A stretch of DNA of 64,000 nt from positions 1 through 64,000 of the forward strand of contig JAGWBQ010000016.1 of assembly GCA_021295815.1 (NCBI GenBank), read 5' to 3'. The DNA is from Gemmatimonadota bacterium (GTDB taxonomy: Bacteria; Gemmatimonadota; Gemmatimonadetes; Longimicrobiales; Gaopeijiaceae). Below, piece after piece: positions 1 to 64,000 of the stretch (positions are counted from its first letter, which is position 1; each line of letters begins with the position of its first letter). A program made the position numbers and the translations under genes. Below the pieces are notes generated by a model. That model worked only from the letters and a program-made list of their open reading frames with translations, ran no database searches and was not told the origin of the DNA.

Positions 1-356
1 ACACCATCCCCGGCAACCTGGCCAAGAACGAACTCCGGAACCGTTCTCGCAACCCGGTATTCCTCTTTCAGAGTCTCGTGTCCAAGTGGAAGGAGGAGGA
101 CCGTCCCTTGGAGTGGGAAGATCCGCGCAACCGACCCGACGACCTTTATCGGAAGCGGTTTCTCGTGCGAAGGGTCGAGGATGCCGTTGCTCAGCTCTCG
201 CCGGACCACCGGGTCGTCTTCCTGCTTCGCGAGTTCGAAGGGAAGTCCTACGAGGAGATCGCCGGGATCGTCGGTTGCAACCTGGGCACCGTAAAGAGCA
301 GGCTGAACCGAGCCCGCAACAACTTCGCCCGCATCGTGGCGCCGATGGTCGACTGA
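1..356 (+). CDS. ECF RNA polymerase sigma factor, 5'-truncated
   Basis: The reading frame is open from the window edge (first full codon at 3), so the N-terminus lies outside. The visible part starts in the end of sigma region 2 (residues AKNELRNRSRN) and ends with a complete region 4: LSPDHRVVFLLREFEG, then a helix-turn-helix with SYEEIAGIVGC and TVKSRLNRAR, the usual -35 recognition helix. It should direct RNA polymerase to a small regulon. The next gene encodes a zinc-binding anti-sigma factor, the standard partner. The GTG at 78 is internal, because coding signal continues upstream of it. Family is clear; regulon is unknown. Confidence 0.9.
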   Translation, partial: TIPGNLAKNELRNRSRNPVFLFQSLVSKWKEEDRPLEWEDPRNRPDDLYRKRFLVRRVEDAVAQLSPDHRVVFLLREFEGKSYEEIAGIVGCNLGTVKSRLNRARNNFARIVAPMVD

Positions 357-377
357 CCTTGATGGTCGACTGACCTT
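344..377. repeat. 17-bp perfect tandem duplication over the sigma-factor stop codon
   Basis: The 17 bases at 344-360, which hold the last codons and the TGA of the sigma gene, are repeated exactly at 361-377. The second copy lies outside the gene, so the protein is unaffected. It looks like a recent slippage duplication, or an assembly artefact. Confidence 0.9.
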
Positions 378-480
378 ATCGAATAGGCGACGGCTTCGGA
401 GGGCGGCCCCGGGATTCGCGACAGCCGCGCTTCGGGCTCCGGCTCCGGAACCGGAGGTGCCCGGATTTGTAGTAGTTGGC

Positions 481-1047
481 ATGTCCTGCACGAAATTTCT
501 GGCCCGATACTCCGAGTTTCTCGACGGTTATCTGGCACCTTCGGACTTCGCGGCGTGTGAAGAACATCTGCGCGAGTGCTCGAGCTGCCGCCGCTACCAC
601 AGAGTGCTGGGCCGGGCGCTTGGAATCTTGCGAAGCCTGCCCGAAGTCGTCCCTTCGCACGATTTTCTGGGTCGGCTGAAGCATCGCATGTACAACGAAC
701 GACTCCGGCCGACGAGAACTTCGGCGATCTCCGGAGCGACGCTCTTCTCCATGGCGGCGATCGTCATCGTATTGGCTTGGTCGCCCACCTTGTGGAAGCA
801 GATGCGTACCGATTCGACCGTTCAGCACGGGGTATCGGCTGACGCGGACCTCAGGATGGCGGTCTCGACCGAGCCCTCCCGGCAGCCGAGCGGCATGGCG
901 GCTCGGGTATCCCGGCAGCAGGATCCGAACGCGCTCCCGGCGGCGCTCTGGGGGGACACCAACCACCTTCTCTACCGGTTTTCCCCGGTCGCGCGCCGCT
1001 ATCAGGCGGACCCTGTCAGCGAGCTGAACACGGCCGTCGATCATTGA
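481..1047 (+). CDS. Membrane anti-sigma factor with zinc-finger (ZAS) domain
   Basis: 188 aa from ATG 481; an in-frame GTG at 457 would add eight residues. The N-terminal domain carries the HxxxCxxC zinc motif of ZAS anti-sigma factors (HLRECSSC), preceded by CEE. One transmembrane helix follows at about residues 80-100 (LFSMAAIVIVLAW), then a low-complexity extracytoplasmic tail of about 90 residues. By family knowledge the cytoplasmic domain holds the sigma factor encoded just upstream until an envelope or redox signal releases it. The gene ends inside the holA start (TTGA overlap), so the sigma pair is coupled to the replication and repair genes downstream. The signal sensed cannot be read from sequence. 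Confidence 0.82.
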   Translation: MSCTKFLARYSEFLDGYLAPSDFAACEEHLRECSSCRRYHRVLGRALGILRSLPEVVPSHDFLGRLKHRMYNERLRPTRTSAISGATLFSMAAIVIVLAWSPTLWKQMRTDSTVQHGVSADADLRMAVSTEPSRQPSGMAARVSRQQDPNALPAALWGDTNHLLYRFSPVARRYQADPVSELNTAVDH

Positions 1048-2066
1048 CCGGACGGATGCCCCCACGGCTCGACCACGAGCGGGGAGGGTCGTTCCTTCTC
1101 CATGGTGACGACGAATTCAGAAAGAGCGAGGTCGAACGCGCTCTTTGCGACCGCTATCTCGACCCCGCCACCCGCGACTTCAACTTCGACCTCTTGCGGG
1201 GCGGCGAGATCGGGCCGGAGAGCCTGATCGCGGTGCTCACCACACCCCCGATGATGGCGGAGTGGCGAGTCGTTCTCCTGCGCGACACGCAGCGGCTGGC
1301 ATCCGGTGCGAAGACCCGGCGCGCGCTGCTCGCCGTGGTGGAGTCCATGCCTGCGGGGCTGGTCGTCGTGATGAGTTACACCCTGTCACGGGGCAGGCAG
1401 CCCAAGTTCTTCAAGGATCTGCGCAAGGCTTCGGCGAGCGCCGAATTCAACCAGCTCTCCGATTACAAGTTGCACGAATGGGTGATCTCTAGGGTCGGCG
1501 AGCTCGGCGGCAAGATCCAGCCCGAGGCGGCACGGGCCGTGACCGCATCCTCCGGCAACGATCTCGGCATACTGGCTCAGGAGCTCGACAAGCTCGTCGG
1601 CGTCGCCGGTGACGGTCCGGTTACCGTCGATACCGTGCGGGCGGCAGGCGTCCGCGTGCCCGCCATGGACCGGTGGAGGTGGTTCGATCTGATCGGTGAT
1701 CGGTCGTTCGATGCCGCGCTGAACTCGCTCTGGGACGTTCTCAACCAGAGCCAGACCGGACGCTCGGAGTCGGTGGTCGGTCTGGTAAGCGGTCTCACGA
1801 CTCACTTCCTCCGGCTCGGTCTTGCCGCCGAGGGTGGACGCCGACAGCTTGCGCCCGCGCTTTCACGCCAATCCTGGCTGGTCGACCGCATAGTGCGTCA
1901 GAGCCGAAGGTGGAGTGCGGCGGAGATCGAGGCGGCCCTCGAGGGCCTGATCAGGCTCGACCGGCTTCTAAAGGCCAGCGCCCACTCCGACGTTCACTAC
2001 CTGGAGGAGTGGCTGCTCGCTCGCAAGGCGCACACCTCGGTGCGGGCCGCCCGCCCGGCGGCGTAA
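1044..2066 (+). CDS. holA: DNA polymerase III delta subunit (clamp loader)
   Basis: 340 aa, normal length for HolA. The N-terminus GGSFLLHGDDEFRKSEVE matches the delta opening, where a P-loop-like fold has lost nucleotide binding. Middle and C-terminal helices (SSGNDLGILAQELDKL, HYLEEWLLARK) fit the family's lid and collar domains. Delta opens the beta sliding clamp during clamp loading. The start used is TTG 1044, whose bases overlap the anti-sigma TGA. ATG 1056, four codons later, is an alternative, and neither has a strong Shine-Dalgarno. A SPOR lipoprotein gene follows after 12 nt and then mutS. Confidence 0.85.
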   Translation: MTGRMPPRLDHERGGSFLLHGDDEFRKSEVERALCDRYLDPATRDFNFDLLRGGEIGPESLIAVLTTPPMMAEWRVVLLRDTQRLASGAKTRRALLAVVESMPAGLVVVMSYTLSRGRQPKFFKDLRKASASAEFNQLSDYKLHEWVISRVGELGGKIQPEAARAVTASSGNDLGILAQELDKLVGVAGDGPVTVDTVRAAGVRVPAMDRWRWFDLIGDRSFDAALNSLWDVLNQSQTGRSESVVGLVSGLTTHFLRLGLAAEGGRRQLAPALSRQSWLVDRIVRQSRRWSAAEIEAALEGLIRLDRLLKASAHSDVHYLEEWLLARKAHTSVRAARPAA

Positions 2067-2078
2067 AACGGGTCCGCC

Positions 2079-3014
2079 ATGAGTCCGCGAACACCCTCGG
2101 TACGGATCTTCGCGCTTCCTGCGGCCCTTGCGGTCCTCCTGGTTTCGCCATTCGACGGGTCTCCTCAGACGCCTCCGACACCCGAAGAGCTTCTCTCGGA
2201 CATAACGCTGCTCGCAACAACCGGCCGCACCGAGGAGGCTCGTGCGCAGCTCGCGGACTGGTGGAGCACCCAGCGGGGCGAGGCCATGCCGAGATCGGTC
2301 GAGCGGGCGCTCTGGTGGCGCGCACGGCTCCAGACCGACCCACTGGCGGCCACGCGGGATTTTCGTCGCCTGCTGGTCGAGTACCCGTCGGGACCCTACG
2401 CCGACCTGGCCCTCCTTCGTCTGGTGCAGGGTGCGCGGGCGAGCGGCGATTCCGTGGCCGAAGAGAACTACCTGGAATCTCTCGCCCGAGGCTATCCCGG
2501 CTCTCCCGGCCACCAGGCGTCACTGGCCTGGGCGCGGGGCGAGGAGGTCCGGCTCCAAGCTGCCGTGCTGATGGACGGCAGGTTCGACGTCGTTCCCGGC
2601 CGGCTCGCCGCGGCGCCTGCTCTGGACGCCACGGACGACATGACCGCTTCGACGAGCGACGCCGAGATGGGCGGCGAGGGCCTGGAAAGGAGCGACGTGA
2701 ACCCGAAACACCCGCCACCCGAGGCGGACTCGGGAACGGAAGCCGGTTCACCGGCGGGCCAGCCGGCAGCTCGCTACGCCGTCCAGCTGGGCGCCTTTCG
2801 TGAGATTTCCCGTGCCGAGAGGCTCATGGACAGGGCGGTGGAGCGTGGGCTCGAGGTCCGAATCGTGCGTTTGCCCGAGAGCGAGCTTCACTATGTGCGG
2901 GTGGGGAAGTACGGAATCGCGGCCGAGGCCGACGAGCTCCAGGTCCGGCTCACCGAGCTCGGATTTCGAACCTTCGTGGTTCGAGATGCTCACGAGGAAA
3001 GGCCGGCCAGGTAG
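2079..3014 (+). CDS. Exported SPOR-domain protein
   Basis: 311 aa. A hydrophobic signal (residues 8-25, IFALPAALAVLLVSP) is followed by a helical TPR-like region (about 35-160) with short tetratricopeptide-style pairs such as LLVEYPSGPYADLALLRL. An acidic, low-complexity linker follows (about 180-230). The C-terminal SPOR domain (about 232-305) starts at RYAVQLGAF and contains RVGKYG. SPOR domains bind peptidoglycan lacking stem peptides, typically at division sites, so this is probably a periplasmic cell-wall-binding protein. It sits between holA and mutS. I cannot assign a more specific role. Confidence 0.78.
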   Translation: MSPRTPSVRIFALPAALAVLLVSPFDGSPQTPPTPEELLSDITLLATTGRTEEARAQLADWWSTQRGEAMPRSVERALWWRARLQTDPLAATRDFRRLLVEYPSGPYADLALLRLVQGARASGDSVAEENYLESLARGYPGSPGHQASLAWARGEEVRLQAAVLMDGRFDVVPGRLAAAPALDATDDMTASTSDAEMGGEGLERSDVNPKHPPPEADSGTEAGSPAGQPAARYAVQLGAFREISRAERLMDRAVERGLEVRIVRLPESELHYVRVGKYGIAAEADELQVRLTELGFRTFVVRDAHEERPAR

Positions 3015-3070
3015 GATCGCGCTCGAACCAGGCTTTCGGCGGGTTCCCTAAGGCCTTTCCGCCTTGCACG

Positions 3071-5773
3071 ATGTATCTTGGAGGCATGCCGAACCACGAC
3101 ACTCCGCTCATGCAGCAGTGGCGCGAGGCCAAGGCCAAGGATCCCTCGGCCTTGCTCGCGTTCCGTGTGGGTGACTTCTACGAGTTCTTCAACGAGGACG
3201 CCGAAAAGGCTGCGCCGCTGCTCTCGCTGACCCTGACGGCGAGGAACAACGGCAACGCCGCCAAGACCCCGCTGGCGGGCTTCCCGGCCAAAGCCCTGCC
3301 GGAGTATGTGCGCAAGCTGGTCCAACTAGGTGAGCGGGTGTCGATCTGCGAGCAGACCGAGACCCCCGCCCAAGCCCTCGGAAGCGTCGTCAAGCGCGAG
3401 GTGGTCGAGACGATCACTCCGGGTACGGTCCTCGACGACGCTCTGCTCGACGCCGGGCGAAGCAGCTTTCTGGTCGCGCTGGTGAAGGGGCGCGGCGACT
3501 CCTATGGCTCGGCCGCGCTCGAACTCACGACCGGAGAGCTGATCGGCATGCGCTTCCCGGCGGACGACCTCGAGGCCGAGCTGGGCAAGCTCGAACCAGC
3601 CGAACTTCTTCTCCCTCGCTCGCTGTCCCAGGAGCCCTCGTTCGCGGAATCCTTCGAGGCCGCGCCCGCCCCACGAACTCTGCGCGAAGACTGGTACTTC
3701 GACCCCGAGAGCTGCGGAGAGGAGGTTCTGCGGGCCTACGGACTCCACTCGCTGGACGGGCTGGGGGTGGAGCCTTCCGAAGCGGCGATCATCACCGCCG
3801 TCGGGGCGCTGATCCGTTACGTGAAGGAGGTCAAGCCGACCGTCGGAGGACATTTGCGACGGCTGCGGGTGGTCAGATCCGGACACACCATGCTCCTGGA
3901 CGAGATGACCCGGCGAAATCTCGAGATCGTGACCCCGCTGCGTCCCGGCGAGACCGATGTCACCCTGCTCTCGGTTCTCGACGACACGGCCACGCCGATG
4001 GGCGCTCGCCTGTTGCGCCGCTGGCTTCTGGAACCGCTCCTGAGCCTCGAGGAGATCGACCGGCGCCACGATGCCGTGGAACGTCTGGTTTCCGACCGCC
4101 CCGGACGAAAGAAGCTCGCGTCGGAACTCTCCGGCGTCGGCGACCTCGACCGACTCGCCGGGAAGCTCAGTCTGGGCCGAGGGGCTCCTCGTGATCTGGC
4201 CTGGCTGCGAGATTCGCTGCGCTCGCTGCCGGGAGTGAGGGACACCGTGCGCTCGCTTCGGGCGACCGCCCTCTTCGAAGCCGGGCCTTCGGGAGCCGAT
4301 GGCGCGCCGCCGGACACAGACGCGCCTCCCGACACCGGCCGGAAACGGACCGCCGCAACGGATCTGCTCGAGGCCGCCGCCGATCTTGATCTCGTTGCCG
4401 ATGCGCTCTCGCTGCTCGACTCGGCCCTCGCGGACCGACCTCCTCAGAGTCTTGCCGAAGGCGGGGTGATTCGGGAAGGATGGTGCCCGGAACTCGACGA
4501 GCTGCGAGCCGCCCGCGACGGAGCCCAGGACTTCATCGCCTCCATGGAACGGAGGGAGCGCGAAGCGACCGGCATCCCTTCGCTCAAGATGGGCTACAAC
4601 CGCGTCTTCGGGTACTTCATCGAGGTCACCCGTCCGAAGTTGGATCAGGTTCCCGAACACTACCTGAGACGCCAGAGCCTTAAGGCCGCCGAGCGTTTCG
4701 TCACCCCGGAGCTCAAGGAGTGGGAAGAGAAGGTCGTCGACGCCGAACTGCGCATGGCCGATCTGGAAGCCCAGGCCTTCGCCGAGCTTCGCGAACGGAT
4801 GACCTCCTTCGTCCCCCGTCTCCGGAAGAGCGCCGCGAGAATAGGCGAGCTCGACGTCCTCTCCTCTTTCGCTTCGGTGGCCGTGAGCCGTCGCTACGTC
4901 CGACCGAGCATGCACGAAGGCTACGCCCTCGAGGTCCGCGGGTCGCGCCACCCGGTGGTGGAGGCCATGATGCCTTCCGGCGAGTTCATCCCCAACGACG
5001 TCGTGCTGGACAGGGAGAAGAACGTGGTCCTCCTCACCGGACCCAATATGGCGGGCAAGAGCACCGTGCTGCGCCAGATCGGCCTTATCCAGCTTCTTGC
5101 GCAGACCGGTTCCTTCGTGCCCGTCACCCATGCCCGCATACCGGTCGCGGATCGGATCTTCACCAGGGTGGGCGCTTCCGACAACCTCTCCCGGGGCCAT
5201 TCCACCTTCATGGTGGAGATGAACGAGACCGCCGCCATAATCAACGGCGCCGGCGTTCGCTCCCTGATCCTGCTCGACGAGATCGGGCGCGGCACATCGA
5301 CCTACGACGGTGTATCCATTGCCTGGGCGGTAACCGAACACATCCACGACCGCATCGGCGCCAAGACGCTCTTCGCCACGCACTACCACGAGCTCACCAG
5401 GCTCGCGGAACGGCTCCGGGGCGTGAGCAATCTCAAGGTTCTCGTGAAAGAGGTCGACGAGAACATCGTTTTTCTTCGCAAGCTCGCCAAGGGAGAGGCC
5501 GATCGTTCCTACGGCGTTCAAGTTGCGAGAATCGCCGGGCTTCCCACCGCGGTCGTGAACCGGGCCAAGGCGCTGCTCACAAACTTCGAAGGTAGGGACG
5601 GAACTGCGGTCATGCTTCCGGAACCCACCAAACAGTTCCAGCTCTCCGTCTTCAACGCCGACCATCCCGTGGTCTCCGAACTTCGCTCTCTGAACCCCGA
5701 CGACCTCTCGCCCAGGCAGGCCCTCGAACTCGTTTACCGACTCGTCCGCGAAACCATGAAGCACGATGAGTAG
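3071..5773 (+). CDS. mutS: DNA mismatch repair protein MutS
   Basis: 900 aa, slightly longer than usual (about 850-880). The mismatch-reading Phe-x-Glu is at residues 36-38 (GDFYEFF). Domain order is MutS I, connector, lever and clamp, then ATPase with Walker A GPNMAGKST at about 657 and Walker B LILLDEIGRGTSTYDG at about 732. A proline- and aspartate-rich insert (about 410-440) in the lever region explains the extra length. MutS recognises mispairs and recruits MutL, which is not in this window. The start could be ATG 3071 or ATG 3086; GGAGG lies only one base from the second ATG, too close for a normal ribosome site. The stop overlaps the start of the next gene. Confidence 0.95.
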   Translation: MYLGGMPNHDTPLMQQWREAKAKDPSALLAFRVGDFYEFFNEDAEKAAPLLSLTLTARNNGNAAKTPLAGFPAKALPEYVRKLVQLGERVSICEQTETPAQALGSVVKREVVETITPGTVLDDALLDAGRSSFLVALVKGRGDSYGSAALELTTGELIGMRFPADDLEAELGKLEPAELLLPRSLSQEPSFAESFEAAPAPRTLREDWYFDPESCGEEVLRAYGLHSLDGLGVEPSEAAIITAVGALIRYVKEVKPTVGGHLRRLRVVRSGHTMLLDEMTRRNLEIVTPLRPGETDVTLLSVLDDTATPMGARLLRRWLLEPLLSLEEIDRRHDAVERLVSDRPGRKKLASELSGVGDLDRLAGKLSLGRGAPRDLAWLRDSLRSLPGVRDTVRSLRATALFEAGPSGADGAPPDTDAPPDTGRKRTAATDLLEAAADLDLVADALSLLDSALADRPPQSLAEGGVIREGWCPELDELRAARDGAQDFIASMERREREATGIPSLKMGYNRVFGYFIEVTRPKLDQVPEHYLRRQSLKAAERFVTPELKEWEEKVVDAELRMADLEAQAFAELRERMTSFVPRLRKSAARIGELDVLSSFASVAVSRRYVRPSMHEGYALEVRGSRHPVVEAMMPSGEFIPNDVVLDREKNVVLLTGPNMAGKSTVLRQIGLIQLLAQTGSFVPVTHARIPVADRIFTRVGASDNLSRGHSTFMVEMNETAAIINGAGVRSLILLDEIGRGTSTYDGVSIAWAVTEHIHDRIGAKTLFATHYHELTRLAERLRGVSNLKVLVKEVDENIVFLRKLAKGEADRSYGVQVARIAGLPTAVVNRAKALLTNFEGRDGTAVMLPEPTKQFQLSVFNADHPVVSELRSLNPDDLSPRQALELVYRLVRETMKHDE

Positions 5774-6137
5774 AGCCCGGGCCGCTTCCCGGGCGTCGGC
5801 GTTCGTCGTCCTCGGGGCGATCGGGTGCGGCGATGTCGAGCCTCCCGTTCTCCTGGACGAGCAGGAGTCCGTCCGCTACCCCTTTCCGGCCTGGGACGCG
5901 GGCACGGTCGGAGAGGTCATGCTCAGAGTGCGGGTGACCCCCGACGGCACGGTCGATTCGGTCGAGCTCCAAACCACATCGGGAAAACCGGCCCTCGACT
6001 CCGCCGCGCTGGTCGATGCGTGGAAGCTGCTCTTCGAGCCCGCAAGGCGAGCGGACGAGGAGATCGCAGCCTGGGTCTCGGTGCCGGTGCGGTTCGAGCG
6101 GGAGGATTCCGTCGTTTCCGAGGAGCACGGTCCGTGA
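5766..6137 (+). CDS. Small exported protein with TonB C-terminal domain
   Basis: 123 aa. A short hydrophobic leader ends in a possible lipobox (GAIGC, cysteine about 21); the remainder is one TonB_C-like domain. It has the typical beta-strand pattern RVRVTPDGTVDSVEL, then SSG-like TTSGKPALDSAAL and WVSVPVRFE. The long proline-rich periplasm-spanning arm of classical TonB is absent, so it is unlikely to energise receptors by itself. It may be a lipoprotein paralogue of the domain. It overlaps mutS (ATG inside the mutS end) and ddl (GTGA overlap), so all three are translationally coupled. Confidence 0.7.
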   Translation: MSRARAASRASAFVVLGAIGCGDVEPPVLLDEQESVRYPFPAWDAGTVGEVMLRVRVTPDGTVDSVELQTTSGKPALDSAALVDAWKLLFEPARRADEEIAAWVSVPVRFEREDSVVSEEHGP

Positions 6138-7138
6138 AGATCGTCGTCCTCATGGGCGGTCTCTCCGACGAGCGCGAGGTATCGCTCGCTTCCGGAGCGC
6201 AGGTCGCCAACGCACTACGCGAGGCCGGTCACGAGGCGCTGGCTGTGGACACGGTCGCCGGCGCGCTCGACGAGGCCGAGGAGCGCAGGTTGCTTGCGGG
6301 CGGGGTCGGGCGCAGCCCCCCGGCGGGCGACCGTCTTGCGCGCCTCTCCAACGCTCGCGTCTCCCAGCTCGCTCTCGCCCCGCCGACTCACGACGCCGAC
6401 GTGTTCTTCCTCGCCCTTCACGGAGGAGCCGGCGAGGACGGCTCGATCCAAGGCCTGCTCGACATGGCCGGAGTCGCCTACACCGGCAGCGACAGACTGG
6501 GATGTTCGCTGGCGATGGACAAGGAGGTAACCAAGAGACTCTTGCGGGAGGCCGGTGCGCCCACGCCCGATTGGCGTCTGCTCGACGAGTGCTCGGACAT
6601 GGAAATCGAACGGGCCCTCGGTCTTCCGGTCATCGTCAAGGCGGCGAACGGCGGTTCGTCTCTGAGACTGACCCTCGCCAAGGACAGGGAGCAACTGGCG
6701 CTGGTTCGTCGCGAGAGCCGCTCCTGGAACGACGTGGTTATCTGCGAACGCTACCATCCGGGGAGGGAGTTCACCGTGGGCGTCGTTGGCGGCGACCTGC
6801 TTCCCGTCGGTGAGATCGTGCCGAAGCGCGAATACTTCGACTACATCTCCAAATACCAGACCGGGATGGCCGAAGAGATCTTTCCGGCCGGGATCGATGA
6901 CGGGCTGGCGACACGACTCCAGGAACTCGCTCTCGACGTCTTCCAGGCTCTCCGCATGCGCGACTACGGAAGAGTCGACTTCATGGTCGACGGGGAAGAC
7001 CGACCGTGGTGCCTGGAAGCCAACGCCTCGCCAGGTATGACGGCCAACTCTCTGCTCCCCAAGGCGGCGGCCGCAGCCGGTATCGGGTTTCCCGATCTCT
7101 GCGACCGACTGGCTCGCCTGGCTGCGGAACGCGGGTGA
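6134..7138 (+). CDS. ddl: D-alanine-D-alanine ligase
   Basis: 334 aa from GTG 6134, which overlaps the previous stop as GTGA; the open frame upstream is not coding. It has the ATP-grasp layout: N-terminal VLMGGLSDEREVSLASG, the catalytic loop LHGGAGEDGSIQGLLD, the ATP-binding segment with NGGSSLRLT, the omega-loop-like YFDYISKYQTG, and the metal-binding end LEANASPGMTANSLLP. The enzyme makes the D-Ala-D-Ala dipeptide for peptidoglycan. Small departures from consensus (GGSSLRLT instead of GSSxGxxK-like, NASPGMT instead of NTLPGMT) leave room for slightly altered substrate use. Family identity is firm. Confidence 0.9.
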   Translation: MKIVVLMGGLSDEREVSLASGAQVANALREAGHEALAVDTVAGALDEAEERRLLAGGVGRSPPAGDRLARLSNARVSQLALAPPTHDADVFFLALHGGAGEDGSIQGLLDMAGVAYTGSDRLGCSLAMDKEVTKRLLREAGAPTPDWRLLDECSDMEIERALGLPVIVKAANGGSSLRLTLAKDREQLALVRRESRSWNDVVICERYHPGREFTVGVVGGDLLPVGEIVPKREYFDYISKYQTGMAEEIFPAGIDDGLATRLQELALDVFQALRMRDYGRVDFMVDGEDRPWCLEANASPGMTANSLLPKAAAAAGIGFPDLCDRLARLAAERG

Positions 7139-7244
7139 CGCCTCCACGCGGCTTCAAAGGCGCACGCACTCCCTTCAGACGACCCCTCCTTCCGAATCCC
7201 AAGTGCACCTGCTGGTAACGCCCCTGGGGTAGCCTGATCCCGCT

Positions 7245-7814
7245 TCAGCCGACACCGCCCAGATACCTTGCCGGGATCGGAAATGCTTCGCTCTCGCTCA
7301 GCCAGTAGATGGAGATCACCCACCAGCGCTCGCCGTCGTCGAGGAGCTGGATGGAGTTGATGCCCCTCGCGAAAGGCTCCGGATCGGTTACGCTGCGTCG
7401 CGACTCGTATGTCGAGAACGCGTGCGCGATCACGCCGTACTCTTCGGTGACCCGATGTACTTCGACCTCGTGGAAGCCGTCCCGCTCGAGCATGCCGCCG
7501 ACACGTTCGGCGTATTCCGCAGGTGTGATGACGACTCGCTGGAAGCCTTCGCCGTCGGGGCGCCCCACGACCGGGTTCAGCGTGGCTCCCGGTGCGAAGA
7601 GCGAGCGAAACCGGTCCCAGTCCCGCTCGACTCCGGCGTCTCCCGAAATCACGTCGTAGACCGCCGCGATGATGGCGTCGATCGAGGCCACGTCGGCGGG
7701 ATCGGCTTGAGGCGGCTCCGCCTCCTGAGCTCCCGCCGGACTGCCGGGCGCGAGGGCCGCGATAAGTAAGGCTAAGACGGCGAAACGGCGGAAAGGCGTG
7801 CGCGCTGGCAGCAT
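7245..7814 (-). CDS. Secreted NTF2/SnoaL-fold protein
   Basis: 189 aa. A signal peptide (residues 10-30, AVLALLIAALAPGSPAGAQ) precedes a SnoaL/NTF2-like cone: an initial helix IDAIIAAVYDVIS, RDWDRFRSLFAPGATLNP, then beta strands ending with NSIQLLDDGERWWVISIYW. Secreted members of this fold are common in Gemmatimonadota and most have no known role. It lies alone on the minus strand, convergent with ddl. I cannot name a substrate. Confidence 0.7.
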   Translation of the reverse strand: MLPARTPFRRFAVLALLIAALAPGSPAGAQEAEPPQADPADVASIDAIIAAVYDVISGDAGVERDWDRFRSLFAPGATLNPVVGRPDGEGFQRVVITPAEYAERVGGMLERDGFHEVEVHRVTEEYGVIAHAFSTYESRRSVTDPEPFARGINSIQLLDDGERWWVISIYWLSESEAFPIPARYLGGVG

Positions 7815-7951
7815 GGCGGGCGTGGGGTGGGGTGACAGGCTTCGAGCCGTACACTCGTTGCGGAGGCGGGTGCCCTCTATCCGCCAGAACGCTGGCAGCG
7901 CAGGTCTGGCGCAGCCGGAAGAGGACAGCGGTGCAACCTGTAGGTCGGGCG

Positions 7952-8831
7952 CTACCTCACCTCGGGCGGAAGCCTCTTGACCACTACGGTAGGCACGTCG
8001 AACTCGTCCGTCTCGACGTAGGCGGCCAAACCGTTGGGGCCGAACGCCGAGAACATGGTAGCACCGCTCTGTTGGGGGAAAGTCCCCACGTATTGTCCGT
8101 CCGGGCTGATGACGTCGATAGGCGAGTCGGGCGGGCGAGAGGTGCTGAACGACACTCCGGTCACAACGCTACCGAGTATGTGGTCCTCCCATGGGTAGCC
8201 GCCGTCGGGAGTGCGTCGTACCCAGACACCGCCAGACCAGGTGGTTCTTAGGTCGTCGATCTCCTGTAAGGCCAACCGAGCAACGTTCCTCCTGCTTCCG
8301 CTCTCAGGAGGTAAGCCCTCGTGCCTTCCGGAAAGCCAGCGTACGCTTCCGGCCGCTCAGGTTCGCTGCCGGCTTCGGCTGGAAAATTAACCATCCGGGG
8401 CTCCCGCCCGGGCCGGAAGACATGGAACGCCCTGTGCCCGAAGTCGGGCACGACCGTCGTTCCGTCCCGGAAAGTGACTGCCGATCTGGCCAATTGAAAC
8501 TCGCCTGGACCCTCTCCCGGTCGACCGACCGTCGTCACGAATGCGCCTAAGGAATCAACGACCAGGACACGCAATTCACCTCCGGCGACCACGGTGCCAA
8601 CGACGGCAGCGATGTGCAGGTTGCCATCTGCGTCGAACCCAGAGAAGTGACCGACGTCAACTGTTCCCAGTCCGCGCCTCCGTCTCCCACCCGAAACACC
8701 TCATCGAAATTGGCCGACAGGGCGACATCTTCCGCAGGGAGCTCGACGACGGGAGCTTGGGGTGCCAAAGAAGCTGGCAGCACCCAGCACAGCAGGTAGC
8801 AGAATGCAAGGTTAACCGAGCGAGGAAGCAT
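7952..8831 (-). pseudogene. Frameshifted 6-bladed beta-propeller protein
   Basis: Three overlapping minus-strand fragments form one broken propeller. The first (8831 to about 8635) has a signal peptide and DEVFRVGDGGADWEQLTSV. The second (about 8635 to 8260) continues with DADGNLHI, VVDSLGAFVTTVGRPGEGPG and the propeller motif PGEFQLARS. The third (8275 to 7952) gives [11 protein letters not shown] and the family C-terminus [11 protein letters not shown]. Two single-base shifts, near 8635 and near 8262, separate them. The joined product would be about 290 aa, shorter than the intact homologue at 50187-51308 (373 aa), so part of the middle may also be lost. A sequencing error could fake one shift; two make decay likelier. 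Confidence 0.75.
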
Positions 8832-9094
8832 GGAAAGGTATCCGAATCGAATTGAGTGTCCGGTTTCTCTTTACAGGTGATGGCCTCAGAGTGGTCCATT
8901 GGGTCCGAACCGATCAGCGGCCCTGAAGCCGAGGGGCAGGAAGATAGCTCGATTCGGTCGCCGTGCGGAGACCGTTTGCTTCGGCCCGAGCACAGGACGA
9001 CCCGATCAGTCCGGCACCTTTCGGCCAATGTCTCCCTCACTAGTCAGGCCGGGACGCGGCGCCGCGAGACCGGCTGCGGCTCACCCGACCACCC

Positions 9095-10087
9095 ATGCGG
9101 AAATCCCATACCCCTCCGGTGTACGCACCCCTCATGAGAGCATGGAGATCGTACGCGCAGACCCCGCCTCCCTCGCAAGAAGGCATGGGGGCGAACGCCG
9201 GAGCCTACTGGGGGTCCGCGATGACGCCGATGGTCAAGAGAATGCTCATCGCCTGCTGCGTTCTCGAGGTCCTGGCCATGCTCGGCGCACGTGGGTTTCT
9301 GGTGACCTGGCTCGGCCTTACGCCGGACCGGGCTCATCTGCAACCGTGGGGACTCGTCACCTACGCCTTCGTCCACGGAGGCATGGGCCATCTCCTCGTC
9401 AACATGCTCGCGCTCTTCTTCTTCGGCCCTCCTCTGGAGCGACGCTGGGGTGGTCGAGCGTTCGCTTGGTTCGCGGTCGCGGCGGCCTTCGGAGGCGCGT
9501 TGCTCTCCTTCACCCAGCCGGAAAGCACCGTGGTCGGATTCTCGGGCGTCGGCTACGGCATTCTCCTGGCCTTCGCCGCGTTGTGGCCGGACGCCCGCAT
9601 CTTCGTGATGCTCCTCTTCCCCATCAAGGCCAAGTGGGTGGCCGCCGGCATGTTCGTCATGACCCTCCTGAACGCCCAGGCCGGAGCCAACGACGGTGTC
9701 GCGCACTGGGCCCACCTCGGCGGACTCGTGGCAGCCGCAGCCGCTCTCCGCCTCACCTCCCTCGGCGCGGGGAGCTTCCTCGGAGGGCGCAAACCCCAGC
9801 CCGGCCGGGTCGGACCGGCCTCCCGCACCGGGCCTCGGCCGCGTGCCGGACGCGGAGGCGGCGGCTGGACGGTGGGCGGTGGCGACGGCAGCGGGGCGAA
9901 CCGACCCGGACGACGCGGCGGTGGACGCATCTGGAACGTCCCTTTCACGAGCTCCGACGACGATCTCCACAACCGGGTCGACGCCGTGCTCGACAAGATC
10001 TCCGCCCAGGGCCTCGGTTCACTCACCGAGGAGGAGCGCTCCCTGCTCGACCGCATGTCTAAACGAGGAGCGGGTCGCCGTCGGTGA
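9095..10087 (+). CDS. Rhomboid-family intramembrane serine protease
   Basis: 330 aa with about six transmembrane helices between residues 50 and 225. The rhomboid signature is clear: HGGMGHLLVNMLALFFFG in the loop/TM2 region, the catalytic serine in GFSGVGYG, and the catalytic histidine in HWAHLGGL. The glycine- and arginine-rich linker (about 230-285) leads to a helical C-terminal segment, DKISAQGLGSLTEEERSLL, seen on many rhomboids of this group. It should cleave membrane-embedded helices; its substrates are unknown. The start is uncertain: ATGs at 9134, 9185 and 9221 are also in frame, and the first 40 residues look poorly conserved. Confidence 0.85.
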   Translation: MRKSHTPPVYAPLMRAWRSYAQTPPPSQEGMGANAGAYWGSAMTPMVKRMLIACCVLEVLAMLGARGFLVTWLGLTPDRAHLQPWGLVTYAFVHGGMGHLLVNMLALFFFGPPLERRWGGRAFAWFAVAAAFGGALLSFTQPESTVVGFSGVGYGILLAFAALWPDARIFVMLLFPIKAKWVAAGMFVMTLLNAQAGANDGVAHWAHLGGLVAAAAALRLTSLGAGSFLGGRKPQPGRVGPASRTGPRPRAGRGGGGWTVGGGDGSGANRPGRRGGGRIWNVPFTSSDDDLHNRVDAVLDKISAQGLGSLTEEERSLLDRMSKRGAGRRR

Positions 10088-10141
10088 GAGCCCGAGATGC
10101 AGTCCGGCCGAATCGCCGGCGGCGCCGGACCGTTCGCACCT

Positions 10142-10244
10142 GTAGGGACCTTCGTGCGTCCCTACCTTGACTAATCTCGCATCTTGCCGGAATATCCCCT
10201 CTTGCCGTTCCCACGTCCGCAGGACCTTCGTGCGTCCCCGGACG
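10142..10244. repeat. Two hairpins with identical loop, between rhomboid and EF-G-like genes
   Basis: The 16-base core GGACCTTCGTGCGTCC occurs twice in 75 bp. At 10142-10165 it is extended to a perfect 8-bp stem (GTAGGGAC/GTCCCTAC) with loop CTTCGTGC. At 10214-10244 the same loop closes a longer stem with one internal bulge (CGTCCG..GGAC/GTCC.CGGACG). No T-tract follows, so neither looks like an intrinsic terminator. Confidence 0.7.
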
Positions 10245-10276
10245 CCTGACCTTCCTCCAACCCCAACCGCAGCTAC

Positions 10277-12334
10277 TTGAAGACCTATACCACGGATCGT
10301 ATCCGCAACGTCGTCGTCCTGGGTCACGGCGGATGCGGCAAGACGAGCCTTATCGATTCCATGTGCTGGGTCGCCGGCACCTCCAGCAGGCACGGCAGAG
10401 CCGACGACGGCACGGCGCTCACCATGCACGCGCCCGAAGAGCACGCCCACGGAGTGTCGATCCAGACCACACCTGCCTTCGCCGAGTTCGCCGATCACAA
10501 GATCAACATCATCGACACGCCCGGCTACCTCGACTTCACCGGAGAGACTCTGGCAGGGTTGCGAGTCGCCGACGCCGCGATAATCGTCGTGAGCGCCACG
10601 GCCGGCGTGGAGGTCGGTACCGAGCGGGTGCTGGAGTTCTGCCGGGAACGCGGCATCCCGCGCTTCTTTTTCATTTCCATGATGGACAAGGAGCACGCCA
10701 ACTTCGAGCGGGTCTTCGAACAGATCAAGGAGATTTCGGGCAAGGCTCTTCCCGTCGAGATCCCCGTGGGCGCCGGCCCCGGCTTCTCGGGCATCGTCAC
10801 ACTCTTCAGGGACAAGCTTCAGCGTTTCAAACCCGGAACGTCGAAGGGCGAGTACGACGAGGCCGAGATTCCGGCCGAGCTCACCGAGATGGCGGAAGAA
10901 TGGCGCACCGAGCTCATGGAGACCGTGGCCACGACCGACGAAGAACTCCTCGACCTCTACCTGGAGGAACTCGATCTCCCGAGGGACGTGGCGCTCTCGG
11001 CGATGGCGACCGCCGTCTCCGCCCGGGACGCCTACCCGGTCCTGTGCGGGTCCTCGCACCTCACTTACGGGATACGAGCCGTCCTCAACAAGATCGTCGA
11101 ACTCTTCCCGAGTCCTGTCGACGCCGGGCCGGAAAAGGCCGGTGAGGAGACGATCGAAGCGGACGCCGACGGCCCGCTGACGGCTCTCGTCTTCAAGACG
11201 ACCCAGGAGCCGCACGTGGGCGACCTCTCCTTCTTCCGCGTCTATTCCGGCACCTTGGAGAACGGGACCGAGCTGACGAACACCACGAACGGCGAGACCG
11301 AACGACTCGCCCATCTGGCGGTACCGCTCGGCAAGGAGCGGCGGGAGGTCGACAAGCTCGTCGCCGGAGACATCGGCGTCGTCTCCAAGCTCAAGGCCAC
11401 CCGCACCAACGACACTCTGTCCGCCAAGGGCACCACGACCCGCATCGACCCCATCGTCTTCCCCACGGCGGACATCTCGATCGCCATCCGAGGCAAGGCT
11501 CGGTCGGACGACGACAAGCTGGGCGAGGTCATCCACCGCCTGCACGAGGAGGACCCCACATTCTCCGCAGCGTTCAACGGAGAGCTGGGTCAGACCATCG
11601 CACGCGGCCTCGGCGAACTTCATCTCGGGGTCCAGTTCGAACGGATGGCGCGCAAGTACGGCGTGCACGTCGAGACCGAGCAGCCGAAGATCGCCTACCG
11701 CGAGACGCTTTCACGCCCGGCGCAGGGCCAGGGCCGCCACAAGAAGCAATCGGGCGGCCGCGGTCAGTTCGGCGACTGCCGCATCCGACTCACCCCGCGG
11801 GAGCGCGGCGCAGGTTACGAGTTCGTGGACTCCATCAAAGGCGGCGTCATTCCCTCCAAGTACCTGCCTTCGGTGGATCGCGGCATCCAGGAAGCGGCCA
11901 CGAACGGCGTGCTGGCGGGCTACCCGATGGTCGACTTCGCGGCGGAATGCTACGACGGATCGTACCACTCGGTGGACTCCTCGGACATCGCCTTCAAGCT
12001 GGCGGGATCGCTCGCCTTTCGGAACGTCGCCGTCAAGGCCGGGCCGGTGCTGCTCGAGCCCATCGTCGAGGTCTCGGTGACGACCCCGGACGAGTACGTC
12101 GGCGACATCATGGGCGACCTTACTTCGCGCCGCGGCCGGGTCCAGGGGATGGAGCCCGCGTCGGGCCGCACGACCATCATGGCGCTCGTCCCCCAGTCCG
12201 AACTCTACAAGTACGCGGCTACCCTCCGGTCGATTACGCAGGGAAGAGCCTTCCACACTCGCAAAATCAGAGGCTACGAGCCCGCTCCCCACGAGGTGGC
12301 CCAGAAGGTGGCCGCCGAAAGGGCGAAGGAGTAA
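10277..12334 (+). CDS. EF-G-like translational GTPase (EF-G2/FusA2 type)
   Basis: 685 aa with EF-G domain order: G domain, domain II (about 285-370), III, IV (about 460-580, starting PKIAYRETL) and V. G1 is GHGGCGKT (16-23) and G3 is DTPGYLDF (80-87). The G4 NKxD motif, which selects guanine, is replaced by SMMD at 134-137, and the switch RGITI is HGVSI. Canonical EF-G keeps both, so this is a divergent paralogue rather than the housekeeping factor. TTG start at 10277 with no clear Shine-Dalgarno; twin hairpins lie upstream. sdhC follows after 10 nt, so the two may share a transcript. Confidence 0.85.
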   Translation: MKTYTTDRIRNVVVLGHGGCGKTSLIDSMCWVAGTSSRHGRADDGTALTMHAPEEHAHGVSIQTTPAFAEFADHKINIIDTPGYLDFTGETLAGLRVADAAIIVVSATAGVEVGTERVLEFCRERGIPRFFFISMMDKEHANFERVFEQIKEISGKALPVEIPVGAGPGFSGIVTLFRDKLQRFKPGTSKGEYDEAEIPAELTEMAEEWRTELMETVATTDEELLDLYLEELDLPRDVALSAMATAVSARDAYPVLCGSSHLTYGIRAVLNKIVELFPSPVDAGPEKAGEETIEADADGPLTALVFKTTQEPHVGDLSFFRVYSGTLENGTELTNTTNGETERLAHLAVPLGKERREVDKLVAGDIGVVSKLKATRTNDTLSAKGTTTRIDPIVFPTADISIAIRGKARSDDDKLGEVIHRLHEEDPTFSAAFNGELGQTIARGLGELHLGVQFERMARKYGVHVETEQPKIAYRETLSRPAQGQGRHKKQSGGRGQFGDCRIRLTPRERGAGYEFVDSIKGGVIPSKYLPSVDRGIQEAATNGVLAGYPMVDFAAECYDGSYHSVDSSDIAFKLAGSLAFRNVAVKAGPVLLEPIVEVSVTTPDEYVGDIMGDLTSRRGRVQGMEPASGRTTIMALVPQSELYKYAATLRSITQGRAFHTRKIRGYEPAPHEVAQKVAAERAKE

Positions 12335-12344
12335 GGAGAACCGC

Positions 12345-13148
12345 ATGCCTTCACGAGTCGAGCGTCTTCCGGTTCGTCCCGCATTCGGCGCGACCTCTCG
12401 TCCCGATCGCTGGTGGGTGCAGCCAGCCATCACCTTCGTCGTCTTCAGCGGCTTCATCGTCTACGCCACTTGGGCGGCCCTGCAGGGCGCCGACTACTAC
12501 TCCGGCAGCCTGCTCTCTCCCTTCTATTCGCCGGACCTGTGGGGGCCGTCGCCGCACTCGCTCTTCGGCGATGCGCAACCCGGCTGGTGGCCGGCGGCGC
12601 TGCCCTATTCACCCGCCATCCTCATCCTCTGGGCGCCGGTCAGCTTCCGCCTCACCTGCTACTACTATCGTGGCGCCTACTACAAGGCTTTCTGGGCGGA
12701 TCCCCCGGCGTGCTCGGTCGGCGAGCCTCGCAAGAAGTATCTGGGCGAGCGCCATCTTCCGCTCATCGTCCAGAACATCCACCGCTACACGCTTCCCTTC
12801 GCGCTTCTTCTCCTCGTCTTCCTCACCATGGACGTATGGTACGCGCTCCAGTTCGGGACCGGCGAAGCCAAGGAGTTCGGATTGAGCGTCGGCACGCTCG
12901 TACTGGCCACGAACGTGATCCTTCTCGGCGGCTACACCATGGGCTGCCACTCGCTGAGGCACATCGTCGGGGGCGGACTTGACGTTCTTTCGCGGAGACC
13001 CGTCCGCAAGAAGGCCTACGCCTGCGTCACCTGGTGCAACAGGAGTCACATGCGCTTCGCGTGGGCGAGCCTCCTCTGGGTGGCGTTCTCCGACGTCTAC
13101 GTGCGTATGTGCGCGACGGGCGCGATCACCGACTTCAGGTTCTTCTGA
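12345..13148 (+). CDS. sdhC: Succinate dehydrogenase membrane-anchor subunit
   Basis: 267 aa with about five hydrophobic helices and conserved-looking histidines (IVQNIHRYTLPF, MGCHSLRHIVGG) suited to haem or quinone contact. A strong AAGGAG sits six bases before ATG 12345. It lies directly before SdhA and SdhB with a 1-bp overlap, which fixes the role. It is one long anchor rather than the usual SdhC/SdhD pair. The segments FRLTCYYYRGAYYKAF and DPPACSVGEPRKKYLGE recall the single-subunit anchor of the mycobacterial Sdh1-type complex; that resemblance is from memory. It should pass electrons from SdhB to quinone. Confidence 0.8.
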   Translation: MPSRVERLPVRPAFGATSRPDRWWVQPAITFVVFSGFIVYATWAALQGADYYSGSLLSPFYSPDLWGPSPHSLFGDAQPGWWPAALPYSPAILILWAPVSFRLTCYYYRGAYYKAFWADPPACSVGEPRKKYLGERHLPLIVQNIHRYTLPFALLLLVFLTMDVWYALQFGTGEAKEFGLSVGTLVLATNVILLGGYTMGCHSLRHIVGGGLDVLSRRPVRKKAYACVTWCNRSHMRFAWASLLWVAFSDVYVRMCATGAITDFRFF

Positions 13149-14992
13149 TGACTCCTCCGGTCAACAGCCCCGCCGGACCCGCGAACTTCGACCAAGAGCA
13201 CGACGTCCTGGTCATCGGAGCGGGCGGGGCCGGGCTCAGGGCCGCCATCGAGGCAGCTTCGTCGGGAGCCCGCGTGGGCCTGCTCACCAAGTCCCTGCTC
13301 GGCAAGGCGCACACCGTCATGGCCGAAGGAGGCGTGGCGGCCGCACTGGCTCACGCCGACGATCGCGACAGCTGGCGAGTTCACTTCGCGGACACCATGC
13401 GAGGCGGTCAGTATCTTAGCAACTGGCGCATGGCCGAACTCCACGCCCGGGAAGCCCCAAACCGCGTTCGCGAGCTCGAAACCTGGGGTGCGCTCATGGA
13501 CCGCACCGCAGCGGGGCGCATGAACCAGCGGAATTTCGGGGGTCACGCCTACCCTCGTCTGGCGCACGTGGGGGACCGCACGGGGCTGGAGATGATCCGC
13601 ACTCTCCAGGACCACGGCATCCATCAGGGTATCGACACGCACATGGAAGTGACGGTCTATCGCCTCCTTAAGGACGGCGACCGGATCGCAGGCGCGCTCG
13701 CTTATTCTCGCACCACCGGCGAGTTCCTCGTCTTTCGAGCGAACGCCGTCGTGTTGGCGACCGGCGGGATCGGCAAGGCCTACCTGGTCACCAGCAACAG
13801 TTGGGAGTACACCGGCGACGGACACGCCCTCGGGTTGGACGCGGGAGCCGAGCTCGTGGACATGGAGTTCGTCCAGTTCCATCCGACCGGCATGGTGTGG
13901 CCGCCCTCCGTACGCGGCATTCTGGTCACCGAAGGGGTGCGCGGCGAAGGCGGTGTTCTTAAGAACAGCGAGGGCAGACGCTTCATGTTCGACGACGTGC
14001 CGCCGCTCTACGTCAAATCCACCGCCGACACCCCCGAGGAGGGCTGGCGTTACGTGCGCGGAGATCGCGACGCACGTCGGCCTCCCGAGCTGCTCACTCG
14101 CGATCACGTGGCCCGCAAGATCGTCAAAGAGGTGAAGGAAGGTCGTGGGAGCCCGCACGGCGGCGCCTTCCTGGACATCGCCTGGATCAGGGAGCACGTC
14201 AAGGACTCCGAGGCGCACATAAGAAAGAAGCTCCCGAGCATGTACCACCAGTTCAAGGAACTCGCCGGGATCGACATCACCGAGGAGCCGATGGAGGTGG
14301 GGCCGACGACGCACTACGTCATGGGCGGCATTCGGGTGGACGGCGACACGCAGATGGCGACCACGGTGCCGGGACTCTTCGCGGCGGGCGAATGCGCAGC
14401 CGGGCTTCACGGGGCGAATCGGCTGGGCGGCAACTCGCTCTCCGACCTGCTCGTCTTCGGAAAGCGCGCCGGCGAGCATGCGGCGGCCTTCGCGGGAACG
14501 CGATCGGACACGGCCCTCTCCAAGGGCGAGATCGAAGCGGCGAAGGTCTCTGCGCTGGCGCCCTTCAAGCGGGACAGCGACGACGTCGGACCCTTCAGGC
14601 TTCAGAACGAACTCCAGCAAATCATGCAGGACGCTGTCGGGATCGCCCGCGACCGGGACGGGCTGACCGAGGCTCTGAAGCATCTGCGCGCTCTCAAGGA
14701 ACGTGCGGAGGAGACGAGCGTGAGGGGCTCGCGCACCTTCAACCCGGGCTGGCACACGGCATTGGATCTCGAGCATCTGATGGCGGTGTCGGAGGCCGTC
14801 GCTCTTGCCGCCGAGGCGCGGCGAGAGAGTCGGGGCGCCCACTCGAGGCTAGATTTTCCCGACAAGGATCCCGAGTGGGCGGGCTTCAACCACGTCATCG
14901 CGAAGGACGAACACGGCGAGCTCACTGTGCGCAGAGAGGCGATTCCCGAGATGCCCGCCGAGCTGCGGTCGATCATTGAGGAGCAGGGGTGA
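13148..14992 (+). CDS. sdhA: Succinate dehydrogenase/fumarate reductase flavoprotein subunit
   Basis: 614 aa from ATG 13148, which shares one base with the sdhC stop; the longer open frame upstream overlaps sdhC and is rejected. The FAD dinucleotide-binding start is VLVIGAGGAGLRAAIEAA. AEGGVAAAL follows, and NFGGHAYPR contains the histidine normally carrying covalent FAD. The active-site regions are EFVQFHPTGM, TEGVRGEGG and THYVMGGI. The end of the FAD domain is HGANRLGGNSLSDLLVFG. It oxidises succinate to fumarate in the TCA cycle at the inner face of the membrane. It overlaps sdhB, giving an sdhCAB operon. Confidence 0.95.
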   Translation: MTPPVNSPAGPANFDQEHDVLVIGAGGAGLRAAIEAASSGARVGLLTKSLLGKAHTVMAEGGVAAALAHADDRDSWRVHFADTMRGGQYLSNWRMAELHAREAPNRVRELETWGALMDRTAAGRMNQRNFGGHAYPRLAHVGDRTGLEMIRTLQDHGIHQGIDTHMEVTVYRLLKDGDRIAGALAYSRTTGEFLVFRANAVVLATGGIGKAYLVTSNSWEYTGDGHALGLDAGAELVDMEFVQFHPTGMVWPPSVRGILVTEGVRGEGGVLKNSEGRRFMFDDVPPLYVKSTADTPEEGWRYVRGDRDARRPPELLTRDHVARKIVKEVKEGRGSPHGGAFLDIAWIREHVKDSEAHIRKKLPSMYHQFKELAGIDITEEPMEVGPTTHYVMGGIRVDGDTQMATTVPGLFAAGECAAGLHGANRLGGNSLSDLLVFGKRAGEHAAAFAGTRSDTALSKGEIEAAKVSALAPFKRDSDDVGPFRLQNELQQIMQDAVGIARDRDGLTEALKHLRALKERAEETSVRGSRTFNPGWHTALDLEHLMAVSEAVALAAEARRESRGAHSRLDFPDKDPEWAGFNHVIAKDEHGELTVRREAIPEMPAELRSIIEEQG

Positions 14993-15738
14993 TGAAGAGA
15001 GCGACATTCGAGGTCTGGCGCGGCACATCGGAAGCCGGCGAGCTCAAGGCTTACGATGTGGAACTCGACCACGGCTACGTGGTGCTCGACGCCATCCACC
15101 GGATCCAGGCCGATCAGGACGGCGACCTGGCTGTCCGATGGAACTGCAAGGCGGGCAAGTGCGGTTCGTGTTCGGCCGAAATAAACGGCTCTCCGCGGCT
15201 CATGTGCATGACCAAGGTCGACGACCTCGACCACTCGCGTCCGATTCGCGTCGAACCAATGCGCACGTTCCCGGTAGTCAAGGACCTGGTCACCGACGTG
15301 TCTTGGAACTACGAGGTCAAGGAGTCGATCAGCCGGTTCGCGCCTCGGGAGGCCGACCACGAGGACGGCACCTGGAACATGGAACAGTACGACGTGGAGC
15401 GTTCGCAGGAGTTCAGGAAGTGCATCGAATGCTTCCTCTGCCAGGACGTGTGCCATGTGCTCCGCGACCACCACATGCATGACCGCTTCGCGGGACCGCG
15501 CCACTTCGTCTACGCAGCGAATCTGGAGATGAACCCGGTGGACACCGGCGACCGCGTGGCCGAACTGCGAGACGAGTTCGGGCTCGGCTACTGCAACATC
15601 ACCAAGTGCTGCACGAAGGTGTGCCCGGAAGGTATCACCATCACCGACAACGCCATCATCCCGCTCAAGGAGAGGGTGGTCGACCAGTCGTACGATCCGC
15701 TGACCATGCTGGCGAGGAAGCTGACGGGGAAAAAGTGA
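14992..15738 (+). CDS. sdhB: Succinate dehydrogenase iron-sulfur subunit
   Basis: 248 aa from ATG 14992 (GTG 14989, one codon earlier, is also possible); AGGGG precedes it. The N-terminal plant-ferredoxin fold holds the [2Fe-2S] motif CKAGKCGSCS with the fourth Cys in PRLMC. The C-terminal bacterial-ferredoxin fold has CIECFLCQDVC and CNITKCCTKVCPEG for the [4Fe-4S] and [3Fe-4S] clusters. It carries electrons from SdhA FAD to the anchor. It ends the sdh operon; the next gene starts 31 nt later on the same strand. Confidence 0.93.
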   Translation: MKRATFEVWRGTSEAGELKAYDVELDHGYVVLDAIHRIQADQDGDLAVRWNCKAGKCGSCSAEINGSPRLMCMTKVDDLDHSRPIRVEPMRTFPVVKDLVTDVSWNYEVKESISRFAPREADHEDGTWNMEQYDVERSQEFRKCIECFLCQDVCHVLRDHHMHDRFAGPRHFVYAANLEMNPVDTGDRVAELRDEFGLGYCNITKCCTKVCPEGITITDNAIIPLKERVVDQSYDPLTMLARKLTGKK

Positions 15739-15769
15739 CCCAAGGGAACCGGCAACAGGAATCGACCGG

Positions 15770-17167
15770 ATGAGCAGCGGGCGTAATCACCCCATCGTCG
15801 CGTCGAGCCCAAGAGTCGTCATAGTTGGCGGGGGAGCGGCCGGACTGACTACCGCTTGGACCCTAAGGAAGCACGGCATCGAACCGATCTTGCTCGAGGC
15901 CAATGACAGGACCGGGGGACGCCTGGCAGGCGACAGGATCGACGGTTTCCTCGTGGATACGGGCGCGGACTTCTTCTGTCCCTCTTACGACGTGACGTTC
16001 CGAATCTGCGAGGAACTGGGCGTACCGCTCGTCCGCTCGAAAATGAAGCTCGGCTGGTTTCGGAACGGTCGGTGGGCCACGACGACGCCGGGCCCTTTCC
16101 CCGCCAGCCTTATCAGGAATCTTCCGGCGGCCCGGTCCCTGGGTTTCCTGTCGCTGGGGTCCATTCGGGCCGCCCGTAAGCTGTTCGGCGACATTTCCCG
16201 CCAAGCCGCGCAGCTCCGTTTTTCCAGCGATAGCCGGCTCGCGGAGTTGGACGGCGACGAGACCTTCGGCGCCTATCTGGACCGGCTTGGCGCACCCGAA
16301 CCCCTGAAGGTGAGCTTGAAGGGGTTCCTGGAGATGACGATGGGACACGTCGAGCTCTCCGGACAGGCGTACATGCGAACGTACCTGGCGGAGATGCTGG
16401 TCAATGCGGACAAACTCCGTGTGCCGGAGGAGGGAGCCGCCGCTCTCGCTCGGGCATTGGCCGCAGCGTGCGGCGACACCGTCCGCGTCTCGACCGCCGT
16501 CCGTCGTGTGGTGATCCGGAACGGAGCCGTGACTCGCGTCATGACCGACGACGGTCCCATCGAGGCGGACGCGGTCGTCTGCGCCGTGCCCGCCACGAAA
16601 GTGCCGGAGTTGATCCCCGAGTTGCCGATCCCTATCCGCCACGCGCTCGGCAAGGTGACCTACTCGAGCGGATGTCGAGTGGTCATCGGTCTCGACCACC
16701 CGCCTCTGCCCCCCGGCTGGCACGGTGCGCTGTACCCGGAGGACGACACGCCGCTGTTGCTGGACCGGTCCATCAACCTGCCCTCCGTCGTGCCGCCCGG
16801 CAAGAGCACGCTGGACCTGATCGTCGGGCGCGACCGCGGGCAGGGACTGTTGTCGCTGGACGACGACGAGATCGCTGGAGAACTGCTTCGCGACGCGCGC
16901 CGATTCCCTCCTCCCGGCTCCTCCCTTCCCAGCGACGACGAGGGGATCTTTACGCGCGTGTACCGCTGGCGGGAGGCCGTGTGCATGGGACGCCCCGGCA
17001 TGTTCAGCGCCATCGCCGACATGCGTCGCGGCGGCGGTCGCGAGATTGGCAACCTCTTCTTCGCGGGCGATTACATGCGTGCGCCTTCGGTGAACGGCGC
17101 CCTCGCCAGCGGCGTCGACGCGGCCGACGAGGTGGCGGACTTCCTGGCTCGCCGGTTCGCGAAATAG
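15770..17167 (+). CDS. Flavin amine-oxidase/protoporphyrinogen-oxidase-like enzyme
   Basis: 465 aa. The N-terminal FAD-binding motif is VVIVGGGAAGLTTAW, followed by the acidic end of strand 2 (LLEANDRTGGRL), the GG-doublet typical of amine oxidase and HemY/HemG-type enzymes. A conserved C-terminal FAD segment is NLFFAGDYMRAPSVNGAL. It could oxidise a porphyrinogen, a carotenoid or a small amine; nothing in the sequence decides. The gene that follows 17 nt later encodes an MpaB/Lcp-type oxygenase, so I infer a shared pathway. No haem biosynthesis gene is nearby, which argues weakly against HemY. Confidence 0.75.
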   Translation: MSSGRNHPIVASSPRVVIVGGGAAGLTTAWTLRKHGIEPILLEANDRTGGRLAGDRIDGFLVDTGADFFCPSYDVTFRICEELGVPLVRSKMKLGWFRNGRWATTTPGPFPASLIRNLPAARSLGFLSLGSIRAARKLFGDISRQAAQLRFSSDSRLAELDGDETFGAYLDRLGAPEPLKVSLKGFLEMTMGHVELSGQAYMRTYLAEMLVNADKLRVPEEGAAALARALAAACGDTVRVSTAVRRVVIRNGAVTRVMTDDGPIEADAVVCAVPATKVPELIPELPIPIRHALGKVTYSSGCRVVIGLDHPPLPPGWHGALYPEDDTPLLLDRSINLPSVVPPGKSTLDLIVGRDRGQGLLSLDDDEIAGELLRDARRFPPPGSSLPSDDEGIFTRVYRWREAVCMGRPGMFSAIADMRRGGGREIGNLFFAGDYMRAPSVNGALASGVDAADEVADFLARRFAK

Positions 17168-17184
17168 CATTGGACGCTAGCGCC

Positions 17185-18354
17185 ATGGGAATCCCACGAG
17201 CGTTCCAGCCGGGATATCGGAAGGCACGAGAAAAATGCCCCGAGCTCGCGGAAGCCTATATCCGCCATACGACCGAGGGCGACCCGGCGGCGGACGCCGT
17301 GGCTGAGGATCTGTCGGCACTGACCCCTAACGAAGTCCACGCGATGCTCGCCAAGGCGTTGAACGATCCCGGTGCGCCGCTTACCGGTGTTCCCGAATCG
17401 CTTCGCGAGTTCCTCGTCGAGGCCAACACCGTTCCGGACTGGTTCGACAGAGGGCTCGCTAGGGTCGCCTCGCAGGCCTTTCTGCGCAACTCGGACATCG
17501 TCCTGGCGGCCCTCGTCGGCGGGAGTATCGTCGAGGGGTTTGCTACGCTGATCAGCAAGTCCTTCCGCATTCGCGGCCGGGTCATCGACCTCGGGGTGCG
17601 CCGCCTCAAGGCGAACGGCATGCAGCTGGTCGAGCAGTACCTGCCCGGCGGCATGGAACCCGGGGGCGACGGATGGAGGCTGACGCTCCGGGTTCGGCTG
17701 GTGCACGCGCAGTCCAGACGCCTTCTCATCAGTTCGGACGAGTGGAACTGGAACAAGTACGGCATGCCGATCAGCGCCGCCCACCTGCTCCTGGCCGGTG
17801 CCGCCTTCTCCGGCCGCCTCATGCGGCATGTCGCGGCGCTCGGGGGAGACTTAACCCGGGAGGAGCGGGAAGCCTACGTGCACGTCTGGAGATACGCGGG
17901 CCTGCTCATGGGCATTCCCGAGGAGATCCTCTTCCACGACGAAGCCTCGGCGCGGCGCATTTTTCGGGTCGGTGCGATGTGCGAACCTCCGGCGGATTTC
18001 GACGCGATCATCATGGCCAACAGCATCGTGAACAGCGCGCCGGTCATCGTTGGGGTCAGCGAGCCTGCCGAGCGGAGGAAGATGGCCCGCGTGGTGACCC
18101 AAGCCTCCAGAGAGCTGATCGGCGACGAACTGGCGGACACGTTCCGGTTCCCCAAGCGCCGCCGGAAGGTGATACCGTGGATGCGGTTCAAGAATCGCAG
18201 CAGGAGAATCCTGCGGAACACACTGCCCTCGTCGGCGAGGAAGCACGATCTGGCCCGCTTCAAATCCCTGGTGGCCTTCGCCAGCTTCGAAGAGCTGGAA
18301 CACTCCTACAAGCTCCCCACCGCCCTCCACGAAGAGGACTCCGAAGACTGGTAG
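17185..18354 (+). CDS. MpaB/latex-clearing-type (DUF2236) oxygenase
   Basis: 389 aa from ATG 17185; TTG 17170 is an alternative, and the open frame further upstream overlaps the flavoenzyme gene. Helix-rich, with the oxygenase core of the rubber-oxygenase/MpaB family: SDIVLAALVGGSIVEGFA, VRLVHAQSRR, and the signature HVWRYAGLLMGIPEEIL, in which the family uses His/Arg residues to hold a b-type haem. The C-terminus is basic. Relatives cleave polyisoprene or prenyl side chains oxidatively. With the flavoenzyme next door, an isoprenoid or other lipid substrate is a reasonable guess, not a demonstrated one. Confidence 0.72.
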   Translation: MGIPRAFQPGYRKAREKCPELAEAYIRHTTEGDPAADAVAEDLSALTPNEVHAMLAKALNDPGAPLTGVPESLREFLVEANTVPDWFDRGLARVASQAFLRNSDIVLAALVGGSIVEGFATLISKSFRIRGRVIDLGVRRLKANGMQLVEQYLPGGMEPGGDGWRLTLRVRLVHAQSRRLLISSDEWNWNKYGMPISAAHLLLAGAAFSGRLMRHVAALGGDLTREEREAYVHVWRYAGLLMGIPEEILFHDEASARRIFRVGAMCEPPADFDAIIMANSIVNSAPVIVGVSEPAERRKMARVVTQASRELIGDELADTFRFPKRRRKVIPWMRFKNRSRRILRNTLPSSARKHDLARFKSLVAFASFEELEHSYKLPTALHEEDSEDW

Positions 18355-18494
18355 CGGCCGCGTATTCCCTTCGGCGCTTCTCCTCGCCGCGAAGTGCGGC
18401 CAAGTCCAGTGGCTCCATGATAGCCTGAGGAGAGGACCTCCGCGTCAATTCGGCGTACCCGCCCGGGCCGAGCCGAGTCCTTCGGGGAGACGAC

Positions 18495-18525
18495 ATGGAT
18501 GAGACCGGGTCTCACGGAGAGCCAT
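18495..18525. repeat. Nested palindrome in a convergent intergenic region
   Basis: A 15-bp perfect palindrome (TGAGACCGGGTCTCA, 18500-18514) lies within a wider CATGG/CCATG inverted repeat (18495-18499 with 18521-18525). It sits between the convergent oxygenase and sbcC genes. No T-run, so a classical terminator is not supported. Confidence 0.6.
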
Positions 18526-18588
18526 GCAACCGTGTCGGCGCTCGCCTTTTCGTCCTCGCGGCATCTTGCGCCGTGTGATCCTGCCAGC

Positions 18589-21500
18589 TCACCCCTCCAC
18601 CCGCCTTACCCTGGAGGCGTTGTTGACCTTCCGGACCCGGTATTGGACCGGGATGCGTTCGGCCAGTTCCGTGACGTGGGTCACCAGCCCGACCATCCGA
18701 TCGGCCCCGAGCTGCTCTATGCTCGTCGCCACGGTGTCCAAAGTCTCGGGGTCGAGCGCGCCGAACCCCTCGTCGAGGAAGAGGGCTTCGAGTTTCGGGC
18801 TTCCTCGGGACGCGAGCCCCGCGACGTGCTCCGCAAGAGAGAGCGCGAGGGCCAGCGACGCGAGAAAGGTCTCGCCTCCGGAGAGAGTCTTCGCCGATCT
18901 GAGCTCGTCCCCGTTCCGGTGATCGACGACCAGGAACTCGCTTTGGGCACTCACCTCCAGCGAATACTGGCCGCCCGAGAGCTCCTTCAGCCGTACGGTC
19001 GCTCCAGCCGTGAGCCAGGAGAGCACCTGATGCTGGAGCCAGCGACCGAACTTCCGGGTGCTCAGGTGCTCGCCCAGCTCCTTAGCGACCGCAGCGGAAC
19101 GCCGGATCGAAACCAGTTCACGCTCGGTTTCCCGGCGCTTTTCCAGATCCGCTCCGAGGCTCAGACGCTGCTCGTTCACCGCCCCGAGGGCCTCGGCGCA
19201 TAGGCTTGCGGGCTCGCCGTCCTTTTCGAGATCGAGTCCCGCGATCCGGCAAGACTCCACCAGACCGGTACGCAGTTCGGCTTCCTCCGCTCTCCTGGCC
19301 TCCGCTTTCCGCCGGGTGGCTTCCTCTTCGGCTTCCAGCTCCCTCGCCTTCGCCTCGCTCCACTCCCTTAGGCAGGTCCACAGAGCGACCAGATCGCCTT
19401 CCGGTGGTGGTGGTCCCAGTTCCGCCAGACGATCGCGCTCTAGGCTGAAGCGTCTATGGTCTTCATCGACCTGCTCCGTCAGGTCGGCGTGCTCCCGAGC
19501 GTATTCGGCACGTAAGCGGTCGGCCTCCGCCTGGGTGGACTCGGCCTGCTCCAGCTCGCTATCTGCGGCACTGACGAGCCCCAATGTTTCGGTGATCTCC
19601 GCAGGGCTCGGGGCACCCTTGAGCTCCCGCTCAAGCTTCCGTATGCGCTCGGCGAGCGTTTCCTCACGGCGTTGGGCCGCCGCAAGACCGGTCTCGACCC
19701 GTCGGCGCTCACCGAGCCTCGCACGGACGTTGCGGACGTTCGCGCTCGCGTCGCCCAGCGCCTCGGCACACCGACTGGCAGGCGACTCCGATGCGGAAAC
19801 CGGGACTCCATGATCCCGGCACCTCTGCCGGAGCGACTCCATTCCCTTCTCGGCCGTCTTCCGTTTCGCCGCAGCCTCCTCCAGGCGCTCGTCCCGACGA
19901 GCCTCCACCTCCGTCGCCTTCAGAACCGTCCATCGCACCAATTCCCGCCAGGAGTCCTCGATATCCTCCGTCGGTTGCGGCGGCGCATGCGCGGCCACCC
20001 TGTCTCGGAGCTTCCTGAAGCTGTCCCACCAGGGCCTGAGAGAGGCTTCCGCGTTTTCCGCGTTGGTGCGAGCCACCTCAAGAGCCGCCTGCGCAGCCTC
20101 CTCTTCGGCTCGAGCCCGTCCGAGCCGATTCGCCACCTTGTCAAGCGCGGCCGCTCCGGCCTCTATCTCATCAAGTCCGGGATGACCGGAGAGGGACGCA
20201 AGGAGGTCGGCCGCCGAGCTTCGTTTCTCGTTCAGGAGCACCGCAGCCTCGCTCTTCCTACGACCGGCGCCTTCCAGATGCCGGCGAGCTGATTCATGTG
20301 CTTCCTTCGCCGCCGCCAGCGCCATTTCGGCGGCATCGAGCCCGGGAGAGCCGGGTCGATCAGGCAACTTGTCCACGACCTGCTCGCACACCGGACACGC
20401 CTCGCCGGCTTCGAGATGGCGGGCGAGGTCGGCCGCGCCGTGGAGCCGACGCACATGGTCGAGATCCCTCACCGCAGCCTTCTCCAGGTCGGCCGTCTCT
20501 CTTTGCGCAGCCAGCGCCTGTTCGAGATCCTTCTCCCGCTCCGCCAACATGTCCGCCAGATCGGCGATCGCGCTCTCGGTCTTGGCGATCTCCTCGCGTC
20601 TTTCCCGGATCTTCTCGAGATATGCCCGCTCCGGGAGCGAGGACTGGGCCGTTTCGATTTCCGCCACACCGGCGCGGGCCTCGTCGAGTCGATCGTGGGC
20701 ATCGCCGAGCTCCCCCACCGTCTTGCGTCGAAGCCGGTCCGCCGCACGGGCTCCTTCCGGCAAATCGTTCAAACGAAGGGTGTCCAAGGTCGCTGCAGCG
20801 TTGTCCGCTCTACTCAGCAGCTCCCGCTCTTCGTCCGCGAGCTTTCTCGAGACGGCTTGTTCGCGTTCCACCTCGGATCGCAATGCCTCCAGGGCGCCAA
20901 CGCGAACCTCGGCCTCCGCAACCGCTCGCGGAGTCGCGTCGGCCAATTCCGCCAGAGTCCCTTCGGCTTCCGCCACCTCCTGTGCGGTCCGGCCCACCTC
21001 GCCCGTTACGTCGGCGAGCTCCTGCCGCTTCTCCCTGAAACGCGAGAGGACGGCTCTTTCGGGAAGCTCCCTGCGTTTTTCCCGGGCGGCCCTGCGGCGG
21101 TCCCCGGCAGCTTCGAGCGCGGCTTCGGCCTCGCGAAGCGCCCGCTCCGCGTTCGTGTGACGCCTTACGAGATCCTCGACTCCGGCGGGAACGGAAACGT
21201 GGGTCAGCCGAGCCCGCCTTCCCTTGATCGCCTCGACCCGATCCCGGGCCTGCTCCTCCCCGCGAACGATCTCGCCCATCCTCTTCTCGGTATCGCGAAC
21301 CTCCCGCTGGAGCTCCTCGAGGGTCGCAACCCTATTCTCGAGCCGGTCCACTGCGTCGGCGGTGGCATGCGCGAGGCCTTCCAGCATCCTTTCGAGCAGA
21401 TCGACCCGGGCGTTCAGCTCGACGGCACGCCGGTTCGCGGCTTGCTGGATCTTCTCGTAGAGGTTCAGCCCCAGCAGACGCTCCAGCAGCCTCTGGCGCA

Positions 21501-21984
21501 CAGCGGGCCTGGAGCGCAGGAAGGTGGCGAACTCACCCTGGGGGAGTACGACGCACTTGGTAAAGTGGTCGAAGCTGAGGCCGATGACTTCGTCCTCGAT
21601 TTTCCCGGTAAGCTCGTCAGCCGTGTTGGCGAGAGTGGTCGAGCCGTCTGCGCCGACCTCCTCGAGAACGGCCTCCTTGGTCGAAGCCCCACCCGAGGCG
21701 TTGCGCCTGACCACCCGCACCGCCGTGAACCGCCTGCCACCCACCTCGAAGTCAAGACGTACTCGCGCCTCGACCTTGCCCTGGCTGATCACGGGGGCCA
21801 CCAGGTTTCGGTTTTCGTAGCGCGGCACCGTCCCATACAGCGCGAACACCATCGCGTCGATCAGGCTCGACTTTCCCGAGCCGGTCCGCCCGGTCAGCAC
21901 GAAGATGTCCGTGTCCTCGAAGCTGACCTCGGTCCGTTCGCGGAACGAGGTGAAGCCGTCCAGCTCGAGAGTAAGGGGACGCAC
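18589..21984 (-). CDS. sbcC: Exonuclease SbcC (Rad50-like ATPase)
   Basis: 1131 aa, GTG start two bases after the sbcD stop. The N-terminal half-ATPase has Walker A GRTGSGKSS (about 32-40) and ALYGTVPRYENRNL. Two long coiled-coil arms rich in Glu/Arg/Ala surround a zinc-hook CxxC (ACPVCEQ, about residue 530). The C-terminal half has the ABC signature LSGGETFLASLALALSLAEH (about 1030) and Walker B EALFLDEGFGALDPE. With SbcD it forms the Mre11-Rad50-type complex that opens hairpins and processes double-strand breaks. Last gene of the nurA-herA-sbcD-sbcC unit. Confidence 0.93.
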   Translation of the reverse strand: MRPLTLELDGFTSFRERTEVSFEDTDIFVLTGRTGSGKSSLIDAMVFALYGTVPRYENRNLVAPVISQGKVEARVRLDFEVGGRRFTAVRVVRRNASGGASTKEAVLEEVGADGSTTLANTADELTGKIEDEVIGLSFDHFTKCVVLPQGEFATFLRSRPAVRQRLLERLLGLNLYEKIQQAANRRAVELNARVDLLERMLEGLAHATADAVDRLENRVATLEELQREVRDTEKRMGEIVRGEEQARDRVEAIKGRRARLTHVSVPAGVEDLVRRHTNAERALREAEAALEAAGDRRRAAREKRRELPERAVLSRFREKRQELADVTGEVGRTAQEVAEAEGTLAELADATPRAVAEAEVRVGALEALRSEVEREQAVSRKLADEERELLSRADNAAATLDTLRLNDLPEGARAADRLRRKTVGELGDAHDRLDEARAGVAEIETAQSSLPERAYLEKIRERREEIAKTESAIADLADMLAEREKDLEQALAAQRETADLEKAAVRDLDHVRRLHGAADLARHLEAGEACPVCEQVVDKLPDRPGSPGLDAAEMALAAAKEAHESARRHLEGAGRRKSEAAVLLNEKRSSAADLLASLSGHPGLDEIEAGAAALDKVANRLGRARAEEEAAQAALEVARTNAENAEASLRPWWDSFRKLRDRVAAHAPPQPTEDIEDSWRELVRWTVLKATEVEARRDERLEEAAAKRKTAEKGMESLRQRCRDHGVPVSASESPASRCAEALGDASANVRNVRARLGERRRVETGLAAAQRREETLAERIRKLERELKGAPSPAEITETLGLVSAADSELEQAESTQAEADRLRAEYAREHADLTEQVDEDHRRFSLERDRLAELGPPPPEGDLVALWTCLREWSEAKARELEAEEEATRRKAEARRAEEAELRTGLVESCRIAGLDLEKDGEPASLCAEALGAVNEQRLSLGADLEKRRETERELVSIRRSAAVAKELGEHLSTRKFGRWLQHQVLSWLTAGATVRLKELSGGQYSLEVSAQSEFLVVDHRNGDELRSAKTLSGGETFLASLALALSLAEHVAGLASRGSPKLEALFLDEGFGALDPETLDTVATSIEQLGADRMVGLVTHVTELAERIPVQYRVRKVNNASRVRRVEG

Positions 21985-21986
21985 GG

Positions 21987-23141
21987 CTACAGCTCGCCCT
22001 CGTAGTGGGACTCCAAGAGCTCCTTGAAGAACCTGGAGAGCTCTGTGCTCGGGATGTTCCTCTCTTCCAGGTACTTGTCGAAGAGCGTGGCCGGATCTCC
22101 GTCAGGGGGAGGGGGAGGTGACGGCTCCCGCCCCTCCGACTTCTCGCGTGGGCGCACGATCACGTCGACCGCGTTGGGAAAGAGGTCGCGGATATCGTCG
22201 GCCTCTCCGGGAGCCAGGGCCTCTTCCACGAACACGCGCAGGTAGTCGTCTCCGGTGGTCCCGGCTTGGACCTCCAGTTCCGCTCTTGAACCCCTTATGG
22301 TGCGAAGCCGTCGTCCCCCGGTGATCGGTACCCGTCGAACCTTGGCCCCACTGCCCGCTTCGACGTCCACGATCAGGACCGAATGTTCCTCCTGCTTCTC
22401 GCCGAAATCCAGAGCGAAGGGAGGCCCCGAGTACCGGACGGGGACGCCGAAGGGGACGGACTGGCTGCCGTGAAGATGACCTAGGGCGACGTAATGGGCG
22501 TTCGACGGAAAGATCGTGGCCGGCACGTAGTAGTCCAGGATGTGCGCACCCCGCTCTCCCCCTCCGGCCCGAGCGCCGAGCACCGTCAGGTGGGCAACGA
22601 CCAGGTTCACCGTGTCGTCTCCGAACGGTTCGCACAAACGCTCGACGATCCGGCGGCATCTGTCGGCGTACTCCACCTGATGCCTGTCGGCGTCCTCCTC
22701 CATGAGCGCCTGCGCCCTTACCACCTTCCTCTTCGAAAGAAACGGGAGGAGGGCTATCACCGCCTTTTCGTCGGAGCGGGTCGTGATCCGTGTCACGCCG
22801 CCCTCGTTCGGGCGCCGCACTTCGGAGGCGACCGTCACTCCGGCGATCTCGAGCAGAGGATCCAGCGCGGCAAGCTTCCTGGGGTTGTCGTGGTTGCCGC
22901 TGATCACCACGACTCGCGCTCCCATCTGCGCCAGCTTGAGCAAGGTTCCGTATACGATCCTCTCCGACTCGGGACTGGGTACGGCGCCGTCGAACTGGTC
23001 GCCCGCCACCAGAACCAGGTCCACCGCCTCTCGCTCGGCGATGTCGACGACATGGTCCAGTGCGGCTCGATGCTCGTCGGCCCTGCTGCGCCCGCGAAGA
23101 GTCTTGCCGACATGCCAGTCGGCTGTGTGCAGAATCTTCAG
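21987..23141 (-). CDS. sbcD: Exonuclease SbcD (Mre11-like nuclease)
   Basis: 384 aa. Metallophosphoesterase motifs appear in order: TADWHVGK (DxH), VAGDQFDGA (GDxxD), ISGNHDNPRKL (GNHD), VAHLTVLG, and ALGHLHGS (GHxH). A capping region follows, then an acidic, proline-rich linker (REPSPPPPPDGD) and a C-terminal helix that should bind SbcC coiled-coil. No ATG, GTG or TTG lies in frame near the N-terminus. The best start is CTG at 23141, eight bases after AGGAG, which itself overlaps the herA stop; ATT at 23135 is the other possibility. The long open frame upstream overlaps herA and has no start. Confidence 0.88.
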   Translation of the reverse strand: MKILHTADWHVGKTLRGRSRADEHRAALDHVVDIAEREAVDLVLVAGDQFDGAVPSPESERIVYGTLLKLAQMGARVVVISGNHDNPRKLAALDPLLEIAGVTVASEVRRPNEGGVTRITTRSDEKAVIALLPFLSKRKVVRAQALMEEDADRHQVEYADRCRRIVERLCEPFGDDTVNLVVAHLTVLGARAGGGERGAHILDYYVPATIFPSNAHYVALGHLHGSQSVPFGVPVRYSGPPFALDFGEKQEEHSVLIVDVEAGSGAKVRRVPITGGRRLRTIRGSRAELEVQAGTTGDDYLRVFVEEALAPGEADDIRDLFPNAVDVIVRPREKSEGREPSPPPPPDGDPATLFDKYLEERNIPSTELSRFFKELLESHYEGEL

Positions 23142-23152
23142 TCGGGCTGCTC

Positions 23153-24844
23153 CTAACCGAGGTCGTCGAAGGGGTCGGACTCGTCCTCGCCGCCGTCCCC
23201 CGATCCCATTTCGTCGAGACGCGTCGCCCACGCCGGGAACGGGAAGTTGAGCACGAGAGGTACGGGAAGCTCCGGTTGGGCCACGATCATGGTGCCCGGT
23301 TTGGCGATGGTCGCCCGCTGGCGGACGGCGGAGGGTAGGAATGCGTACTCGGGCCGACCCGCTTCGGCGCTGTCGAGCCGTCCGACCACGCGTACCGAAG
23401 AATTGGCGATGATGCGCCGTTCCACCTCGCTCGCCGTCTGCTGAGCTCCTATGAGGATCACGCCGAGGGACCGACCGCGTTCGGCGATGTCGAGAAGGAT
23501 CTCCTTGATGGGGCTTCTGCCCTTGCGGGGCGCGTACTTGTTGAGCTCGTCCAGAACCACGAAGAGGAGCGGTGTTCGGGAGCCGGCCTCCTCCTTCCTC
23601 TCGAACTCCCTGCGCAGGACCGCACCTACCACGAAACGCTGGGCTCGGCTCGATAGCTTGGCGATGTCCACAACGGCCACTTGGGCCTGGAAGTCGAGCC
23701 GACGTTTCTCCGGATTGCTCAAGTCGGCGCGGACCAGGTGACCGACATCTCGACGCGCCGAGTGGAGTCGCCGTACGAAGGCGTTGACGGTACCGGTGCC
23801 AATCGACCGGCCCGTCCATCCGGGCTCGCCTTCCTCGAGGCGTTGGGTGATGATCGCAATGAGATCCTCGAAGGTCCGGCAGGGGGCTTTCTCAAGAATC
23901 ACCGCGCCCTCGCCGCCGTCCTTGGCCTCCTTCCTCAGCTTTTCGGTGACGTTGTGCAGGACGATGGTGTACTGCTGGCGCTCGTCGTCGGCGTCGGCGA
24001 ACAGAAAGGGGAGCAGCCCATCCCGGCAGAAGTCGAGGAGTGTCCAGCAAAAGGGGTTCAACCCCTTGAGCCGGCTTCCCGCATGAGGAGCTCCCGAGGA
24101 ATCGCCGGGACGCGGCGGCACCCAGAGCTCCACGCTCTTGAAGGGCTCGGCCGGGAGCCCGAGGGCTTCGTACCTCTGTCTGTTTTCGTCGTCCAGCTCC
24201 CGGTTCTCGGAATCGAGGAAGAGCAGATCCTCCCCCTTGACGTTGAAGATCAGCGCCTTGGTGTTGTGCGCTGCGGGCCCGAGCTGGCCGGAGTTGAAGA
24301 GGCTGTGGAGGAGGAAGACGGCGTAGCTCGTCTTGGTGGCGACTCCGGAGATCCCGCTGATGTTGAAGTGCGCCCCGCGACTCCCGTCGATGAACTCCGT
24401 GTTGACGTAGACGGGTTCCCCGTCCCGCGAAAGTCCGACCGGCACCTTCCGCTTCATTCCATCGAAGAAAAGGGCCTGATCACGAGCTTCGCCGGTTCCC
24501 TTGGACACGACCTCGCCGGGCATGGGTGCGACAAACACCTCGGGCTCGAAACGCATGGCCATGATCTTGGCCGCTTCCGCGACCTCGCCCGGAAGCACCC
24601 CGTCCTCGATCAGAAAGACGTCGCTGTCGAAGCGGGCGCCTTCGTGTCGGGCCCTTACCTCGGTGACGATGCCGAAGATCTTCACGGGTCTTGCGACGCC
24701 GGGAAGACGACGCTCGAGCAGTACCACATCGTCCAGTTGGAGGTAGTGGCCGTCCGCGATGGCGACCCAGAACTCGAGCGGGGTAGCCGGCTCGGTGCCC
24801 AGGACGCGACCGACGAAGGGCTGATGGTTGTCGGGCGAGGTCAC
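23153..24844 (-). CDS. herA: HerA-type DNA translocase ATPase (DUF87)
   Basis: 563 aa from GTG 24844, overlapping the nurA stop as GTGA. The N-terminal HAS-barrel-like region (FVGRVLGTEPATPLEFWVAI) is typical of HerA. The P-loop is the variant SGISGVATKTSYA (about residue 165) instead of the classical GxxGxGKT, a form used by HerA proteins paired with NurA. Walker B is FVVLDELNKYAP; a sensor-like region follows (ILIGAQQTASEVERRI). HerA forms a hexameric ring that pumps DNA ends to NurA nuclease. It stands between nurA and sbcD, an arrangement like the archaeal end-resection operon. Confidence 0.87.
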   Translation of the reverse strand: MTSPDNHQPFVGRVLGTEPATPLEFWVAIADGHYLQLDDVVLLERRLPGVARPVKIFGIVTEVRARHEGARFDSDVFLIEDGVLPGEVAEAAKIMAMRFEPEVFVAPMPGEVVSKGTGEARDQALFFDGMKRKVPVGLSRDGEPVYVNTEFIDGSRGAHFNISGISGVATKTSYAVFLLHSLFNSGQLGPAAHNTKALIFNVKGEDLLFLDSENRELDDENRQRYEALGLPAEPFKSVELWVPPRPGDSSGAPHAGSRLKGLNPFCWTLLDFCRDGLLPFLFADADDERQQYTIVLHNVTEKLRKEAKDGGEGAVILEKAPCRTFEDLIAIITQRLEEGEPGWTGRSIGTGTVNAFVRRLHSARRDVGHLVRADLSNPEKRRLDFQAQVAVVDIAKLSSRAQRFVVGAVLRREFERKEEAGSRTPLLFVVLDELNKYAPRKGRSPIKEILLDIAERGRSLGVILIGAQQTASEVERRIIANSSVRVVGRLDSAEAGRPEYAFLPSAVRQRATIAKPGTMIVAQPELPVPLVLNFPFPAWATRLDEMGSGDGGEDESDPFDDLG

Positions 24845-25803
24845 GCGGCTTCTCCGACGTTCAATTCCATGACCGCGTCTCTCACGGCGCGCAGGGCGAG
24901 GTGGGCATCGCCCAGAAGATGATGCAGCCGGCGTTCCAACCCGGCAACGGGAGTCAGGTTCACCGGAGCTCTCGGGTCCCGGTGGGGCGTGGAGGCGAAA
25001 CGGGGCAGCCAGCCTGCGGCCCGATCTACCGAGGTCACGGCGGTCTCGCGCCCGGCCGTCGCCGTCACGTCGATACGCGCGATCCCCGCCCAGGGGCTCG
25101 ACCAAGGTCCGGGGTCGCCTACGCGGACGTAGCAGGCCAGCGTGTCGTCCCTCAGGGCGAAGAGGCCCGTTCGTTCACCGACGTCGATCTGCGGCACACG
25201 GCGCCAATGCTCCATGGCGAGCAGCCGTCGGTGGTGGGTCTTGACGTAGCCCATCACCGGAATCCCGCGCGCGCTGCGGACGTGGTGCAAAGGACCGTCG
25301 AACACCGTCAACCATCCTTCGTCGCAGAGCCGCTCGCCGATTACCGCCTCCGCCTGTCGCATCAGCTGTTGCAGGTGCTGCCCAGGCGCATCCGGCTCGT
25401 CGCCCTCGACCGAGCAAGGTTTCCACTTCCACACGCGCCCCTGGTCGGGCAGCGGAACCTGCGCGCCTCCCGCAAAGATGACGGCGCGACCGGTCTCGAC
25501 CCGGTCTATGACGGCACGACCCTCGATCAGCACAGCCCCGGCTCCCCATGCCCCCGCGATCCCGCGAACGGTCTCGCCCTCGGTTCGGGTCAGGTGCGCT
25601 TCGGTCCTGCGCACCCCGTCAACGAAACAGAGGCGGGGTGGACGTTGAATGGGTTCGGGCCTGTGGATGCGGAAATCGCCGTCGTCCTCCACCAGGCTGC
25701 ACTCGATATCGGTCCCGTCCTTGGCGTCCGCCTGAAACCCGGAGCCGTATTCGACGTCGAAGGGCTCCACACCTATGAAAGGAGCTCGTCGTGGTTCAGT
25801 CAT
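24841..25803 (-). CDS. nurA: NurA-like 5'-3' nuclease
   Basis: 320 aa from ATG 25803; a longer frame adds 43 unlikely residues. The RNase H-like NurA core is visible: FVDGVRRTEAHL (first catalytic Asp with the FxDG motif, about residue 61), a second acidic motif TVFDGPLHH (about 175), and GYVKTHHRRLL, a basic segment typical for the family. It starts the four-gene operon and overlaps herA by four bases. NurA digests the 5' strand at DNA ends inside a HerA-NurA complex. Identification rests on these motifs plus the herA neighbour. Gap of 115 nt to the upstream transporter gene, with a 14-bp GC palindrome at 25883-25896. Confidence 0.82.
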   Translation of the reverse strand: MTEPRRAPFIGVEPFDVEYGSGFQADAKDGTDIECSLVEDDGDFRIHRPEPIQRPPRLCFVDGVRRTEAHLTRTEGETVRGIAGAWGAGAVLIEGRAVIDRVETGRAVIFAGGAQVPLPDQGRVWKWKPCSVEGDEPDAPGQHLQQLMRQAEAVIGERLCDEGWLTVFDGPLHHVRSARGIPVMGYVKTHHRRLLAMEHWRRVPQIDVGERTGLFALRDDTLACYVRVGDPGPWSSPWAGIARIDVTATAGRETAVTSVDRAAGWLPRFASTPHRDPRAPVNLTPVAGLERRLHHLLGDAHLALRAVRDAVMELNVGEAA

Positions 25804-25918
25804 GGCTGGTAAGGTCGTCCTGGAAAGTGGCGCACGCAACCGCCGGCCGTCGCGAGCATGCCGGGATCTCGGTCGAACCGTTTCCCCGGCCGGGGAGCGC
25901 GCGCCCTTGCCGATCCCC

Positions 25919-27241
25919 TCACCGGCCCGCACGACCCGTGCTCAGCGCCGATTCGCATGGCCGCAGAAGGTAGGCGTTCGCGGCCAGCCTCCCGCACAAG
26001 GTAGCCGCGAAGGCGGCTGTCGCTCCGACCATGCCGATCCCCCATCCGAACACGATGAAGAACACGCCCACCACAGCTAATTCAACCGCGCTGGCCGCCG
26101 TTATGGGGCCGGTGCGTCGACCCTCAAGAAGAATCGCCCGCTGGAGGGAGAGCACCGTCGCGAGAAAGGGAATCGGGAACATGACCCGGGTGGCGTCGAT
26201 GGCGAACCCCTCCAGTTCCACCGTCAAGCCGGAGACGGTCACGAACCAGAGGTGCGACACCGGGTGAACGAACGCCACTGCCGCGAGTCCCGCGGCCGTG
26301 ACCGAGCCCAACGTGATCGCGAAGGTTCGCAGCTTGACGAAATGGCGGAAGCGTCGGCCCATGAGCGCGATCGCCACGTCCTGGTACGCGATGGATATCG
26401 AGCGGAAGAAGAAACCCACCGAGTTGACGACCGGGAACACCGCCAGGGACTCGATTGGCGACACGCTGCGACCCATGAAAAATGCGAGCATCGGCTGCAT
26501 GGCCATCCCGATCACCGGCGTGAGCAGGAGTGGGAAGTAGAAATGCGCGATCTCCCGGTAGGACATCGGCGTGGCCGCCCTCCTCCGACGGCGACCGCTG
26601 TTGGAGAGCAGCTCGCGAAGGGCCGGTCTCACCATGAGCCGGGCGGCGACAGCCTCGCAGACCACGGCGACCGAGAGCGCGGCCGGAGCGATCCATGCGC
26701 CGGGAAGGTCCACCCACAAATATCCGCAGCCCGCCGCCAAGGATAGGGAGAACAGACGGATCAAGGTTCCGCGAGCCACCAGATGCGTCTGGCGAGCTCG
26801 GATGAGGAGGCCCTGATAGAGACGGCGAAAGCCGATCGCCGCAGGCCAAGGCAGGAAGCACCAGAGAGCCCCGTAGGTGAGGTCCGCGATGGGGTCGGGC
26901 AGGCCGATGAGCCTTCGCATCAGGAGTTCGTGCACCGACGGAATCAATATCACCAGCAGAATCAGCGTCGTACCCGCGCAGAGGCCCCAGGCGAATCGCC
27001 GCAGACGCAGGAAGGAAGCCCGGTCTCTGGCCAGCGAGGTTGCCGCGCTCATCAGCATGATGACCGGAGCCTCGATCAGGATCGCCAGTGCGAGTGCGAC
27101 CCCGTACGCGGCCAAGTTGAACTCCGGCTCGGCGAGCCGTGCGACGACCGCAGCAAGTATCGGCCCCTCGAGCGCCATCATGAGCCAGGTGGAGGCTAGC
27201 GGCGCCCAGAAGCGGGCGATGGTCAGCTGTGTGAGCTTCAA
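25919..27241 (-). CDS. MATE-like / ANKH-like multispanning transporter
   Basis: 440 aa with about twelve transmembrane helices. The N-terminus (WAPLASTWLMMALEGPILAA) and the neighbouring segment LAAYGVALALAILIEAPVIM resemble bacterial relatives of the progressive-ankylosis protein ANKH, a member of the MOP/MATE flippase superfamily. The duplicated six-helix plan is visible, with a second opening helix near residue 240 (FYFPLLLTPVIGMAMQPM). Human ANKH exports citrate and ATP or pyrophosphate-related solutes; the bacterial substrate is unknown. TTG start at 27241 with weak ribosome-site support. It may be cotranscribed with nurA, but nothing ties it to DNA repair. Confidence 0.68.
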   Translation of the reverse strand: MKLTQLTIARFWAPLASTWLMMALEGPILAAVVARLAEPEFNLAAYGVALALAILIEAPVIMLMSAATSLARDRASFLRLRRFAWGLCAGTTLILLVILIPSVHELLMRRLIGLPDPIADLTYGALWCFLPWPAAIGFRRLYQGLLIRARQTHLVARGTLIRLFSLSLAAGCGYLWVDLPGAWIAPAALSVAVVCEAVAARLMVRPALRELLSNSGRRRRRAATPMSYREIAHFYFPLLLTPVIGMAMQPMLAFFMGRSVSPIESLAVFPVVNSVGFFFRSISIAYQDVAIALMGRRFRHFVKLRTFAITLGSVTAAGLAAVAFVHPVSHLWFVTVSGLTVELEGFAIDATRVMFPIPFLATVLSLQRAILLEGRRTGPITAASAVELAVVGVFFIVFGWGIGMVGATAAFAATLCGRLAANAYLLRPCESALSTGRAGR

Positions 27242-27303
27242 GTCCGGAGCGTCCTAGCCAGGTTTGGTTGAAAGGCTCCGGCGGGTCGGATCGACCGGGG
27301 GAA

Positions 27304-27386
27304 CGGAGCGGGAGGGATTCGAACCCCCAAGTCCTCGCGGACGCTCGCTTTCGAGGCGAGTGCAATAGCCATTCTGCCACCGCTCC
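27304..27386 (-). tRNA. tRNA-Ser(CGA)
   Basis: Class II tRNA. Acceptor GGAGCGG/CCGCTCC, anticodon stem CTCGC/GCGAG with loop CTCGAAA giving anticodon CGA, long variable arm (GTCCGCGAGGAC). Discriminator G; no encoded CCA. Last gene of the array in the direction of transcription. Confidence 0.96.
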
Positions 27387-27403
27387 TGAAACGGTAGAGA
27401 GTA

Positions 27404-27477
27404 TCGGGGTGCCCGGATTCGAACCGGGGACCTCTGCGACCCGAACGCAGCGCTCTACCGGACTGAGCCACACCCCG
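27404..27477 (-). tRNA. tRNA-Pro(CGG)
   Basis: Acceptor CGGGGTG/CACCCCG, discriminator A, anticodon stem CTGCG/CGCAG with loop TTCGGGT, anticodon CGG. T-arm CCCGGTTCGAATCCGGG. No encoded CCA. A 156-nt spacer separates it from the next tRNA upstream. Confidence 0.96.
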
Positions 27478-27505
27478 GGGATTGAGGATCGCGCGATATG
27501 AGCCC

Positions 27506-27648
27506 GCTCACGGACGGGGTGGGATGGCCCGAGCTCCGCTCGACCGTCTCCGGCCGCCGCCCCCTCGCGGGCGCGCCGGCCTTCGGCTCGACTCCGTTCG
27601 AACCCCAGCCCCCCCCCTGTTCGCTCACGCTCACGGACGGGGTGGGAT
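27506..27648. repeat. Direct repeat of the tRNA-Ser(GGA) 3' end
   Basis: The 20 bases at 27629-27648, which run from the downstream flank into the acceptor and T-stem of tRNA-Ser(GGA), recur exactly at 27506-27525 without the rest of the tRNA. The repeats are 123 bp apart. The segment between them is GC-rich, with no gene I can support. Confidence 0.85.
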
Positions 27649-27717
27649 TCGAACCCACGCGGGCGTTAGCCCACACGATTTCCAATCGTGCGCCTTAAGC
27701 CACTCGGCCACCCGTCC
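27634..27717 (-). tRNA. tRNA-Ser(GGA)
   Basis: Class II tRNA. Acceptor GGACGGG/CCCGTCC, discriminator G, anticodon loop TTGGAAA with anticodon GGA, long variable arm (GGGCTAACGCCC). No encoded CCA. Its 3' end is duplicated downstream at 27506-27525. Confidence 0.96.
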
Positions 27718-27728
27718 CGGCCTTTCAG

Positions 27729-27813
27729 CGGAGGGAGTGGGATTCGAACCCACGCGGACGCGAAGTCCAACGCCTTAGCAGGGCGCCGCCTTAAGCCACT
27801 CGGCCATCCCTCC
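27729..27813 (-). tRNA. tRNA-Ser(GCT)
   Basis: Class II tRNA. Acceptor GGAGGGA/TCCCTCC, discriminator G, anticodon loop CTGCTAA with anticodon GCT, long variable arm. D-arm TGGCCGAGTGGCTTAAGGC is shared with tRNA-Ser(GGA). No encoded CCA. Confidence 0.95.
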
Positions 27814-27815
27814 GA

Positions 27816-27888
27816 TTGCCCCGCTAGGGCTCGAACCTAGACTCTCCGGAGCCAGAATCCGGCGTGTTGCCAGTTACACCACGGGGCA
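27816..27888 (-). tRNA. tRNA-Gln(CTG)
   Basis: Acceptor TGCCCCG/CGGGGCA with the U1-A72 pair typical of tRNA-Gln, discriminator A, anticodon stem CCGGA/TCCGG, loop TTCTGGC, anticodon CTG. No encoded CCA. One base separates it from tRNA-Thr. Confidence 0.96.
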
Positions 27889-27889
27889 G

Positions 27890-27962
27890 AGCCACCTGTC
27901 GGATTTGAACCGACGACCCCGTCATTACGAGTGACGTGCTCTACCAACTGAGCTAAGGTGGC
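27890..27962 (-). tRNA. tRNA-Thr(CGT)
   Basis: Acceptor GCCACCT/AGGTGGC, discriminator T, anticodon loop CTCGTAA with anticodon CGT, T-loop TTCAAAT. No encoded CCA. Confidence 0.96.
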
Positions 27963-27971
27963 GATCGAAAG

Positions 27972-28044
27972 TGGAGCCGAGGGGAGTCGAACCCCTGACC
28001 TCAGCGTTGCGAACGCTGCGCTCTCCCAACTGAGCTACGGCCCC
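27972..28044 (-). tRNA. tRNA-Ala(CGC)
   Basis: Acceptor GGGGCCG/CGGCTCC contains the G3-U70 wobble that identifies tRNA-Ala. Anticodon stem CAGCG/CGCTG, loop TTCGCAA, anticodon CGC. Discriminator A, no encoded CCA. Upstream, a perfect GGCCGGGG/CCCCGGCC hairpin (28049-28069) separates it from tRNA-Val. Confidence 0.97.
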
Positions 28045-28071
28045 TCGCGGCCGGGGCGGGACCCCGGCCCA

Positions 28072-28145
28072 TGGGCGCGAGAGGACTCGAACCTCTGACC
28101 TCTACGATGTCAACGTAGCGCTCTAACCAGCTGAGCTACGCGCCC
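28072..28145 (-). tRNA. tRNA-Val(GAC)
   Basis: Acceptor GGGCGCG/CGCGCCC, discriminator A, anticodon stem CTACG/CGTAG, loop TTGACAT, anticodon GAC. No encoded CCA. Confidence 0.96.
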
Positions 28146-28149
28146 CGAG

Positions 28150-28223
28150 TGCGCCCGGGAGGAGTCGAACCCCCAACCTCCTGATCCGTAGTCAGACGCT
28201 CTATCCAATTGAGCTACGGGCGC
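28150..28223 (-). tRNA. tRNA-Arg(ACG)
   Basis: Acceptor GCGCCCG/CGGGCGC, discriminator A, anticodon stem CTGAC.. with loop CTACGGA, anticodon ACG. By general bacterial biology A34 would need TadA deamination to inosine. No encoded CCA. Confidence 0.96.
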
Positions 28224-28229
28224 ATGTGA

Positions 28230-28313
28230 TGCCCACGACAGGACTCGAACCTGTACGCCGTTTCCGGCACTGGTCCCTCAAACCAGCCTGTCTACCAATT
28301 CCAGCACGTGGGC
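28230..28313 (-). tRNA. tRNA-Leu(GAG)
   Basis: Class II tRNA. Acceptor GCCCACG/CGTGGGC, discriminator A, anticodon stem CTGGT/ACCAG, loop TTGAGGG, anticodon GAG, long variable arm (TGCCGGAAACGGCG). No encoded CCA. Confidence 0.96.
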
Positions 28314-28327
28314 TCTCTCGACAGCGA

Positions 28328-28412
28328 TGCTCGAGGAGGGATTCGAACCCTCACGGGGTTGCCCCCACAGGATCCTGAATCCTGCGCGTCTACCGATTCC
28401 GCCACCCGAGCT
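28328..28412 (-). tRNA. tRNA-Leu(CAG)
   Basis: Class II tRNA. Acceptor GCTCGGG/CTCGAGC with one G-U pair, discriminator A, anticodon loop TTCAGGA with anticodon CAG, long variable arm (TGGGGGCAACCCCG). No encoded CCA. Confidence 0.96.
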
Positions 28413-28448
28413 TCGACCGTCGCGCCGAACCGCCTTCGTTCGGCGAAA

Positions 28449-28521
<73 letters not shown>

Positions 28522-28567
28522 TTCGCACGACCCAGAAAGCCATCCGCTCGCGCGGAATGCCGAAAAG

Positions 28568-28641
28568 CGGGGCTGACGAGACTCGAACTCGCGACCTCCG
28601 GTGTGACAGACCGGCACTCTAACCTACTGAGCTACAGCCCC
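28568..28641 (-). tRNA. tRNA-Asp(GTC)
   Basis: Acceptor GGGGCTG/CAGCCCC, discriminator G (expected for Asp), anticodon stem CCGGT/ACCGG, loop CTGTCAC, anticodon GTC. No encoded CCA. Confidence 0.96.
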
Positions 28642-28706
28642 TTTCCCGGGGCTCTCGGCCCCGATACCTTCGTTGTTTGGCCGACGCGGCTCGCCGCGCC
28701 CTCCTA

Positions 28707-28778
28707 CGCCCCGGCGGGGAATCGAACCCCGTCCGCCACCTTGAAAGAGTGGAGTCCTGACCGTTAGACGACCGGGGC
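28707..28778 (-). tRNA. tRNA-Glu(TTC)
   Basis: Acceptor GCCCCGG/CCGGGGC, discriminator G, anticodon stem CCACT/GGTGG with loop CTTTCAA, anticodon TTC. The only array member besides initiator tRNA with a non-GC-type wobble base. No encoded CCA. Confidence 0.95.
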
Positions 28779-28797
28779 AGTCGATCTCCTCCCCGAA

Positions 28798-28871
28798 CGG
28801 GCCCGGAGGGAATCGAACCCCCAACCGCCGGTTTTGGAGACCGGTGCTCTACCTAGTTGAGCTACAGACCC
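28798..28871 (-). tRNA. tRNA-Trp(CCA anticodon)
   Basis: Acceptor GGGTCTG/CGGGCCC with two G-U pairs, discriminator G (Trp identity base), anticodon stem CCGGT/ACCGG, loop CTCCAAA, anticodon CCA. The 3' CCA tail is not encoded. Confidence 0.96.
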
Positions 28872-28897
28872 TGTGTTCAGCTTGATGTCCTCTCGGA

Positions 28898-28970
28898 TGG
28901 CCAGGGGCGGAATCGAACCGCCGACACCATGATTTTCAGTCATGTGCTCTACCAACTGAGCTACCTGGCC
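28898..28970 (-). tRNA. tRNA-Phe(GAA)
   Basis: Acceptor GGCCAGG/CCTGGCC, discriminator A, anticodon stem CATGA/TCATG, loop CTGAAAA, anticodon GAA. No encoded CCA. Its 5' end lies four bases after the T-tract of an intrinsic terminator. Confidence 0.96.
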
Positions 28971-28974
28971 CGCG

Positions 28975-29012
28975 AAAAAAAACCGCCCGAGCCGTTGGTT
29001 CGACTCGGACGG
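28975..29012 (-). terminator. Intrinsic terminator between tRNA-fMet and tRNA-Phe
   Basis: On the minus strand the stem CCGTCCGAG/CTCGGGCGG (one mismatch-type pair) with a 12-base loop is followed at once by eight T residues (28982-28975). It ends the tRNA-fMet transcript. Only CGCG separates the T-tract from mature tRNA-Phe, so the 16 downstream tRNAs need read-through or a promoter overlapping the terminator. Confidence 0.85.
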
Positions 29013-29167
29013 GGGATCGCAGCGGAGCGGGCGCCTTTTCAGGGCCCTCCCCCGCTTGCCCCCGCAAGCGGGCTCCACGTATCGGACGCGAGGAAGCTCG
29101 GCATCGAATTCTCCGTCGGATGGTGATCGCTTGCCGCAGGCGTCAGGCCACTGCGGCGCTCTCGAGA

Positions 29168-29241
<74 letters not shown>

Positions 29242-29252
29242 ATTGACCGAAG

Positions 29253-29281
29253 AAAGTAAAGGGAAAGCCCAGGAGTGTCAA
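29253..29281 (-). promoter_or_regulatory. Sigma-70-type promoter of tRNA-fMet
   Basis: Reading the minus strand, a perfect -35 TTGACA (29281-29276) is followed by exactly 17 bases and a -10 TACTTT (29258-29253). The mature tRNA 5' end is at 29241, leaving a leader of only a few bases. The best promoter match I saw in the window. Confidence 0.85.
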
Positions 29282-29471
29282 CCACGACGTAACGTCCTCC
29301 GGTCACGGGGGAAGCCGTCAGGTAGACGCGGGTCCCGTCGTCGGCCGGTCCACCGGTCCAGCAACCGACCCGTTCGGCTATCTTCCTCATGTCCGGTCAC
29401 CCCGCCGCGTTCCACTCGCCGGTCACGAGCGGCCGAGCCGCTCCACCTCTCCTCCACCCCTCTCCACACCC

Positions 29472-31115
29472 ATGCGCCCCCGACGATCCCGCTCCCGGTC
29501 GCCCTTCCTCGGTAGCCCACAGGCCCTCGCCCTGGCCGTCTCGACCTTCGCGGCCTCTTCCTGCACGGATACCGAGCCCACGCTGGTCGTTCTCTTATCC
29601 GTCGACCAAATGCGCGGCGACTTCATGGACGCTGAAGCGCCGACGAACTACACGCCGGCCTTCCGGGAAGGACTCGCCACCCTGCTGAACGAAGGTCTGG
29701 TCTTCCCCGACGCCGCTCACGATCACGCGGTCACCCACACGGCTCCCGGGCACACGGCGCTCGCGACCGGGGTTCATCCCGCGCGTTCGGGAATAGTCGC
29801 CAACACCTGGCAGGAACGAAGCGACGAGGGGCTGGTCTCCAGGTACGCGGTAGTGGACGAATCCTCGCCTCTCGTCGGCCTGGCCGAGCCCGGTGCCGAA
29901 TTGGTTCGTCAGCGTCCGTCCTGGGGACGATCACCCCTCAACATGGAACGGGACGGGCTCGGGGACTGGACGATGGCGCACGATTCCAACGCACTGGCAA
30001 TCGCGGTATCGGTGAAGGATCGGTCGGCGATCACCCTGGCCGGGCGCTCCGGGCAGGCGTATTGGGTGTCCCCGAGGAGGGGGCGGATCGTGACCTCGAG
30101 CTATTACGCCGACGTGCTGCCGCACTGGGTCGAGGCTTTCAACTCCGAAGTCATGCCGACCCTGGTCACGGATACCGTCTGGGAGTCCATGGTGTGGCCC
30201 GACGTCGCCGGACTCGCCCGCGAGGACGCCGCCGATCAGGAGGGTGACGGCGTCCACACCACCTTCCCGCATCTCAGCTCGCAGGAGGCGGGAGATACGG
30301 AAGCCGACCGTCTGGCCTGGCTCTTTCGCACGCCCAAGGCGGACGACGTCGTGCTCGCCTTTGCACGACAGGCGGTCGAGGAGCTCCGACTCGGAAGTCG
30401 CGGATCGGTCGACTATCTCGCCATCTCGCTCTCGGCGACCGACTACGTAGGCCACGACTACGGCCCCTTCAGTCAGGAACAGCTCTCCAACCTGATCCAT
30501 CTGGACGAGGCCCTGGGCAGATTCATCGCCTATCTCGACTTGGCTGTGGGCGAGGGCAGATGGATAGCGGCCCTCTCCAGCGACCATGGCGTCGCCACCA
30601 CTCCCGAGGCTGGTGCGAAGTGGGGAGCGACCGCCGACCGCGTGGATCAGGGGGCCCAGGGTCAACGGATTCTCGATATCTATCGTCGCGCTTCGGAGGA
30701 GGGCGAAGGTTCCGACGATCTGCCTGGAAGGCTGGCCGGGCTCCTCAACGAGAGCGAGCTCTTCGTAAGGGCCTACACCCATGCCGAGATTCTCGCGGAC
30801 CCCGCTCCCGACTCTTTCGCGGCGCTCTTCGCCAACTCCTGGCACCCTGAACGATTCACACATCCCCTGGCCGTCGCCGGGGTCGACATCTTGAGGCGTC
30901 CGGGCGATTTTCGGGGCTGGGGGTCCCGCGGGACCACGCATGGGAGCCCTCATCGTTACGACCGGTGGGTACCGGTGATCTTCTTCGGAGGCCTTGTGGA
31001 GGCGAGGGTGGACAGGCGTCCCGCCAAAACCGTCGATGTCGCACCGACGTTGGCCTTGCTGGCCGGAATACCCACCCCTGACGATCTCGACGGGAAGCCG
31101 CTCGCCGGCAGGTGA
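29472..31115 (+). CDS. PafA-like alkaline phosphatase / phosphodiesterase lipoprotein
   Basis: 547 aa. A leader with lipobox FAASSC (Cys31) predicts an exported lipoprotein. The alkaline phosphatase superfamily core follows: metal-binding Asp in LLSVDQMRGDF (about 45), the nucleophile Thr in THTAPGHTALATG (about 90), GVHPARSGI, then DYVGHDYG, and the second metal site in SSDHGVAT. This order matches PafA and the type I phosphodiesterase/pyrophosphatase branch, which release phosphate from monoesters or diesters in the periplasm. It is transcribed away from the tRNA block. Exact substrate class needs assay; a Thr nucleophile is shared by both activities. Confidence 0.82.
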   Translation: MRPRRSRSRSPFLGSPQALALAVSTFAASSCTDTEPTLVVLLSVDQMRGDFMDAEAPTNYTPAFREGLATLLNEGLVFPDAAHDHAVTHTAPGHTALATGVHPARSGIVANTWQERSDEGLVSRYAVVDESSPLVGLAEPGAELVRQRPSWGRSPLNMERDGLGDWTMAHDSNALAIAVSVKDRSAITLAGRSGQAYWVSPRRGRIVTSSYYADVLPHWVEAFNSEVMPTLVTDTVWESMVWPDVAGLAREDAADQEGDGVHTTFPHLSSQEAGDTEADRLAWLFRTPKADDVVLAFARQAVEELRLGSRGSVDYLAISLSATDYVGHDYGPFSQEQLSNLIHLDEALGRFIAYLDLAVGEGRWIAALSSDHGVATTPEAGAKWGATADRVDQGAQGQRILDIYRRASEEGEGSDDLPGRLAGLLNESELFVRAYTHAEILADPAPDSFAALFANSWHPERFTHPLAVAGVDILRRPGDFRGWGSRGTTHGSPHRYDRWVPVIFFGGLVEARVDRRPAKTVDVAPTLALLAGIPTPDDLDGKPLAGR

Positions 31116-31163
31116 GGGCGCGAGAACGCGCAAGGCCCGGCGTCTGCCGGCCGGTCGACTCGA

Positions 31164-34100
31164 CTATCGAGCCGGAATGACGAACGAGGCTCGCTTCACC
31201 AGCACCTCGAGCTCCCCGGCCCGGTCCGCAAATCCCAGGCTCTCCGCCACCCTGAGGGTTTCCTGCAGACGGTCGATCTTCATGGGAAGACGGTGCCGGA
31301 GCGAGAGCGCGGCTTCGAGGGTCCTCAATCTGATCCAGGTCGGCAGGTTCCGGTCGAGGAAGAAATCGCTCTCCCGTTCGAGCGCCTCGACGGCTTCGGC
31401 CGGGCGCTTCCGTGCGGCCTCGAGACGGGCTCGGTATGCGATCTGGAGGAAGTGAAGGGGACGGCGACCCTCTTCCGGCAGAGAGTTCCGTTTGCGACCG
31501 ATCACGGCCCTGATCGCTCCTGTCGCCAGGTCGCACGAACCAATCCCGGCTTGGGCGATCCCCCGCAGGGCAGGCGGGGAGCAACCGTCGAGCTCGCGAT
31601 GCAGGCCTTCAAACTCGGCCCGGGCCTTCTCAACTTCCTTCATATCCAGACGGACCTCCCCCCGGGCGATCCTGCAACTGAAACGAATGAGCCGGAGACC
31701 TCGCTTCTCAGCGGCGGTGTCGCACCTGTTGAGGTGCGAAAGAGCCTCGCCAAGGCGTCCCGTGTCGAAATCGATTCGGCCCAACTCCAGACGGATCCGG
31801 CAACTCGTTATCGGATCGGCCCCGCTCTCGGCGGCCTTCCGCGCCTCGTTGAGGAAGGGTCTGAGGGCGGGCGCGGCCGCCCTGCCCTGTCGGCGAACCT
31901 GCTTCAGGAGCGCGAGCAGGGCCTCGGCTCGCCAAGTCGGCTCCGAGCTCTCGGTGAGCTGGAGCGCCTTGCGTACATCTTCCAGACCGGCCCAGGGATC
32001 GCCGTCGAGCCGGCCGTCGGCTCCGGTACGCGCCCCTCGGCGGGCGAGATCTCCGACGCCTCCGAACGCAAGCGCGCAGAGCGCGGTGACCCAGGTCCGG
32101 TCGTCGCCACGCGACCCCCGGGGGCCGGGCCTCGCCAGTCGTCGCAGCCGAGAATGAACGTCGGTCGCAGGTTCGCCGTGTTCGGCAGCGAGGCGCACCT
32201 GGAGGGAAAGCGCTGCGGCCGTCAAATCGAACAGGCCGTGCGCCGAAGCCTCTTCATCGATATCGGCGAGGCGCCTTCTCAGTTGGTCGGCACCCTCGTT
32301 CGCGGTCTCGAGCAGAACCCGGGCCCGCGTCAGCCCGGCGTCGACAGCCGCCTCGAAGGCTTCGGTCTCGCGGAACCCCGAAATCGCAACCTCCAGGAAC
32401 GGGAGCGCCTCGACCAGCAGGCCATTCTCCATCAGGGACCCGGCTGCCCGGTGTGCCTCGGTCGCCTTGTCGCCGGCATCGGTCGTGCAGCGGACGACGG
32501 TATCCAGTGCCATGAGCAGCCCTGGGCGATCTCCGACCGGCCTGTCTCCGCCCGGTGAGAGAGCGACCAACGCCTCGTGCGCTACCCGCAAGGCTCCGCA
32601 GGTGTCGCCTGCTCCGACCAGGTGAGCGGCCAGCGCGGGGAGCGATCCGCCTTCTCGCTCGATGCGCCGAGCGAGGGCGCGGTGAAGTGCGGCGCACTCG
32701 AGCGGCCCGACAAAATCGATTACCGCCGAGCGAAAGAGGGGTTGGGTGATGCCGACCATGCCGTCCGTGACTCGGATGTGGCCGGAGCGAGAGAGGCGGG
32801 TCAGCGACCCGGTCAGGAGACTGTCCTCGATCCCGACGACCCGTCGCAACGACTTGATCGGGATCGCGGCGTAGGATAGCGCGACCAGTGCGGCTACCCT
32901 GACGGCGGTCGGCTTCAGGGCCCTGAGCGCTCGATCGTAACGCGCCTCGAGCGTGGGGGTCAGCTTTACGGGTGTAAGCGGAAGTCCGGTGGACAAGTCA
33001 CCGGACCGCCAGGCCGCGGTCAGAGCGATGAGCTCCAGCGGTCGGTTTTCTGCAAGAACACGGATGCGCTCCGACTCCGTTCGCGGGACGGATCCTTCCG
33101 TCAGCGAAGAAACGAGCTCGCCGGCGTCCCGGTCGCCGAGCGAACCCACCCGCAGCGTCGAGCCTTCCGACTCGCCGAGGTACTTGCGGACTTCCGCGCT
33201 GCAATCCGCGCCGTCGGTAAGAGCGGAGGCGATGACGAGGCCCGGCACCTTCCAACGGGCCGTGGCCACTCTGAGCAGGTTCGCGGTGGCGTCGTCCACC
33301 CACTCGAGGTCGTCGACACAAAGCACCGTGGGGCTTTCGTTCGTGAGTCGGTCGAGGGCTCTCCGGAGAAAGGCGAGAGAGTCCGTTAGCAGGCCGGGCG
33401 GTATCGGGCTCTCCGCTCCGGCGTCCGCGCTTCTCGTCGTTCGGGGCTCCGCAACCCACTGGGGTCGCGTCCATGGCGCCTGGTGGTCGCCGTAGCTCAG
33501 ACCGATCTCCGGCCGCGACTCCGCTTGCGGTGACTTGCCGACGTTTGGGATCTGAGACAGGGCTGCGGAAACCGCTGCGAAGGGTCGCTCGCGGTCGGCC
33601 TCGACCCCCTCGACCGCGACCCACGCGAAACCCCTGAGCTGCGCCTCGGTCCGCATCTCATCCAGCAGCCGCGACTTGCCGACCCCGGACCGGCCCAGCA
33701 ACAGGATCGCTCCCGGAACGCCACAGAGCGCCGCGTCGAGAATACCGACCAGCTCCTTCATGTGCCGACTGCGCCCCACGAGAGACGCTCGTTCCCCGAT
33801 CAAGCCGGGTGAACGGATGGGAAGCGGCTGTGCGAAGTCGATGTTGTCGATCCTCGCAGCGAATTTCCGCAAATCGGGGTCGGGCGCCTCGTCCGGTTCC
33901 AGCCTTTCCAGGTGGAGGGCGTAGGCGGCCTTGGCCGCTGTCGGCTGCGAGTTTCGAACCCTGGCCTCCATGACCTTGGCCACCTCGGCCGAGTCCCTCG
34001 GCTTCATGCGAAAGAGCGCTTCCGCGCAATCGAGCGCCCGTTCCCAGTCATTGGCCGCCCTGCCTTCGTCCCACCCTCTGGCCGCCATTTGAATCAGGTT

Positions 34101-34574
34101 CCCCTCAAGAGTCGAACGTCGCTGCCTAACCCAATCTTCGAAGGCCCGCGATACGACGGGAACCCTCTTCGACATGAACCCCATCCCCAGCAGGTCGGCG
34201 GCCGCGACCATCTTACCTTCGCGCAGGCTGACCGAGAAATCCTCGTAGTCCGAGGCGGCTATCCGATAATTTGGGACAAGCACATCGCCTTCGGTCGCGA
34301 TCACCCTATGGCCGATCTTCCCGGAGGTGGACAGGATGAGCTGGCGCAGCCGTTGCCGAACGACCGGACCGACATCGCGTTCCCAGATCTTGGCGGCGAC
34401 CTCGGTACGGGTCGGTCCGGTCGAGGAATGGCCGAACACGAGGGCGATCAGGGCTGCTTGGTGCGGCGAAAGAACCACCGGCCTGCCTTCGACCTCCACC
34501 CCGGCACCTTTGAAAACGCGCACCCGCACCAGGGGCCGCGGCCCTTTCCCCCCGGAACGTTCGAACCCCTGCAA
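31164..34574 (-). CDS. Large SARP-like transcriptional regulator with AAA ATPase and TPR repeats
   Basis: 1136 aa. TTG start at 34574 is supported by AGGAG six bases upstream. Domain order: an OmpR-like winged helix (about 15-110, RVRVFKGAGVEVEGRPVVL then SPHQAALIALVFGH), a BTAD-like helical repeat region (about 115-225), an AAA/STAND ATPase with Walker A LLGRSGVGKSRLLDEM (about 290) and Walker B VLCVDDLEWVDD (about 420), then about 450 residues of TPR-like helices. This plan is that of AfsR/MalT-type signal-integrating activators. It lies 18 nt after an AraC-family gene on the same strand; the two regulators face a divergent plug-protein gene. The ligand is unknown. Confidence 0.82.
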   Translation of the reverse strand: MQGFERSGGKGPRPLVRVRVFKGAGVEVEGRPVVLSPHQAALIALVFGHSSTGPTRTEVAAKIWERDVGPVVRQRLRQLILSTSGKIGHRVIATEGDVLVPNYRIAASDYEDFSVSLREGKMVAAADLLGMGFMSKRVPVVSRAFEDWVRQRRSTLEGNLIQMAARGWDEGRAANDWERALDCAEALFRMKPRDSAEVAKVMEARVRNSQPTAAKAAYALHLERLEPDEAPDPDLRKFAARIDNIDFAQPLPIRSPGLIGERASLVGRSRHMKELVGILDAALCGVPGAILLLGRSGVGKSRLLDEMRTEAQLRGFAWVAVEGVEADRERPFAAVSAALSQIPNVGKSPQAESRPEIGLSYGDHQAPWTRPQWVAEPRTTRSADAGAESPIPPGLLTDSLAFLRRALDRLTNESPTVLCVDDLEWVDDATANLLRVATARWKVPGLVIASALTDGADCSAEVRKYLGESEGSTLRVGSLGDRDAGELVSSLTEGSVPRTESERIRVLAENRPLELIALTAAWRSGDLSTGLPLTPVKLTPTLEARYDRALRALKPTAVRVAALVALSYAAIPIKSLRRVVGIEDSLLTGSLTRLSRSGHIRVTDGMVGITQPLFRSAVIDFVGPLECAALHRALARRIEREGGSLPALAAHLVGAGDTCGALRVAHEALVALSPGGDRPVGDRPGLLMALDTVVRCTTDAGDKATEAHRAAGSLMENGLLVEALPFLEVAISGFRETEAFEAAVDAGLTRARVLLETANEGADQLRRRLADIDEEASAHGLFDLTAAALSLQVRLAAEHGEPATDVHSRLRRLARPGPRGSRGDDRTWVTALCALAFGGVGDLARRGARTGADGRLDGDPWAGLEDVRKALQLTESSEPTWRAEALLALLKQVRRQGRAAAPALRPFLNEARKAAESGADPITSCRIRLELGRIDFDTGRLGEALSHLNRCDTAAEKRGLRLIRFSCRIARGEVRLDMKEVEKARAEFEGLHRELDGCSPPALRGIAQAGIGSCDLATGAIRAVIGRKRNSLPEEGRRPLHFLQIAYRARLEAARKRPAEAVEALERESDFFLDRNLPTWIRLRTLEAALSLRHRLPMKIDRLQETLRVAESLGFADRAGELEVLVKRASFVIPAR

Positions 34575-34592
34575 GGGATGCTCCTGCCGACC

Positions 34593-35477
34593 TTATGGAG
34601 TGTTCGCTTTCGTCAACTCCCGTCTGTACGACTCGCCTTGTTTCGTTCCACCATGAGATCCGAACTCCGTGTCCGGAACGAGGCCGCCGCTCTCGGCCTC
34701 GCGACGCAACCAGTGTTCGACGACCCATTCCCATCCGAGCCGGGACCTGACCGACGTAGGGCGAAGACCGAGGAGCCGATACATCTGGCTGCTCGCCGTG
34801 TAGCCGTCGGTGAAGCCGAGCGAACAAGCTACGGACGTGAGGTTCTTCTTGGAATTCTGAAGTGCGATGACCAGGCGAATCTGCCTGCCGAGCTGTAACC
34901 AGTGAGACGGAACCGGGAGGCCTCGAGAGGAGAATCGTCGGCCCAGCTGCCGCCGCGACATGTACAGACATCGCGCGAGCGAGGTCACCGAGGAGAGATC
35001 GCTGGACAGCTCGATCATCCGCCGCACGATTCTTATGGTATCGGCGTCGAGGGGGATTCCGCGCCAGGCCAAATAGTCGGTTATCGCCGCTCCCAGGTCC
35101 TCCGGCGGCCTACGCAACAACCGTGAGAGGTCTCTGATCGCCAGGTCGTCGTGGAACGGCAGCACCGACTGCGGGCGACACCTGCCGACCACGGCCCAGG
35201 TCGAGGGCGACGCGATCAGTTCGGGAGCCGGAGGGAGGACGACGATGAGCGGGACGCCGCCGGGCCTCCCGGAAGCGATCCGGCCGGCTACGCCCTCCGC
35301 AGTCTTGCGAATACGCCAGACAAGAGCCGAACCCGGTTGCACGGAGATCGTGTTCCAGCCGACGGCTTCGTCCGCGATAGGGGTGAGGTTGTGGTAGGGC
35401 GGGTGGAGAAGATGCACCCGTTGGGTCGGACTTGTCGGCATGGTAGGCAGGGCCTGGGAAGAGTGGCGGGCAATCAT
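34593..35477 (-). CDS. AraC-family transcriptional regulator
   Basis: 294 aa. The C-terminal half has the double helix-turn-helix of AraC/XylS proteins: SSVTSLARCLYMSRRQLGRR, then QIRLVIALQNSKKNLTSVA and CSLGFTDGYTASSQMYRLLG, with the second recognition helix somewhat divergent. The N-terminal 130 residues are not a recognisable cupin and may bind a ligand or a partner. The tail after the DNA-binding domain is polar. It is the first gene of a two-regulator unit and is divergent from 35625, with 147 bp between the start codons; control of that gene is a reasonable guess. Confidence 0.82.
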   Translation of the reverse strand: MIARHSSQALPTMPTSPTQRVHLLHPPYHNLTPIADEAVGWNTISVQPGSALVWRIRKTAEGVAGRIASGRPGGVPLIVVLPPAPELIASPSTWAVVGRCRPQSVLPFHDDLAIRDLSRLLRRPPEDLGAAITDYLAWRGIPLDADTIRIVRRMIELSSDLSSVTSLARCLYMSRRQLGRRFSSRGLPVPSHWLQLGRQIRLVIALQNSKKNLTSVACSLGFTDGYTASSQMYRLLGLRPTSVRSRLGWEWVVEHWLRREAESGGLVPDTEFGSHGGTKQGESYRRELTKANTP

Positions 35478-35624
35478 ATTCCCGGTCCGTCAGCAAACCG
35501 TCAGTGTCGGGCATCGACCGTTCGATTCGGGACATCGGCCTCTTCGTCGTTCGGATCCATCACTTTCGCGCGGTGTATTTTTTTGATTGGTTCGGACCCT
35601 GCTCAGTTCACCCGGGGACAGCTC

Positions 35625-37022
35625 ATGGACACCTTTTCCTTTAAGCCGAGGAGCGCCTTGCGCACGGCCGTCCTAGCCGTCGGCCTCGTCGCCGAGCCCG
35701 GTCTGGCCGCCGGGGCTCAGGAGGGAACCGTGGCTGCGGCTTCCGACGGCGGAGGAGCCCGGATTACGGGGTCGGTGTTCGACAGCACCACCATGAGCTA
35801 CCTGGCCGGAGCCCGCGTGGCGGTGCTGGGGACGAACGCCGTCGCCACGTCCTCCGAGGACGGCAGCTTCCTGCTCTCGAATGTTCCGGCCGGCTCGCAC
35901 TGGGTGTTGTTCTATCACGAACGGCTCGGCGAGTTGGGCGTCAGCGCACCGTCTCGACAGCTAACCCTCCGCGAAGGGAACAGCGACGAGGTGCTGCTCG
36001 CGATACCTTCCCGAACCACGCTTCTCGGCGCTTGGTGCATGGCCGAGGAGAGGCGACCGGGAGCTGCGGCGATTTCAGGAACGGTCACGGATTCTCTCAC
36101 GGGGGTCCCCATCCCCGGAGCCGTGGTCACCGCGTCTCCACCTAGGCGCGGCGGTGTCGGGGGCGACCCGGTGAGCGTCCGCACCGACGACTCGGGGCGT
36201 TATCGCATGTGCGATGCGCCGGCTTCCGAGTTCACCCTCCAGGCGTCATTCGCGCAGAGCAGGGGACGCTCGGTCTTTCTCGGGCTCGAGCCGGGCGCTG
36301 CGGCAGTGGTGGATTTAATGATGCTGCTGGCGGCGGAAGCGACGCTGCGCGGGAACGTGATCGACCCGCTCTCCGGCGAACCGGTCGCCAATGCGACCGT
36401 CCAGGTGCTGGGAACCGACGCGAGCGTTCTGACGAACGCCGCCGGGGATTTCATGCTCGACAAGCTGCCACCAGGCAGACACCTGGTCGTCACCGATCAC
36501 ATCGCCTACGAGCAGCGCACGGACTCCGTCACCATTCAGGGTCAGGAGACGGTGGACATCGAGGTGCGCCTCGCGCAGGAGGTGATCGAGCTCGAGGGCT
36601 TCGTGGTCACGGGACGCTCGAGGTTCGGCAGGTCGAGCCTTGCCGGCGATGCCAAGCGCGCCGACTTCCTGGACCGCGAGAGTATCGAAGAGCTTCTTGT
36701 GCGCAGCACGAACACCGTGGACCTGCTCCGCAACATGAACACGCCAGGGCTCCGCGTCCGTGACGTGTGGGTGGAAGGTCCGTTGGGTATTCGCATGCAG
36801 GGTTACTGCATCGAGGTTTCGCGCCGCTCGGGCGGGCAGGGATGCCAGCCGGCGGCCGTGTTCCTAAACGACGTCCTCGTTCCCTTCCCCGATGAGCTGA
36901 TCCGCGACCTGAACCCGCAGGCGATCCAAGGTCTCGAGGTTCTGAGCCCGATAGACGCGCAGTTTCAGTTCGGAACGATCGCGGGGAACGGCGCGATCCT
37001 GATCTACACTACTGCCAGGTAA
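35625..37022 (+). CDS. Exported carboxypeptidase-regulatory-like / plug protein without a barrel
   Basis: 465 aa from ATG 35625; the longer upstream frame overlaps the regulator and is rejected. After a signal peptide come three CarboxypepD_reg-like beta sandwiches, opening with RITGSVFDSTTMSYLAGARV (about 46), ISGTVTDSLTGVPIPGAVV (about 147) and LRGNVIDPLSGEPVANATVQ (about 243). The last 130 residues look like a TonB-receptor plug: FVVTGRSRF, NMNTPGLRVRDVWVEG, PAAVFLNDVLVP, and the terminal GNGAILIYTTAR. The protein stops there, with no room for a beta-barrel. Conserved Cys pairs match its paralogue at 41349-42644. Role unknown; receptor partner, polysaccharide binding or signalling are all possible. 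Confidence 0.72.
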   Translation: MDTFSFKPRSALRTAVLAVGLVAEPGLAAGAQEGTVAAASDGGGARITGSVFDSTTMSYLAGARVAVLGTNAVATSSEDGSFLLSNVPAGSHWVLFYHERLGELGVSAPSRQLTLREGNSDEVLLAIPSRTTLLGAWCMAEERRPGAAAISGTVTDSLTGVPIPGAVVTASPPRRGGVGGDPVSVRTDDSGRYRMCDAPASEFTLQASFAQSRGRSVFLGLEPGAAAVVDLMMLLAAEATLRGNVIDPLSGEPVANATVQVLGTDASVLTNAAGDFMLDKLPPGRHLVVTDHIAYEQRTDSVTIQGQETVDIEVRLAQEVIELEGFVVTGRSRFGRSSLAGDAKRADFLDRESIEELLVRSTNTVDLLRNMNTPGLRVRDVWVEGPLGIRMQGYCIEVSRRSGGQGCQPAAVFLNDVLVPFPDELIRDLNPQAIQGLEVLSPIDAQFQFGTIAGNGAILIYTTAR

Positions 37023-37145
37023 CCGCCGCGCGCACACAGCGTACACGGTCGCGATCCATATCGCGGAGGCCACGGGGGGCTGACAGCCCGCTATCGTCCG
37101 CGGACGATCTCGCGGTCCTGGCTACAGAGGCGATCCGGTGTCTCG

Positions 37146-38063
37146 TTAAAGGATCTTGCGACCCAGGGCCGATGCGATCAGCCCCACACCCACCTCGGCC
37201 GTACGGTTGCGGTCGTCCAGCACGGGGTTCAGTTCGACCAGTTCCAGCGAGAGCAGCCTGCCGGAACCTGCCGCCTTCTCCGCCACCAGGTGTCCCTCCC
37301 GGTAGGTCAGTCCACCCATGACCGGGGTTCCCACCCCCGGCGCCACCGAGGGATCGAGCGCGTCGAGATCGTAGGAGAGATGGAAGCCCGAGGTCCCCTG
37401 CGAGGCCCGGGCGATGGCTTCCTCCATGCATCGTCCCGCCCCGCGGTCGTCCAGCTCAGGCATGGTAAAGACGCGGATGCCCAGCTCTTCGATCGTTTTC
37501 CTCTCCCCCTCATCGAGCTCGCGCGCACCAAGAACGCAGGTGTTTTCGGGCCGGACGCTGGGTTCGGGTCCCCCGATGCCGGTCAGCCTGGCGTCGCCGC
37601 ACCCGAGGAGCACGGCCAGACTCATACCGTGGATGTTGCCGCTGGGGGTGGTGTGTCCCTGATTGAGATCGGCATGGGCATCCACCCAGATGACGCCGAT
37701 GCGCTCGTCTCTCCTGCGGTAGTGGCCTGCGACGGCGGCGACCGTGCCGATGGAGAGCGAGTGATCGCCCCCCAGGATCAGCGGGAAGTGTCCTTCGTCC
37801 AAGTTGTCGGCCACCAGCTGGTTCGCTCGGTCGGCGACGCATAGCACCTCGTCGAGGAAGCGCAGGGAGGTTTCCCCGGGGTCGGAGACCTCGAATCCGC
37901 CCGCAGTGACGCTTCCGGCCTCGACCACCCGGTAGCCGATTGCTCCAATGCTGTCGGTAATTCCCGCAATGCGGAGGGCCGAGGGACCCATGTCCACCCC
38001 GCGACGACCGGCACCCAGGTCGATCGACACGGAGATGAGCGCCAGACTTCCGTTAACGGTCAT
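37146..38063 (-). CDS. rocF: Arginase (ureohydrolase family)
   Basis: 305 aa, normal length. Binuclear manganese motifs are present in order: LGGDHSLSIG (about 98), VIWVDAHADLN (about 125), and LSYDLDALDPSVAPGVGTP (about 229), with the family C-terminal ELVELNP. SxDxDxxDP with VAPGVGTP, the N-terminal GAGRRGVDMGPSALR and SGNIHGM point to arginase rather than agmatinase or formiminoglutamase. It hydrolyses arginine to ornithine and urea; no urease gene is nearby. Start overlaps the upstream DUF1707 gene by four bases. Confidence 0.87.
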   Translation of the reverse strand: MTVNGSLALISVSIDLGAGRRGVDMGPSALRIAGITDSIGAIGYRVVEAGSVTAGGFEVSDPGETSLRFLDEVLCVADRANQLVADNLDEGHFPLILGGDHSLSIGTVAAVAGHYRRRDERIGVIWVDAHADLNQGHTTPSGNIHGMSLAVLLGCGDARLTGIGGPEPSVRPENTCVLGARELDEGERKTIEELGIRVFTMPELDDRGAGRCMEEAIARASQGTSGFHLSYDLDALDPSVAPGVGTPVMGGLTYREGHLVAEKAAGSGRLLSLELVELNPVLDDRNRTAEVGVGLIASALGRKIL

Positions 38064-38839
38064 TTCCCCCGTCGGGCCTTGGCCGCAATTTTCCGTTCCT
38101 TCCTTTCGATCTTCAGCCGACGTTTGGCGTCTCGCACGGACTCGCCGGGATAGCGCGCGGTCACATCGACCCCTCCCATGAAGGCGAGCCCCTTGATCCG
38201 AAGCACTGGAGAATCGGGTTTCGCCACCGGAGCCGATCCACCGTCCACCGTCCGGTCGAACCCGCCGAAGACCGCCATACCGCCGATCTCGACCACCAAG
38301 TCGGGCGGGACCACGATATCGACTCCTCCCCAGGCGGCCACGACATGGAGTTCCGTGACGCCGGTAGGCAGTTCGGCCTCACGCAGGTCGATGTCCGCGC
38401 CGCCGAAGAGCGCGAGCGCGAAGGTCTTGCGCGCGGGCCGCCAGCTCCCTCCCCGCACGGTGCCGCCGAAAACCGCCACCACGCTCTCGACCTCTTCCGC
38501 GTGTCCGCTCACCGCAGCCTGCCGAGCCGCGAGTGGGGCCGCCGGCCACGGACCACGCTCGTTCGCGGCGACACCCTGGCCGACGACGACGGGAGCGGTT
38601 CCCGGGGCTTCCGGAAGATCCGTCAGCAGGGCTTCGAGTTCTCGCACCGACGATACCGAGTACGCCAAATCGACGCGACGTTCGAATTCCTCCACCGTGA
38701 TGAGGTCCTCGGCGAACCTCTCGCCCAGCGAGTCCACCACCCGTTCCCTCAGAGTTCCGTCAGCCAAGCTCGCCGCCCTCCGCCCTCCTGGAATCGCCAA
38801 CGCTGGTCCCCGCTGGCGCAAATCGACTCGAAACGCCAT
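38060..38839 (-). CDS. DUF1707 / LiaF-like adhesin-fold protein
   Basis: 259 aa. The N-terminal third has a DUF1707 helical domain (ADGTLRERVVDSLGERFAED, ITVEEFERRVDLAYS, SVRELEALLTDLP). After a linker comes a beta-helix-like repeat region resembling the C-terminal part of LiaF/cell-wall-stress proteins, with repeated FGG-type strands: VAVFGGTVRGGSW, ALFGGADIDL, AAWGGVDIVV, AVFGGFDR, AFMGGVDVTA. The tail is lysine- and arginine-rich and there is no transmembrane helix. Related proteins respond to envelope stress. Coupled to arginase by ATGA overlap; a 12-bp palindrome lies in the divergent promoter region upstream. Confidence 0.75.
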   Translation of the reverse strand: MAFRVDLRQRGPALAIPGGRRAASLADGTLRERVVDSLGERFAEDLITVEEFERRVDLAYSVSSVRELEALLTDLPEAPGTAPVVVGQGVAANERGPWPAAPLAARQAAVSGHAEEVESVVAVFGGTVRGGSWRPARKTFALALFGGADIDLREAELPTGVTELHVVAAWGGVDIVVPPDLVVEIGGMAVFGGFDRTVDGGSAPVAKPDSPVLRIKGLAFMGGVDVTARYPGESVRDAKRRLKIERKERKIAAKARRGK

Positions 38840-38874
38840 CTTGTGCAGTGGGATCTACCCACCGCCCTTATCCA

Positions 38875-38901
38875 AGTTACGTAACTCGCGTCGGGTTACG
38901 T
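38875..38901. promoter_or_regulatory. Candidate operator: palindrome plus half-site
   Basis: A perfect 12-bp palindrome AGTTACGTAACT (38875-38886) is followed 18 bp later by the partial copy GTTACGT (38895-38901). Both lie in the 81-bp gap between divergent start codons (38839 minus, 38921 plus). Position and symmetry suggest a regulator site; the regulator is unknown. Confidence 0.5.
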
Positions 38902-38920
38902 CAAACTCAAGAGGAAAGAG

Positions 38921-39298
38921 ATGCGCGCAAGACTCGTCCCAGCTGCGGCCGCCGTAACGCTCGCCCTGACCCTCGGCCTCGCCGGATGCGCTTCCGGGGG
39001 CGGAGGCACGGGCGGAGGCAACGCCAACCGGCTAACCGCCGAAGACCTCGTCGACGTCCAGAGCCTCGACGCCGAGCAAGCGATCCAGAGACTCCGGCCC
39101 AGGTGGGCCCGCGGGAGAGGTGGCGCGACGCCCGGCGTCATCGTCGATGGCGCGGTGCGCTCGGGAGGGATGGAGGCGCTTCAGTCGATCCGGATCTCCG
39201 AGGTTCAGGAAATCCAGTACATGAGCGCCTCCGACGCGACGCTGCGCTACGGAACCGGCTTCAACGGCGGGGCCATCGTCATCACGACCAAGCGGTAA
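38921..39298 (+). CDS. Small plug-domain lipoprotein
   Basis: 125 aa. A clear lipoprotein signal ends in lipobox LAGC (Cys23). A glycine-rich linker follows. The rest resembles an isolated TonB-receptor plug: LDAEQAIQRLRPRW, TPGVIVDGAVRSG, ISEVQEIQYMSASDAT, and the terminal RYGTGFNGGAIVITTKR, nearly the SusC/RagA plug end (GxxxNGxIxITTK). There is no barrel and no repeat domain. GAGGA sits seven bases upstream of the ATG. It ends 17 bp inside the opposite-strand M20 gene. One of three barrel-less plug proteins in this window. Confidence 0.75.
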   Translation: MRARLVPAAAAVTLALTLGLAGCASGGGGTGGGNANRLTAEDLVDVQSLDAEQAIQRLRPRWARGRGGATPGVIVDGAVRSGGMEALQSIRISEVQEIQYMSASDATLRYGTGFNGGAIVITTKR

Positions 39299-40538
39299 GG
39301 TTCCCGGCGAACTCCTCCAGCACGCGGGCGCAGTCCTCTATTTCGCGGACCGGAACGCTCTCGGCGGCGGTGTGAGCTAGGGCGATGTCGCCCGGTCCGA
39401 AGCACACCGCAGGGATGCCGGCTTGGTTGAGGAACGCTGCATCCACCCACGCCGACATCGATGCGACCCGGTCGTCGATTCCGCATCGCCGGAGGGCGGC
39501 GAGAAGGCCCTGCGTCAGGGCTGAATCGACCGGCGTCTCGGTGGCGGGACGGGCGAGCGTCTGACGGATGGTGACCCTGTGGCCGGCGCTGCGCAGGCCT
39601 GAGGCCGCCTCGTCGAGTTCACGAAGGAAGATTTCCGGAGCCTCGCCGGGAAGAGTGCGGCGCTCCAAGGTCAGGACGCAGCTCTCCGGATAGATCGAAT
39701 CCGCGCTTCCTCCGTGGATGGTGCCGGCGTGGAAGGATGGAATTCCGAGGAGCGGGTGCGGCTCCCGAGCGGACAGGTCGGCATGGAGCGATTCGAGCCC
39801 GGCGAGATATTCGCCCGCGTTGCGAATGGCGTCGATTCCCAGATCGGGTCTCGATCCGTGCGCGGCTACCCCTCCGAACTCCACCGCAGCCCAGACGAAG
39901 CCTTTGTGAGCGGGGGCCACGGCCAGGCCGGTAGGTTCGCACACGACCGCCATCTCGGCCCGCACGCCCGAGTCGATCAGATGGGACATGCCCAGGCTCG
40001 CGTGCTCCTCGTCTACCGTTAACGCTACGATGAGGTTCGGGCGCGGCGAATCCGATCGGGCCAGACGCGCCGTCGCCCCCAGAATGGCGGCGATTCCTCC
40101 CTTCATGTCGCAGGAGCCCCGACCGAAGAGGGTGGGTTCGTGGTCGTCGTCCGCGCTCAAAGCTCCGGCAAAGGGCTCGACGACCATTCCGCCGACGCCC
40201 ACGGTATCGAGATGCCCATTAAGTAGCAGGGCCGGCCCTTCGCCATACATCCGCGCCACCACGTTGGGGCGGCCCGGTGCGACTTCGCGGCGGTGGACCT
40301 CGAGGCCCCAGCCGTCCAGCAGCTCGTAGCAGAAGTTCGCCACGTCGCCCTCACCGCACCCGTCTTCGTCGAGACTCGGGTTGACCGAGGGAAGCCGGAC
40401 CAGCGCCCGGGCGATGGCTGCGGGATTGCCCGCGCGGACCGTTGGGAGCGTCAGAAAGTCACGTACTCCGCTCACAGGAGCGGAAATCCGACAACCATGG
40501 AGGGCACGACCTCGCCGTTGACCTCCCCGGATCTCCAC
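39282..40538 (-). CDS. M20-family deacylase/peptidase (ArgE/DapE-like)
   Basis: 418 aa. M20 motifs are in order: LLNGHLDTVGVG (metal ligand and catalytic Asp), LFGRGSCDMKGGIAA (bridging Asp), VDEEHASLGMS (catalytic Glu and ligand), VVCEPTGLAVAPAHKGF, and the C-terminal histidine in FGPGDIALAHTAAESV. The dimerisation domain is present. The pattern is that of the ArgE/acetylornithine deacetylase/DapE group, so an N-acyl amino acid is the likely substrate. The ATG 40538 start adds about 20 poorly conserved residues; an in-frame GTG shortly downstream (near 40475) may be the real start. Arginase 1.2 kb away hints at arginine metabolism, but they are not one operon. Confidence 0.82.
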   Translation of the reverse strand: MEIRGGQRRGRALHGCRISAPVSGVRDFLTLPTVRAGNPAAIARALVRLPSVNPSLDEDGCGEGDVANFCYELLDGWGLEVHRREVAPGRPNVVARMYGEGPALLLNGHLDTVGVGGMVVEPFAGALSADDDHEPTLFGRGSCDMKGGIAAILGATARLARSDSPRPNLIVALTVDEEHASLGMSHLIDSGVRAEMAVVCEPTGLAVAPAHKGFVWAAVEFGGVAAHGSRPDLGIDAIRNAGEYLAGLESLHADLSAREPHPLLGIPSFHAGTIHGGSADSIYPESCVLTLERRTLPGEAPEIFLRELDEAASGLRSAGHRVTIRQTLARPATETPVDSALTQGLLAALRRCGIDDRVASMSAWVDAAFLNQAGIPAVCFGPGDIALAHTAAESVPVREIEDCARVLEEFAGNLTAWS

Positions 40539-40570
40539 ATAAGCGGTGGGAAGCTTGGAACATTCCGGTA

Positions 40571-40600
40571 TTTTCTCCCGTAACGGTAGACAGGAGAAAA
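40571..40600. promoter_or_regulatory. Inverted repeat between divergent genes
   Basis: TTTTCTCC (40571-40578) and GGAGAAAA (40593-40600) form an exact 8-bp inverted repeat with a 14-base spacer. It lies upstream of both the M20 gene (minus) and the small membrane peptide (plus), so an operator fits better than a terminator. Confidence 0.45.
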
Positions 40601-40658
40601 CGGCACGGTTATTGCGGCCCTATCTCCCCGAATCGACCACCATCCATGAAGGAGGGCT

Positions 40659-40826
40659 ATGAAAAAACTCACGTTCGGAATCCTGGGAGCTGCGGCGGTA
40701 GCTACCGCCGTCCTCATCGCGCGCCGCGCGTGCGAAGGCAAACTCCTCAAGCCGGGTGCCGCTCAGGCAGGTGAGATCGTTCCATCGACGATCTCTCTGG
40801 AGCGGGTCCGAGAGGCCGGAATCTAG
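40659..40826 (+). CDS. 55-aa small membrane or secreted peptide
   Basis: A 55-codon frame opens with ATG preceded by the near-perfect Shine-Dalgarno AAGGAGG at ideal spacing. The product begins MKKLTFGILGAAAVATAVLI, a basic start with one hydrophobic helix, then RRACEGKLLKPG and a polar tail ending in REAGI. There is no lipobox and no clear signal-peptidase site, so a single-span inner-membrane peptide is likeliest. The low-GC AAAAAACTC start codons and strong ribosome site suggest real expression. It stands alone between the divergent M20 gene and the ferredoxin. No family recognised. Confidence 0.65.
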   Translation: MKKLTFGILGAAAVATAVLIARRACEGKLLKPGAAQAGEIVPSTISLERVREAGI

Positions 40827-40982
40827 CCGGCCCGTCTTCGACCGGCTTCAAGCCGGAGAGCTCCCACCACAGGTCCCGACAGAGGGATCGCGGGCGAGGG
40901 CGGCACCTGTCCGTTCTCGCCCTTGTGCGGCCGGTCGGCTTTTCCGGACCCCGCACCGATCGTTCGCTCACGTGCGGCGAAC

Positions 40983-41219
40983 TCAGTCTTCGAAGTGGTC
41001 CGCGTTCTTCCCGAGGTAGTTTTCCCACTCGGTCGGTACGTCCGTATCGGGAAAGATGGCCGTCACCGGGCACTCCGGTTCGCACGCCCCGCAGTCGATG
41101 CACTCGTCCGGGTGGATGTAATACTGATCCTCACCTTCGTAAATGCAGTCTACCGGACAGACCTCCACGCAACTCGCGTCCTTGGTCCCTATGCACGGTT
41201 GGGCGATAATATACGTCAT
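40983..41219 (-). CDS. fdxA: 7Fe ferredoxin
   Basis: 78 aa, the usual length. The N-terminal cluster region is [17 protein letters not shown], in which the spacing between the first cysteines fits a [3Fe-4S] site; the second is [12 protein letters not shown] for [4Fe-4S]. The start [11 protein letters not shown] and the acidic C-terminus match actinobacterial-type FdxA. It is a soluble electron carrier; the partner cannot be told. Weak GAGG ribosome site nine bases upstream. Overlapping hairpins (40951-40982) lie just after the stop but lack a T-run. Confidence 0.9.
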
Positions 41220-41348
41220 CTGCGAGAGCCTCGGTCACTTCGTAAGATTATGGAGAAAGCCAGATCATCCGCGAACGGCGCACCGTCCGGTGAGCCGCGC
41301 TGCGCGGGGAGGTAATCTCTTCGTATTTCCGTACTTCGGCAAGCCCTG

Positions 41349-42644
41349 ATGCTCAGAACCGGCGCTCCCGCTCTTATCGCCATGGTATCGGTGACGACGA
41401 TGCACCCACCTGCAGCGAACGCGGCGCAGGGCGCGGTCGTCTACGGAACGGTTTACGACTCCGTCTCCAACGCGCCTTTTTCGGAAGCGCAGGTCGCACT
41501 CTGGAACACGACCCATCGCGCAGTGACCGACGACGCAGGCCGCTACCGCATTGCCGGCGTTCCCCCGGGCAGCTACCAGGTATCGTTCTTCCACCCCGCC
41601 CTCGCCGTGCTGGGGTCTTCGGCCTACGCCCGGACCGTCACTGTCTCAAGTGACAGCGTTCGCTTAAACCTGGCCAGTCCTTCGACCGTCACCATCGCCC
41701 GCGCGACCTGTCAAATGGAGGGACACCCCCCGGGCGGCGTCGTCTCCGGGACGGTGGCGGACGCCGGCTCCGGTATGAGGCTGCCGGGAGCCCGGGTCAC
41801 AGCCAGTTGGACCGGCGGAAACACGAGCGGGCTCACCGACGGAAACGGCCGCTACGCTCTCTGTGCGCTCCCCGGCGGGACGAACGTAGCCCTGAGCGCG
41901 AACTTTCTCGACCGGGCGTCGCGCTTCAGATCTCTCGTCGTGGGCGACGGCGTGGAGGCCGACTTCACCGTCGAGACCCTCGTCCGGAGCGTGGTGAGCG
42001 GCAGGCTCACCGATGCCGCGAGCGGAGACGACCTCGTCGACGTGCTCGTCCGGCTCGAAGCCACGTCGCATACGGCCGTTACCGACTCCGAGGGCCGATT
42101 CTCGTTTGCGGACGTCTTGCCCGGTCAGCATGTGCTCAGCAGCCGCCATCTGGCCTACGGCGAGCGGGCCGACTCGATAATCGTCCCGCAAGGCAGCCTT
42201 CTGGACCTCGAGATCGGGCTTGACGATCGTCCCATCGAGCTTCCCCCGATTAGGGTGGAAGTGGAGTCGGTTTCGGTCTCGGAGCGCGTTTCCGGTGGAA
42301 CAACGATCACCCGCGAACAGGTCGATCGAGTTCGTCATCTGATACGCGACGTGGGCGACTTGCTGCAGACCCAGCACTTGCCCGGTGTCATCGTCAGACG
42401 CCGGGCCGACCTGACCCTCTGCGTCGGCTCGACCCAGGGTCAGGCGCGGATGATGAACGACCAGGGGTGCGTGCCCATGGTGATCTTCGTGAACGGCGTC
42501 CGCACCTCCAACTCCGATCTCGCCCTCCGCATACCGCCGGAGGCGATCGACCGCATGACCGTCTACAAGCCCTGGGAGGCCGGGAACTTATTCGGGCTCG
42601 GTTCGGGCAACGGCGTGCTGATGATCTACACCAAGGGGAACTGA
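41349..42644 (+). CDS. Exported carboxypeptidase-regulatory-like / plug protein without a barrel (paralogue)
   Basis: 431 aa. Signal peptide (about 1-26), then three CarboxypepD_reg-like domains: VVYGTVYDSVSNAPFSEAQV (about 31), VVSGTVADAGSGMRLPGARV (about 128) and VVSGRLTDAASGDDLVDVLV (about 214). The C-terminal 120 residues are plug-like: RHLIRDVGDLLQTQHLPGV, VPMVIFVNGVRT, IDRMTVYKPWEA, and the final GSGNGVLMIYTKGN. No barrel follows. Same domain order as 35625-37022, with matching Cys positions (ARATC, YALC, then LCVG with QGCVP), so the two are paralogues. It ends 19 bp inside the opposite-strand adenosyltransferase gene. Function unknown. Confidence 0.72.
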   Translation: MLRTGAPALIAMVSVTTMHPPAANAAQGAVVYGTVYDSVSNAPFSEAQVALWNTTHRAVTDDAGRYRIAGVPPGSYQVSFFHPALAVLGSSAYARTVTVSSDSVRLNLASPSTVTIARATCQMEGHPPGGVVSGTVADAGSGMRLPGARVTASWTGGNTSGLTDGNGRYALCALPGGTNVALSANFLDRASRFRSLVVGDGVEADFTVETLVRSVVSGRLTDAASGDDLVDVLVRLEATSHTAVTDSEGRFSFADVLPGQHVLSSRHLAYGERADSIIVPQGSLLDLEIGLDDRPIELPPIRVEVESVSVSERVSGGTTITREQVDRVRHLIRDVGDLLQTQHLPGVIVRRRADLTLCVGSTQGQARMMNDQGCVPMVIFVNGVRTSNSDLALRIPPEAIDRMTVYKPWEAGNLFGLGSGNGVLMIYTKGN

Positions 42645-43300
42645 CGCCAGACCACGTCGTCCCGTCCGGCGCGGCGATTGGCCAGGCGAGCCGTCACGAA
42701 GAGCAGGTCCGAGAGCCGGTTCAGGTAGCGCATGACTTCGGCGTCGGACGGAGGCGCGACCGGTCCGTCGTCCTCGCCGGTCCTCGCCGCCGCCGTTTCG
42801 CTTCCCATTGCCGAGGCCGCGCCCTTCGTCGCCACCCTTCCGGCCATCCTAGCCACCCTTCTCTCGGCCGTTCGGCAGGCGGTGCGAGCCAGGTGCAGGG
42901 CGGCGGAAGCTGCCGTTCCTCCGGGGAGAATGAACTGGGTCAGGGGAGGAAGCTCTTCTTCGGCGGCATCGATCCACTCTTCCATCTGCTCGACCCGTTC
43001 GACCGGCAAAGGAGGCACCCGCGGAGTCCGGCCACCCGGGGCGAGCGGCGGTATCGCCACATGCGAACCCAGCACGAAGAGGTCGTTCTGGACGAGTTCG
43101 AGAAGGTCGGCAATCTCCGATAAGTCGCCGGCGCCGTCTCGGATCTCGGTGACGATGACTGCGACCGCCCAACCGATCGCCGCGTTCACCGCGTCCACGG
43201 CGCCCAAGGCCTCTACCCTGTCGTCGGCCTTGGATGCGCGGTCTCCTCCCGCCAGCAGGCGAGTCCCTCCGTCGTCGCCCGCGCGGGTGTAGATCTTCAC
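42626..43300 (-). CDS. Cob(I)alamin adenosyltransferase (PduO type)
   Basis: 224 aa. The N-terminal ATP loop IYTRAGDDGGTRLLAGGDR and KADDRVEALGAVDAVNAAIG match PduO-type ATR; ILPGGTAASAALHLARTACR with TAERRV is the second signature. Compared with the roughly 180-aa norm, an Ala/Gly/Asp-rich insert (about 155-185) is present. A consensus Glu in the GxVDExN motif is Ala here (VDAVN). The enzyme makes adenosylcobalamin. GTG start overlaps the previous stop (GTGA). No B12-dependent enzyme is in the window. Confidence 0.85.
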   Translation of the reverse strand: MKIYTRAGDDGGTRLLAGGDRASKADDRVEALGAVDAVNAAIGWAVAVIVTEIRDGAGDLSEIADLLELVQNDLFVLGSHVAIPPLAPGGRTPRVPPLPVERVEQMEEWIDAAEEELPPLTQFILPGGTAASAALHLARTACRTAERRVARMAGRVATKGAASAMGSETAAARTGEDDGPVAPPSDAEVMRYLNRLSDLLFVTARLANRRAGRDDVVWRQFPLV

Positions 43301-43557
43301 CGGATCAGGGTGCGAAAGGAGCGCGCCTTGTCGATGAGGTTCTTCGCCTGCCGGCCCGCGCCCTCCGCCTCGGTATCGTCGCTCAGCCGCATAAGCAGGT
43401 CTCGCATGTCGATCAGCGCCTCGAGTTGGAGCTGGTCGCGTTGGAAGTCCAGGTCGAGACGAAGAAGCGCGGCCTGGTCTCCCTCTTTTTCGAGAGCGAC
43501 GTAGGTCCGTCGGTAGACTCTCTCCAGCTCGTCGATGATTCGGTCTCGTGGGCGCAC
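43297..43557 (-). CDS. Small coiled-coil protein of unknown function
   Basis: 86 aa, GTG start four bases after the hydrolase stop. The sequence is almost entirely charged alpha helix (RIIDELERVYRRTYVALEKE, LRLDLDFQRDQLQLEALIDM), suggesting a coiled-coil hairpin. No signal peptide, membrane helix or cysteine. Its overlap with the adenosyltransferase gene and tight spacing to the hydrolase make a three-gene operon. No family recognised. Confidence 0.7.
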   Translation of the reverse strand: MRPRDRIIDELERVYRRTYVALEKEGDQAALLRLDLDFQRDQLQLEALIDMRDLLMRLSDDTEAEGAGRQAKNLIDKARSFRTLIR

Positions 43558-43561
43558 ACCC

Positions 43562-44257
43562 TTAATTTAGCCCTTGGGGAACGGTTCCCGGCTGCTCACG
43601 GTCCGCAGGCTGCCCACAAGCTGCGGCCAGTCGGAGCCTCACTTCCTCGGAGCGGAAACGCCCCTTGACGGCATCCCGCAGCTCCGCCATCCGCCCCGTG
43701 AAGAGGTGGTCGGCACCGGGAATCCCTGTAAGGTGGAGTCGTTCACCCATGCCCTCGAACGCTTCCCGAACCTGCTCGGGAGTGCCGAATTCGTCGTGCC
43801 CGCCCTGGACCACGAAAAGCGGCAGGTTTGATTCGAGTACCGGCGAGAAATCGTATTCGCGTCCGATGACCGGCACGCCGGCTCCGATCAGGAGGCCTGT
43901 CCGCGGCTCCTCGACGCCCGCCTGCATCCCGATCGCGGAACCGAAGGAGAATCCGCCCACGACGAGTTTTTGGTCGAAGAATCGCTCTCGCATCCATCCG
44001 ATCGCGCACCGGGCATCGTCGAGTTCGCCCGCTCCTCCGTCGAACCCGCCCGTGCTCGCGCCCACTCCGCGGAAATTGAAACGGAGCACGGCGACCCCGC
44101 ACTCCATGAGCGCTCGGCAAATGCGGAATACGGCTCGGGTGTTCATCGAGCCCCCGTAGAGCGGATGAGGGTGGCAGAAAACCCCGGCGGCGAGCGGTTC
44201 GGACTCCGGCAAATGGAGTCGTGCCTCGAGGCGCCCGTGGGTTACTGGGATGAACAT
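43562..44257 (-). CDS. Alpha/beta hydrolase
   Basis: 231 aa from ATG 44257; the longer frame upstream overlaps the DsbA-like gene. The oxyanion region is CHPHPLYGGSMNTRAV, as in the COG2945-type small hydrolases. The nucleophile elbow is GGFSFGSA (Ser), with the acid in GGHDEFG and the histidine in GADHLF. The substrate is unknown. It starts the minus-strand operon with the coiled-coil and adenosyltransferase genes. It has no Shine-Dalgarno and is 18 bp from the divergent DsbA-like gene. Confidence 0.82.
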   Translation of the reverse strand: MFIPVTHGRLEARLHLPESEPLAAGVFCHPHPLYGGSMNTRAVFRICRALMECGVAVLRFNFRGVGASTGGFDGGAGELDDARCAIGWMRERFFDQKLVVGGFSFGSAIGMQAGVEEPRTGLLIGAGVPVIGREYDFSPVLESNLPLFVVQGGHDEFGTPEQVREAFEGMGERLHLTGIPGADHLFTGRMAELRDAVKGRFRSEEVRLRLAAACGQPADREQPGTVPQGLN

Positions 44258-44275
44258 GAAGCAGTATCTTTCGAC
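44258..44275. promoter_or_regulatory. Candidate bidirectional -10 element between divergent, probably leaderless genes
   Basis: Only 18 bases separate two divergent ATGs. The same bases read TATCTT on the plus strand (44264-44269, five bases before the DsbA ATG) and GATACT on the minus strand (44267-44262, five bases before the hydrolase ATG). Neither gene has a Shine-Dalgarno. Each -10-like hexamer is placed so that transcription would begin at or near the start codon. -35 matches are weak on both sides. Confidence 0.5.
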
Positions 44276-44980
44276 ATGACAAGTATTCGAATTCGGGTGA
44301 GAAAGGGCGGTTGCGGCGCACGCCCCATCGCTTGCACGCGCCCCCTCGCGGCCGTGATCCCGGTCTGGACGGCGCTGATCGCCTCGTGTGCACCGGGTGA
44401 CCCGCCTGCGACCCAGACGGCGGAGGACTTCTCGTTCGGTTTCACCTTGGGCAACTCTGACGCTCCGGTGAAGGTGATGGAGTTTTCCGACTACGGCTGC
44501 GGCTACTGCCGACAATTTCACCTCGAAACCTTCGGAATGGTCAAGGAGGAGTTCATCGACACCGGCAAGGTGCAATGGACCTTCGTGCCTTTCGTGAACG
44601 GACTCTTCACGGGTTCGCGCGAGGTCACCGCAGGGGTGCATTGCGCTGCTCAACAGGACCCGGAGAAGTTCGAGCGGTTGAACGCCGATCTCTGGTCGGA
44701 ACAGCAGGCCTGGAGGCGAGGCGTCGATCCGGAAGCCCTGATTCGCGGGCTCGCCGGTCGCGCCGCCATCGATCTGGCGGCCTACGACGAGTGCATCGAC
44801 GCCGATCGCGGCGGAGTCATGGTAGACGACCAGACCAGGCTGGCCGGACAACTCGGTATTCGGGGCACTCCCACCTTCCTGATCGACGGATTCTATCCGC
44901 TACAAGGCACGCGCCCCCCTGAGATATTCCGCGACTTCCTGACGGCGGCGCACAGGGAGGTGACGCGAGGTGAGGGATGA
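44276..44980 (+). CDS. DsbA/thioredoxin-fold lipoprotein
   Basis: 234 aa from ATG 44276. An N-terminal hydrophobic segment ends LIASC (possible lipobox, Cys38). The thioredoxin fold has VMEFSDYGCGYCRQFH with active-site CGYC (75-78), a helical insert, and the cis-proline loop RGTPTFLIDG. This is the DsbA/BdbD-like thioredoxin_4 type. It likely oxidises or reduces disulfides in exported proteins, which fits the many Cys-bearing exported proteins here. A later Cys pair (HCAA, DECIDA) could form a structural disulfide. Divergent from the hydrolase; metalloprotease follows. Confidence 0.83.
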   Translation: MTSIRIRVRKGGCGARPIACTRPLAAVIPVWTALIASCAPGDPPATQTAEDFSFGFTLGNSDAPVKVMEFSDYGCGYCRQFHLETFGMVKEEFIDTGKVQWTFVPFVNGLFTGSREVTAGVHCAAQQDPEKFERLNADLWSEQQAWRRGVDPEALIRGLAGRAAIDLAAYDECIDADRGGVMVDDQTRLAGQLGIRGTPTFLIDGFYPLQGTRPPEIFRDFLTAAHREVTRGEG

Positions 44981-45030
44981 ACCCGCTCCGCCCGGTCACG
45001 GCCCTCCGTCACAGACTTAGGAGAACCCAC

Positions 45031-47601
45031 ATGATGACCCGTTCGCCCATCTTCGCGGCGCTCGTCGCGACAGCCATCGTCTTGCCAGCCCTGGGCTTAG
45101 CCCCCGCAACCGCATCGCCGCAGGAAGAAGGAGGCCTTCCCACCGTTGAAAGCAAGGTCGAGGGCATGGTCGCCGTCGACGGCTTCATGCCGATCTACTT
45201 CGACGAGACCGACGGGAAGATCTGGCTGGAGGTCTCGCGCTGGGGCGAGGAGCTGCTCCACTACACGTCGCTCCCCGCCGGCATGGGCCAGAACGACCTG
45301 GGGCTCAACCGCGGCGATCTCGGGTCCCGGCAGGTGGTCGTCTTCAAGCGGATCGGTCCCAAGGTGCTGATGGAGCAGCCCAACTACTCGTATCGAGCGA
45401 GCTCCGACGACCCGCTCGAGATTCGCTCGGTCGAAGACGGTTTTCCGACCTCGGTGCTCTGGGGCTTCACGGCTGCGGCGCAGACCGATGACCGAACTCT
45501 CGTGGACGCCACCGACTTCTTCATGCACGATTGGCACGGCCTCGCGCTCCGTCTCGGACGCGGCCAAGGGAGCTGGCGAGGCGAGGCGTCGCGGAGCGCC
45601 ATCCATATGCCTCGCACCAAGGGTTTTCCGCAGAACACCGAAGTGGAGGTGATTCTGACCTTCACTTCCGCGGATCCGGGCGGACTTGTCGGAAGCGTCA
45701 CGCCCACGGCCGGAGCCTTGACCGTGCGCCAGCACCATTCCTTCGTCGAACTGCCGCCTCTCGGCGAGGGATACGAGCCACGGCAGGCCGATCCGCGCGC
45801 CGGTTTCAACGGCGTCACCTTCATGGATTTCGCGAAGCCGATCCAGGACGACCTTACGGTCCGCTACATCGCCCGCCACCGGCTGCACAAGAGAGATCCG
45901 ACGGCGGTGCGCTCGGAGCCGGTGGAGCCCATCGTCTACTATCTCGATCCCGGGACTCCCGAGCCGGTCAGGAGCGCCTTGCTTGAAGGTGGGGCATGGT
46001 GGAATCAGGCCTTCGAAGCCGCCGGGTTCATCGACGCCTTCCGCATGGAGATACTTCCCGCCGACGCCGATCCCATGGATGTGCGCTACAACGTCATCCA
46101 GTGGGTTCATCGATCGACTCGAGGATGGAGCTACGGGAATTCGGTGTCGGATCCGCGTACGGGAGAGATTCTCAAGGGACACGTGACCCTAGGGTCGCTC
46201 AGGGTCCGTCAGGACTACCTGATCGGTGAGGGATTGACCGCGCCGTATCGGACCGGTGAAGAGAACCCCGCAGACATCGAGGCCATGGCGCTCCAACGCA
46301 TCCGCCAGCTCTCGGCGCACGAGATCGGGCACACCATCGGGCTCTCGCACAACTACATCGCGAGCGCTCAGGTGGGGCGGGGCGTGCAATCGGTAATGGA
46401 GTACCCCCACCCCGTGATCACCCTCGACGGTGGCAGAGTTTCGCTCGGAAGCGACTCCTATGCCGACGAGATCGGCGCGTGGGACAAGGTCAGTATCAGG
46501 TACGGCTACTCCCACTTCCCTCCCGGGACCGACGAAGCCGCCGAACTCGAACGCATCCTGCTCGACGCGGCCGACGAGGGCATCACATTCATTTCGGACC
46601 AGGACGGACGCCCGGCGGGATCGGCCCACCCGCAGGTCCACCTCTGGGACAACGGCGAGAGCGTGGCCGCGGAACTCGAACGCATGATGGACGTGCGCAG
46701 GGTAGCCCTCGACCGCTTCGGCGAGACCGCCATCCGCACCGGCGAGCCCATGGCGACCATGGAAGAGGCGCTGGTGCCGCTCTACCTCCACCATCGTTAC
46801 CAGGTGGAGGCCGCGTCCAAGGTCGTGGCCGGTCTCTACTATACCTACGCCATGCGGGGCGACGGACAGGAGCCTCTGCGGCCGGTGCCGGCGAACGAAC
46901 AGGAGGCCGCTCTCTCCGCGCTGCTCCGAACCATCCATCCCGAAGAGCTCGCCATCCCCGAGGACGTGCTCAACTCTCTGCCGCCTCGTCCTTTCCGATA
47001 CGGTCCTCACCGGGAACTCTTCGCCCGGCACACCGGTCTCGTCTTCGACGCCGTGGCTCCGGCGGCCGCCGCGGCCGACGCCACCCTCAGCTTCCTCTTC
47101 CATCCGGAGCGGGCGGCGCGCATGGTGCAGCAGTCGGCCTTGAATCCCTCGTTGCCCGGATTGGCCGAGGTGATAGCACGGGTTAGGGAGGGAACCTTCG
47201 AGCTGAATCCGTCGACGCCCTACGAGGCGGAGATCGGACGGGCCGTGGAGAGGGTGTTCGTGGACAAGCTCATGGCGCTCGCCGACGGTTCACGGGCAGC
47301 GCAGGTGCGAGCGGTGGCCACCCTGGAACTGGAAGAGACGGCTCACTGGCTCTCTCAAGAAGCGAACGGCGCCATGCCCGACGATGGCGATCTGGCACAC
47401 TACCTCCTGCTCTCAACCGACATATCGCGTTTCCTTTCGCGGCCGCACGATGCCGTCGAGACCCTAACCGCACCTTCCATGCCGCCCGGCAGCCCGATCG
47501 GCCAGCCGGCGATGAGGTGGCTGGGGTGGTCTGCGGAAGATTCTGACTTCGGCAGGCCGCTGACTCCCCAATTGAGCCTTTACTGCGTCTGGGGCTGGTA
47601 G
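45031..47601 (+). CDS. Secreted zinc metalloprotease (DUF5117/DUF4953 type)
   Basis: 856 aa from ATG 45031, chosen for AGGAG seven bases upstream; an ATG 18 codons earlier lacks one. Signal peptide to about residue 33. The N-terminal DUF5117-like beta domain includes DGKIWLEVSRWGEELLHY and LGLNRGDLGSRQVV. The protease domain holds HEIGHTIGLSHNY (about 429), the HExxHxxGxxH zinc signature, with the Met-turn in VQSVMEYPHP. The C-terminal domain is DUF4953-like, helical, ending at a hydrophobic tail. Such enzymes are frequent in Gemmatimonadota and Bacteroidota; natural substrates are not known. Single gene, 51 nt after the DsbA-like gene. Confidence 0.85.
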   Translation: MMTRSPIFAALVATAIVLPALGLAPATASPQEEGGLPTVESKVEGMVAVDGFMPIYFDETDGKIWLEVSRWGEELLHYTSLPAGMGQNDLGLNRGDLGSRQVVVFKRIGPKVLMEQPNYSYRASSDDPLEIRSVEDGFPTSVLWGFTAAAQTDDRTLVDATDFFMHDWHGLALRLGRGQGSWRGEASRSAIHMPRTKGFPQNTEVEVILTFTSADPGGLVGSVTPTAGALTVRQHHSFVELPPLGEGYEPRQADPRAGFNGVTFMDFAKPIQDDLTVRYIARHRLHKRDPTAVRSEPVEPIVYYLDPGTPEPVRSALLEGGAWWNQAFEAAGFIDAFRMEILPADADPMDVRYNVIQWVHRSTRGWSYGNSVSDPRTGEILKGHVTLGSLRVRQDYLIGEGLTAPYRTGEENPADIEAMALQRIRQLSAHEIGHTIGLSHNYIASAQVGRGVQSVMEYPHPVITLDGGRVSLGSDSYADEIGAWDKVSIRYGYSHFPPGTDEAAELERILLDAADEGITFISDQDGRPAGSAHPQVHLWDNGESVAAELERMMDVRRVALDRFGETAIRTGEPMATMEEALVPLYLHHRYQVEAASKVVAGLYYTYAMRGDGQEPLRPVPANEQEAALSALLRTIHPEELAIPEDVLNSLPPRPFRYGPHRELFARHTGLVFDAVAPAAAAADATLSFLFHPERAARMVQQSALNPSLPGLAEVIARVREGTFELNPSTPYEAEIGRAVERVFVDKLMALADGSRAAQVRAVATLELEETAHWLSQEANGAMPDDGDLAHYLLLSTDISRFLSRPHDAVETLTAPSMPPGSPIGQPAMRWLGWSAEDSDFGRPLTPQLSLYCVWGW

Positions 47602-47665
47602 GTGGTCGATACGAGCCGGTGGGCGAACCGGTCCCGCTTGCACCACGCTCGCCCGTCCCCCAAGA

Positions 47666-47694
47666 TAAGGTGAGATCCGTCACCACCCACCTTA
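47666..47694. promoter_or_regulatory. Nested inverted repeat upstream of doxX
   Basis: TAAGGTG (47666-47672) and CACCTTA (47688-47694) are exact inverted repeats; inside them GGTGA and TCACC form a second, tighter pair. The element ends 19 bp before the DoxX start codon, where a repressor site would act. Confidence 0.45.
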
Positions 47695-47713
47695 CGCGCG
47701 AGGTCCGAAAACC

Positions 47714-48169
47714 ATGATGGCCATGCTCCACAACTCCGAACTCGGCAGGCTGACCCACAATCTGATGAGGGCCGTCTTCGGCTTCCTTTTCTGGCAACAC
47801 GGAGCGCAAAAGCTCCTAGGATGGTTCGGACGCGAGGGCGTCACCGTCTTCGATTCCGGCCGCGAGGGCCTCGACAACGTCCTGTTCATCGCCGCCGGAT
47901 TCATCGAGTTCATCGGCGGAGCCATGATTCTCATCGGGCTCAAGACCAGACCGGTCGCCACCCTCACGGCAGCCATGATGCTCGTGGCCTACCTCAAATT
48001 CCACCTCTTCCAGAACGGTGAGGGTTTCATGTGGGATCCGATGAGCAACGGCGGCGAGCGAGCGCTCCTTTTCCTCTTCGCCTTCGCCTTCCTCGCCACC
48101 CACGGTTCGGGCACGATGAGCGTGGATCACACCTTGTCGGCGAAGCGGAGTAGCGACGTCGTCGGGTAG
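47714..48169 (+). CDS. DoxX-family membrane protein
   Basis: 151 aa with four transmembrane helices. The DoxX opening LMRAVFGFLFWQHGAQKLLGWF is clear, followed by FIEFIGGAMILIGLKTRPVA, AAMMLVAYLKFHLF and LLFLFAFAFLATHG. DoxX proteins are often linked to thiosulfate or quinone redox chemistry and to oxidative stress, but most are unassigned. A nested inverted repeat just upstream suggests regulated expression. It converges with the glycosidase-like gene, leaving ten bases between stops. Confidence 0.85.
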   Translation: MMAMLHNSELGRLTHNLMRAVFGFLFWQHGAQKLLGWFGREGVTVFDSGREGLDNVLFIAAGFIEFIGGAMILIGLKTRPVATLTAAMMLVAYLKFHLFQNGEGFMWDPMSNGGERALLFLFAFAFLATHGSGTMSVDHTLSAKRSSDVVG

Positions 48170-48179
48170 CAGCTCCGTT

Positions 48180-49286
48180 TCAGGCTCCGCCGAGAGCGGC
48201 AAGGTGCTCGGCGGAGAGCCCGTTCGATTCGAATAAAGAGACCCCGGACGCTCCCGTCTCCCGGCAGATCGCGACCGCCTGGGCGAGTTCGCTGGGTGAG
48301 AGGTCCGGCAGGTAGAGTCCGGCATTCAGCGGTCGTCCGTCCAACGCCGCCACGCCCTCCCGCACCCCGGCTCCTATCCAGGCGAGGTCTTCGAGATAGA
48401 AGCGGTGGTAGAGCATGGGAAAGAAGCGGTCGAGGGGCCACTCTTCCCAAGCCTGGCGCACGAGTCGCCGGGCGATGGTGGGAGTGGGAAAGACCGCAGC
48501 GGTGATGGGTTTGCCTTCGTCGTGCACGGACTCGGTGAGTTTCTTGACCGCGCCGGTAACCGAGTCCCACCGAAAGCGGCGCCAGGCCTCGTCCGAGGGC
48601 GGGTCGAGCATTTCCAGCGGATCGCGACCATCGAACTCCGCGAACTGCGCCCTGCACTCGTCGCAGTAACAAAAGTCGAACTCCGGGTGCTCCACGTCCT
48701 GCACCAGGTCGTAGCTCTCCCACAGGCCACGCGGAAGGATCACGTCGCAGTGACGCACGTAGTCGAGATGAACGCCCTCCACTCCAGGGGTCGCGGCGAT
48801 CTCGGCGACTCTTTGCGCAAGGTACTCCCGCACCGGCGCTCGCGACGGGCACACCCATTTGTAGTAGCCCACGTAGGGCGGCATCTCGAGCGACGAGTCG
48901 CCGTTTCGGCTGACCGTGAACCACTCGGGGCGGTTCTCCTGCACCCATCCGTCGCCGTTCCGGTTGAGGGTCCAGAACCAGCGATGGTATGCCAGCCCTT
49001 CCGCGCGAGCTGCCTCCGACACCAGCCCGACCTCTCCCCCGCCCACCAGGACCGCATCGACTCCGGCGGCGCGCAACGGGCCAAAGTGCTCCCTCCAGCC
49101 GTTCAGATCGCGCTCGCTCGAGCCGTGGACCCAGGCCCAGACGCTGAAAGCGGGCAGGGCGGACCAGTGGTCGGGAAGCTCGATTCCGGCCTGAGGCGCC
49201 GACTCGTCTCCCCTTCCGCATCCGCCCAGCGCGGTGAGGCCGAGCGCCCCGCCACCCATCGTCCGGACAAACTCTCGGCGTTTCAT
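48180..49286 (-). CDS. Tat-exported glycoside-hydrolase-like (GHL10) protein
   Basis: 368 aa from ATG 49286; the longer frame overlaps the CBM gene. A twin-arginine signal (KRREFVRTMGGGALGLTALG) ends in a lipobox-like GGC. The body resembles TIM-barrel GHL10/putative glycosidases: AGVDAVLVGGGEVGLVSEAA, YHRWFWTLNRNG, RPEWFTVSRNG, EGVHLDYVRHCDV with acidic residues at strand ends, and FFPMLYHRF. A CYCDEC pair (FCYCDECRAQF) suggests metal or disulfide. ATGA overlap with the CBM9-like gene links the two, which supports carbohydrate processing. Catalytic residues cannot be fixed by eye. Confidence 0.72.
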   Translation of the reverse strand: MKRREFVRTMGGGALGLTALGGCGRGDESAPQAGIELPDHWSALPAFSVWAWVHGSSERDLNGWREHFGPLRAAGVDAVLVGGGEVGLVSEAARAEGLAYHRWFWTLNRNGDGWVQENRPEWFTVSRNGDSSLEMPPYVGYYKWVCPSRAPVREYLAQRVAEIAATPGVEGVHLDYVRHCDVILPRGLWESYDLVQDVEHPEFDFCYCDECRAQFAEFDGRDPLEMLDPPSDEAWRRFRWDSVTGAVKKLTESVHDEGKPITAAVFPTPTIARRLVRQAWEEWPLDRFFPMLYHRFYLEDLAWIGAGVREGVAALDGRPLNAGLYLPDLSPSELAQAVAICRETGASGVSLFESNGLSAEHLAALGGA

Positions 49287-50212
49287 TCGTCCCCTCCTTC
49301 CTCGAGGGTGGAACCGTCGTCCGCGCCGGTTGGGCCGACGTCCACGAAGCGCAACCGCCCCCAGCTCTCCGGGGCGTGCATGTTGATCCGGCCCTGCGGC
49401 GCCCACACCCAGTTCTCTTCGGGGTGATCGTTCCAGTCCACGAGCTCCCGCTCCTTGACGTATCCGTCGGCTTCGATCAGAAGCGGCCAATCCACCCTGG
49501 AGAAGTTGACGCGCCATTCGTCCATCGGCTGCGGAGCCCCAGGAGCGACCGCTTCGCCAACGCCTGCCGACGTGTCGGGCGGTGGAACGAGCCCTGCCCA
49601 GGGTATCGCCATCTCCACGGTCCAGCCTTCGTCTTCGTCCGACGGATCGTTCAGGGTCCCGCGCAGCGACACGGCGGATTCGAGTCCTTCCAGGTCCCAA
49701 TCGATTCGAGCGCTCCCGCCCTGGTCGTAAGGACGGGCGAGAAATAGGTCGAGCACGGTGCCCAAGGCGTTGATTTCGATCTCGAAGTAGTTCAGACCGT
49801 CGCCGTCAGGATCAAGGAAGATCTCGAAGTCGTCGTCCCTCCAGACGATCTGGTCGCGCTCGGCGAGGGTCGCCCAAAGATGCGGCTCCTCGATCTCCGC
49901 CGCCACGTAGAGCGCATCTTCGTCCCAGGTCATCCAGGCTCGGGTTCGGGATGGTGGAACCGGCCAGCCTTCTCCGCGAATGTCGATGAAATCCGCAGTC
50001 GGCTCCGCAGCCCGCCAGGCCTCGTCGTCGAGCGAACCGTCCACGTCCACCGGCTCATCGGTCCAATGGGCTTCGTATACGGGATGGTCGTCCGCAGCGC
50101 TCGAAACCCGATAGTCCTCCGAGCCGCCGCACCCCCACGCTACCAACGCGAGCGGTAGCAGCGACCGGCCGGCCACCTCCGAAACTTCAACGGCTGATCG
50201 GCATCCAGTCAC
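49283..50212 (-). CDS. CBM9-like carbohydrate-binding lipoprotein
   Basis: 309 aa. A hydrophobic leader ends in ALVAWGC, a probable lipobox. The CBM9/DOMON-like domain (about 48-300) has the usual opening EPVDVDGSLDDEAWRAAEP, then TRAWMTWDEDALYVAAEI, DDFEIFLDPDGDGLNYFEIE (calcium-type acidic cluster) and WTVEMAIPWAGL. These secreted domains bind sugars or act as sensor parts. The start is uncertain: ATG 50212 overlaps the propeller gene by 26 bp and a GTG near 50176 would avoid this. Coupled to the GHL10 gene by ATGA. Confidence 0.75.
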   Translation of the reverse strand: MTGCRSAVEVSEVAGRSLLPLALVAWGCGGSEDYRVSSAADDHPVYEAHWTDEPVDVDGSLDDEAWRAAEPTADFIDIRGEGWPVPPSRTRAWMTWDEDALYVAAEIEEPHLWATLAERDQIVWRDDDFEIFLDPDGDGLNYFEIEINALGTVLDLFLARPYDQGGSARIDWDLEGLESAVSLRGTLNDPSDEDEGWTVEMAIPWAGLVPPPDTSAGVGEAVAPGAPQPMDEWRVNFSRVDWPLLIEADGYVKERELVDWNDHPEENWVWAPQGRINMHAPESWGRLRFVDVGPTGADDGSTLEEGGDE

Positions 50213-51308
50213 AGCCGTCCACGTCCACCTCGATCCGTCTCAACACCGTCACGGAGTCTCCCCGCCGTACCACCGACTCCAGCACCAGAAACAGATCCCC
50301 CTCGAATCCGATGGCCGGGCGCGAACCCGGCTCCAGGGGTATCTCCGCATCCACGCACGCCGACTTCCGCGACTCGTCGATCACAGTCACCCACAAACCC
50401 ACCGTGCTCACAGGTCCGACTTCGGTACCCATGTCGAAATGGACCACCACTATTGTACCGTTCGGCCGGCGGTGGACTCCCCCGGCGACGGAGAAGAGGC
50501 CAAAGACTTCGGAGTACGCGCGACCGCCTGCGAGAACCTCGTCGATTGCGGTTGCAGGGTCAGCCGTGCCGCCCTTCCGTCGGGCCGCAGGGACCTCAAA
50601 ACGGTCCAGTTCCCGACCGGTGGTGTCCGCCACGATCAGATACGGAAGTGGCATGAACCCGACAAGCAGCGTGTCGGCCCACATCGCGAACGGCATTTCG
50701 GGGAATATGCCACCGACAGGACCACCCTCCGTATATTCGCCGGGGAGGCGGAGGACGGGACGGGCCTCGGATTCGCCGAGCCTCAACCGGCGGATCGCGC
50801 TCGAGGTCCCGTGGTGCGCACCGCTCAACCACAGACCCTCCGGGCCGGGTACCACCGACTCGACCGGAGTGTTGAGGGGATGTCTCTCTTCAAAATGCCC
50901 GTCGCTCCGCCGGAAGAGCTGGATGGCATACGGACTCCACGACAGCACCATGACGTGTTCGTTTCCCCAAGGCAGGACGACACCGGCTTCCTTCCATTCG
51001 CCTGGGCCCTCGCCCTGGCGGCCGTATCGCCGTATCAGACTCCCGTTGTTCGAATAGTGGAATACCCCTGCCTGTCCGTGGTCGGCCACCAGGTAGCCGC
51101 CCGATTCATCGGGCACGACGCGACTCGGCAGCACGAGGTAGTCGGCGCCGGATTCCTGGAGCAAGATCGAGTCGCGTACCGTGATAGCCGGTTGGGCCGA
51201 CAGATGAGAGGATGTGGCGATGAGCGCGATGGTAGCCAATGCCAAACGGGTAGTCGCGGCTTGCCTGCGAGCTTCCTGCGGCTGGAACGTGAGATGGGCG
51301 CTCTTCAA
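50187..51308 (-). CDS. 6-bladed beta-propeller protein
   Basis: 373 aa if TTG 51308 is the start; the frame is open further upstream but overlaps bacilliredoxin. Signal-like ALATIALIATSSHLSAQ, then propeller strands: PDESGGYLVADHGQAGVFHY, GSLIRRYGRQGEGPGEW (the PGE motif typical of this group), PYAIQLFRRSDGHFEERHPL, and LPYLIVADTTGRELDRFEVP. NHL/6-bladed propellers of this kind are abundant in Gemmatimonadota and usually of unknown role. An inactivated relative lies at 7952-8831. It ends under the start of the CBM9 gene. Start-codon choice is the weakest point. Confidence 0.72.
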   Translation of the reverse strand: MKSAHLTFQPQEARRQAATTRLALATIALIATSSHLSAQPAITVRDSILLQESGADYLVLPSRVVPDESGGYLVADHGQAGVFHYSNNGSLIRRYGRQGEGPGEWKEAGVVLPWGNEHVMVLSWSPYAIQLFRRSDGHFEERHPLNTPVESVVPGPEGLWLSGAHHGTSSAIRRLRLGESEARPVLRLPGEYTEGGPVGGIFPEMPFAMWADTLLVGFMPLPYLIVADTTGRELDRFEVPAARRKGGTADPATAIDEVLAGGRAYSEVFGLFSVAGGVHRRPNGTIVVVHFDMGTEVGPVSTVGLWVTVIDESRKSACVDAEIPLEPGSRPAIGFEGDLFLVLESVVRRGDSVTVLRRIEVDVDGCDWMPISR

Positions 51309-51325
51309 GTCGCCACCGGCTTCCT

Positions 51326-51742
51326 CTAACAGTGCTCCTCGTACGCCACGCCGAGATCGTGAGCTATGTCTTCCGCACGGCGACCTTCGATCTGATGGCG
51401 TTCCATGAAGTAGACGAGCTCGCCGTCCTTGAAAAGGGCCACGGCGGGCGACGACGGGGGGTAGCCCACTATATGGTCGCGGGCGCGGGCGGTGGCATCG
51501 AGGTCCTGGCCGGCGAAGACCGTGGTGAGGCTCTGCGGTCGCTTGGCGCCCTGGAGAGAAAAGTAGACGCCGGGGCGCATCATCGCTGCCGCACACCCGC
51601 ACACGGAGTTGATGGCCAGCAGCGTGGTTTGACCGTCGGGCGCCAGTGCATCATCGACGTCCTGGGCGGTGTGGAGTTCCTGGAAACCGATGCGCACCAA
51701 GTCCTGTCGCATCGGAGCGACCATCATCTCGGGATAAGGCAT
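51326..51742 (-). CDS. Bacilliredoxin (BrxA/BrxB, YphP/YqiW family)
   Basis: 138 aa, the usual size. MPYPEMMVAPMRQDLVRIGF is nearly the family N-terminus. The redox motif is CGC in NSVCGCAAAMMRPG, and the C-terminus has GELVYFMERHQIEGR. By family knowledge it removes bacillithiol from S-bacillithiolated proteins, which suggests the host makes bacillithiol; no bsh genes are in the window. It heads a minus-strand group with the propeller gene 17 nt downstream. Confidence 0.9.
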   Translation of the reverse strand: MPYPEMMVAPMRQDLVRIGFQELHTAQDVDDALAPDGQTTLLAINSVCGCAAAMMRPGVYFSLQGAKRPQSLTTVFAGQDLDATARARDHIVGYPPSSPAVALFKDGELVYFMERHQIEGRRAEDIAHDLGVAYEEHC

Positions 51743-51950
51743 GTCGTCTGGTTGGGGAAGGGACTTCGCACACCACTACCGGTCGGCGCGACGGCTGTTC
51801 CCTCCGGACGCTCGACGCCTCCGCGCACCTCAACGCGCCTGAGCTTGCTCCGTGCGTCGGATTTCGAGAAGTTCAAGGCGTTGCGCGGCCAGCGAACGCG
51901 CCGCAGGGCCGAGCCGGGGACGGAGGAGCGCGTGATTTCGGAGAGTCGCC

Positions 51951-53642
51951 ATGAAGTTGACGAGAGGCAGGTTTCTGGGAACGACCGCCGGCGCGGTAGG
52001 CGCCGGATTCCTTACGGGATGCGAAGGCGGGTCGAGTTTCGGGACCCGAGCCGGTGTCTCAGCGGACGTCGCCGACATGATCGTGCACGGGCGCATCGTC
52101 CACACCATGGACGAGGCCCATCCGATTGCGGAATCGCTTGCCGTGAAAGACGGCCGCTTCATGGCGGTGGGCTCGCGGGCCGACATCGAAGCTCTGCGAG
52201 GGGAAGGCACCCTGGTCTTCGACCACGAGGACGCCGTCATCGCTCCCGGGTTCGTCGACGCCCACACGCATCCGGCGGGAGCGGGCGTCAGGGAACTCAA
52301 GGACGTGAACGTCGATGTGCGCTCGGTCGCCGAGATCAAGGAGCGCATGGCGGCGCGTGCGCGCACGACGCCTCAAGGCGAGTGGATCCGGGGCTTCAAG
52401 TACGACGACACCAAGCTCGCCGAGGGGCGGCCCCTCAACCGGCGCGACCTCGACGAGGCCGTCCCCGACCATCCTGCGGTCGTGGGGCATCGCGGCGGGC
52501 ACACCAGCGTCTACAACTCGCACGCGTTCGCGCTGGCGGAGGTGACGGTGGAAACCCCCGATCCGCCGGGTGGAAAGTTCTACCGCGAGGACGGCGAGCT
52601 CACCGGCCTGGTTGCGGAGCGAGCCAACTACGTCATCTCGCGGCTGATCCCGAACGTTCACACCGATGACGACCGTAGGGCGGGAGTCAAGCTGATCACG
52701 GAGCTGATGGCGCAGGCGGGCCTGACCTCCTTCCACGACGCCGGGACCTCGGCCAACAGCGTGAAGGCCTACGGCGCGGCCTACCGGAACGAGGAGCTCA
52801 GTTGCCGCGTCTACATGATGATGCGAGGCCCCTACGAAGACCTGCGCCGCGCCGGGGTGTCGACCGGCTTCGGAGACGAATGGCTGCGGGTGGGCGGCGT
52901 CAAGTACGGTGCCGACGGTTCGGCGTCGGAGCGGACCATGCGCATGAGCACCCCCTACGTGGGACGACCCGACGACTACGGCATCCTCACCATGACCCGC
53001 GAGGCTGTCCGCGATGCCGTCGAGGTCGCCCACCGGGCAGGGTGGCAGGTCGGCATCCACGCCAACGGCGATGTCGCCATCGGAATGGTGCTGGACGCAT
53101 ACGAACGAGTCCAGGAGCTCTGGCCGCGACCGGACGCCAGGCATCGGATCGAGCACTGTTCCCTGGTCAACCCCGATCTGCTCGCACGGATCAAGGCCGC
53201 CGGCGCGGTGCCCACTCCCTTCTACACCTACGCCCACTACCACGGCAACAAGTGGGTCGAGTACGGCCCCGAGAAGATGGAGTGGATGTTCGCCCACCGC
53301 TCTTTCCTCGACTACGACATTCCGGTCGCGCCCGCGTCCGACTACACGCCCGGCCCCTACGAGCCCCTCATGGCGATCCAGAGCATGGTCACTCGGAAGG
53401 ACTTCGAGGGTCGAGTCTGGGGTCCGAGCCAGCGCATCACCGTCGCCGAGGCGATGCGCATCTGTACGATGGGCGGGGCCTACGCTTCCTTCGAGGAGGA
53501 GATGAAGGGTTCGGTCACGCCTGGCAAGCTAGCCGACTTCGTGGTGCTCGAAGCCGATCCGCACGACGCCGATCCGGACTCGATTAAGGAGATCCCGGTT
53601 CTACGCACGGTGGCGGGAGGAAGGGTGACTTGGGAGAGTTAG
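51951..53642 (+). CDS. Exported amidohydrolase (YtcJ/amidohydrolase_3 type)
   Basis: 563 aa. The leader has a degenerate Tat-like TRGRFLG and ends in lipobox-like LTGC (about residue 24). Metal-site motifs of the amidohydrolase_3 family are in order: APGFVDAHTHPAGAG (HxH), FHDAGTSANS, QVGIHANGDVAIG, RHRIEHCSLVNPD, and PVAPASDYTPGPYEP (final Asp). The C-terminal closing strand GKLADFVVLEADP is typical. These enzymes hydrolyse amide or ester bonds, often of N-acyl or aromatic amines. GGAG lies seven bases before ATG. It overlaps the SprT-like gene and may act with the TonB receptor downstream. Confidence 0.85.
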   Translation: MKLTRGRFLGTTAGAVGAGFLTGCEGGSSFGTRAGVSADVADMIVHGRIVHTMDEAHPIAESLAVKDGRFMAVGSRADIEALRGEGTLVFDHEDAVIAPGFVDAHTHPAGAGVRELKDVNVDVRSVAEIKERMAARARTTPQGEWIRGFKYDDTKLAEGRPLNRRDLDEAVPDHPAVVGHRGGHTSVYNSHAFALAEVTVETPDPPGGKFYREDGELTGLVAERANYVISRLIPNVHTDDDRRAGVKLITELMAQAGLTSFHDAGTSANSVKAYGAAYRNEELSCRVYMMMRGPYEDLRRAGVSTGFGDEWLRVGGVKYGADGSASERTMRMSTPYVGRPDDYGILTMTREAVRDAVEVAHRAGWQVGIHANGDVAIGMVLDAYERVQELWPRPDARHRIEHCSLVNPDLLARIKAAGAVPTPFYTYAHYHGNKWVEYGPEKMEWMFAHRSFLDYDIPVAPASDYTPGPYEPLMAIQSMVTRKDFEGRVWGPSQRITVAEAMRICTMGGAYASFEEEMKGSVTPGKLADFVVLEADPHDADPDSIKEIPVLRTVAGGRVTWES

Positions 53643-54481
53643 GCGAGCTCCCGAATTCGCCGGAGAGCCGGCATGCGCCTCCACCTTCGGCGGCAGAGGC
53701 GCCTGCGCCACAGACCGATCTCAAGCGGATTCTCCTCACGAGAGATCCGGGGCAGGTCAGAATTAGCGATTGGACACGCGACATCGGCCGCCGGCTTCTC
53801 GAGGCGTCCCGGTTCGCCACCGAACCCGACTTCACGCGCCTTCATGCCGAAGACATCGAATTCCTGTTCCGTGCATACGATGCGCGCTTCCTCGACGGAA
53901 AGTGCGGAACTCTGCTCGGGCCGGACGGCGTGGGATTCCGCCTTTCCACAAGGATGTCGCGCGCGGGCGGGAAAACCACCCGGTATCGCCGCCCGGACGG
54001 GACGACCCGCTTTGAGATTGCAGTCGCCGCATCCGTCCTCTTCGACGGCTTTCGGGCGGGCGACCCGGAGGTCACCGTCGGCGGGCTGCCTTGCCGCCAC
54101 CGGCTGGAGGCGCTCCAGCGACTCTTCGAACACGAGCTTGTCCATCTCGCCGAATGGCTGTGCTGGGACGAGAGCCGCTGCAGCCGCGAACGCTTCCAGG
54201 GGATCGCCCAACGGCTCTTCGCGCACAGGGCGCATACGCACCAGCTCGTGACCCGCCGCGCTCGGGCGGCGAAGCTGGGAATCGGGGTCGGAGCTCAGGT
54301 GCGGTTCAGTTACCGGGGAGAGCGCCTTGAAGGCCGGGTCAACCGGATCACGAAGCGGGCCACTGTCCTGGTCGAAAACCCAAAAGGCGAGCTCTGGTCG
54401 GACGGACGCCGGTACCTTCGGTTTTACGTGCCGCTGGGAGAGCTTCAATCCGTGTTCGAGTCGGCGCACCTTTCCGCTTAG
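53630..54481 (+). CDS. SprT-like zinc protease-fold protein
   Basis: 283 aa, TTG start overlapping the amidohydrolase end. A low-complexity N-terminus (1-30) precedes a helical region and the SprT-like core: RAYDARFLDGKCGTLL, FRLSTRMSRAGG, then FEHELVHLAEWLCW (HExxH, about 166-170). The C-terminal part replaces the usual zinc ribbon with a beta-rich segment (VRFSYRGERLEGRVNRITKR, YLRFYVPLGEL), like a small chromo/SH3-type barrel. Related SprT proteins cut DNA-protein crosslinks, but here the context is an uptake locus, so the role is open. The metal ligands HExxH are complete. Confidence 0.72.
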   Translation: MGELGELPNSPESRHAPPPSAAEAPAPQTDLKRILLTRDPGQVRISDWTRDIGRRLLEASRFATEPDFTRLHAEDIEFLFRAYDARFLDGKCGTLLGPDGVGFRLSTRMSRAGGKTTRYRRPDGTTRFEIAVAASVLFDGFRAGDPEVTVGGLPCRHRLEALQRLFEHELVHLAEWLCWDESRCSRERFQGIAQRLFAHRAHTHQLVTRRARAAKLGIGVGAQVRFSYRGERLEGRVNRITKRATVLVENPKGELWSDGRRYLRFYVPLGELQSVFESAHLSA

Positions 54482-54583
54482 CGCCGTTCCGTCTTAACTT
54501 TGGACGCGCTTCCGCCGAGCTGGCGCGACGCTGCTCCTGATGACCCGGAAACCTCCACTGCAAACCGCGCAAGGAGCTAAACC

Positions 54584-57379
54584 ATGGCGACCCGTCGTCC
54601 TCGTGACTTTCATCCCATCTCGTCCGTCCCCATCGCCCTTCTCACTGGACTCGCGCTCGCGTGGGCGACGCCCGACCTACAAGCACAGAGCGGAACGGTG
54701 GAGGGAAGCGTTCGCGACGCCGCGACCGGAGCTCCTCTGGCCGGAGCTCAGGTGTCGATCGAAGCCCTGAGCAGAGGCATCGTGACCGACGTGGGCGGTC
54801 ACTACGAGATATCCGGGATCCCTGCGGGTCCTCATCAGATCACCATCACGCTTCTCGGTTATTCCAGAGCGATCCGCGAGGTGGAAGTACCGAACGGCGC
54901 TAGCGTCCATCTCGACGCGGAGCTCTTCGGCACCGCAATTCTGCTGGAAGGCATAGTCGCGGTGGGCAGCCGTTCTCGGCCCCGGACCGTCGTCGAATCG
55001 GCGGTTCCCATCGACGCGATCCCGGCGCGAGACTTCATCGAGCAGGGCGACACCGACCTGAGCGACCTGCTGCGCACCGTGGTTCCATCCTTCAACGTGA
55101 ATCCCCAGGCACCCGGCGATGCCGCCCGCCTCGTGCGTCCCGCGAGCCTGCGCGGCCTCGCACCCGATCATACGCTAGTACTCGTCAACGGCAAGCGGCG
55201 GCACCGGGCGTCGGTCATCACCTGGATCGGAAACGGCTTCGCCGACGGGGCCCAGGGCCCGGACATCTCGGTCATTCCGTCGATAGCGGTGCGGCAGGCC
55301 GAGGTGCTTCGGGACGGCGCCTCCGCGCAGTACGGCTCGGACGCCATCGCCGGGGTCATAAACGTGGCCCTGAAGGATGCCCGCTCCGGCGGCTCGGTAG
55401 AGCTCCGTTCCGGACGCTTCCTGGATGGTGGCGGTGACGGCTACACGCTGGCCGGAAACGTCGGGCTTCCCCTGGGCGAGACCGGCTTCGCGAACCTAAG
55501 CGCCGAGTTCGGGGCCTCCAATCCCACCGACCGCAGCATCCAGCGCGACGACGCGGCGGCCCTGATCGCGGCAGGCAACGCGAATGTGCGCGATCCGGCT
55601 CAAATCTGGGGATCGTACGCGGTCGATGACGACCTGAAGCTCTGGGGCAATTTCGGCGGCTTCGTCGCCGACGGCGTCCAGATCTACGGTCACGCAGGCT
55701 ATGCAAGCGAAACCGTCGAGGGCGGCTTCTTCTTCCGCAACCCCAACACCCGGGAGGGCGTGTTCAGCATCGACGGGGGCGAAACCCTGCTGGTTGGAGA
55801 CATGCTCGACGCACAGGACGGCGTGCTCGACGGCTCGGCGGCATGTCCGACGGTCGCCATCACCAACTCGGTGCCCGACCCGACGGCTCTCTCGCAGGTG
55901 CTCGCCGACCCCAACTGCTTCACCTTCCAGGAGCTCTTTCCCGGAGGGTTCACGCCTCAGTACGGAGGCGACACCCAGGACGCTTCCATCCTGGCGGGAG
56001 TGCGAGGTCACTTTCACGGCGGTCCGCAGTGGGACTTCAGCCTAGGCCTGGGCCGGCACTCCGTGGACTTCTTCATCAGCGAGACGGTGAACGCCTCCCT
56101 CGGGCCGGAGTCACCCACCACCTTCGATCCCGGTCTCTATCTGCAGCGCGAACTCAACGCCAACCTCGACCTGAGCTACGCCGTGAACGACCGCCTCAAC
56201 GTCGCGGGCGGGGCGGAGTATCGCGACGAGTACTTTGAGATCGGGATCGGCGAGGAGAGCTCATGGGCCTTAGGTCCGCTCGCACCGCAAGGCTTCAGCT
56301 CAGGCTCGAACGGCTTCCCGGGCTTCAGCGACATAGCGGCGGGAGGCTGGCATCGCCAGAACTGGGCCGGCTACGCCGACATGGAGCTTCAAGGCGAGGA
56401 TGGAGGTTGGAGCACGGGCACCGCGCTGCGGATCGAAGACTTCGAGGACTTCGGGACGACTCTGAACGGCAAACTCGCGGGCCGGATCTCCATAGTCGAG
56501 CAACTTGCCGTTCGCGCCAGTGCGAGCACCGGGTTTCGGGCACCCACTCCGGGGCAGCAAAACGCCTTCAACGTATCGACCCAGTGGAACCCGGATTTGC
56601 GCGAGCTCGTGAACAACGGAACGATTCCGTCGACCTCGAGGGTGGCTGAGCTCAAGGGAGGCAAGCCGCTCGACTCCGAGAATTCAGCTAGCGCGAGCGT
56701 CGGGCTCGTGATGAACACCGGCGGATTCACACTATCGCTCGACGGCTTTCGGGTCGACGTCACAGATCGGCTCGCGCTGAGTCAGGAATTCGAGCTCAGC
56801 CCTGAGGAGGCGGAGCGTCTCATCTCCGAGGGCATAACCAGTGCGCGGAATCTGGTCAATTTTCGATTCTTCGCGAACGACTTCGACACCCGCACGCAAG
56901 GATTCGACCTGGTGGCCTCCCTGGTCGCGGGCCGAGACAGCCCCGAATCCGGGACCGAACTCAGTCTGGCCCTCAATTACACGGACACCGAGGTGACCGA
57001 TTTCAACCCCGAGATCGTCAACGAGCTGCGCATCATGCAGCTCCAAGACGCGCTCCCGTCCACGCGCTGGACCGCCTCGGTGCGGCGGGACTGGCGTTCG
57101 CTCTCGGCCCGGGCCCGAGCAAGTTACTATGCGGGCTGGTTCGACTCTCGCGACGGCCGGAGCTACCCCGGAGCCCACCTCGTCGACCTCGAGCTACGTT
57201 ACCGCGTGGACGAGCGGACCGCCGTCACCGTCGGCGCCGACAACGCCCTGAACCTCTATCCCCAACGGAACCCCAACGCGAGAATCGCCGGCAACCTCTA
57301 CAGCCCGAACTCGCCGTTCGGGTCGAACGGAGGCTACGTCTACGCCAAGGCGGCAATCGCCCTGGGTGGGGCGGGTTAA
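54584..57379 (+). CDS. TonB-dependent receptor
   Basis: 931 aa, ATG with AAGGAG seven bases upstream. After the signal peptide (ends near LQAQS) comes a CarboxypepD_reg domain (GTVEGSVRDAATGAPLAGAQ), then a plug (about 115-265: DLSDLLRTVVPSFNVN, LRGLAPDHTLVLVNGKRRHR, VLRDGASAQYGSDAIAGVIN) and a beta-barrel of about 650 residues. The plug sequence is that of classical TonB receptors, not SusC. Substrate cannot be read from the barrel; the hydroxylase genes downstream suggest a small aromatic or purine-like nutrient, an inference only. The C-terminal residue is not aromatic, unlike many outer-membrane proteins. Confidence 0.9.
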   Translation: MATRRPRDFHPISSVPIALLTGLALAWATPDLQAQSGTVEGSVRDAATGAPLAGAQVSIEALSRGIVTDVGGHYEISGIPAGPHQITITLLGYSRAIREVEVPNGASVHLDAELFGTAILLEGIVAVGSRSRPRTVVESAVPIDAIPARDFIEQGDTDLSDLLRTVVPSFNVNPQAPGDAARLVRPASLRGLAPDHTLVLVNGKRRHRASVITWIGNGFADGAQGPDISVIPSIAVRQAEVLRDGASAQYGSDAIAGVINVALKDARSGGSVELRSGRFLDGGGDGYTLAGNVGLPLGETGFANLSAEFGASNPTDRSIQRDDAAALIAAGNANVRDPAQIWGSYAVDDDLKLWGNFGGFVADGVQIYGHAGYASETVEGGFFFRNPNTREGVFSIDGGETLLVGDMLDAQDGVLDGSAACPTVAITNSVPDPTALSQVLADPNCFTFQELFPGGFTPQYGGDTQDASILAGVRGHFHGGPQWDFSLGLGRHSVDFFISETVNASLGPESPTTFDPGLYLQRELNANLDLSYAVNDRLNVAGGAEYRDEYFEIGIGEESSWALGPLAPQGFSSGSNGFPGFSDIAAGGWHRQNWAGYADMELQGEDGGWSTGTALRIEDFEDFGTTLNGKLAGRISIVEQLAVRASASTGFRAPTPGQQNAFNVSTQWNPDLRELVNNGTIPSTSRVAELKGGKPLDSENSASASVGLVMNTGGFTLSLDGFRVDVTDRLALSQEFELSPEEAERLISEGITSARNLVNFRFFANDFDTRTQGFDLVASLVAGRDSPESGTELSLALNYTDTEVTDFNPEIVNELRIMQLQDALPSTRWTASVRRDWRSLSARARASYYAGWFDSRDGRSYPGAHLVDLELRYRVDERTAVTVGADNALNLYPQRNPNARIAGNLYSPNSPFGSNGGYVYAKAAIALGGAG

Positions 57380-57424
57380 CGGCACCCATCTTGCCGAATC
57401 GGCGATTCGGGTTGAGCTTCAAGT

Positions 57425-57970
57425 GTGTACTCTTCCAAGAAGATCGTTCGGATTCAGGTCAACGGCGACCGGGCAGAGGTCGCCGTACCCGAGCACTTCA
57501 CCCTTCTCGAGACGCTCCGCTACGGACTGTCCCTGACCGGGTCCAAGCAGGGTTGCGACAAGGGAGACTGCGGGGCGTGCACGGTGCTGGTGGACGGCAT
57601 GCCCACCCTCGCCTGCCTTACGCCGGTATGGGAAGTCGAAGGCAGACGGGTCGTCACCGTCGAAGGTCTGGCCTCGCCGGAGGCGCCGAGTCCGCTCCAG
57701 GACGCATTCGACCTGGAAGGCGCCGCTCAGTGCGGATTCTGTACGCCTGGCATCCTCTGTTCGGCCCAGGCGCTGCTCGACCGGAACCCGTCGCCCTCGC
57801 TAGTCGAGATCAGGGAGGCCCTCTCCGGCAATCTCTGCCGATGCACCGGCTATACGAAGATCTACGCGGCCGTCGAGCGCGCCGGAAGGATGACGAGAAC
57901 GGCATGCGGTGAGACAGATGGAGCCGAACGCGAAACCGGGAGAGATCGCCAGGCCGGAAACCGCCGATGA
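57425..57970 (+). CDS. Molybdenum hydroxylase small [2Fe-2S] subunit
   Basis: 181 aa. Plant-type [2Fe-2S] site CDKGDCGAC with the fourth Cys in LACL (residues 44-64), and the second four-helix cluster: QCGFCTPGILC and NLCRCTGYTKI. This is the xanthine dehydrogenase/HcrC subunit. GTG start without a clear ribosome site, 45 bases after the receptor gene. The polar C-terminal tail (about 158-181) is not typical. It overlaps the large subunit (ATGA). It passes electrons from molybdopterin to FAD. Confidence 0.9.
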   Translation: MYSSKKIVRIQVNGDRAEVAVPEHFTLLETLRYGLSLTGSKQGCDKGDCGACTVLVDGMPTLACLTPVWEVEGRRVVTVEGLASPEAPSPLQDAFDLEGAAQCGFCTPGILCSAQALLDRNPSPSLVEIREALSGNLCRCTGYTKIYAAVERAGRMTRTACGETDGAERETGRDRQAGNRR

Positions 57971-60576
57971 AGAGCCTGCGGCATTCCGTGATCGGATCCC
58001 GCCAGCGCCGGGTGGAAGGGCTCGACAAGTCTAGCGGCCGAGCCCTCTACACCGACGACATCGCGCTTCCCGGAATGCTCCACGGGAAGATCCTGCGGAG
58101 TCCGCATCCGCACGCGCGCATCCTCTCGATAGACACCTCCAAGGCTCGTTCGCTCGCGGGCGTGCGCGGTGTGGTCACCGGTGCGGACATGCCGGTGCGG
58201 TACGGCATCATCCCTTGGACACCTGACGAGTATCCGCTCGCTCTCGATCGGGTTCGCTACGTGGGGGACGGCGTGGCGGCTGTGGCGGCGGTCGACGAAG
58301 ACACCGCGATCGCGGCCTTGCGTCTGATCGACGTCGAATACGAGGAGCTGCCCAGCTTTCTGGATGCGTACGACTCGGCCGACGCCGACGGGTCCGCACC
58401 CTACATCCACGAGCCGCGCAAGCCGGGCGGGAACGGCAACGTCACCAAGCGCGTGCAGCTCGCCTTCGGCGAGGTGGACTCCGCCATGGTCGGCTCGGAT
58501 GTGGTCGTGGAGGGCGAGTACTTCTTCGAGGGCACCACCCACGCGCCCATCGAGCCTCACTGCGCCATCGGAAGGTGGGAGCCGGACGGAACGCCCACCG
58601 GCGTTTCGCCGCACAGCGAGTCGCCGAGCGCTTCGGCCGGCGGGACCGGAGGCCGTCTCACCGTCTGGTCGGCCACCCAGGTGCCGCACTACTTGCACCG
58701 CGAACTTGGCAGGGTGCTCGGTCTCGATCAGGCGAGAGTCAGGGTCCTGCAGCCCATGGTCGGCGGGGCCTTCGGCGGCAAGAGCGAGCCCTTCGATCTG
58801 GAATTCTGCGTCGCGAAGCTGGCGATGATCACCGGCAGACCGGTCAAGATCCTCTACACCCGCGAGGAGGTGTTCTACGCGCATCGCGGGCGCCATCCCT
58901 TCCACATGAAGTATCGCACGGGCGCCGACTCCGACGGACATCTGGCCGCGGTGGACGCAGAAATACTCCTGGACGGCGGGGCCTACGCATCGTTCGGACT
59001 GGTCACCACCTACTACTCCGGCCAGTTGCTGTGCGCGCCTTACGCTATGCCGGCATACCGCTTCGACTCCACCAGGGTTTACACGAACAAGCCGGCGTGC
59101 GGCCCGAAGCGCGGCCACGGTTCGGTGCAGCCTCGTTTCGCGTTCGAGGTTCAGCTCGACAAGCTTGCCGAGCGGTGCTCGCTCGACCCGTTCGAATTGC
59201 GAAGGCGCAACCTCCTCGCGGATGGAGAGAGGACTCTCAACGAACTGCGCGTGACCTCCAACGGCTTTGGAACATGTCTGGACGCCGTGGAACGCGCGAG
59301 CGACTGGAGGCGCAAGTTCCGGAGACTTCCTTTCGGACGCGGCGTGGGCGTGGCCGGCTCCACCTACATATCGGGGACCAACTATCCGATCTACCCGAAC
59401 GAGATGCCCCAGTCCGCGATTCAGATGCAGATCGACCGGTCGGGGCGGGTGGCGGTCTTCAGCGGCGCGAGCGAGATCGGGCAGGGATGCGATTCGATGG
59501 TCGCCTACGTCGCCGCCGAGGAGCTGGGCGTTCCGCTGGACTACGTCAGAGTGATGAGGGGCGACACGGACTTCACGCCGGTGGATCTGGGGGCCTACTC
59601 CAGCAGGGTCACCTTCATGCTCGGAAACGCCGCCATCGACGCCGCTCGCAAGCTGAAGCGGCTGGTGCGGAAGGCAGTCGCCGAGCACTGGAGCCGGGGC
59701 CACGCGGGTACCCGTGACGAGGACGCGGCCCACGCGGGCAACGGAAGCCGGGCGAACGGGGCGGGGCCCGAGAGTGCACCGCCGGTCTCGGCGCGGCAGG
59801 TGCTTCTCGCAGGTGGACGCGCCATGTACGCGCCCGACACCTCGGTGAGCATGCACATCCGGGAAGCTTTCGAACTCGCGGAGGCGCGCTTCGGGACGCT
59901 GACGGCGAGCGGCTGGTACAACACGCCGAAGGACGTTCACGGCAGCTATCGCGGAGCCACGATCGGCGCCTCGCCGGCGTACTCCTTCACCGCCCACGTC
60001 GCCGAGGTGGATGTCGATGTCGAGTCCGGATACGTGGACGTGCGCCGTATCTGGATCGCGCACGATTGCGGACGAGCTCTGAACCCGGTCCTGGTCGAGG
60101 GGCAGATGGAGGGTTCCGCCTACATGGGATTCGCCGAGGCCCTGATGGAGGAGCACCTTTTCAGGGATTCCTCCGAAGGAAGGGCCGGACTGCTCACGGC
60201 CCCCTCTCTACTCGACTATCGCATACCCACAAGCCTCGACACGCCCGAACTCCGTTCCCTGATCGTCGAGTCGATCGACCCCGAAGGCCCGTACGGCGCC
60301 AAGGAAGCCGGCGAAGGCCCGCTCCACCCGTCGATTCCGGCCATCGCCAACGCCATATACGATGCTATCGGCGTGCGCTTGGACCGTCTGCCCTTCACCC
60401 CGCCGAAGGTCTGGCGGGCGATCGCCTGTGCGGAGGAGCTCGGGACGCTGGGCAAACCCCGGCCGCCGCACCGAGCGGGCGGGCGAGAATCGATTCCAGC
60501 AAACGCGCGCACCTCGTCTTGCCGGCAGTTTGCGCCCCGCCCTCAAGGGCGAACGGAGGGCACGGACGGATGCTGA
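57967..60576 (+). CDS. Molybdenum hydroxylase large (molybdopterin) subunit
   Basis: 869 aa. The N-terminal domain starts SRQRRVEGLDKSSGRALYTDD. Cofactor motifs: QPMVGGAFGGKSEPFD, the RG/Q loop GPKRGHGSVQPRFAFE, ASEIGQGCDSMVAYVAAEEL, and the end GAKEAGEGPLHPSIPAIANA, in which the last Glu of GAKEAGEG is the catalytic base in the family. Two Gly/Ala/Ser-rich inserts (about 212-226 and 577-607) look like surface loops. The KEAGEG form and FAD partner favour the 4-hydroxybenzoyl-CoA reductase branch over bacterial xanthine oxidase. A proline- and arginine-rich tail follows the core. Confidence 0.88.
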   Translation: MKSLRHSVIGSRQRRVEGLDKSSGRALYTDDIALPGMLHGKILRSPHPHARILSIDTSKARSLAGVRGVVTGADMPVRYGIIPWTPDEYPLALDRVRYVGDGVAAVAAVDEDTAIAALRLIDVEYEELPSFLDAYDSADADGSAPYIHEPRKPGGNGNVTKRVQLAFGEVDSAMVGSDVVVEGEYFFEGTTHAPIEPHCAIGRWEPDGTPTGVSPHSESPSASAGGTGGRLTVWSATQVPHYLHRELGRVLGLDQARVRVLQPMVGGAFGGKSEPFDLEFCVAKLAMITGRPVKILYTREEVFYAHRGRHPFHMKYRTGADSDGHLAAVDAEILLDGGAYASFGLVTTYYSGQLLCAPYAMPAYRFDSTRVYTNKPACGPKRGHGSVQPRFAFEVQLDKLAERCSLDPFELRRRNLLADGERTLNELRVTSNGFGTCLDAVERASDWRRKFRRLPFGRGVGVAGSTYISGTNYPIYPNEMPQSAIQMQIDRSGRVAVFSGASEIGQGCDSMVAYVAAEELGVPLDYVRVMRGDTDFTPVDLGAYSSRVTFMLGNAAIDAARKLKRLVRKAVAEHWSRGHAGTRDEDAAHAGNGSRANGAGPESAPPVSARQVLLAGGRAMYAPDTSVSMHIREAFELAEARFGTLTASGWYNTPKDVHGSYRGATIGASPAYSFTAHVAEVDVDVESGYVDVRRIWIAHDCGRALNPVLVEGQMEGSAYMGFAEALMEEHLFRDSSEGRAGLLTAPSLLDYRIPTSLDTPELRSLIVESIDPEGPYGAKEAGEGPLHPSIPAIANAIYDAIGVRLDRLPFTPPKVWRAIACAEELGTLGKPRPPHRAGGRESIPANARTSSCRQFAPRPQGRTEGTDGC

Positions 60577-61583
60577 GGCTTCCTCGGTACCGCTATCACC
60601 GACCGACGGCTTTGGAGGAGGCGCAAGACGCCTACCTCATCCACGGACCGAAAGCCATGTTCATCAGCGGCGGCACGGACCTCATTCCCAACCTGAAGCA
60701 CCGTCTGTTCGAGCCCGAACACCTGATCTCGTTGCGGGGCGTCGCTTCGCTGAAGGGAATCTCGCGGTTGGGCGACGTCTTGCGCATCGGGGCGACCGAG
60801 ACTCTCACCGCCACGGCGGCCCATCCCTTGGTGCAGAGGCTCTTCCCCGCGCTTTCCGAGGCAGCGGGAGCGGTGGCCGGTCCGCAGCTTCGCAACTCCG
60901 GTACGATAGGCGGCAACGTCTGTCTCGAAACCCGCTGCACCTATTACAACCAGACCGAATTCTGGCGGAACGCCCTCGGCTACTGTCTGAAGAAGGACGG
61001 CGACGCCTGCCACGTCACGAGGGTCGGACGCAAGTGCGTGGCAGCGCATTCGGCCGACACTCCCCCGGTGCTCGCCTGCCTGGACGCCTCGGTGGAGATC
61101 GCCGATCGCTCCGGAACCAGGGTCGTGCCGGTCACCGAATTTTTCGTCGCCGACGGCATCGCCAACACCGTGCGAGGACCCCACGACCTGGTGGTCTCGG
61201 TGCACATTCCTCTGAGGTCGGCGAGTCTGCGCCAAGGGTACGCCAAGCTGCGGCAGCGTCGCTCCATCGACTTTCCGCTGCTCACGGTCGCGGTCTCGGC
61301 CGAGATGACCGAGGACGGCGCAGACGGCGGAAGGGTGAAGAAGGTAACCGGGGTGGTCACCGCTATGGGCTCCCGTCCGCGCCTGCTCACCGGCTGGAAC
61401 CGGATCGCCCGAGGAAACGGACTGACCGACGAGGTGATCGACGCGCTGGCCGAGCGCGCCCACCGCCAGTGCCACCCCCTGACGAACATCGCCGTCGATG
61501 TCGACTGGCGACGCGCCATGGTCCCCGTCTTCACGAGACGGGCCTTGGAGGCGGCCAAGGGTCGGCCGCCCCGCAGTGCTTAG
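60570..61583 (+). CDS. Molybdenum hydroxylase FAD subunit with [4Fe-4S] loop (HcrB-like)
   Basis: 337 aa from ATG 60570, overlapping the large-subunit stop. The FAD site is FISGGTDLIPNLKH and RNSGTIGGNVCLETRC. A loop of about 40 residues adds cysteines at 123, 139, 147 and 156 (TRCTYYNQTEFWRN, YCLKKDGDACHV, GRKC). The spacing 16/8/9 is the same as I recall for the [4Fe-4S] ligands of Thauera HcrB. Common xanthine dehydrogenase lacks this loop. HcrB-type complexes either reduce 4-hydroxybenzoyl-CoA or, in other taxa, do unstudied chemistry. No CoA ligase or benzoyl-CoA gene is in the window, so function stays open. Confidence 0.85.
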   Translation: MLRLPRYRYHRPTALEEAQDAYLIHGPKAMFISGGTDLIPNLKHRLFEPEHLISLRGVASLKGISRLGDVLRIGATETLTATAAHPLVQRLFPALSEAAGAVAGPQLRNSGTIGGNVCLETRCTYYNQTEFWRNALGYCLKKDGDACHVTRVGRKCVAAHSADTPPVLACLDASVEIADRSGTRVVPVTEFFVADGIANTVRGPHDLVVSVHIPLRSASLRQGYAKLRQRRSIDFPLLTVAVSAEMTEDGADGGRVKKVTGVVTAMGSRPRLLTGWNRIARGNGLTDEVIDALAERAHRQCHPLTNIAVDVDWRRAMVPVFTRRALEAAKGRPPRSA

Positions 61584-61636
61584 AACCCTGTGGACAACCT
61601 CGCACGAGCGACGAAGCGGCGTTTGCCCACGGGCTC

Positions 61637-64000
61637 TTAGCCCTCGCCCTCTTCGGGCAGCAACACCACCTTCACGAACTGGTCTTCGCGCAGATACTTG
61701 ACGGCGGCGGCGCGCACCTCCTCGGCGGTCCAGCTCTCGATAAAGCCGTACGACGGGATGTCGCGTATGTCGAACCCCCGGCTCTCGTAGGTCAGAAGCT
61801 GGCTTCGCCAGTACCCGTTCCGTCGCAGGTTGGTCTCCTTGTCGCGTCTCTGGGTTTCCCGCACCTTGGCCACCGTCTCGGCGTCCGGACCTTCCCGCCT
61901 GATGCGCTCGATCTCCTCGAAGACCACCGCGCTCAGCTCCTCGGCCCGCTCGGGATCCGAACCGTACTGGATATTGACCGCGTACTCCTCGTCCGGTCGA
62001 ATACTGAGCGACGAGCTGACGCTCACGCCATAGGTGCCTCCAAGGTCTTCACGCAACAGCTCGCGCAAGCGGATATCGAGCACTGACGCCAGGTTGCTCA
62101 ACGTGAGCTCTTCCTTGCGCGAGTACTCGCCGTCACCTGTGAAGACGATCATCGTCTGGCTCTGCGGCTCCAACCCTTTGTACACCACCTTCTCGATCAC
62201 CCCTTGAGGCGGGTCGATGCCGTGGTCCACCCAGGTCTCCTCACGGCCGAGGTCAGGCAGTGCGCCCAGGTAGGTCTCGACCAGCGGTCGCATCTCTGCC
62301 GTCGAGAAGCTTCCCACGAAGTAGAAGGTGAAGTCGGAGGCGTCGGCGAACCTTTCCCGGTAGAAATCCATGGCCACATCGAGGTCCGCGTCCGCCATCG
62401 CTCCGAGCATCGTCCCAAGGGAGGGCGCGCGCGGATGGCCCTGAGCCAGGACGTTTGCGAGGGTGTCCAGCATGACCATCTGAGGCGTCAACGCCATATT
62501 CATCATCATGGCCATCTGCGCCTTGAGCGCGTCGAACGCGGTCTCGTCCCTGCGAGGCTCGGTGAAGCCCAGATAGATGAGCTGGAAGGCGGTCTCGAGG
62601 TCCTGCGGCGACGCCGTGCCGCTGACGCCCTCGGTAAGCCCTCCGATGCTCATGGCCACGTTCGCCTGCTTGTCGGCCAGCATTCGGTTGAGGGAGATCC
62701 GGTCGAACTCCCCGGCTCCTCCGCTGCTCACCGCCTGGTCCGCAACCGTGGCGCTGACGAAATCTTCGTCGGTCGAGAGCGACACCCCGCCGGGGCTCGT
62801 AGCGGAGAAGACCACCTGATCTTCACGGAAATCGGTAGGCTTGAGGACGACGCGAACGCCGTTTTCGAGCTCCCAGACCGTCACTCCGACCTCCTCGATC
62901 ACCTCCTCCGAGACGACCGCAGAGCCTGCAGGGACTACGGGGAGAAGCTCGGACGAGAGCTCTTCCGCCACGTAGGGTGCGATATCCTTTTGGGCCACCG
63001 CCGCGAAGACGGCGTTCACGGCTTCCTCGTCCGGGGTGTCGAGCCCCTCCTTTTCGGGTCCGGCGACCGTGATCACGCGCCCCGCCTCGCTCAGCCAATC
63101 CTGCGCGAACGTGTTCGTCTCCTCCAGGTCGATGCCGGGGAGAAACTCTTCCACCATCGCCACCTCGGTCTCGACCGTCGGGTAGGTTCCGCCTTGGAGG
63201 AAGACGTTGACGTAGCGACCGGCGAGCGCGGCCGAACTCCGGTTGTCGGCTTCCGCGAGGGTGGCCTCCCAGCGTCTGGCCAAGGACGCCTTCTCGCGCT
63301 CGAGCTCGGGAGCGGTGAAGCCGTGGCGCGCCGCTCCCTCCACCTTGGTCAGCAAGGCATCGAGTCCGCGCTCGATCCCGTCTTCCGGTACGATCGCGCT
63401 GAACTGCGACGCGTCCACCCCTCGGACGAAGGAGCCGCGAGAGACGCCGCCGCCCAGGATGGGTGGTTCGGCCTCGAGAGTGAGCTCCTCTATCCGTTCG
63501 TTGAGCATCGCCGAGTAGAGGGAACGCACCAGACCCTGCCTGAAGGCGCCCACGGTACCACGCTCCTGCGGCGGCTGCTTGAAGAGAACGGACACCTGGG
63601 TGAACGCCACCTCGGGATCGGTGGAGACGATTGTGAGCGGGTCGTGGTCGATGGGAACCGTCGCCTCCTCGCGTGGCCGCGGATTCTCTGGGCCCCGGAG
63701 ACCGGCAAAGCTCTCCCTGATCATTCCCTCGATCTCCGCGCCGTCGAAATCGCCCACGGCCACCACCGCCATGAGGTCGGGGCGGTACCAGTCCCGGTAG
63801 AAGCGAAGCAAGGTCTCGGTCGGCGCGGAGCTGACCACGTCGGGACTTCCGATGGGCAGGCGATTCGCGTACCGCGACTCGTGGAAGATGACTGGCACCT
63901 GCTCGTCCGACACCCGCGCGTTCCCGCCGCGTCTTCCTCGCCACTCCTCCACGACTACCCCGCGCTCCTTGTCCACCTCCTCGGGAAGGAAGGTCAGGCC
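61637..64000 (-). CDS. M16-family peptidase, 5'-truncated
   Basis: The frame runs past the window edge, so the N-terminal catalytic HxxEH domain lies outside. What is seen begins near the ERGVVVEEWRGR motif that follows the active site. Then come the rest of the first M16 domain (PTETLLRFYRDWYRPDLMAV, VAVGDFDGAEIEGMI) and a second, inactive-type M16 pair with EDLGGTYGVSVSSSLS and RLRELLRE. Zinc proteases of this pitrilysin/PqqL type degrade small peptides and may be periplasmic. It converges with the hydroxylase genes. Confidence 0.88.
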   Translation of the reverse strand, partial: GLTFLPEEVDKERGVVVEEWRGRRGGNARVSDEQVPVIFHESRYANRLPIGSPDVVSSAPTETLLRFYRDWYRPDLMAVVAVGDFDGAEIEGMIRESFAGLRGPENPRPREEATVPIDHDPLTIVSTDPEVAFTQVSVLFKQPPQERGTVGAFRQGLVRSLYSAMLNERIEELTLEAEPPILGGGVSRGSFVRGVDASQFSAIVPEDGIERGLDALLTKVEGAARHGFTAPELEREKASLARRWEATLAEADNRSSAALAGRYVNVFLQGGTYPTVETEVAMVEEFLPGIDLEETNTFAQDWLSEAGRVITVAGPEKEGLDTPDEEAVNAVFAAVAQKDIAPYVAEELSSELLPVVPAGSAVVSEEVIEEVGVTVWELENGVRVVLKPTDFREDQVVFSATSPGGVSLSTDEDFVSATVADQAVSSGGAGEFDRISLNRMLADKQANVAMSIGGLTEGVSGTASPQDLETAFQLIYLGFTEPRRDETAFDALKAQMAMMMNMALTPQMVMLDTLANVLAQGHPRAPSLGTMLGAMADADLDVAMDFYRERFADASDFTFYFVGSFSTAEMRPLVETYLGALPDLGREETWVDHGIDPPQGVIEKVVYKGLEPQSQTMIVFTGDGEYSRKEELTLSNLASVLDIRLRELLREDLGGTYGVSVSSSLSIRPDEEYAVNIQYGSDPERAEELSAVVFEEIERIRREGPDAETVAKVRETQRRDKETNLRRNGYWRSQLLTYESRGFDIRDIPSYGFIESWTAEEVRAAAVKYLREDQFVKVVLLPEEGEG

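Follow-up and report, generated by a model that had tools for sequence, protein, structure and literature searches.

The nurA–herA–sbcD–sbcC operon described here is a mosaic of two operon types. In the 64,000-nucleotide stretch of a Gemmatimonadota contig that was analyzed (the window), a type-B nurA is fused exactly to a type-A herA–sbcD–sbcC, and the type-A nurA has been lost. Type A has the order herA–sbcD–sbcC–nurA and type B the order nurA–herA–sbcD–sbcC, and both are present in the family to which the window belongs. We consider it probable that this recombinant operon, of bacterial type, serves DNA-end resection as a second route beside AddAB.

The identities of the four proteins divide along the two types. 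HerA is 72–76% identical to its Gemmatimonadota type-A relatives and 41–42% identical to type B, and SbcD is 60–64% identical to type A and about 31% to type B. SbcC has an overall identity of 45–52% to type A, and its matches to type B are no more than partial (28–38%). NurA shows the reverse, with 55–70% identity to type B (70% to the NurA of type-B genome G107) and 31–34% to type A. In a block-by-block comparison, HerA groups with type A from the very first residues, NurA with type B along its whole length, and the switch therefore falls at the nurA/herA boundary, the overlap at 24841..24844 on the minus strand. A B-like HerA barrel, as an adaptation to the type-B NurA, was also considered, and neither such a barrel nor a type-B HerA N-terminus was seen in 40-residue blocks. 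No remnant of a type-A nurA was found in the window, and the genome holds neither another nurA nor another herA of these kinds. The window is the sole A/B mosaic seen, a judgement that leaves aside genome G104, in which a type-B nurA lies at a contig end.

All four genes are encoded on the minus strand, from 25803 to 18589, with coordinates and junctions rechecked on the sequence. The nurA gene (24841..25803; 320 aa) has an ATG start and a TGA stop, the latter overlapped as GTGA by the GTG start of herA (23153..24844; 563 aa). The TAG stop of herA lies within the GGAG ribosome site of sbcD (TAGGAG), since the sequence around it reads ...GGTTAGGAGCAGCCCGACTG, and the stop of sbcD (21987..23141) is followed after a 2-nt gap by the GTG start of sbcC (18589..21984; 1131 aa). 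None of the four genes contains an internal stop, and the catalytic motifs of all four proteins are intact. The tight coupling and the four gene names given by the first-pass annotation are thus borne out. The same annotation took the coupling to imply a stoichiometric machine, which is not shown: the NurA–HerA complex of Deinococcus radiodurans has a 2:6 ratio (PMC9960219), and tight coupling therefore carries no implication of equal stoichiometry. Cotranscription of the four genes and the stoichiometry of the window's complex are both presumptive.

By sequence, the HerA of the window is of the bacterial type known from D. radiodurans (PDB 7f6d). Its phmmer match to the D. radiodurans protein (7f6d_B; E=5.2e-147) covers residues 10–548 in two stretches, including the HAS barrel. 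Archaeal HerA models match it weakly (E 0.005–0.07), no Pfam model matches it at E<0.1, and a DUF87 family search of its own genome misses it, so that Pfam annotation overlooks this HerA. The P-loop GISGVATKTS is common to both proteins, and in the alignment the equivalents of the D. radiodurans ATP-site residues K175, T176, D487, and E488 are kept. SGVATKT is present in all 81 type-A rows, and SG[VL]ATKTS is found in types B and C as well. Mutation of K175 in the D. radiodurans protein impairs ATPase activity and resection (PMC9960219). The unusual form of the loop, which lacks GxxxxGK[ST], raised the possibility of a dead or novel ATPase; this was rejected because D. radiodurans HerA has the same loop and needs K175 for ATPase activity. 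The acidic patch through which that protein binds NurA (D78/E80/D81) is partly kept, as SDVFL. By analogy, the HerA of the window would be a hexameric, DNA-dependent ATPase.

NurA likewise appears to be of the type known from D. radiodurans (PDB 7f6d), with a phmmer match to 7f6d_H at E=3.1e-13, on which the homology rests because the Pfam NurA model scores below its cut-off (13.2 bits against 21). Equivalents of the catalytic residues D53, K201, and R309 of the D. radiodurans nuclease are kept in the alignment and conserved in types A and B, and in both types most of the basic residues of motif 3, by which NurA binds HerA, are retained.

The sbcD and sbcC products are a bacterial SbcCD pair whose translations hold complete motifs, and the best matches of both are bacterial subfamilies. 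SbcD, a Mre11-type phosphoesterase, scores 182.7 bits with TIGR00619 (cut-off 77.65). SbcC, a Rad50-type ATPase, matches TIGR00618 at E=2.7e-69, with 234 bits against a cut-off of 478. The Pfam domains of both proteins are above cut-off, those of SbcC being AAA_23 and SbcC_Walker_B, and its translation holds a Walker A motif (GRTGSGKS), an LSGGE signature, LDEGFGALD, and a CPVC hook. At 1131 aa it is longer than most type-A SbcC proteins (about 775–955 aa). Where homologues of sbcD start, the window has no ATG, GTG, or TTG; the frame opens there with CTG at 23141–23139, eight bases past the GGAG, and continues CTG AAG ATT CTG CAC, giving LKILH where the usual form is MKILH. The closest conventional start codon in this frame, a GTG at 23231, lies 30 codons upstream and inside herA; unless that codon is used, sbcD probably starts at CTG. 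Gene callers would miss this start or pick the GTG.

Operons related to that of the window are widespread in Gemmatimonadota and Actinomycetota; the type is common among bacteria and no archaeal peculiarity. With HerA as the query, a scan of GTDB genomes gave at least 411 relatives, of which the best 80 are 59–75% identical and come mostly from these two phyla, with one Chloroflexota record. Within these 80, sbcD follows herA within about 700 nt in 62 of the 77 loci with room for it, so the herA–sbcD cluster is not a chance association. The tight herA–sbcD–sbcC–nurA arrangement is found in 39 of the 61 loci with room for four genes, and in the majority of the remainder a gap precedes nurA (e.g., in Glycomyces) or sbcD. 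None of these 80 best relatives has nurA ahead of herA; where nurA is found, it follows sbcC. The first-pass annotation had proposed a comparison of gene order, with scattering of the genes among relatives as the outcome that would tell against it: the content of the operon is indeed widely conserved, but its nurA-first order is not shared by these relatives. Four records (L008–L011) carry Gammaproteobacteria titles. Their sequences are almost the same as those of genus g11, which belongs to the family of the window, so transfer to Gammaproteobacteria was not accepted, and the titles of these metagenome-assembled genomes (MAGs) are, from their sequences, probably wrong.

At E<=1e-20, the HerA family is present in 238 of 395 sampled Gemmatimonadota genomes; divided by hand on identity and E-value, with B and C separated by identity and neighborhoods, they fall into about 20 of type A, 17 of type B, and 201 of a more distant type C. 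In the five type-C genomes examined, nurA-like and sbcD/sbcC-like genes are linked to herA, in the order nurA–herA–sbcD–sbcC where the contig allows, although no sbcCD was seen near the herA of G058. Most of the genomes sampled from families f6, f7, and f9 carry type-C HerA, and these families mostly lack strong AddAB hits.

Types A and B take each other's place at two chromosomal sites common to both, where the flanks are 69–93% identical overall. At the first, in genus g25, type-A genomes G113 and G115 and type-B genomes G116, G107, G114, and G120 have the same neighbors, with the operons in opposite orientation and flanks (L167 and L170 against L155, L152, L158, and L171) that are 69–90% identical. 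At the second, type-A G117 and type-B G118, G124, and G127 have common flanks, in the same orientation, that come near the operon edges, with identities of up to 93 and 89% between G117 and G118. All 34 listed genomes of g25 and g11 carry one nurA type each, and none of the 395 sampled genomes of the phylum has both type A and type B. At a contig end in G120 (C72:5-190) there is a fragment of a second type-B-like nurA, the full copy being on C636. In L168, a direct duplicate of ~2.7 kb (701-3383 and 5334-8183) adjoins the type-A operon, and both copies match the single left flank of the type-B locus L160. This duplicate is a possible trace of A/B exchange.

The window's own operon follows an array of 17 tRNA genes (27304..29242, minus strand; ARAGORN) and a MATE-type transporter gene (25919..27241, minus strand), which has orthologues in relatives of the family and lies 115 nt upstream of nurA. 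In G019, a genome of the window's family, this array recurs with its order unchanged (L183) together with the MATE gene, followed on the other strand by homoserine kinase and threonine synthase (thrB–thrC), names given from reading the sequences. In four more relatives MATE adjoins the thr pair or part of it. No thr genes were found in the window. Given the MATE–thr order of the relatives, the operon was probably inserted, or the region rearranged, at the site where they have thrB–thrC.

The first-pass annotation noted that no recBCD or addAB genes lie in the window, which is true, and set the operon against the use of RecBCD or AddAB by most bacteria. That contrast fails for this genome. Another contig (G000:C1) carries an AddAB-like pair, a 1143-aa UvrD-type helicase-nuclease and a 1105-aa AddB-like protein, with nuclease domains; RecN is present as well (507.9 bits), and no match to RecJ was found in the genome, which is 96% complete. 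The idea that in this genome the operon stands in for AddAB is therefore rejected. Each of the 37 type-A or type-B carriers sampled has a strong AddAB-type hit. By a hand tally of strong PF12705 hits (E<=1e-20), such a hit is present in 37 of 37 type-A/B carriers, 29 of 201 type-C carriers, and 100 of 157 noncarriers, a contrast confounded by descent because type C is concentrated in few families.

In the model that we favor, SbcCD would open blocked or hairpin ends, a HerA hexamer resembling that of D. radiodurans would pump duplex DNA into a NurA dimer seated on the HerA N-terminal barrel, and cutting of the 5′ strand by NurA would provide RecA with a 3′ tail. HerA–NurA and SbcCD together would form a second resection pathway beside AddAB. 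In D. radiodurans, 5′-strand cutting by the 6:2 HerA:NurA complex is coupled to translocation (PMC9960219). The model presumes that a type-B NurA binds a type-A HerA. Such cross-pairing is plausible from sequence since motif 3 of NurA is largely common to both types, though HerA retains its acidic patch only in part. A role in repair is likewise presumed by analogy. Deletion of nurA–herA in D. radiodurans or Thermus leads to modest effects on, or even improved, damage resistance (PMC9960219, PMC12977600), and a 2026 study of archaeal HerA–NurA argues against resection, leaving the role disputed between resection and an antiviral function (PMC12977600).

A rival reading takes the operon for a nuclease system directed at phages or plasmids and not for a repair machine; phage antagonism would then account for the swapping of types A and B at one site. 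HerA does form antiphage complexes with Sir2 and DUF4297 nucleases, and archaeal HerA–NurA has been proposed to be antiviral (PMC12977600, PMC11291478); the module is, moreover, patchy in the family, and its two types never co-occur and are exchanged at shared sites. Nevertheless, the operon proteins have no close PADLOC match (HerA reaches 41 bits against mad8 and 30 bits against a defense HerA), the window's operon sits among housekeeping genes such as the tRNA array and MATE, and type C is found in most genomes of whole families, unlike a sporadic defense gene. We regard a purely defensive role as unlikely. Also quite unlikely, in our estimate, is a broader version in which the operon is a swappable, polymorphic module serving both repair and defense, its diversity driven by phage antagonism and its parts open to recombination into working hybrids such as the present one, so that HerA–NurA pairing would be more promiscuous than supposed.

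Trees of the two proteins bear on the recombinant origin itself. In the NurA tree the window falls inside the type-B clade (SH-aLRT 99), and a grouping with type A is rejected (AU p=0.003). In the HerA tree it forms one clade with 12 type-A rows from Gemmatimonadota (SH-aLRT 100). An account without recombination would take the window to have the ancestral arrangement, with the HerA, SbcD, and SbcC of type B having evolved fast after the split. The nurA-first order common to types B and C fits such an account, and when the long branches of type C are included, HerA as sister to all type B is not rejected (AU p=0.515). That placement still conflicts with NurA, however, which lies inside the type-B crown (support 87): the window's NurA is 70% identical to that of L152, whereas the NurA of type-B L124 is just 57% identical to it. 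HerA nested at NurA's position in the type-B crown is rejected (AU p=1e-63), its identity being 41% to genomes that are 72–78% alike among themselves. An ancestral arrangement is thus highly improbable, and recombination between the two types remains the reading that we prefer. An assembly artefact joining contigs with different operons gains something from the source being a draft MAG of 35 contigs and from the lack of a second A/B mosaic in the sample, but the exact 4-nt functional overlap, the continuous coding in intact frames, the similar GC3 (0.77–0.81), the contamination of 0.24%, and the lack of further nurA or herA genes of these kinds in the genome disfavor misassembly at the junction and leave it only a very small residual probability.

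Among the closest known systems is the D. radiodurans NurA–HerA pair (7f6d), also a nurA–herA operon, with the same HerA family and a related NurA that has the same catalytic residues. The window's pair differs in being joined to sbcD–sbcC and in coexisting with an AddAB-like pair, whereas Deinococcus-Thermus has been described as lacking RecBCD and AddAB (PMC9960219). The nurA–hepA–sbcD–sbcC cluster of Oceanithermus profundus, likened here by its published description, is bacterial too and has sbcD and sbcC downstream of herA. It was previously compared with the archaeal operon (PMC5448004) and has not been reported as a mosaic. The archaeal herA–nurA–mre11–rad50 operon unites the same four functions, and in gene content the label "archaeal-style" given to the window's operon is apt. 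As a statement of ancestry it is not supported: HerA, SbcD, and SbcC belong to bacterial branches. The HerA–Sir2 and HerA–DUF4297 antiphage systems also pair a HerA-type ATPase with a nuclease, but in the window the nuclease is NurA and SbcCD is attached. No paper describing the operon in Actinobacteria or Gemmatimonadota was found in the literature searched. What is new here is the breadth of the operon, the alternation of types A and B, and the hybrid; four-gene synteny in a bacterium was already known.

Bacterial NurA–HerA has been said to occur in few bacteria only (PMC9960219). Against this stand the 238 Gemmatimonadota carriers of the HerA family and its coupling to SbcCD in many Actinomycetota. 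The natural interchange of types A and B and the natural hybrid also provide a direct test of partner specificity. Finally, type C in the sampled genomes mostly has no AddAB beside it, and every carrier of type A or type B has an AddAB-type hit, a contrast suggesting that the operon may be the main resection machine in the former and a second one in the latter; the type-C operon may thus be the main resection machine of families f6, f7, and f9.
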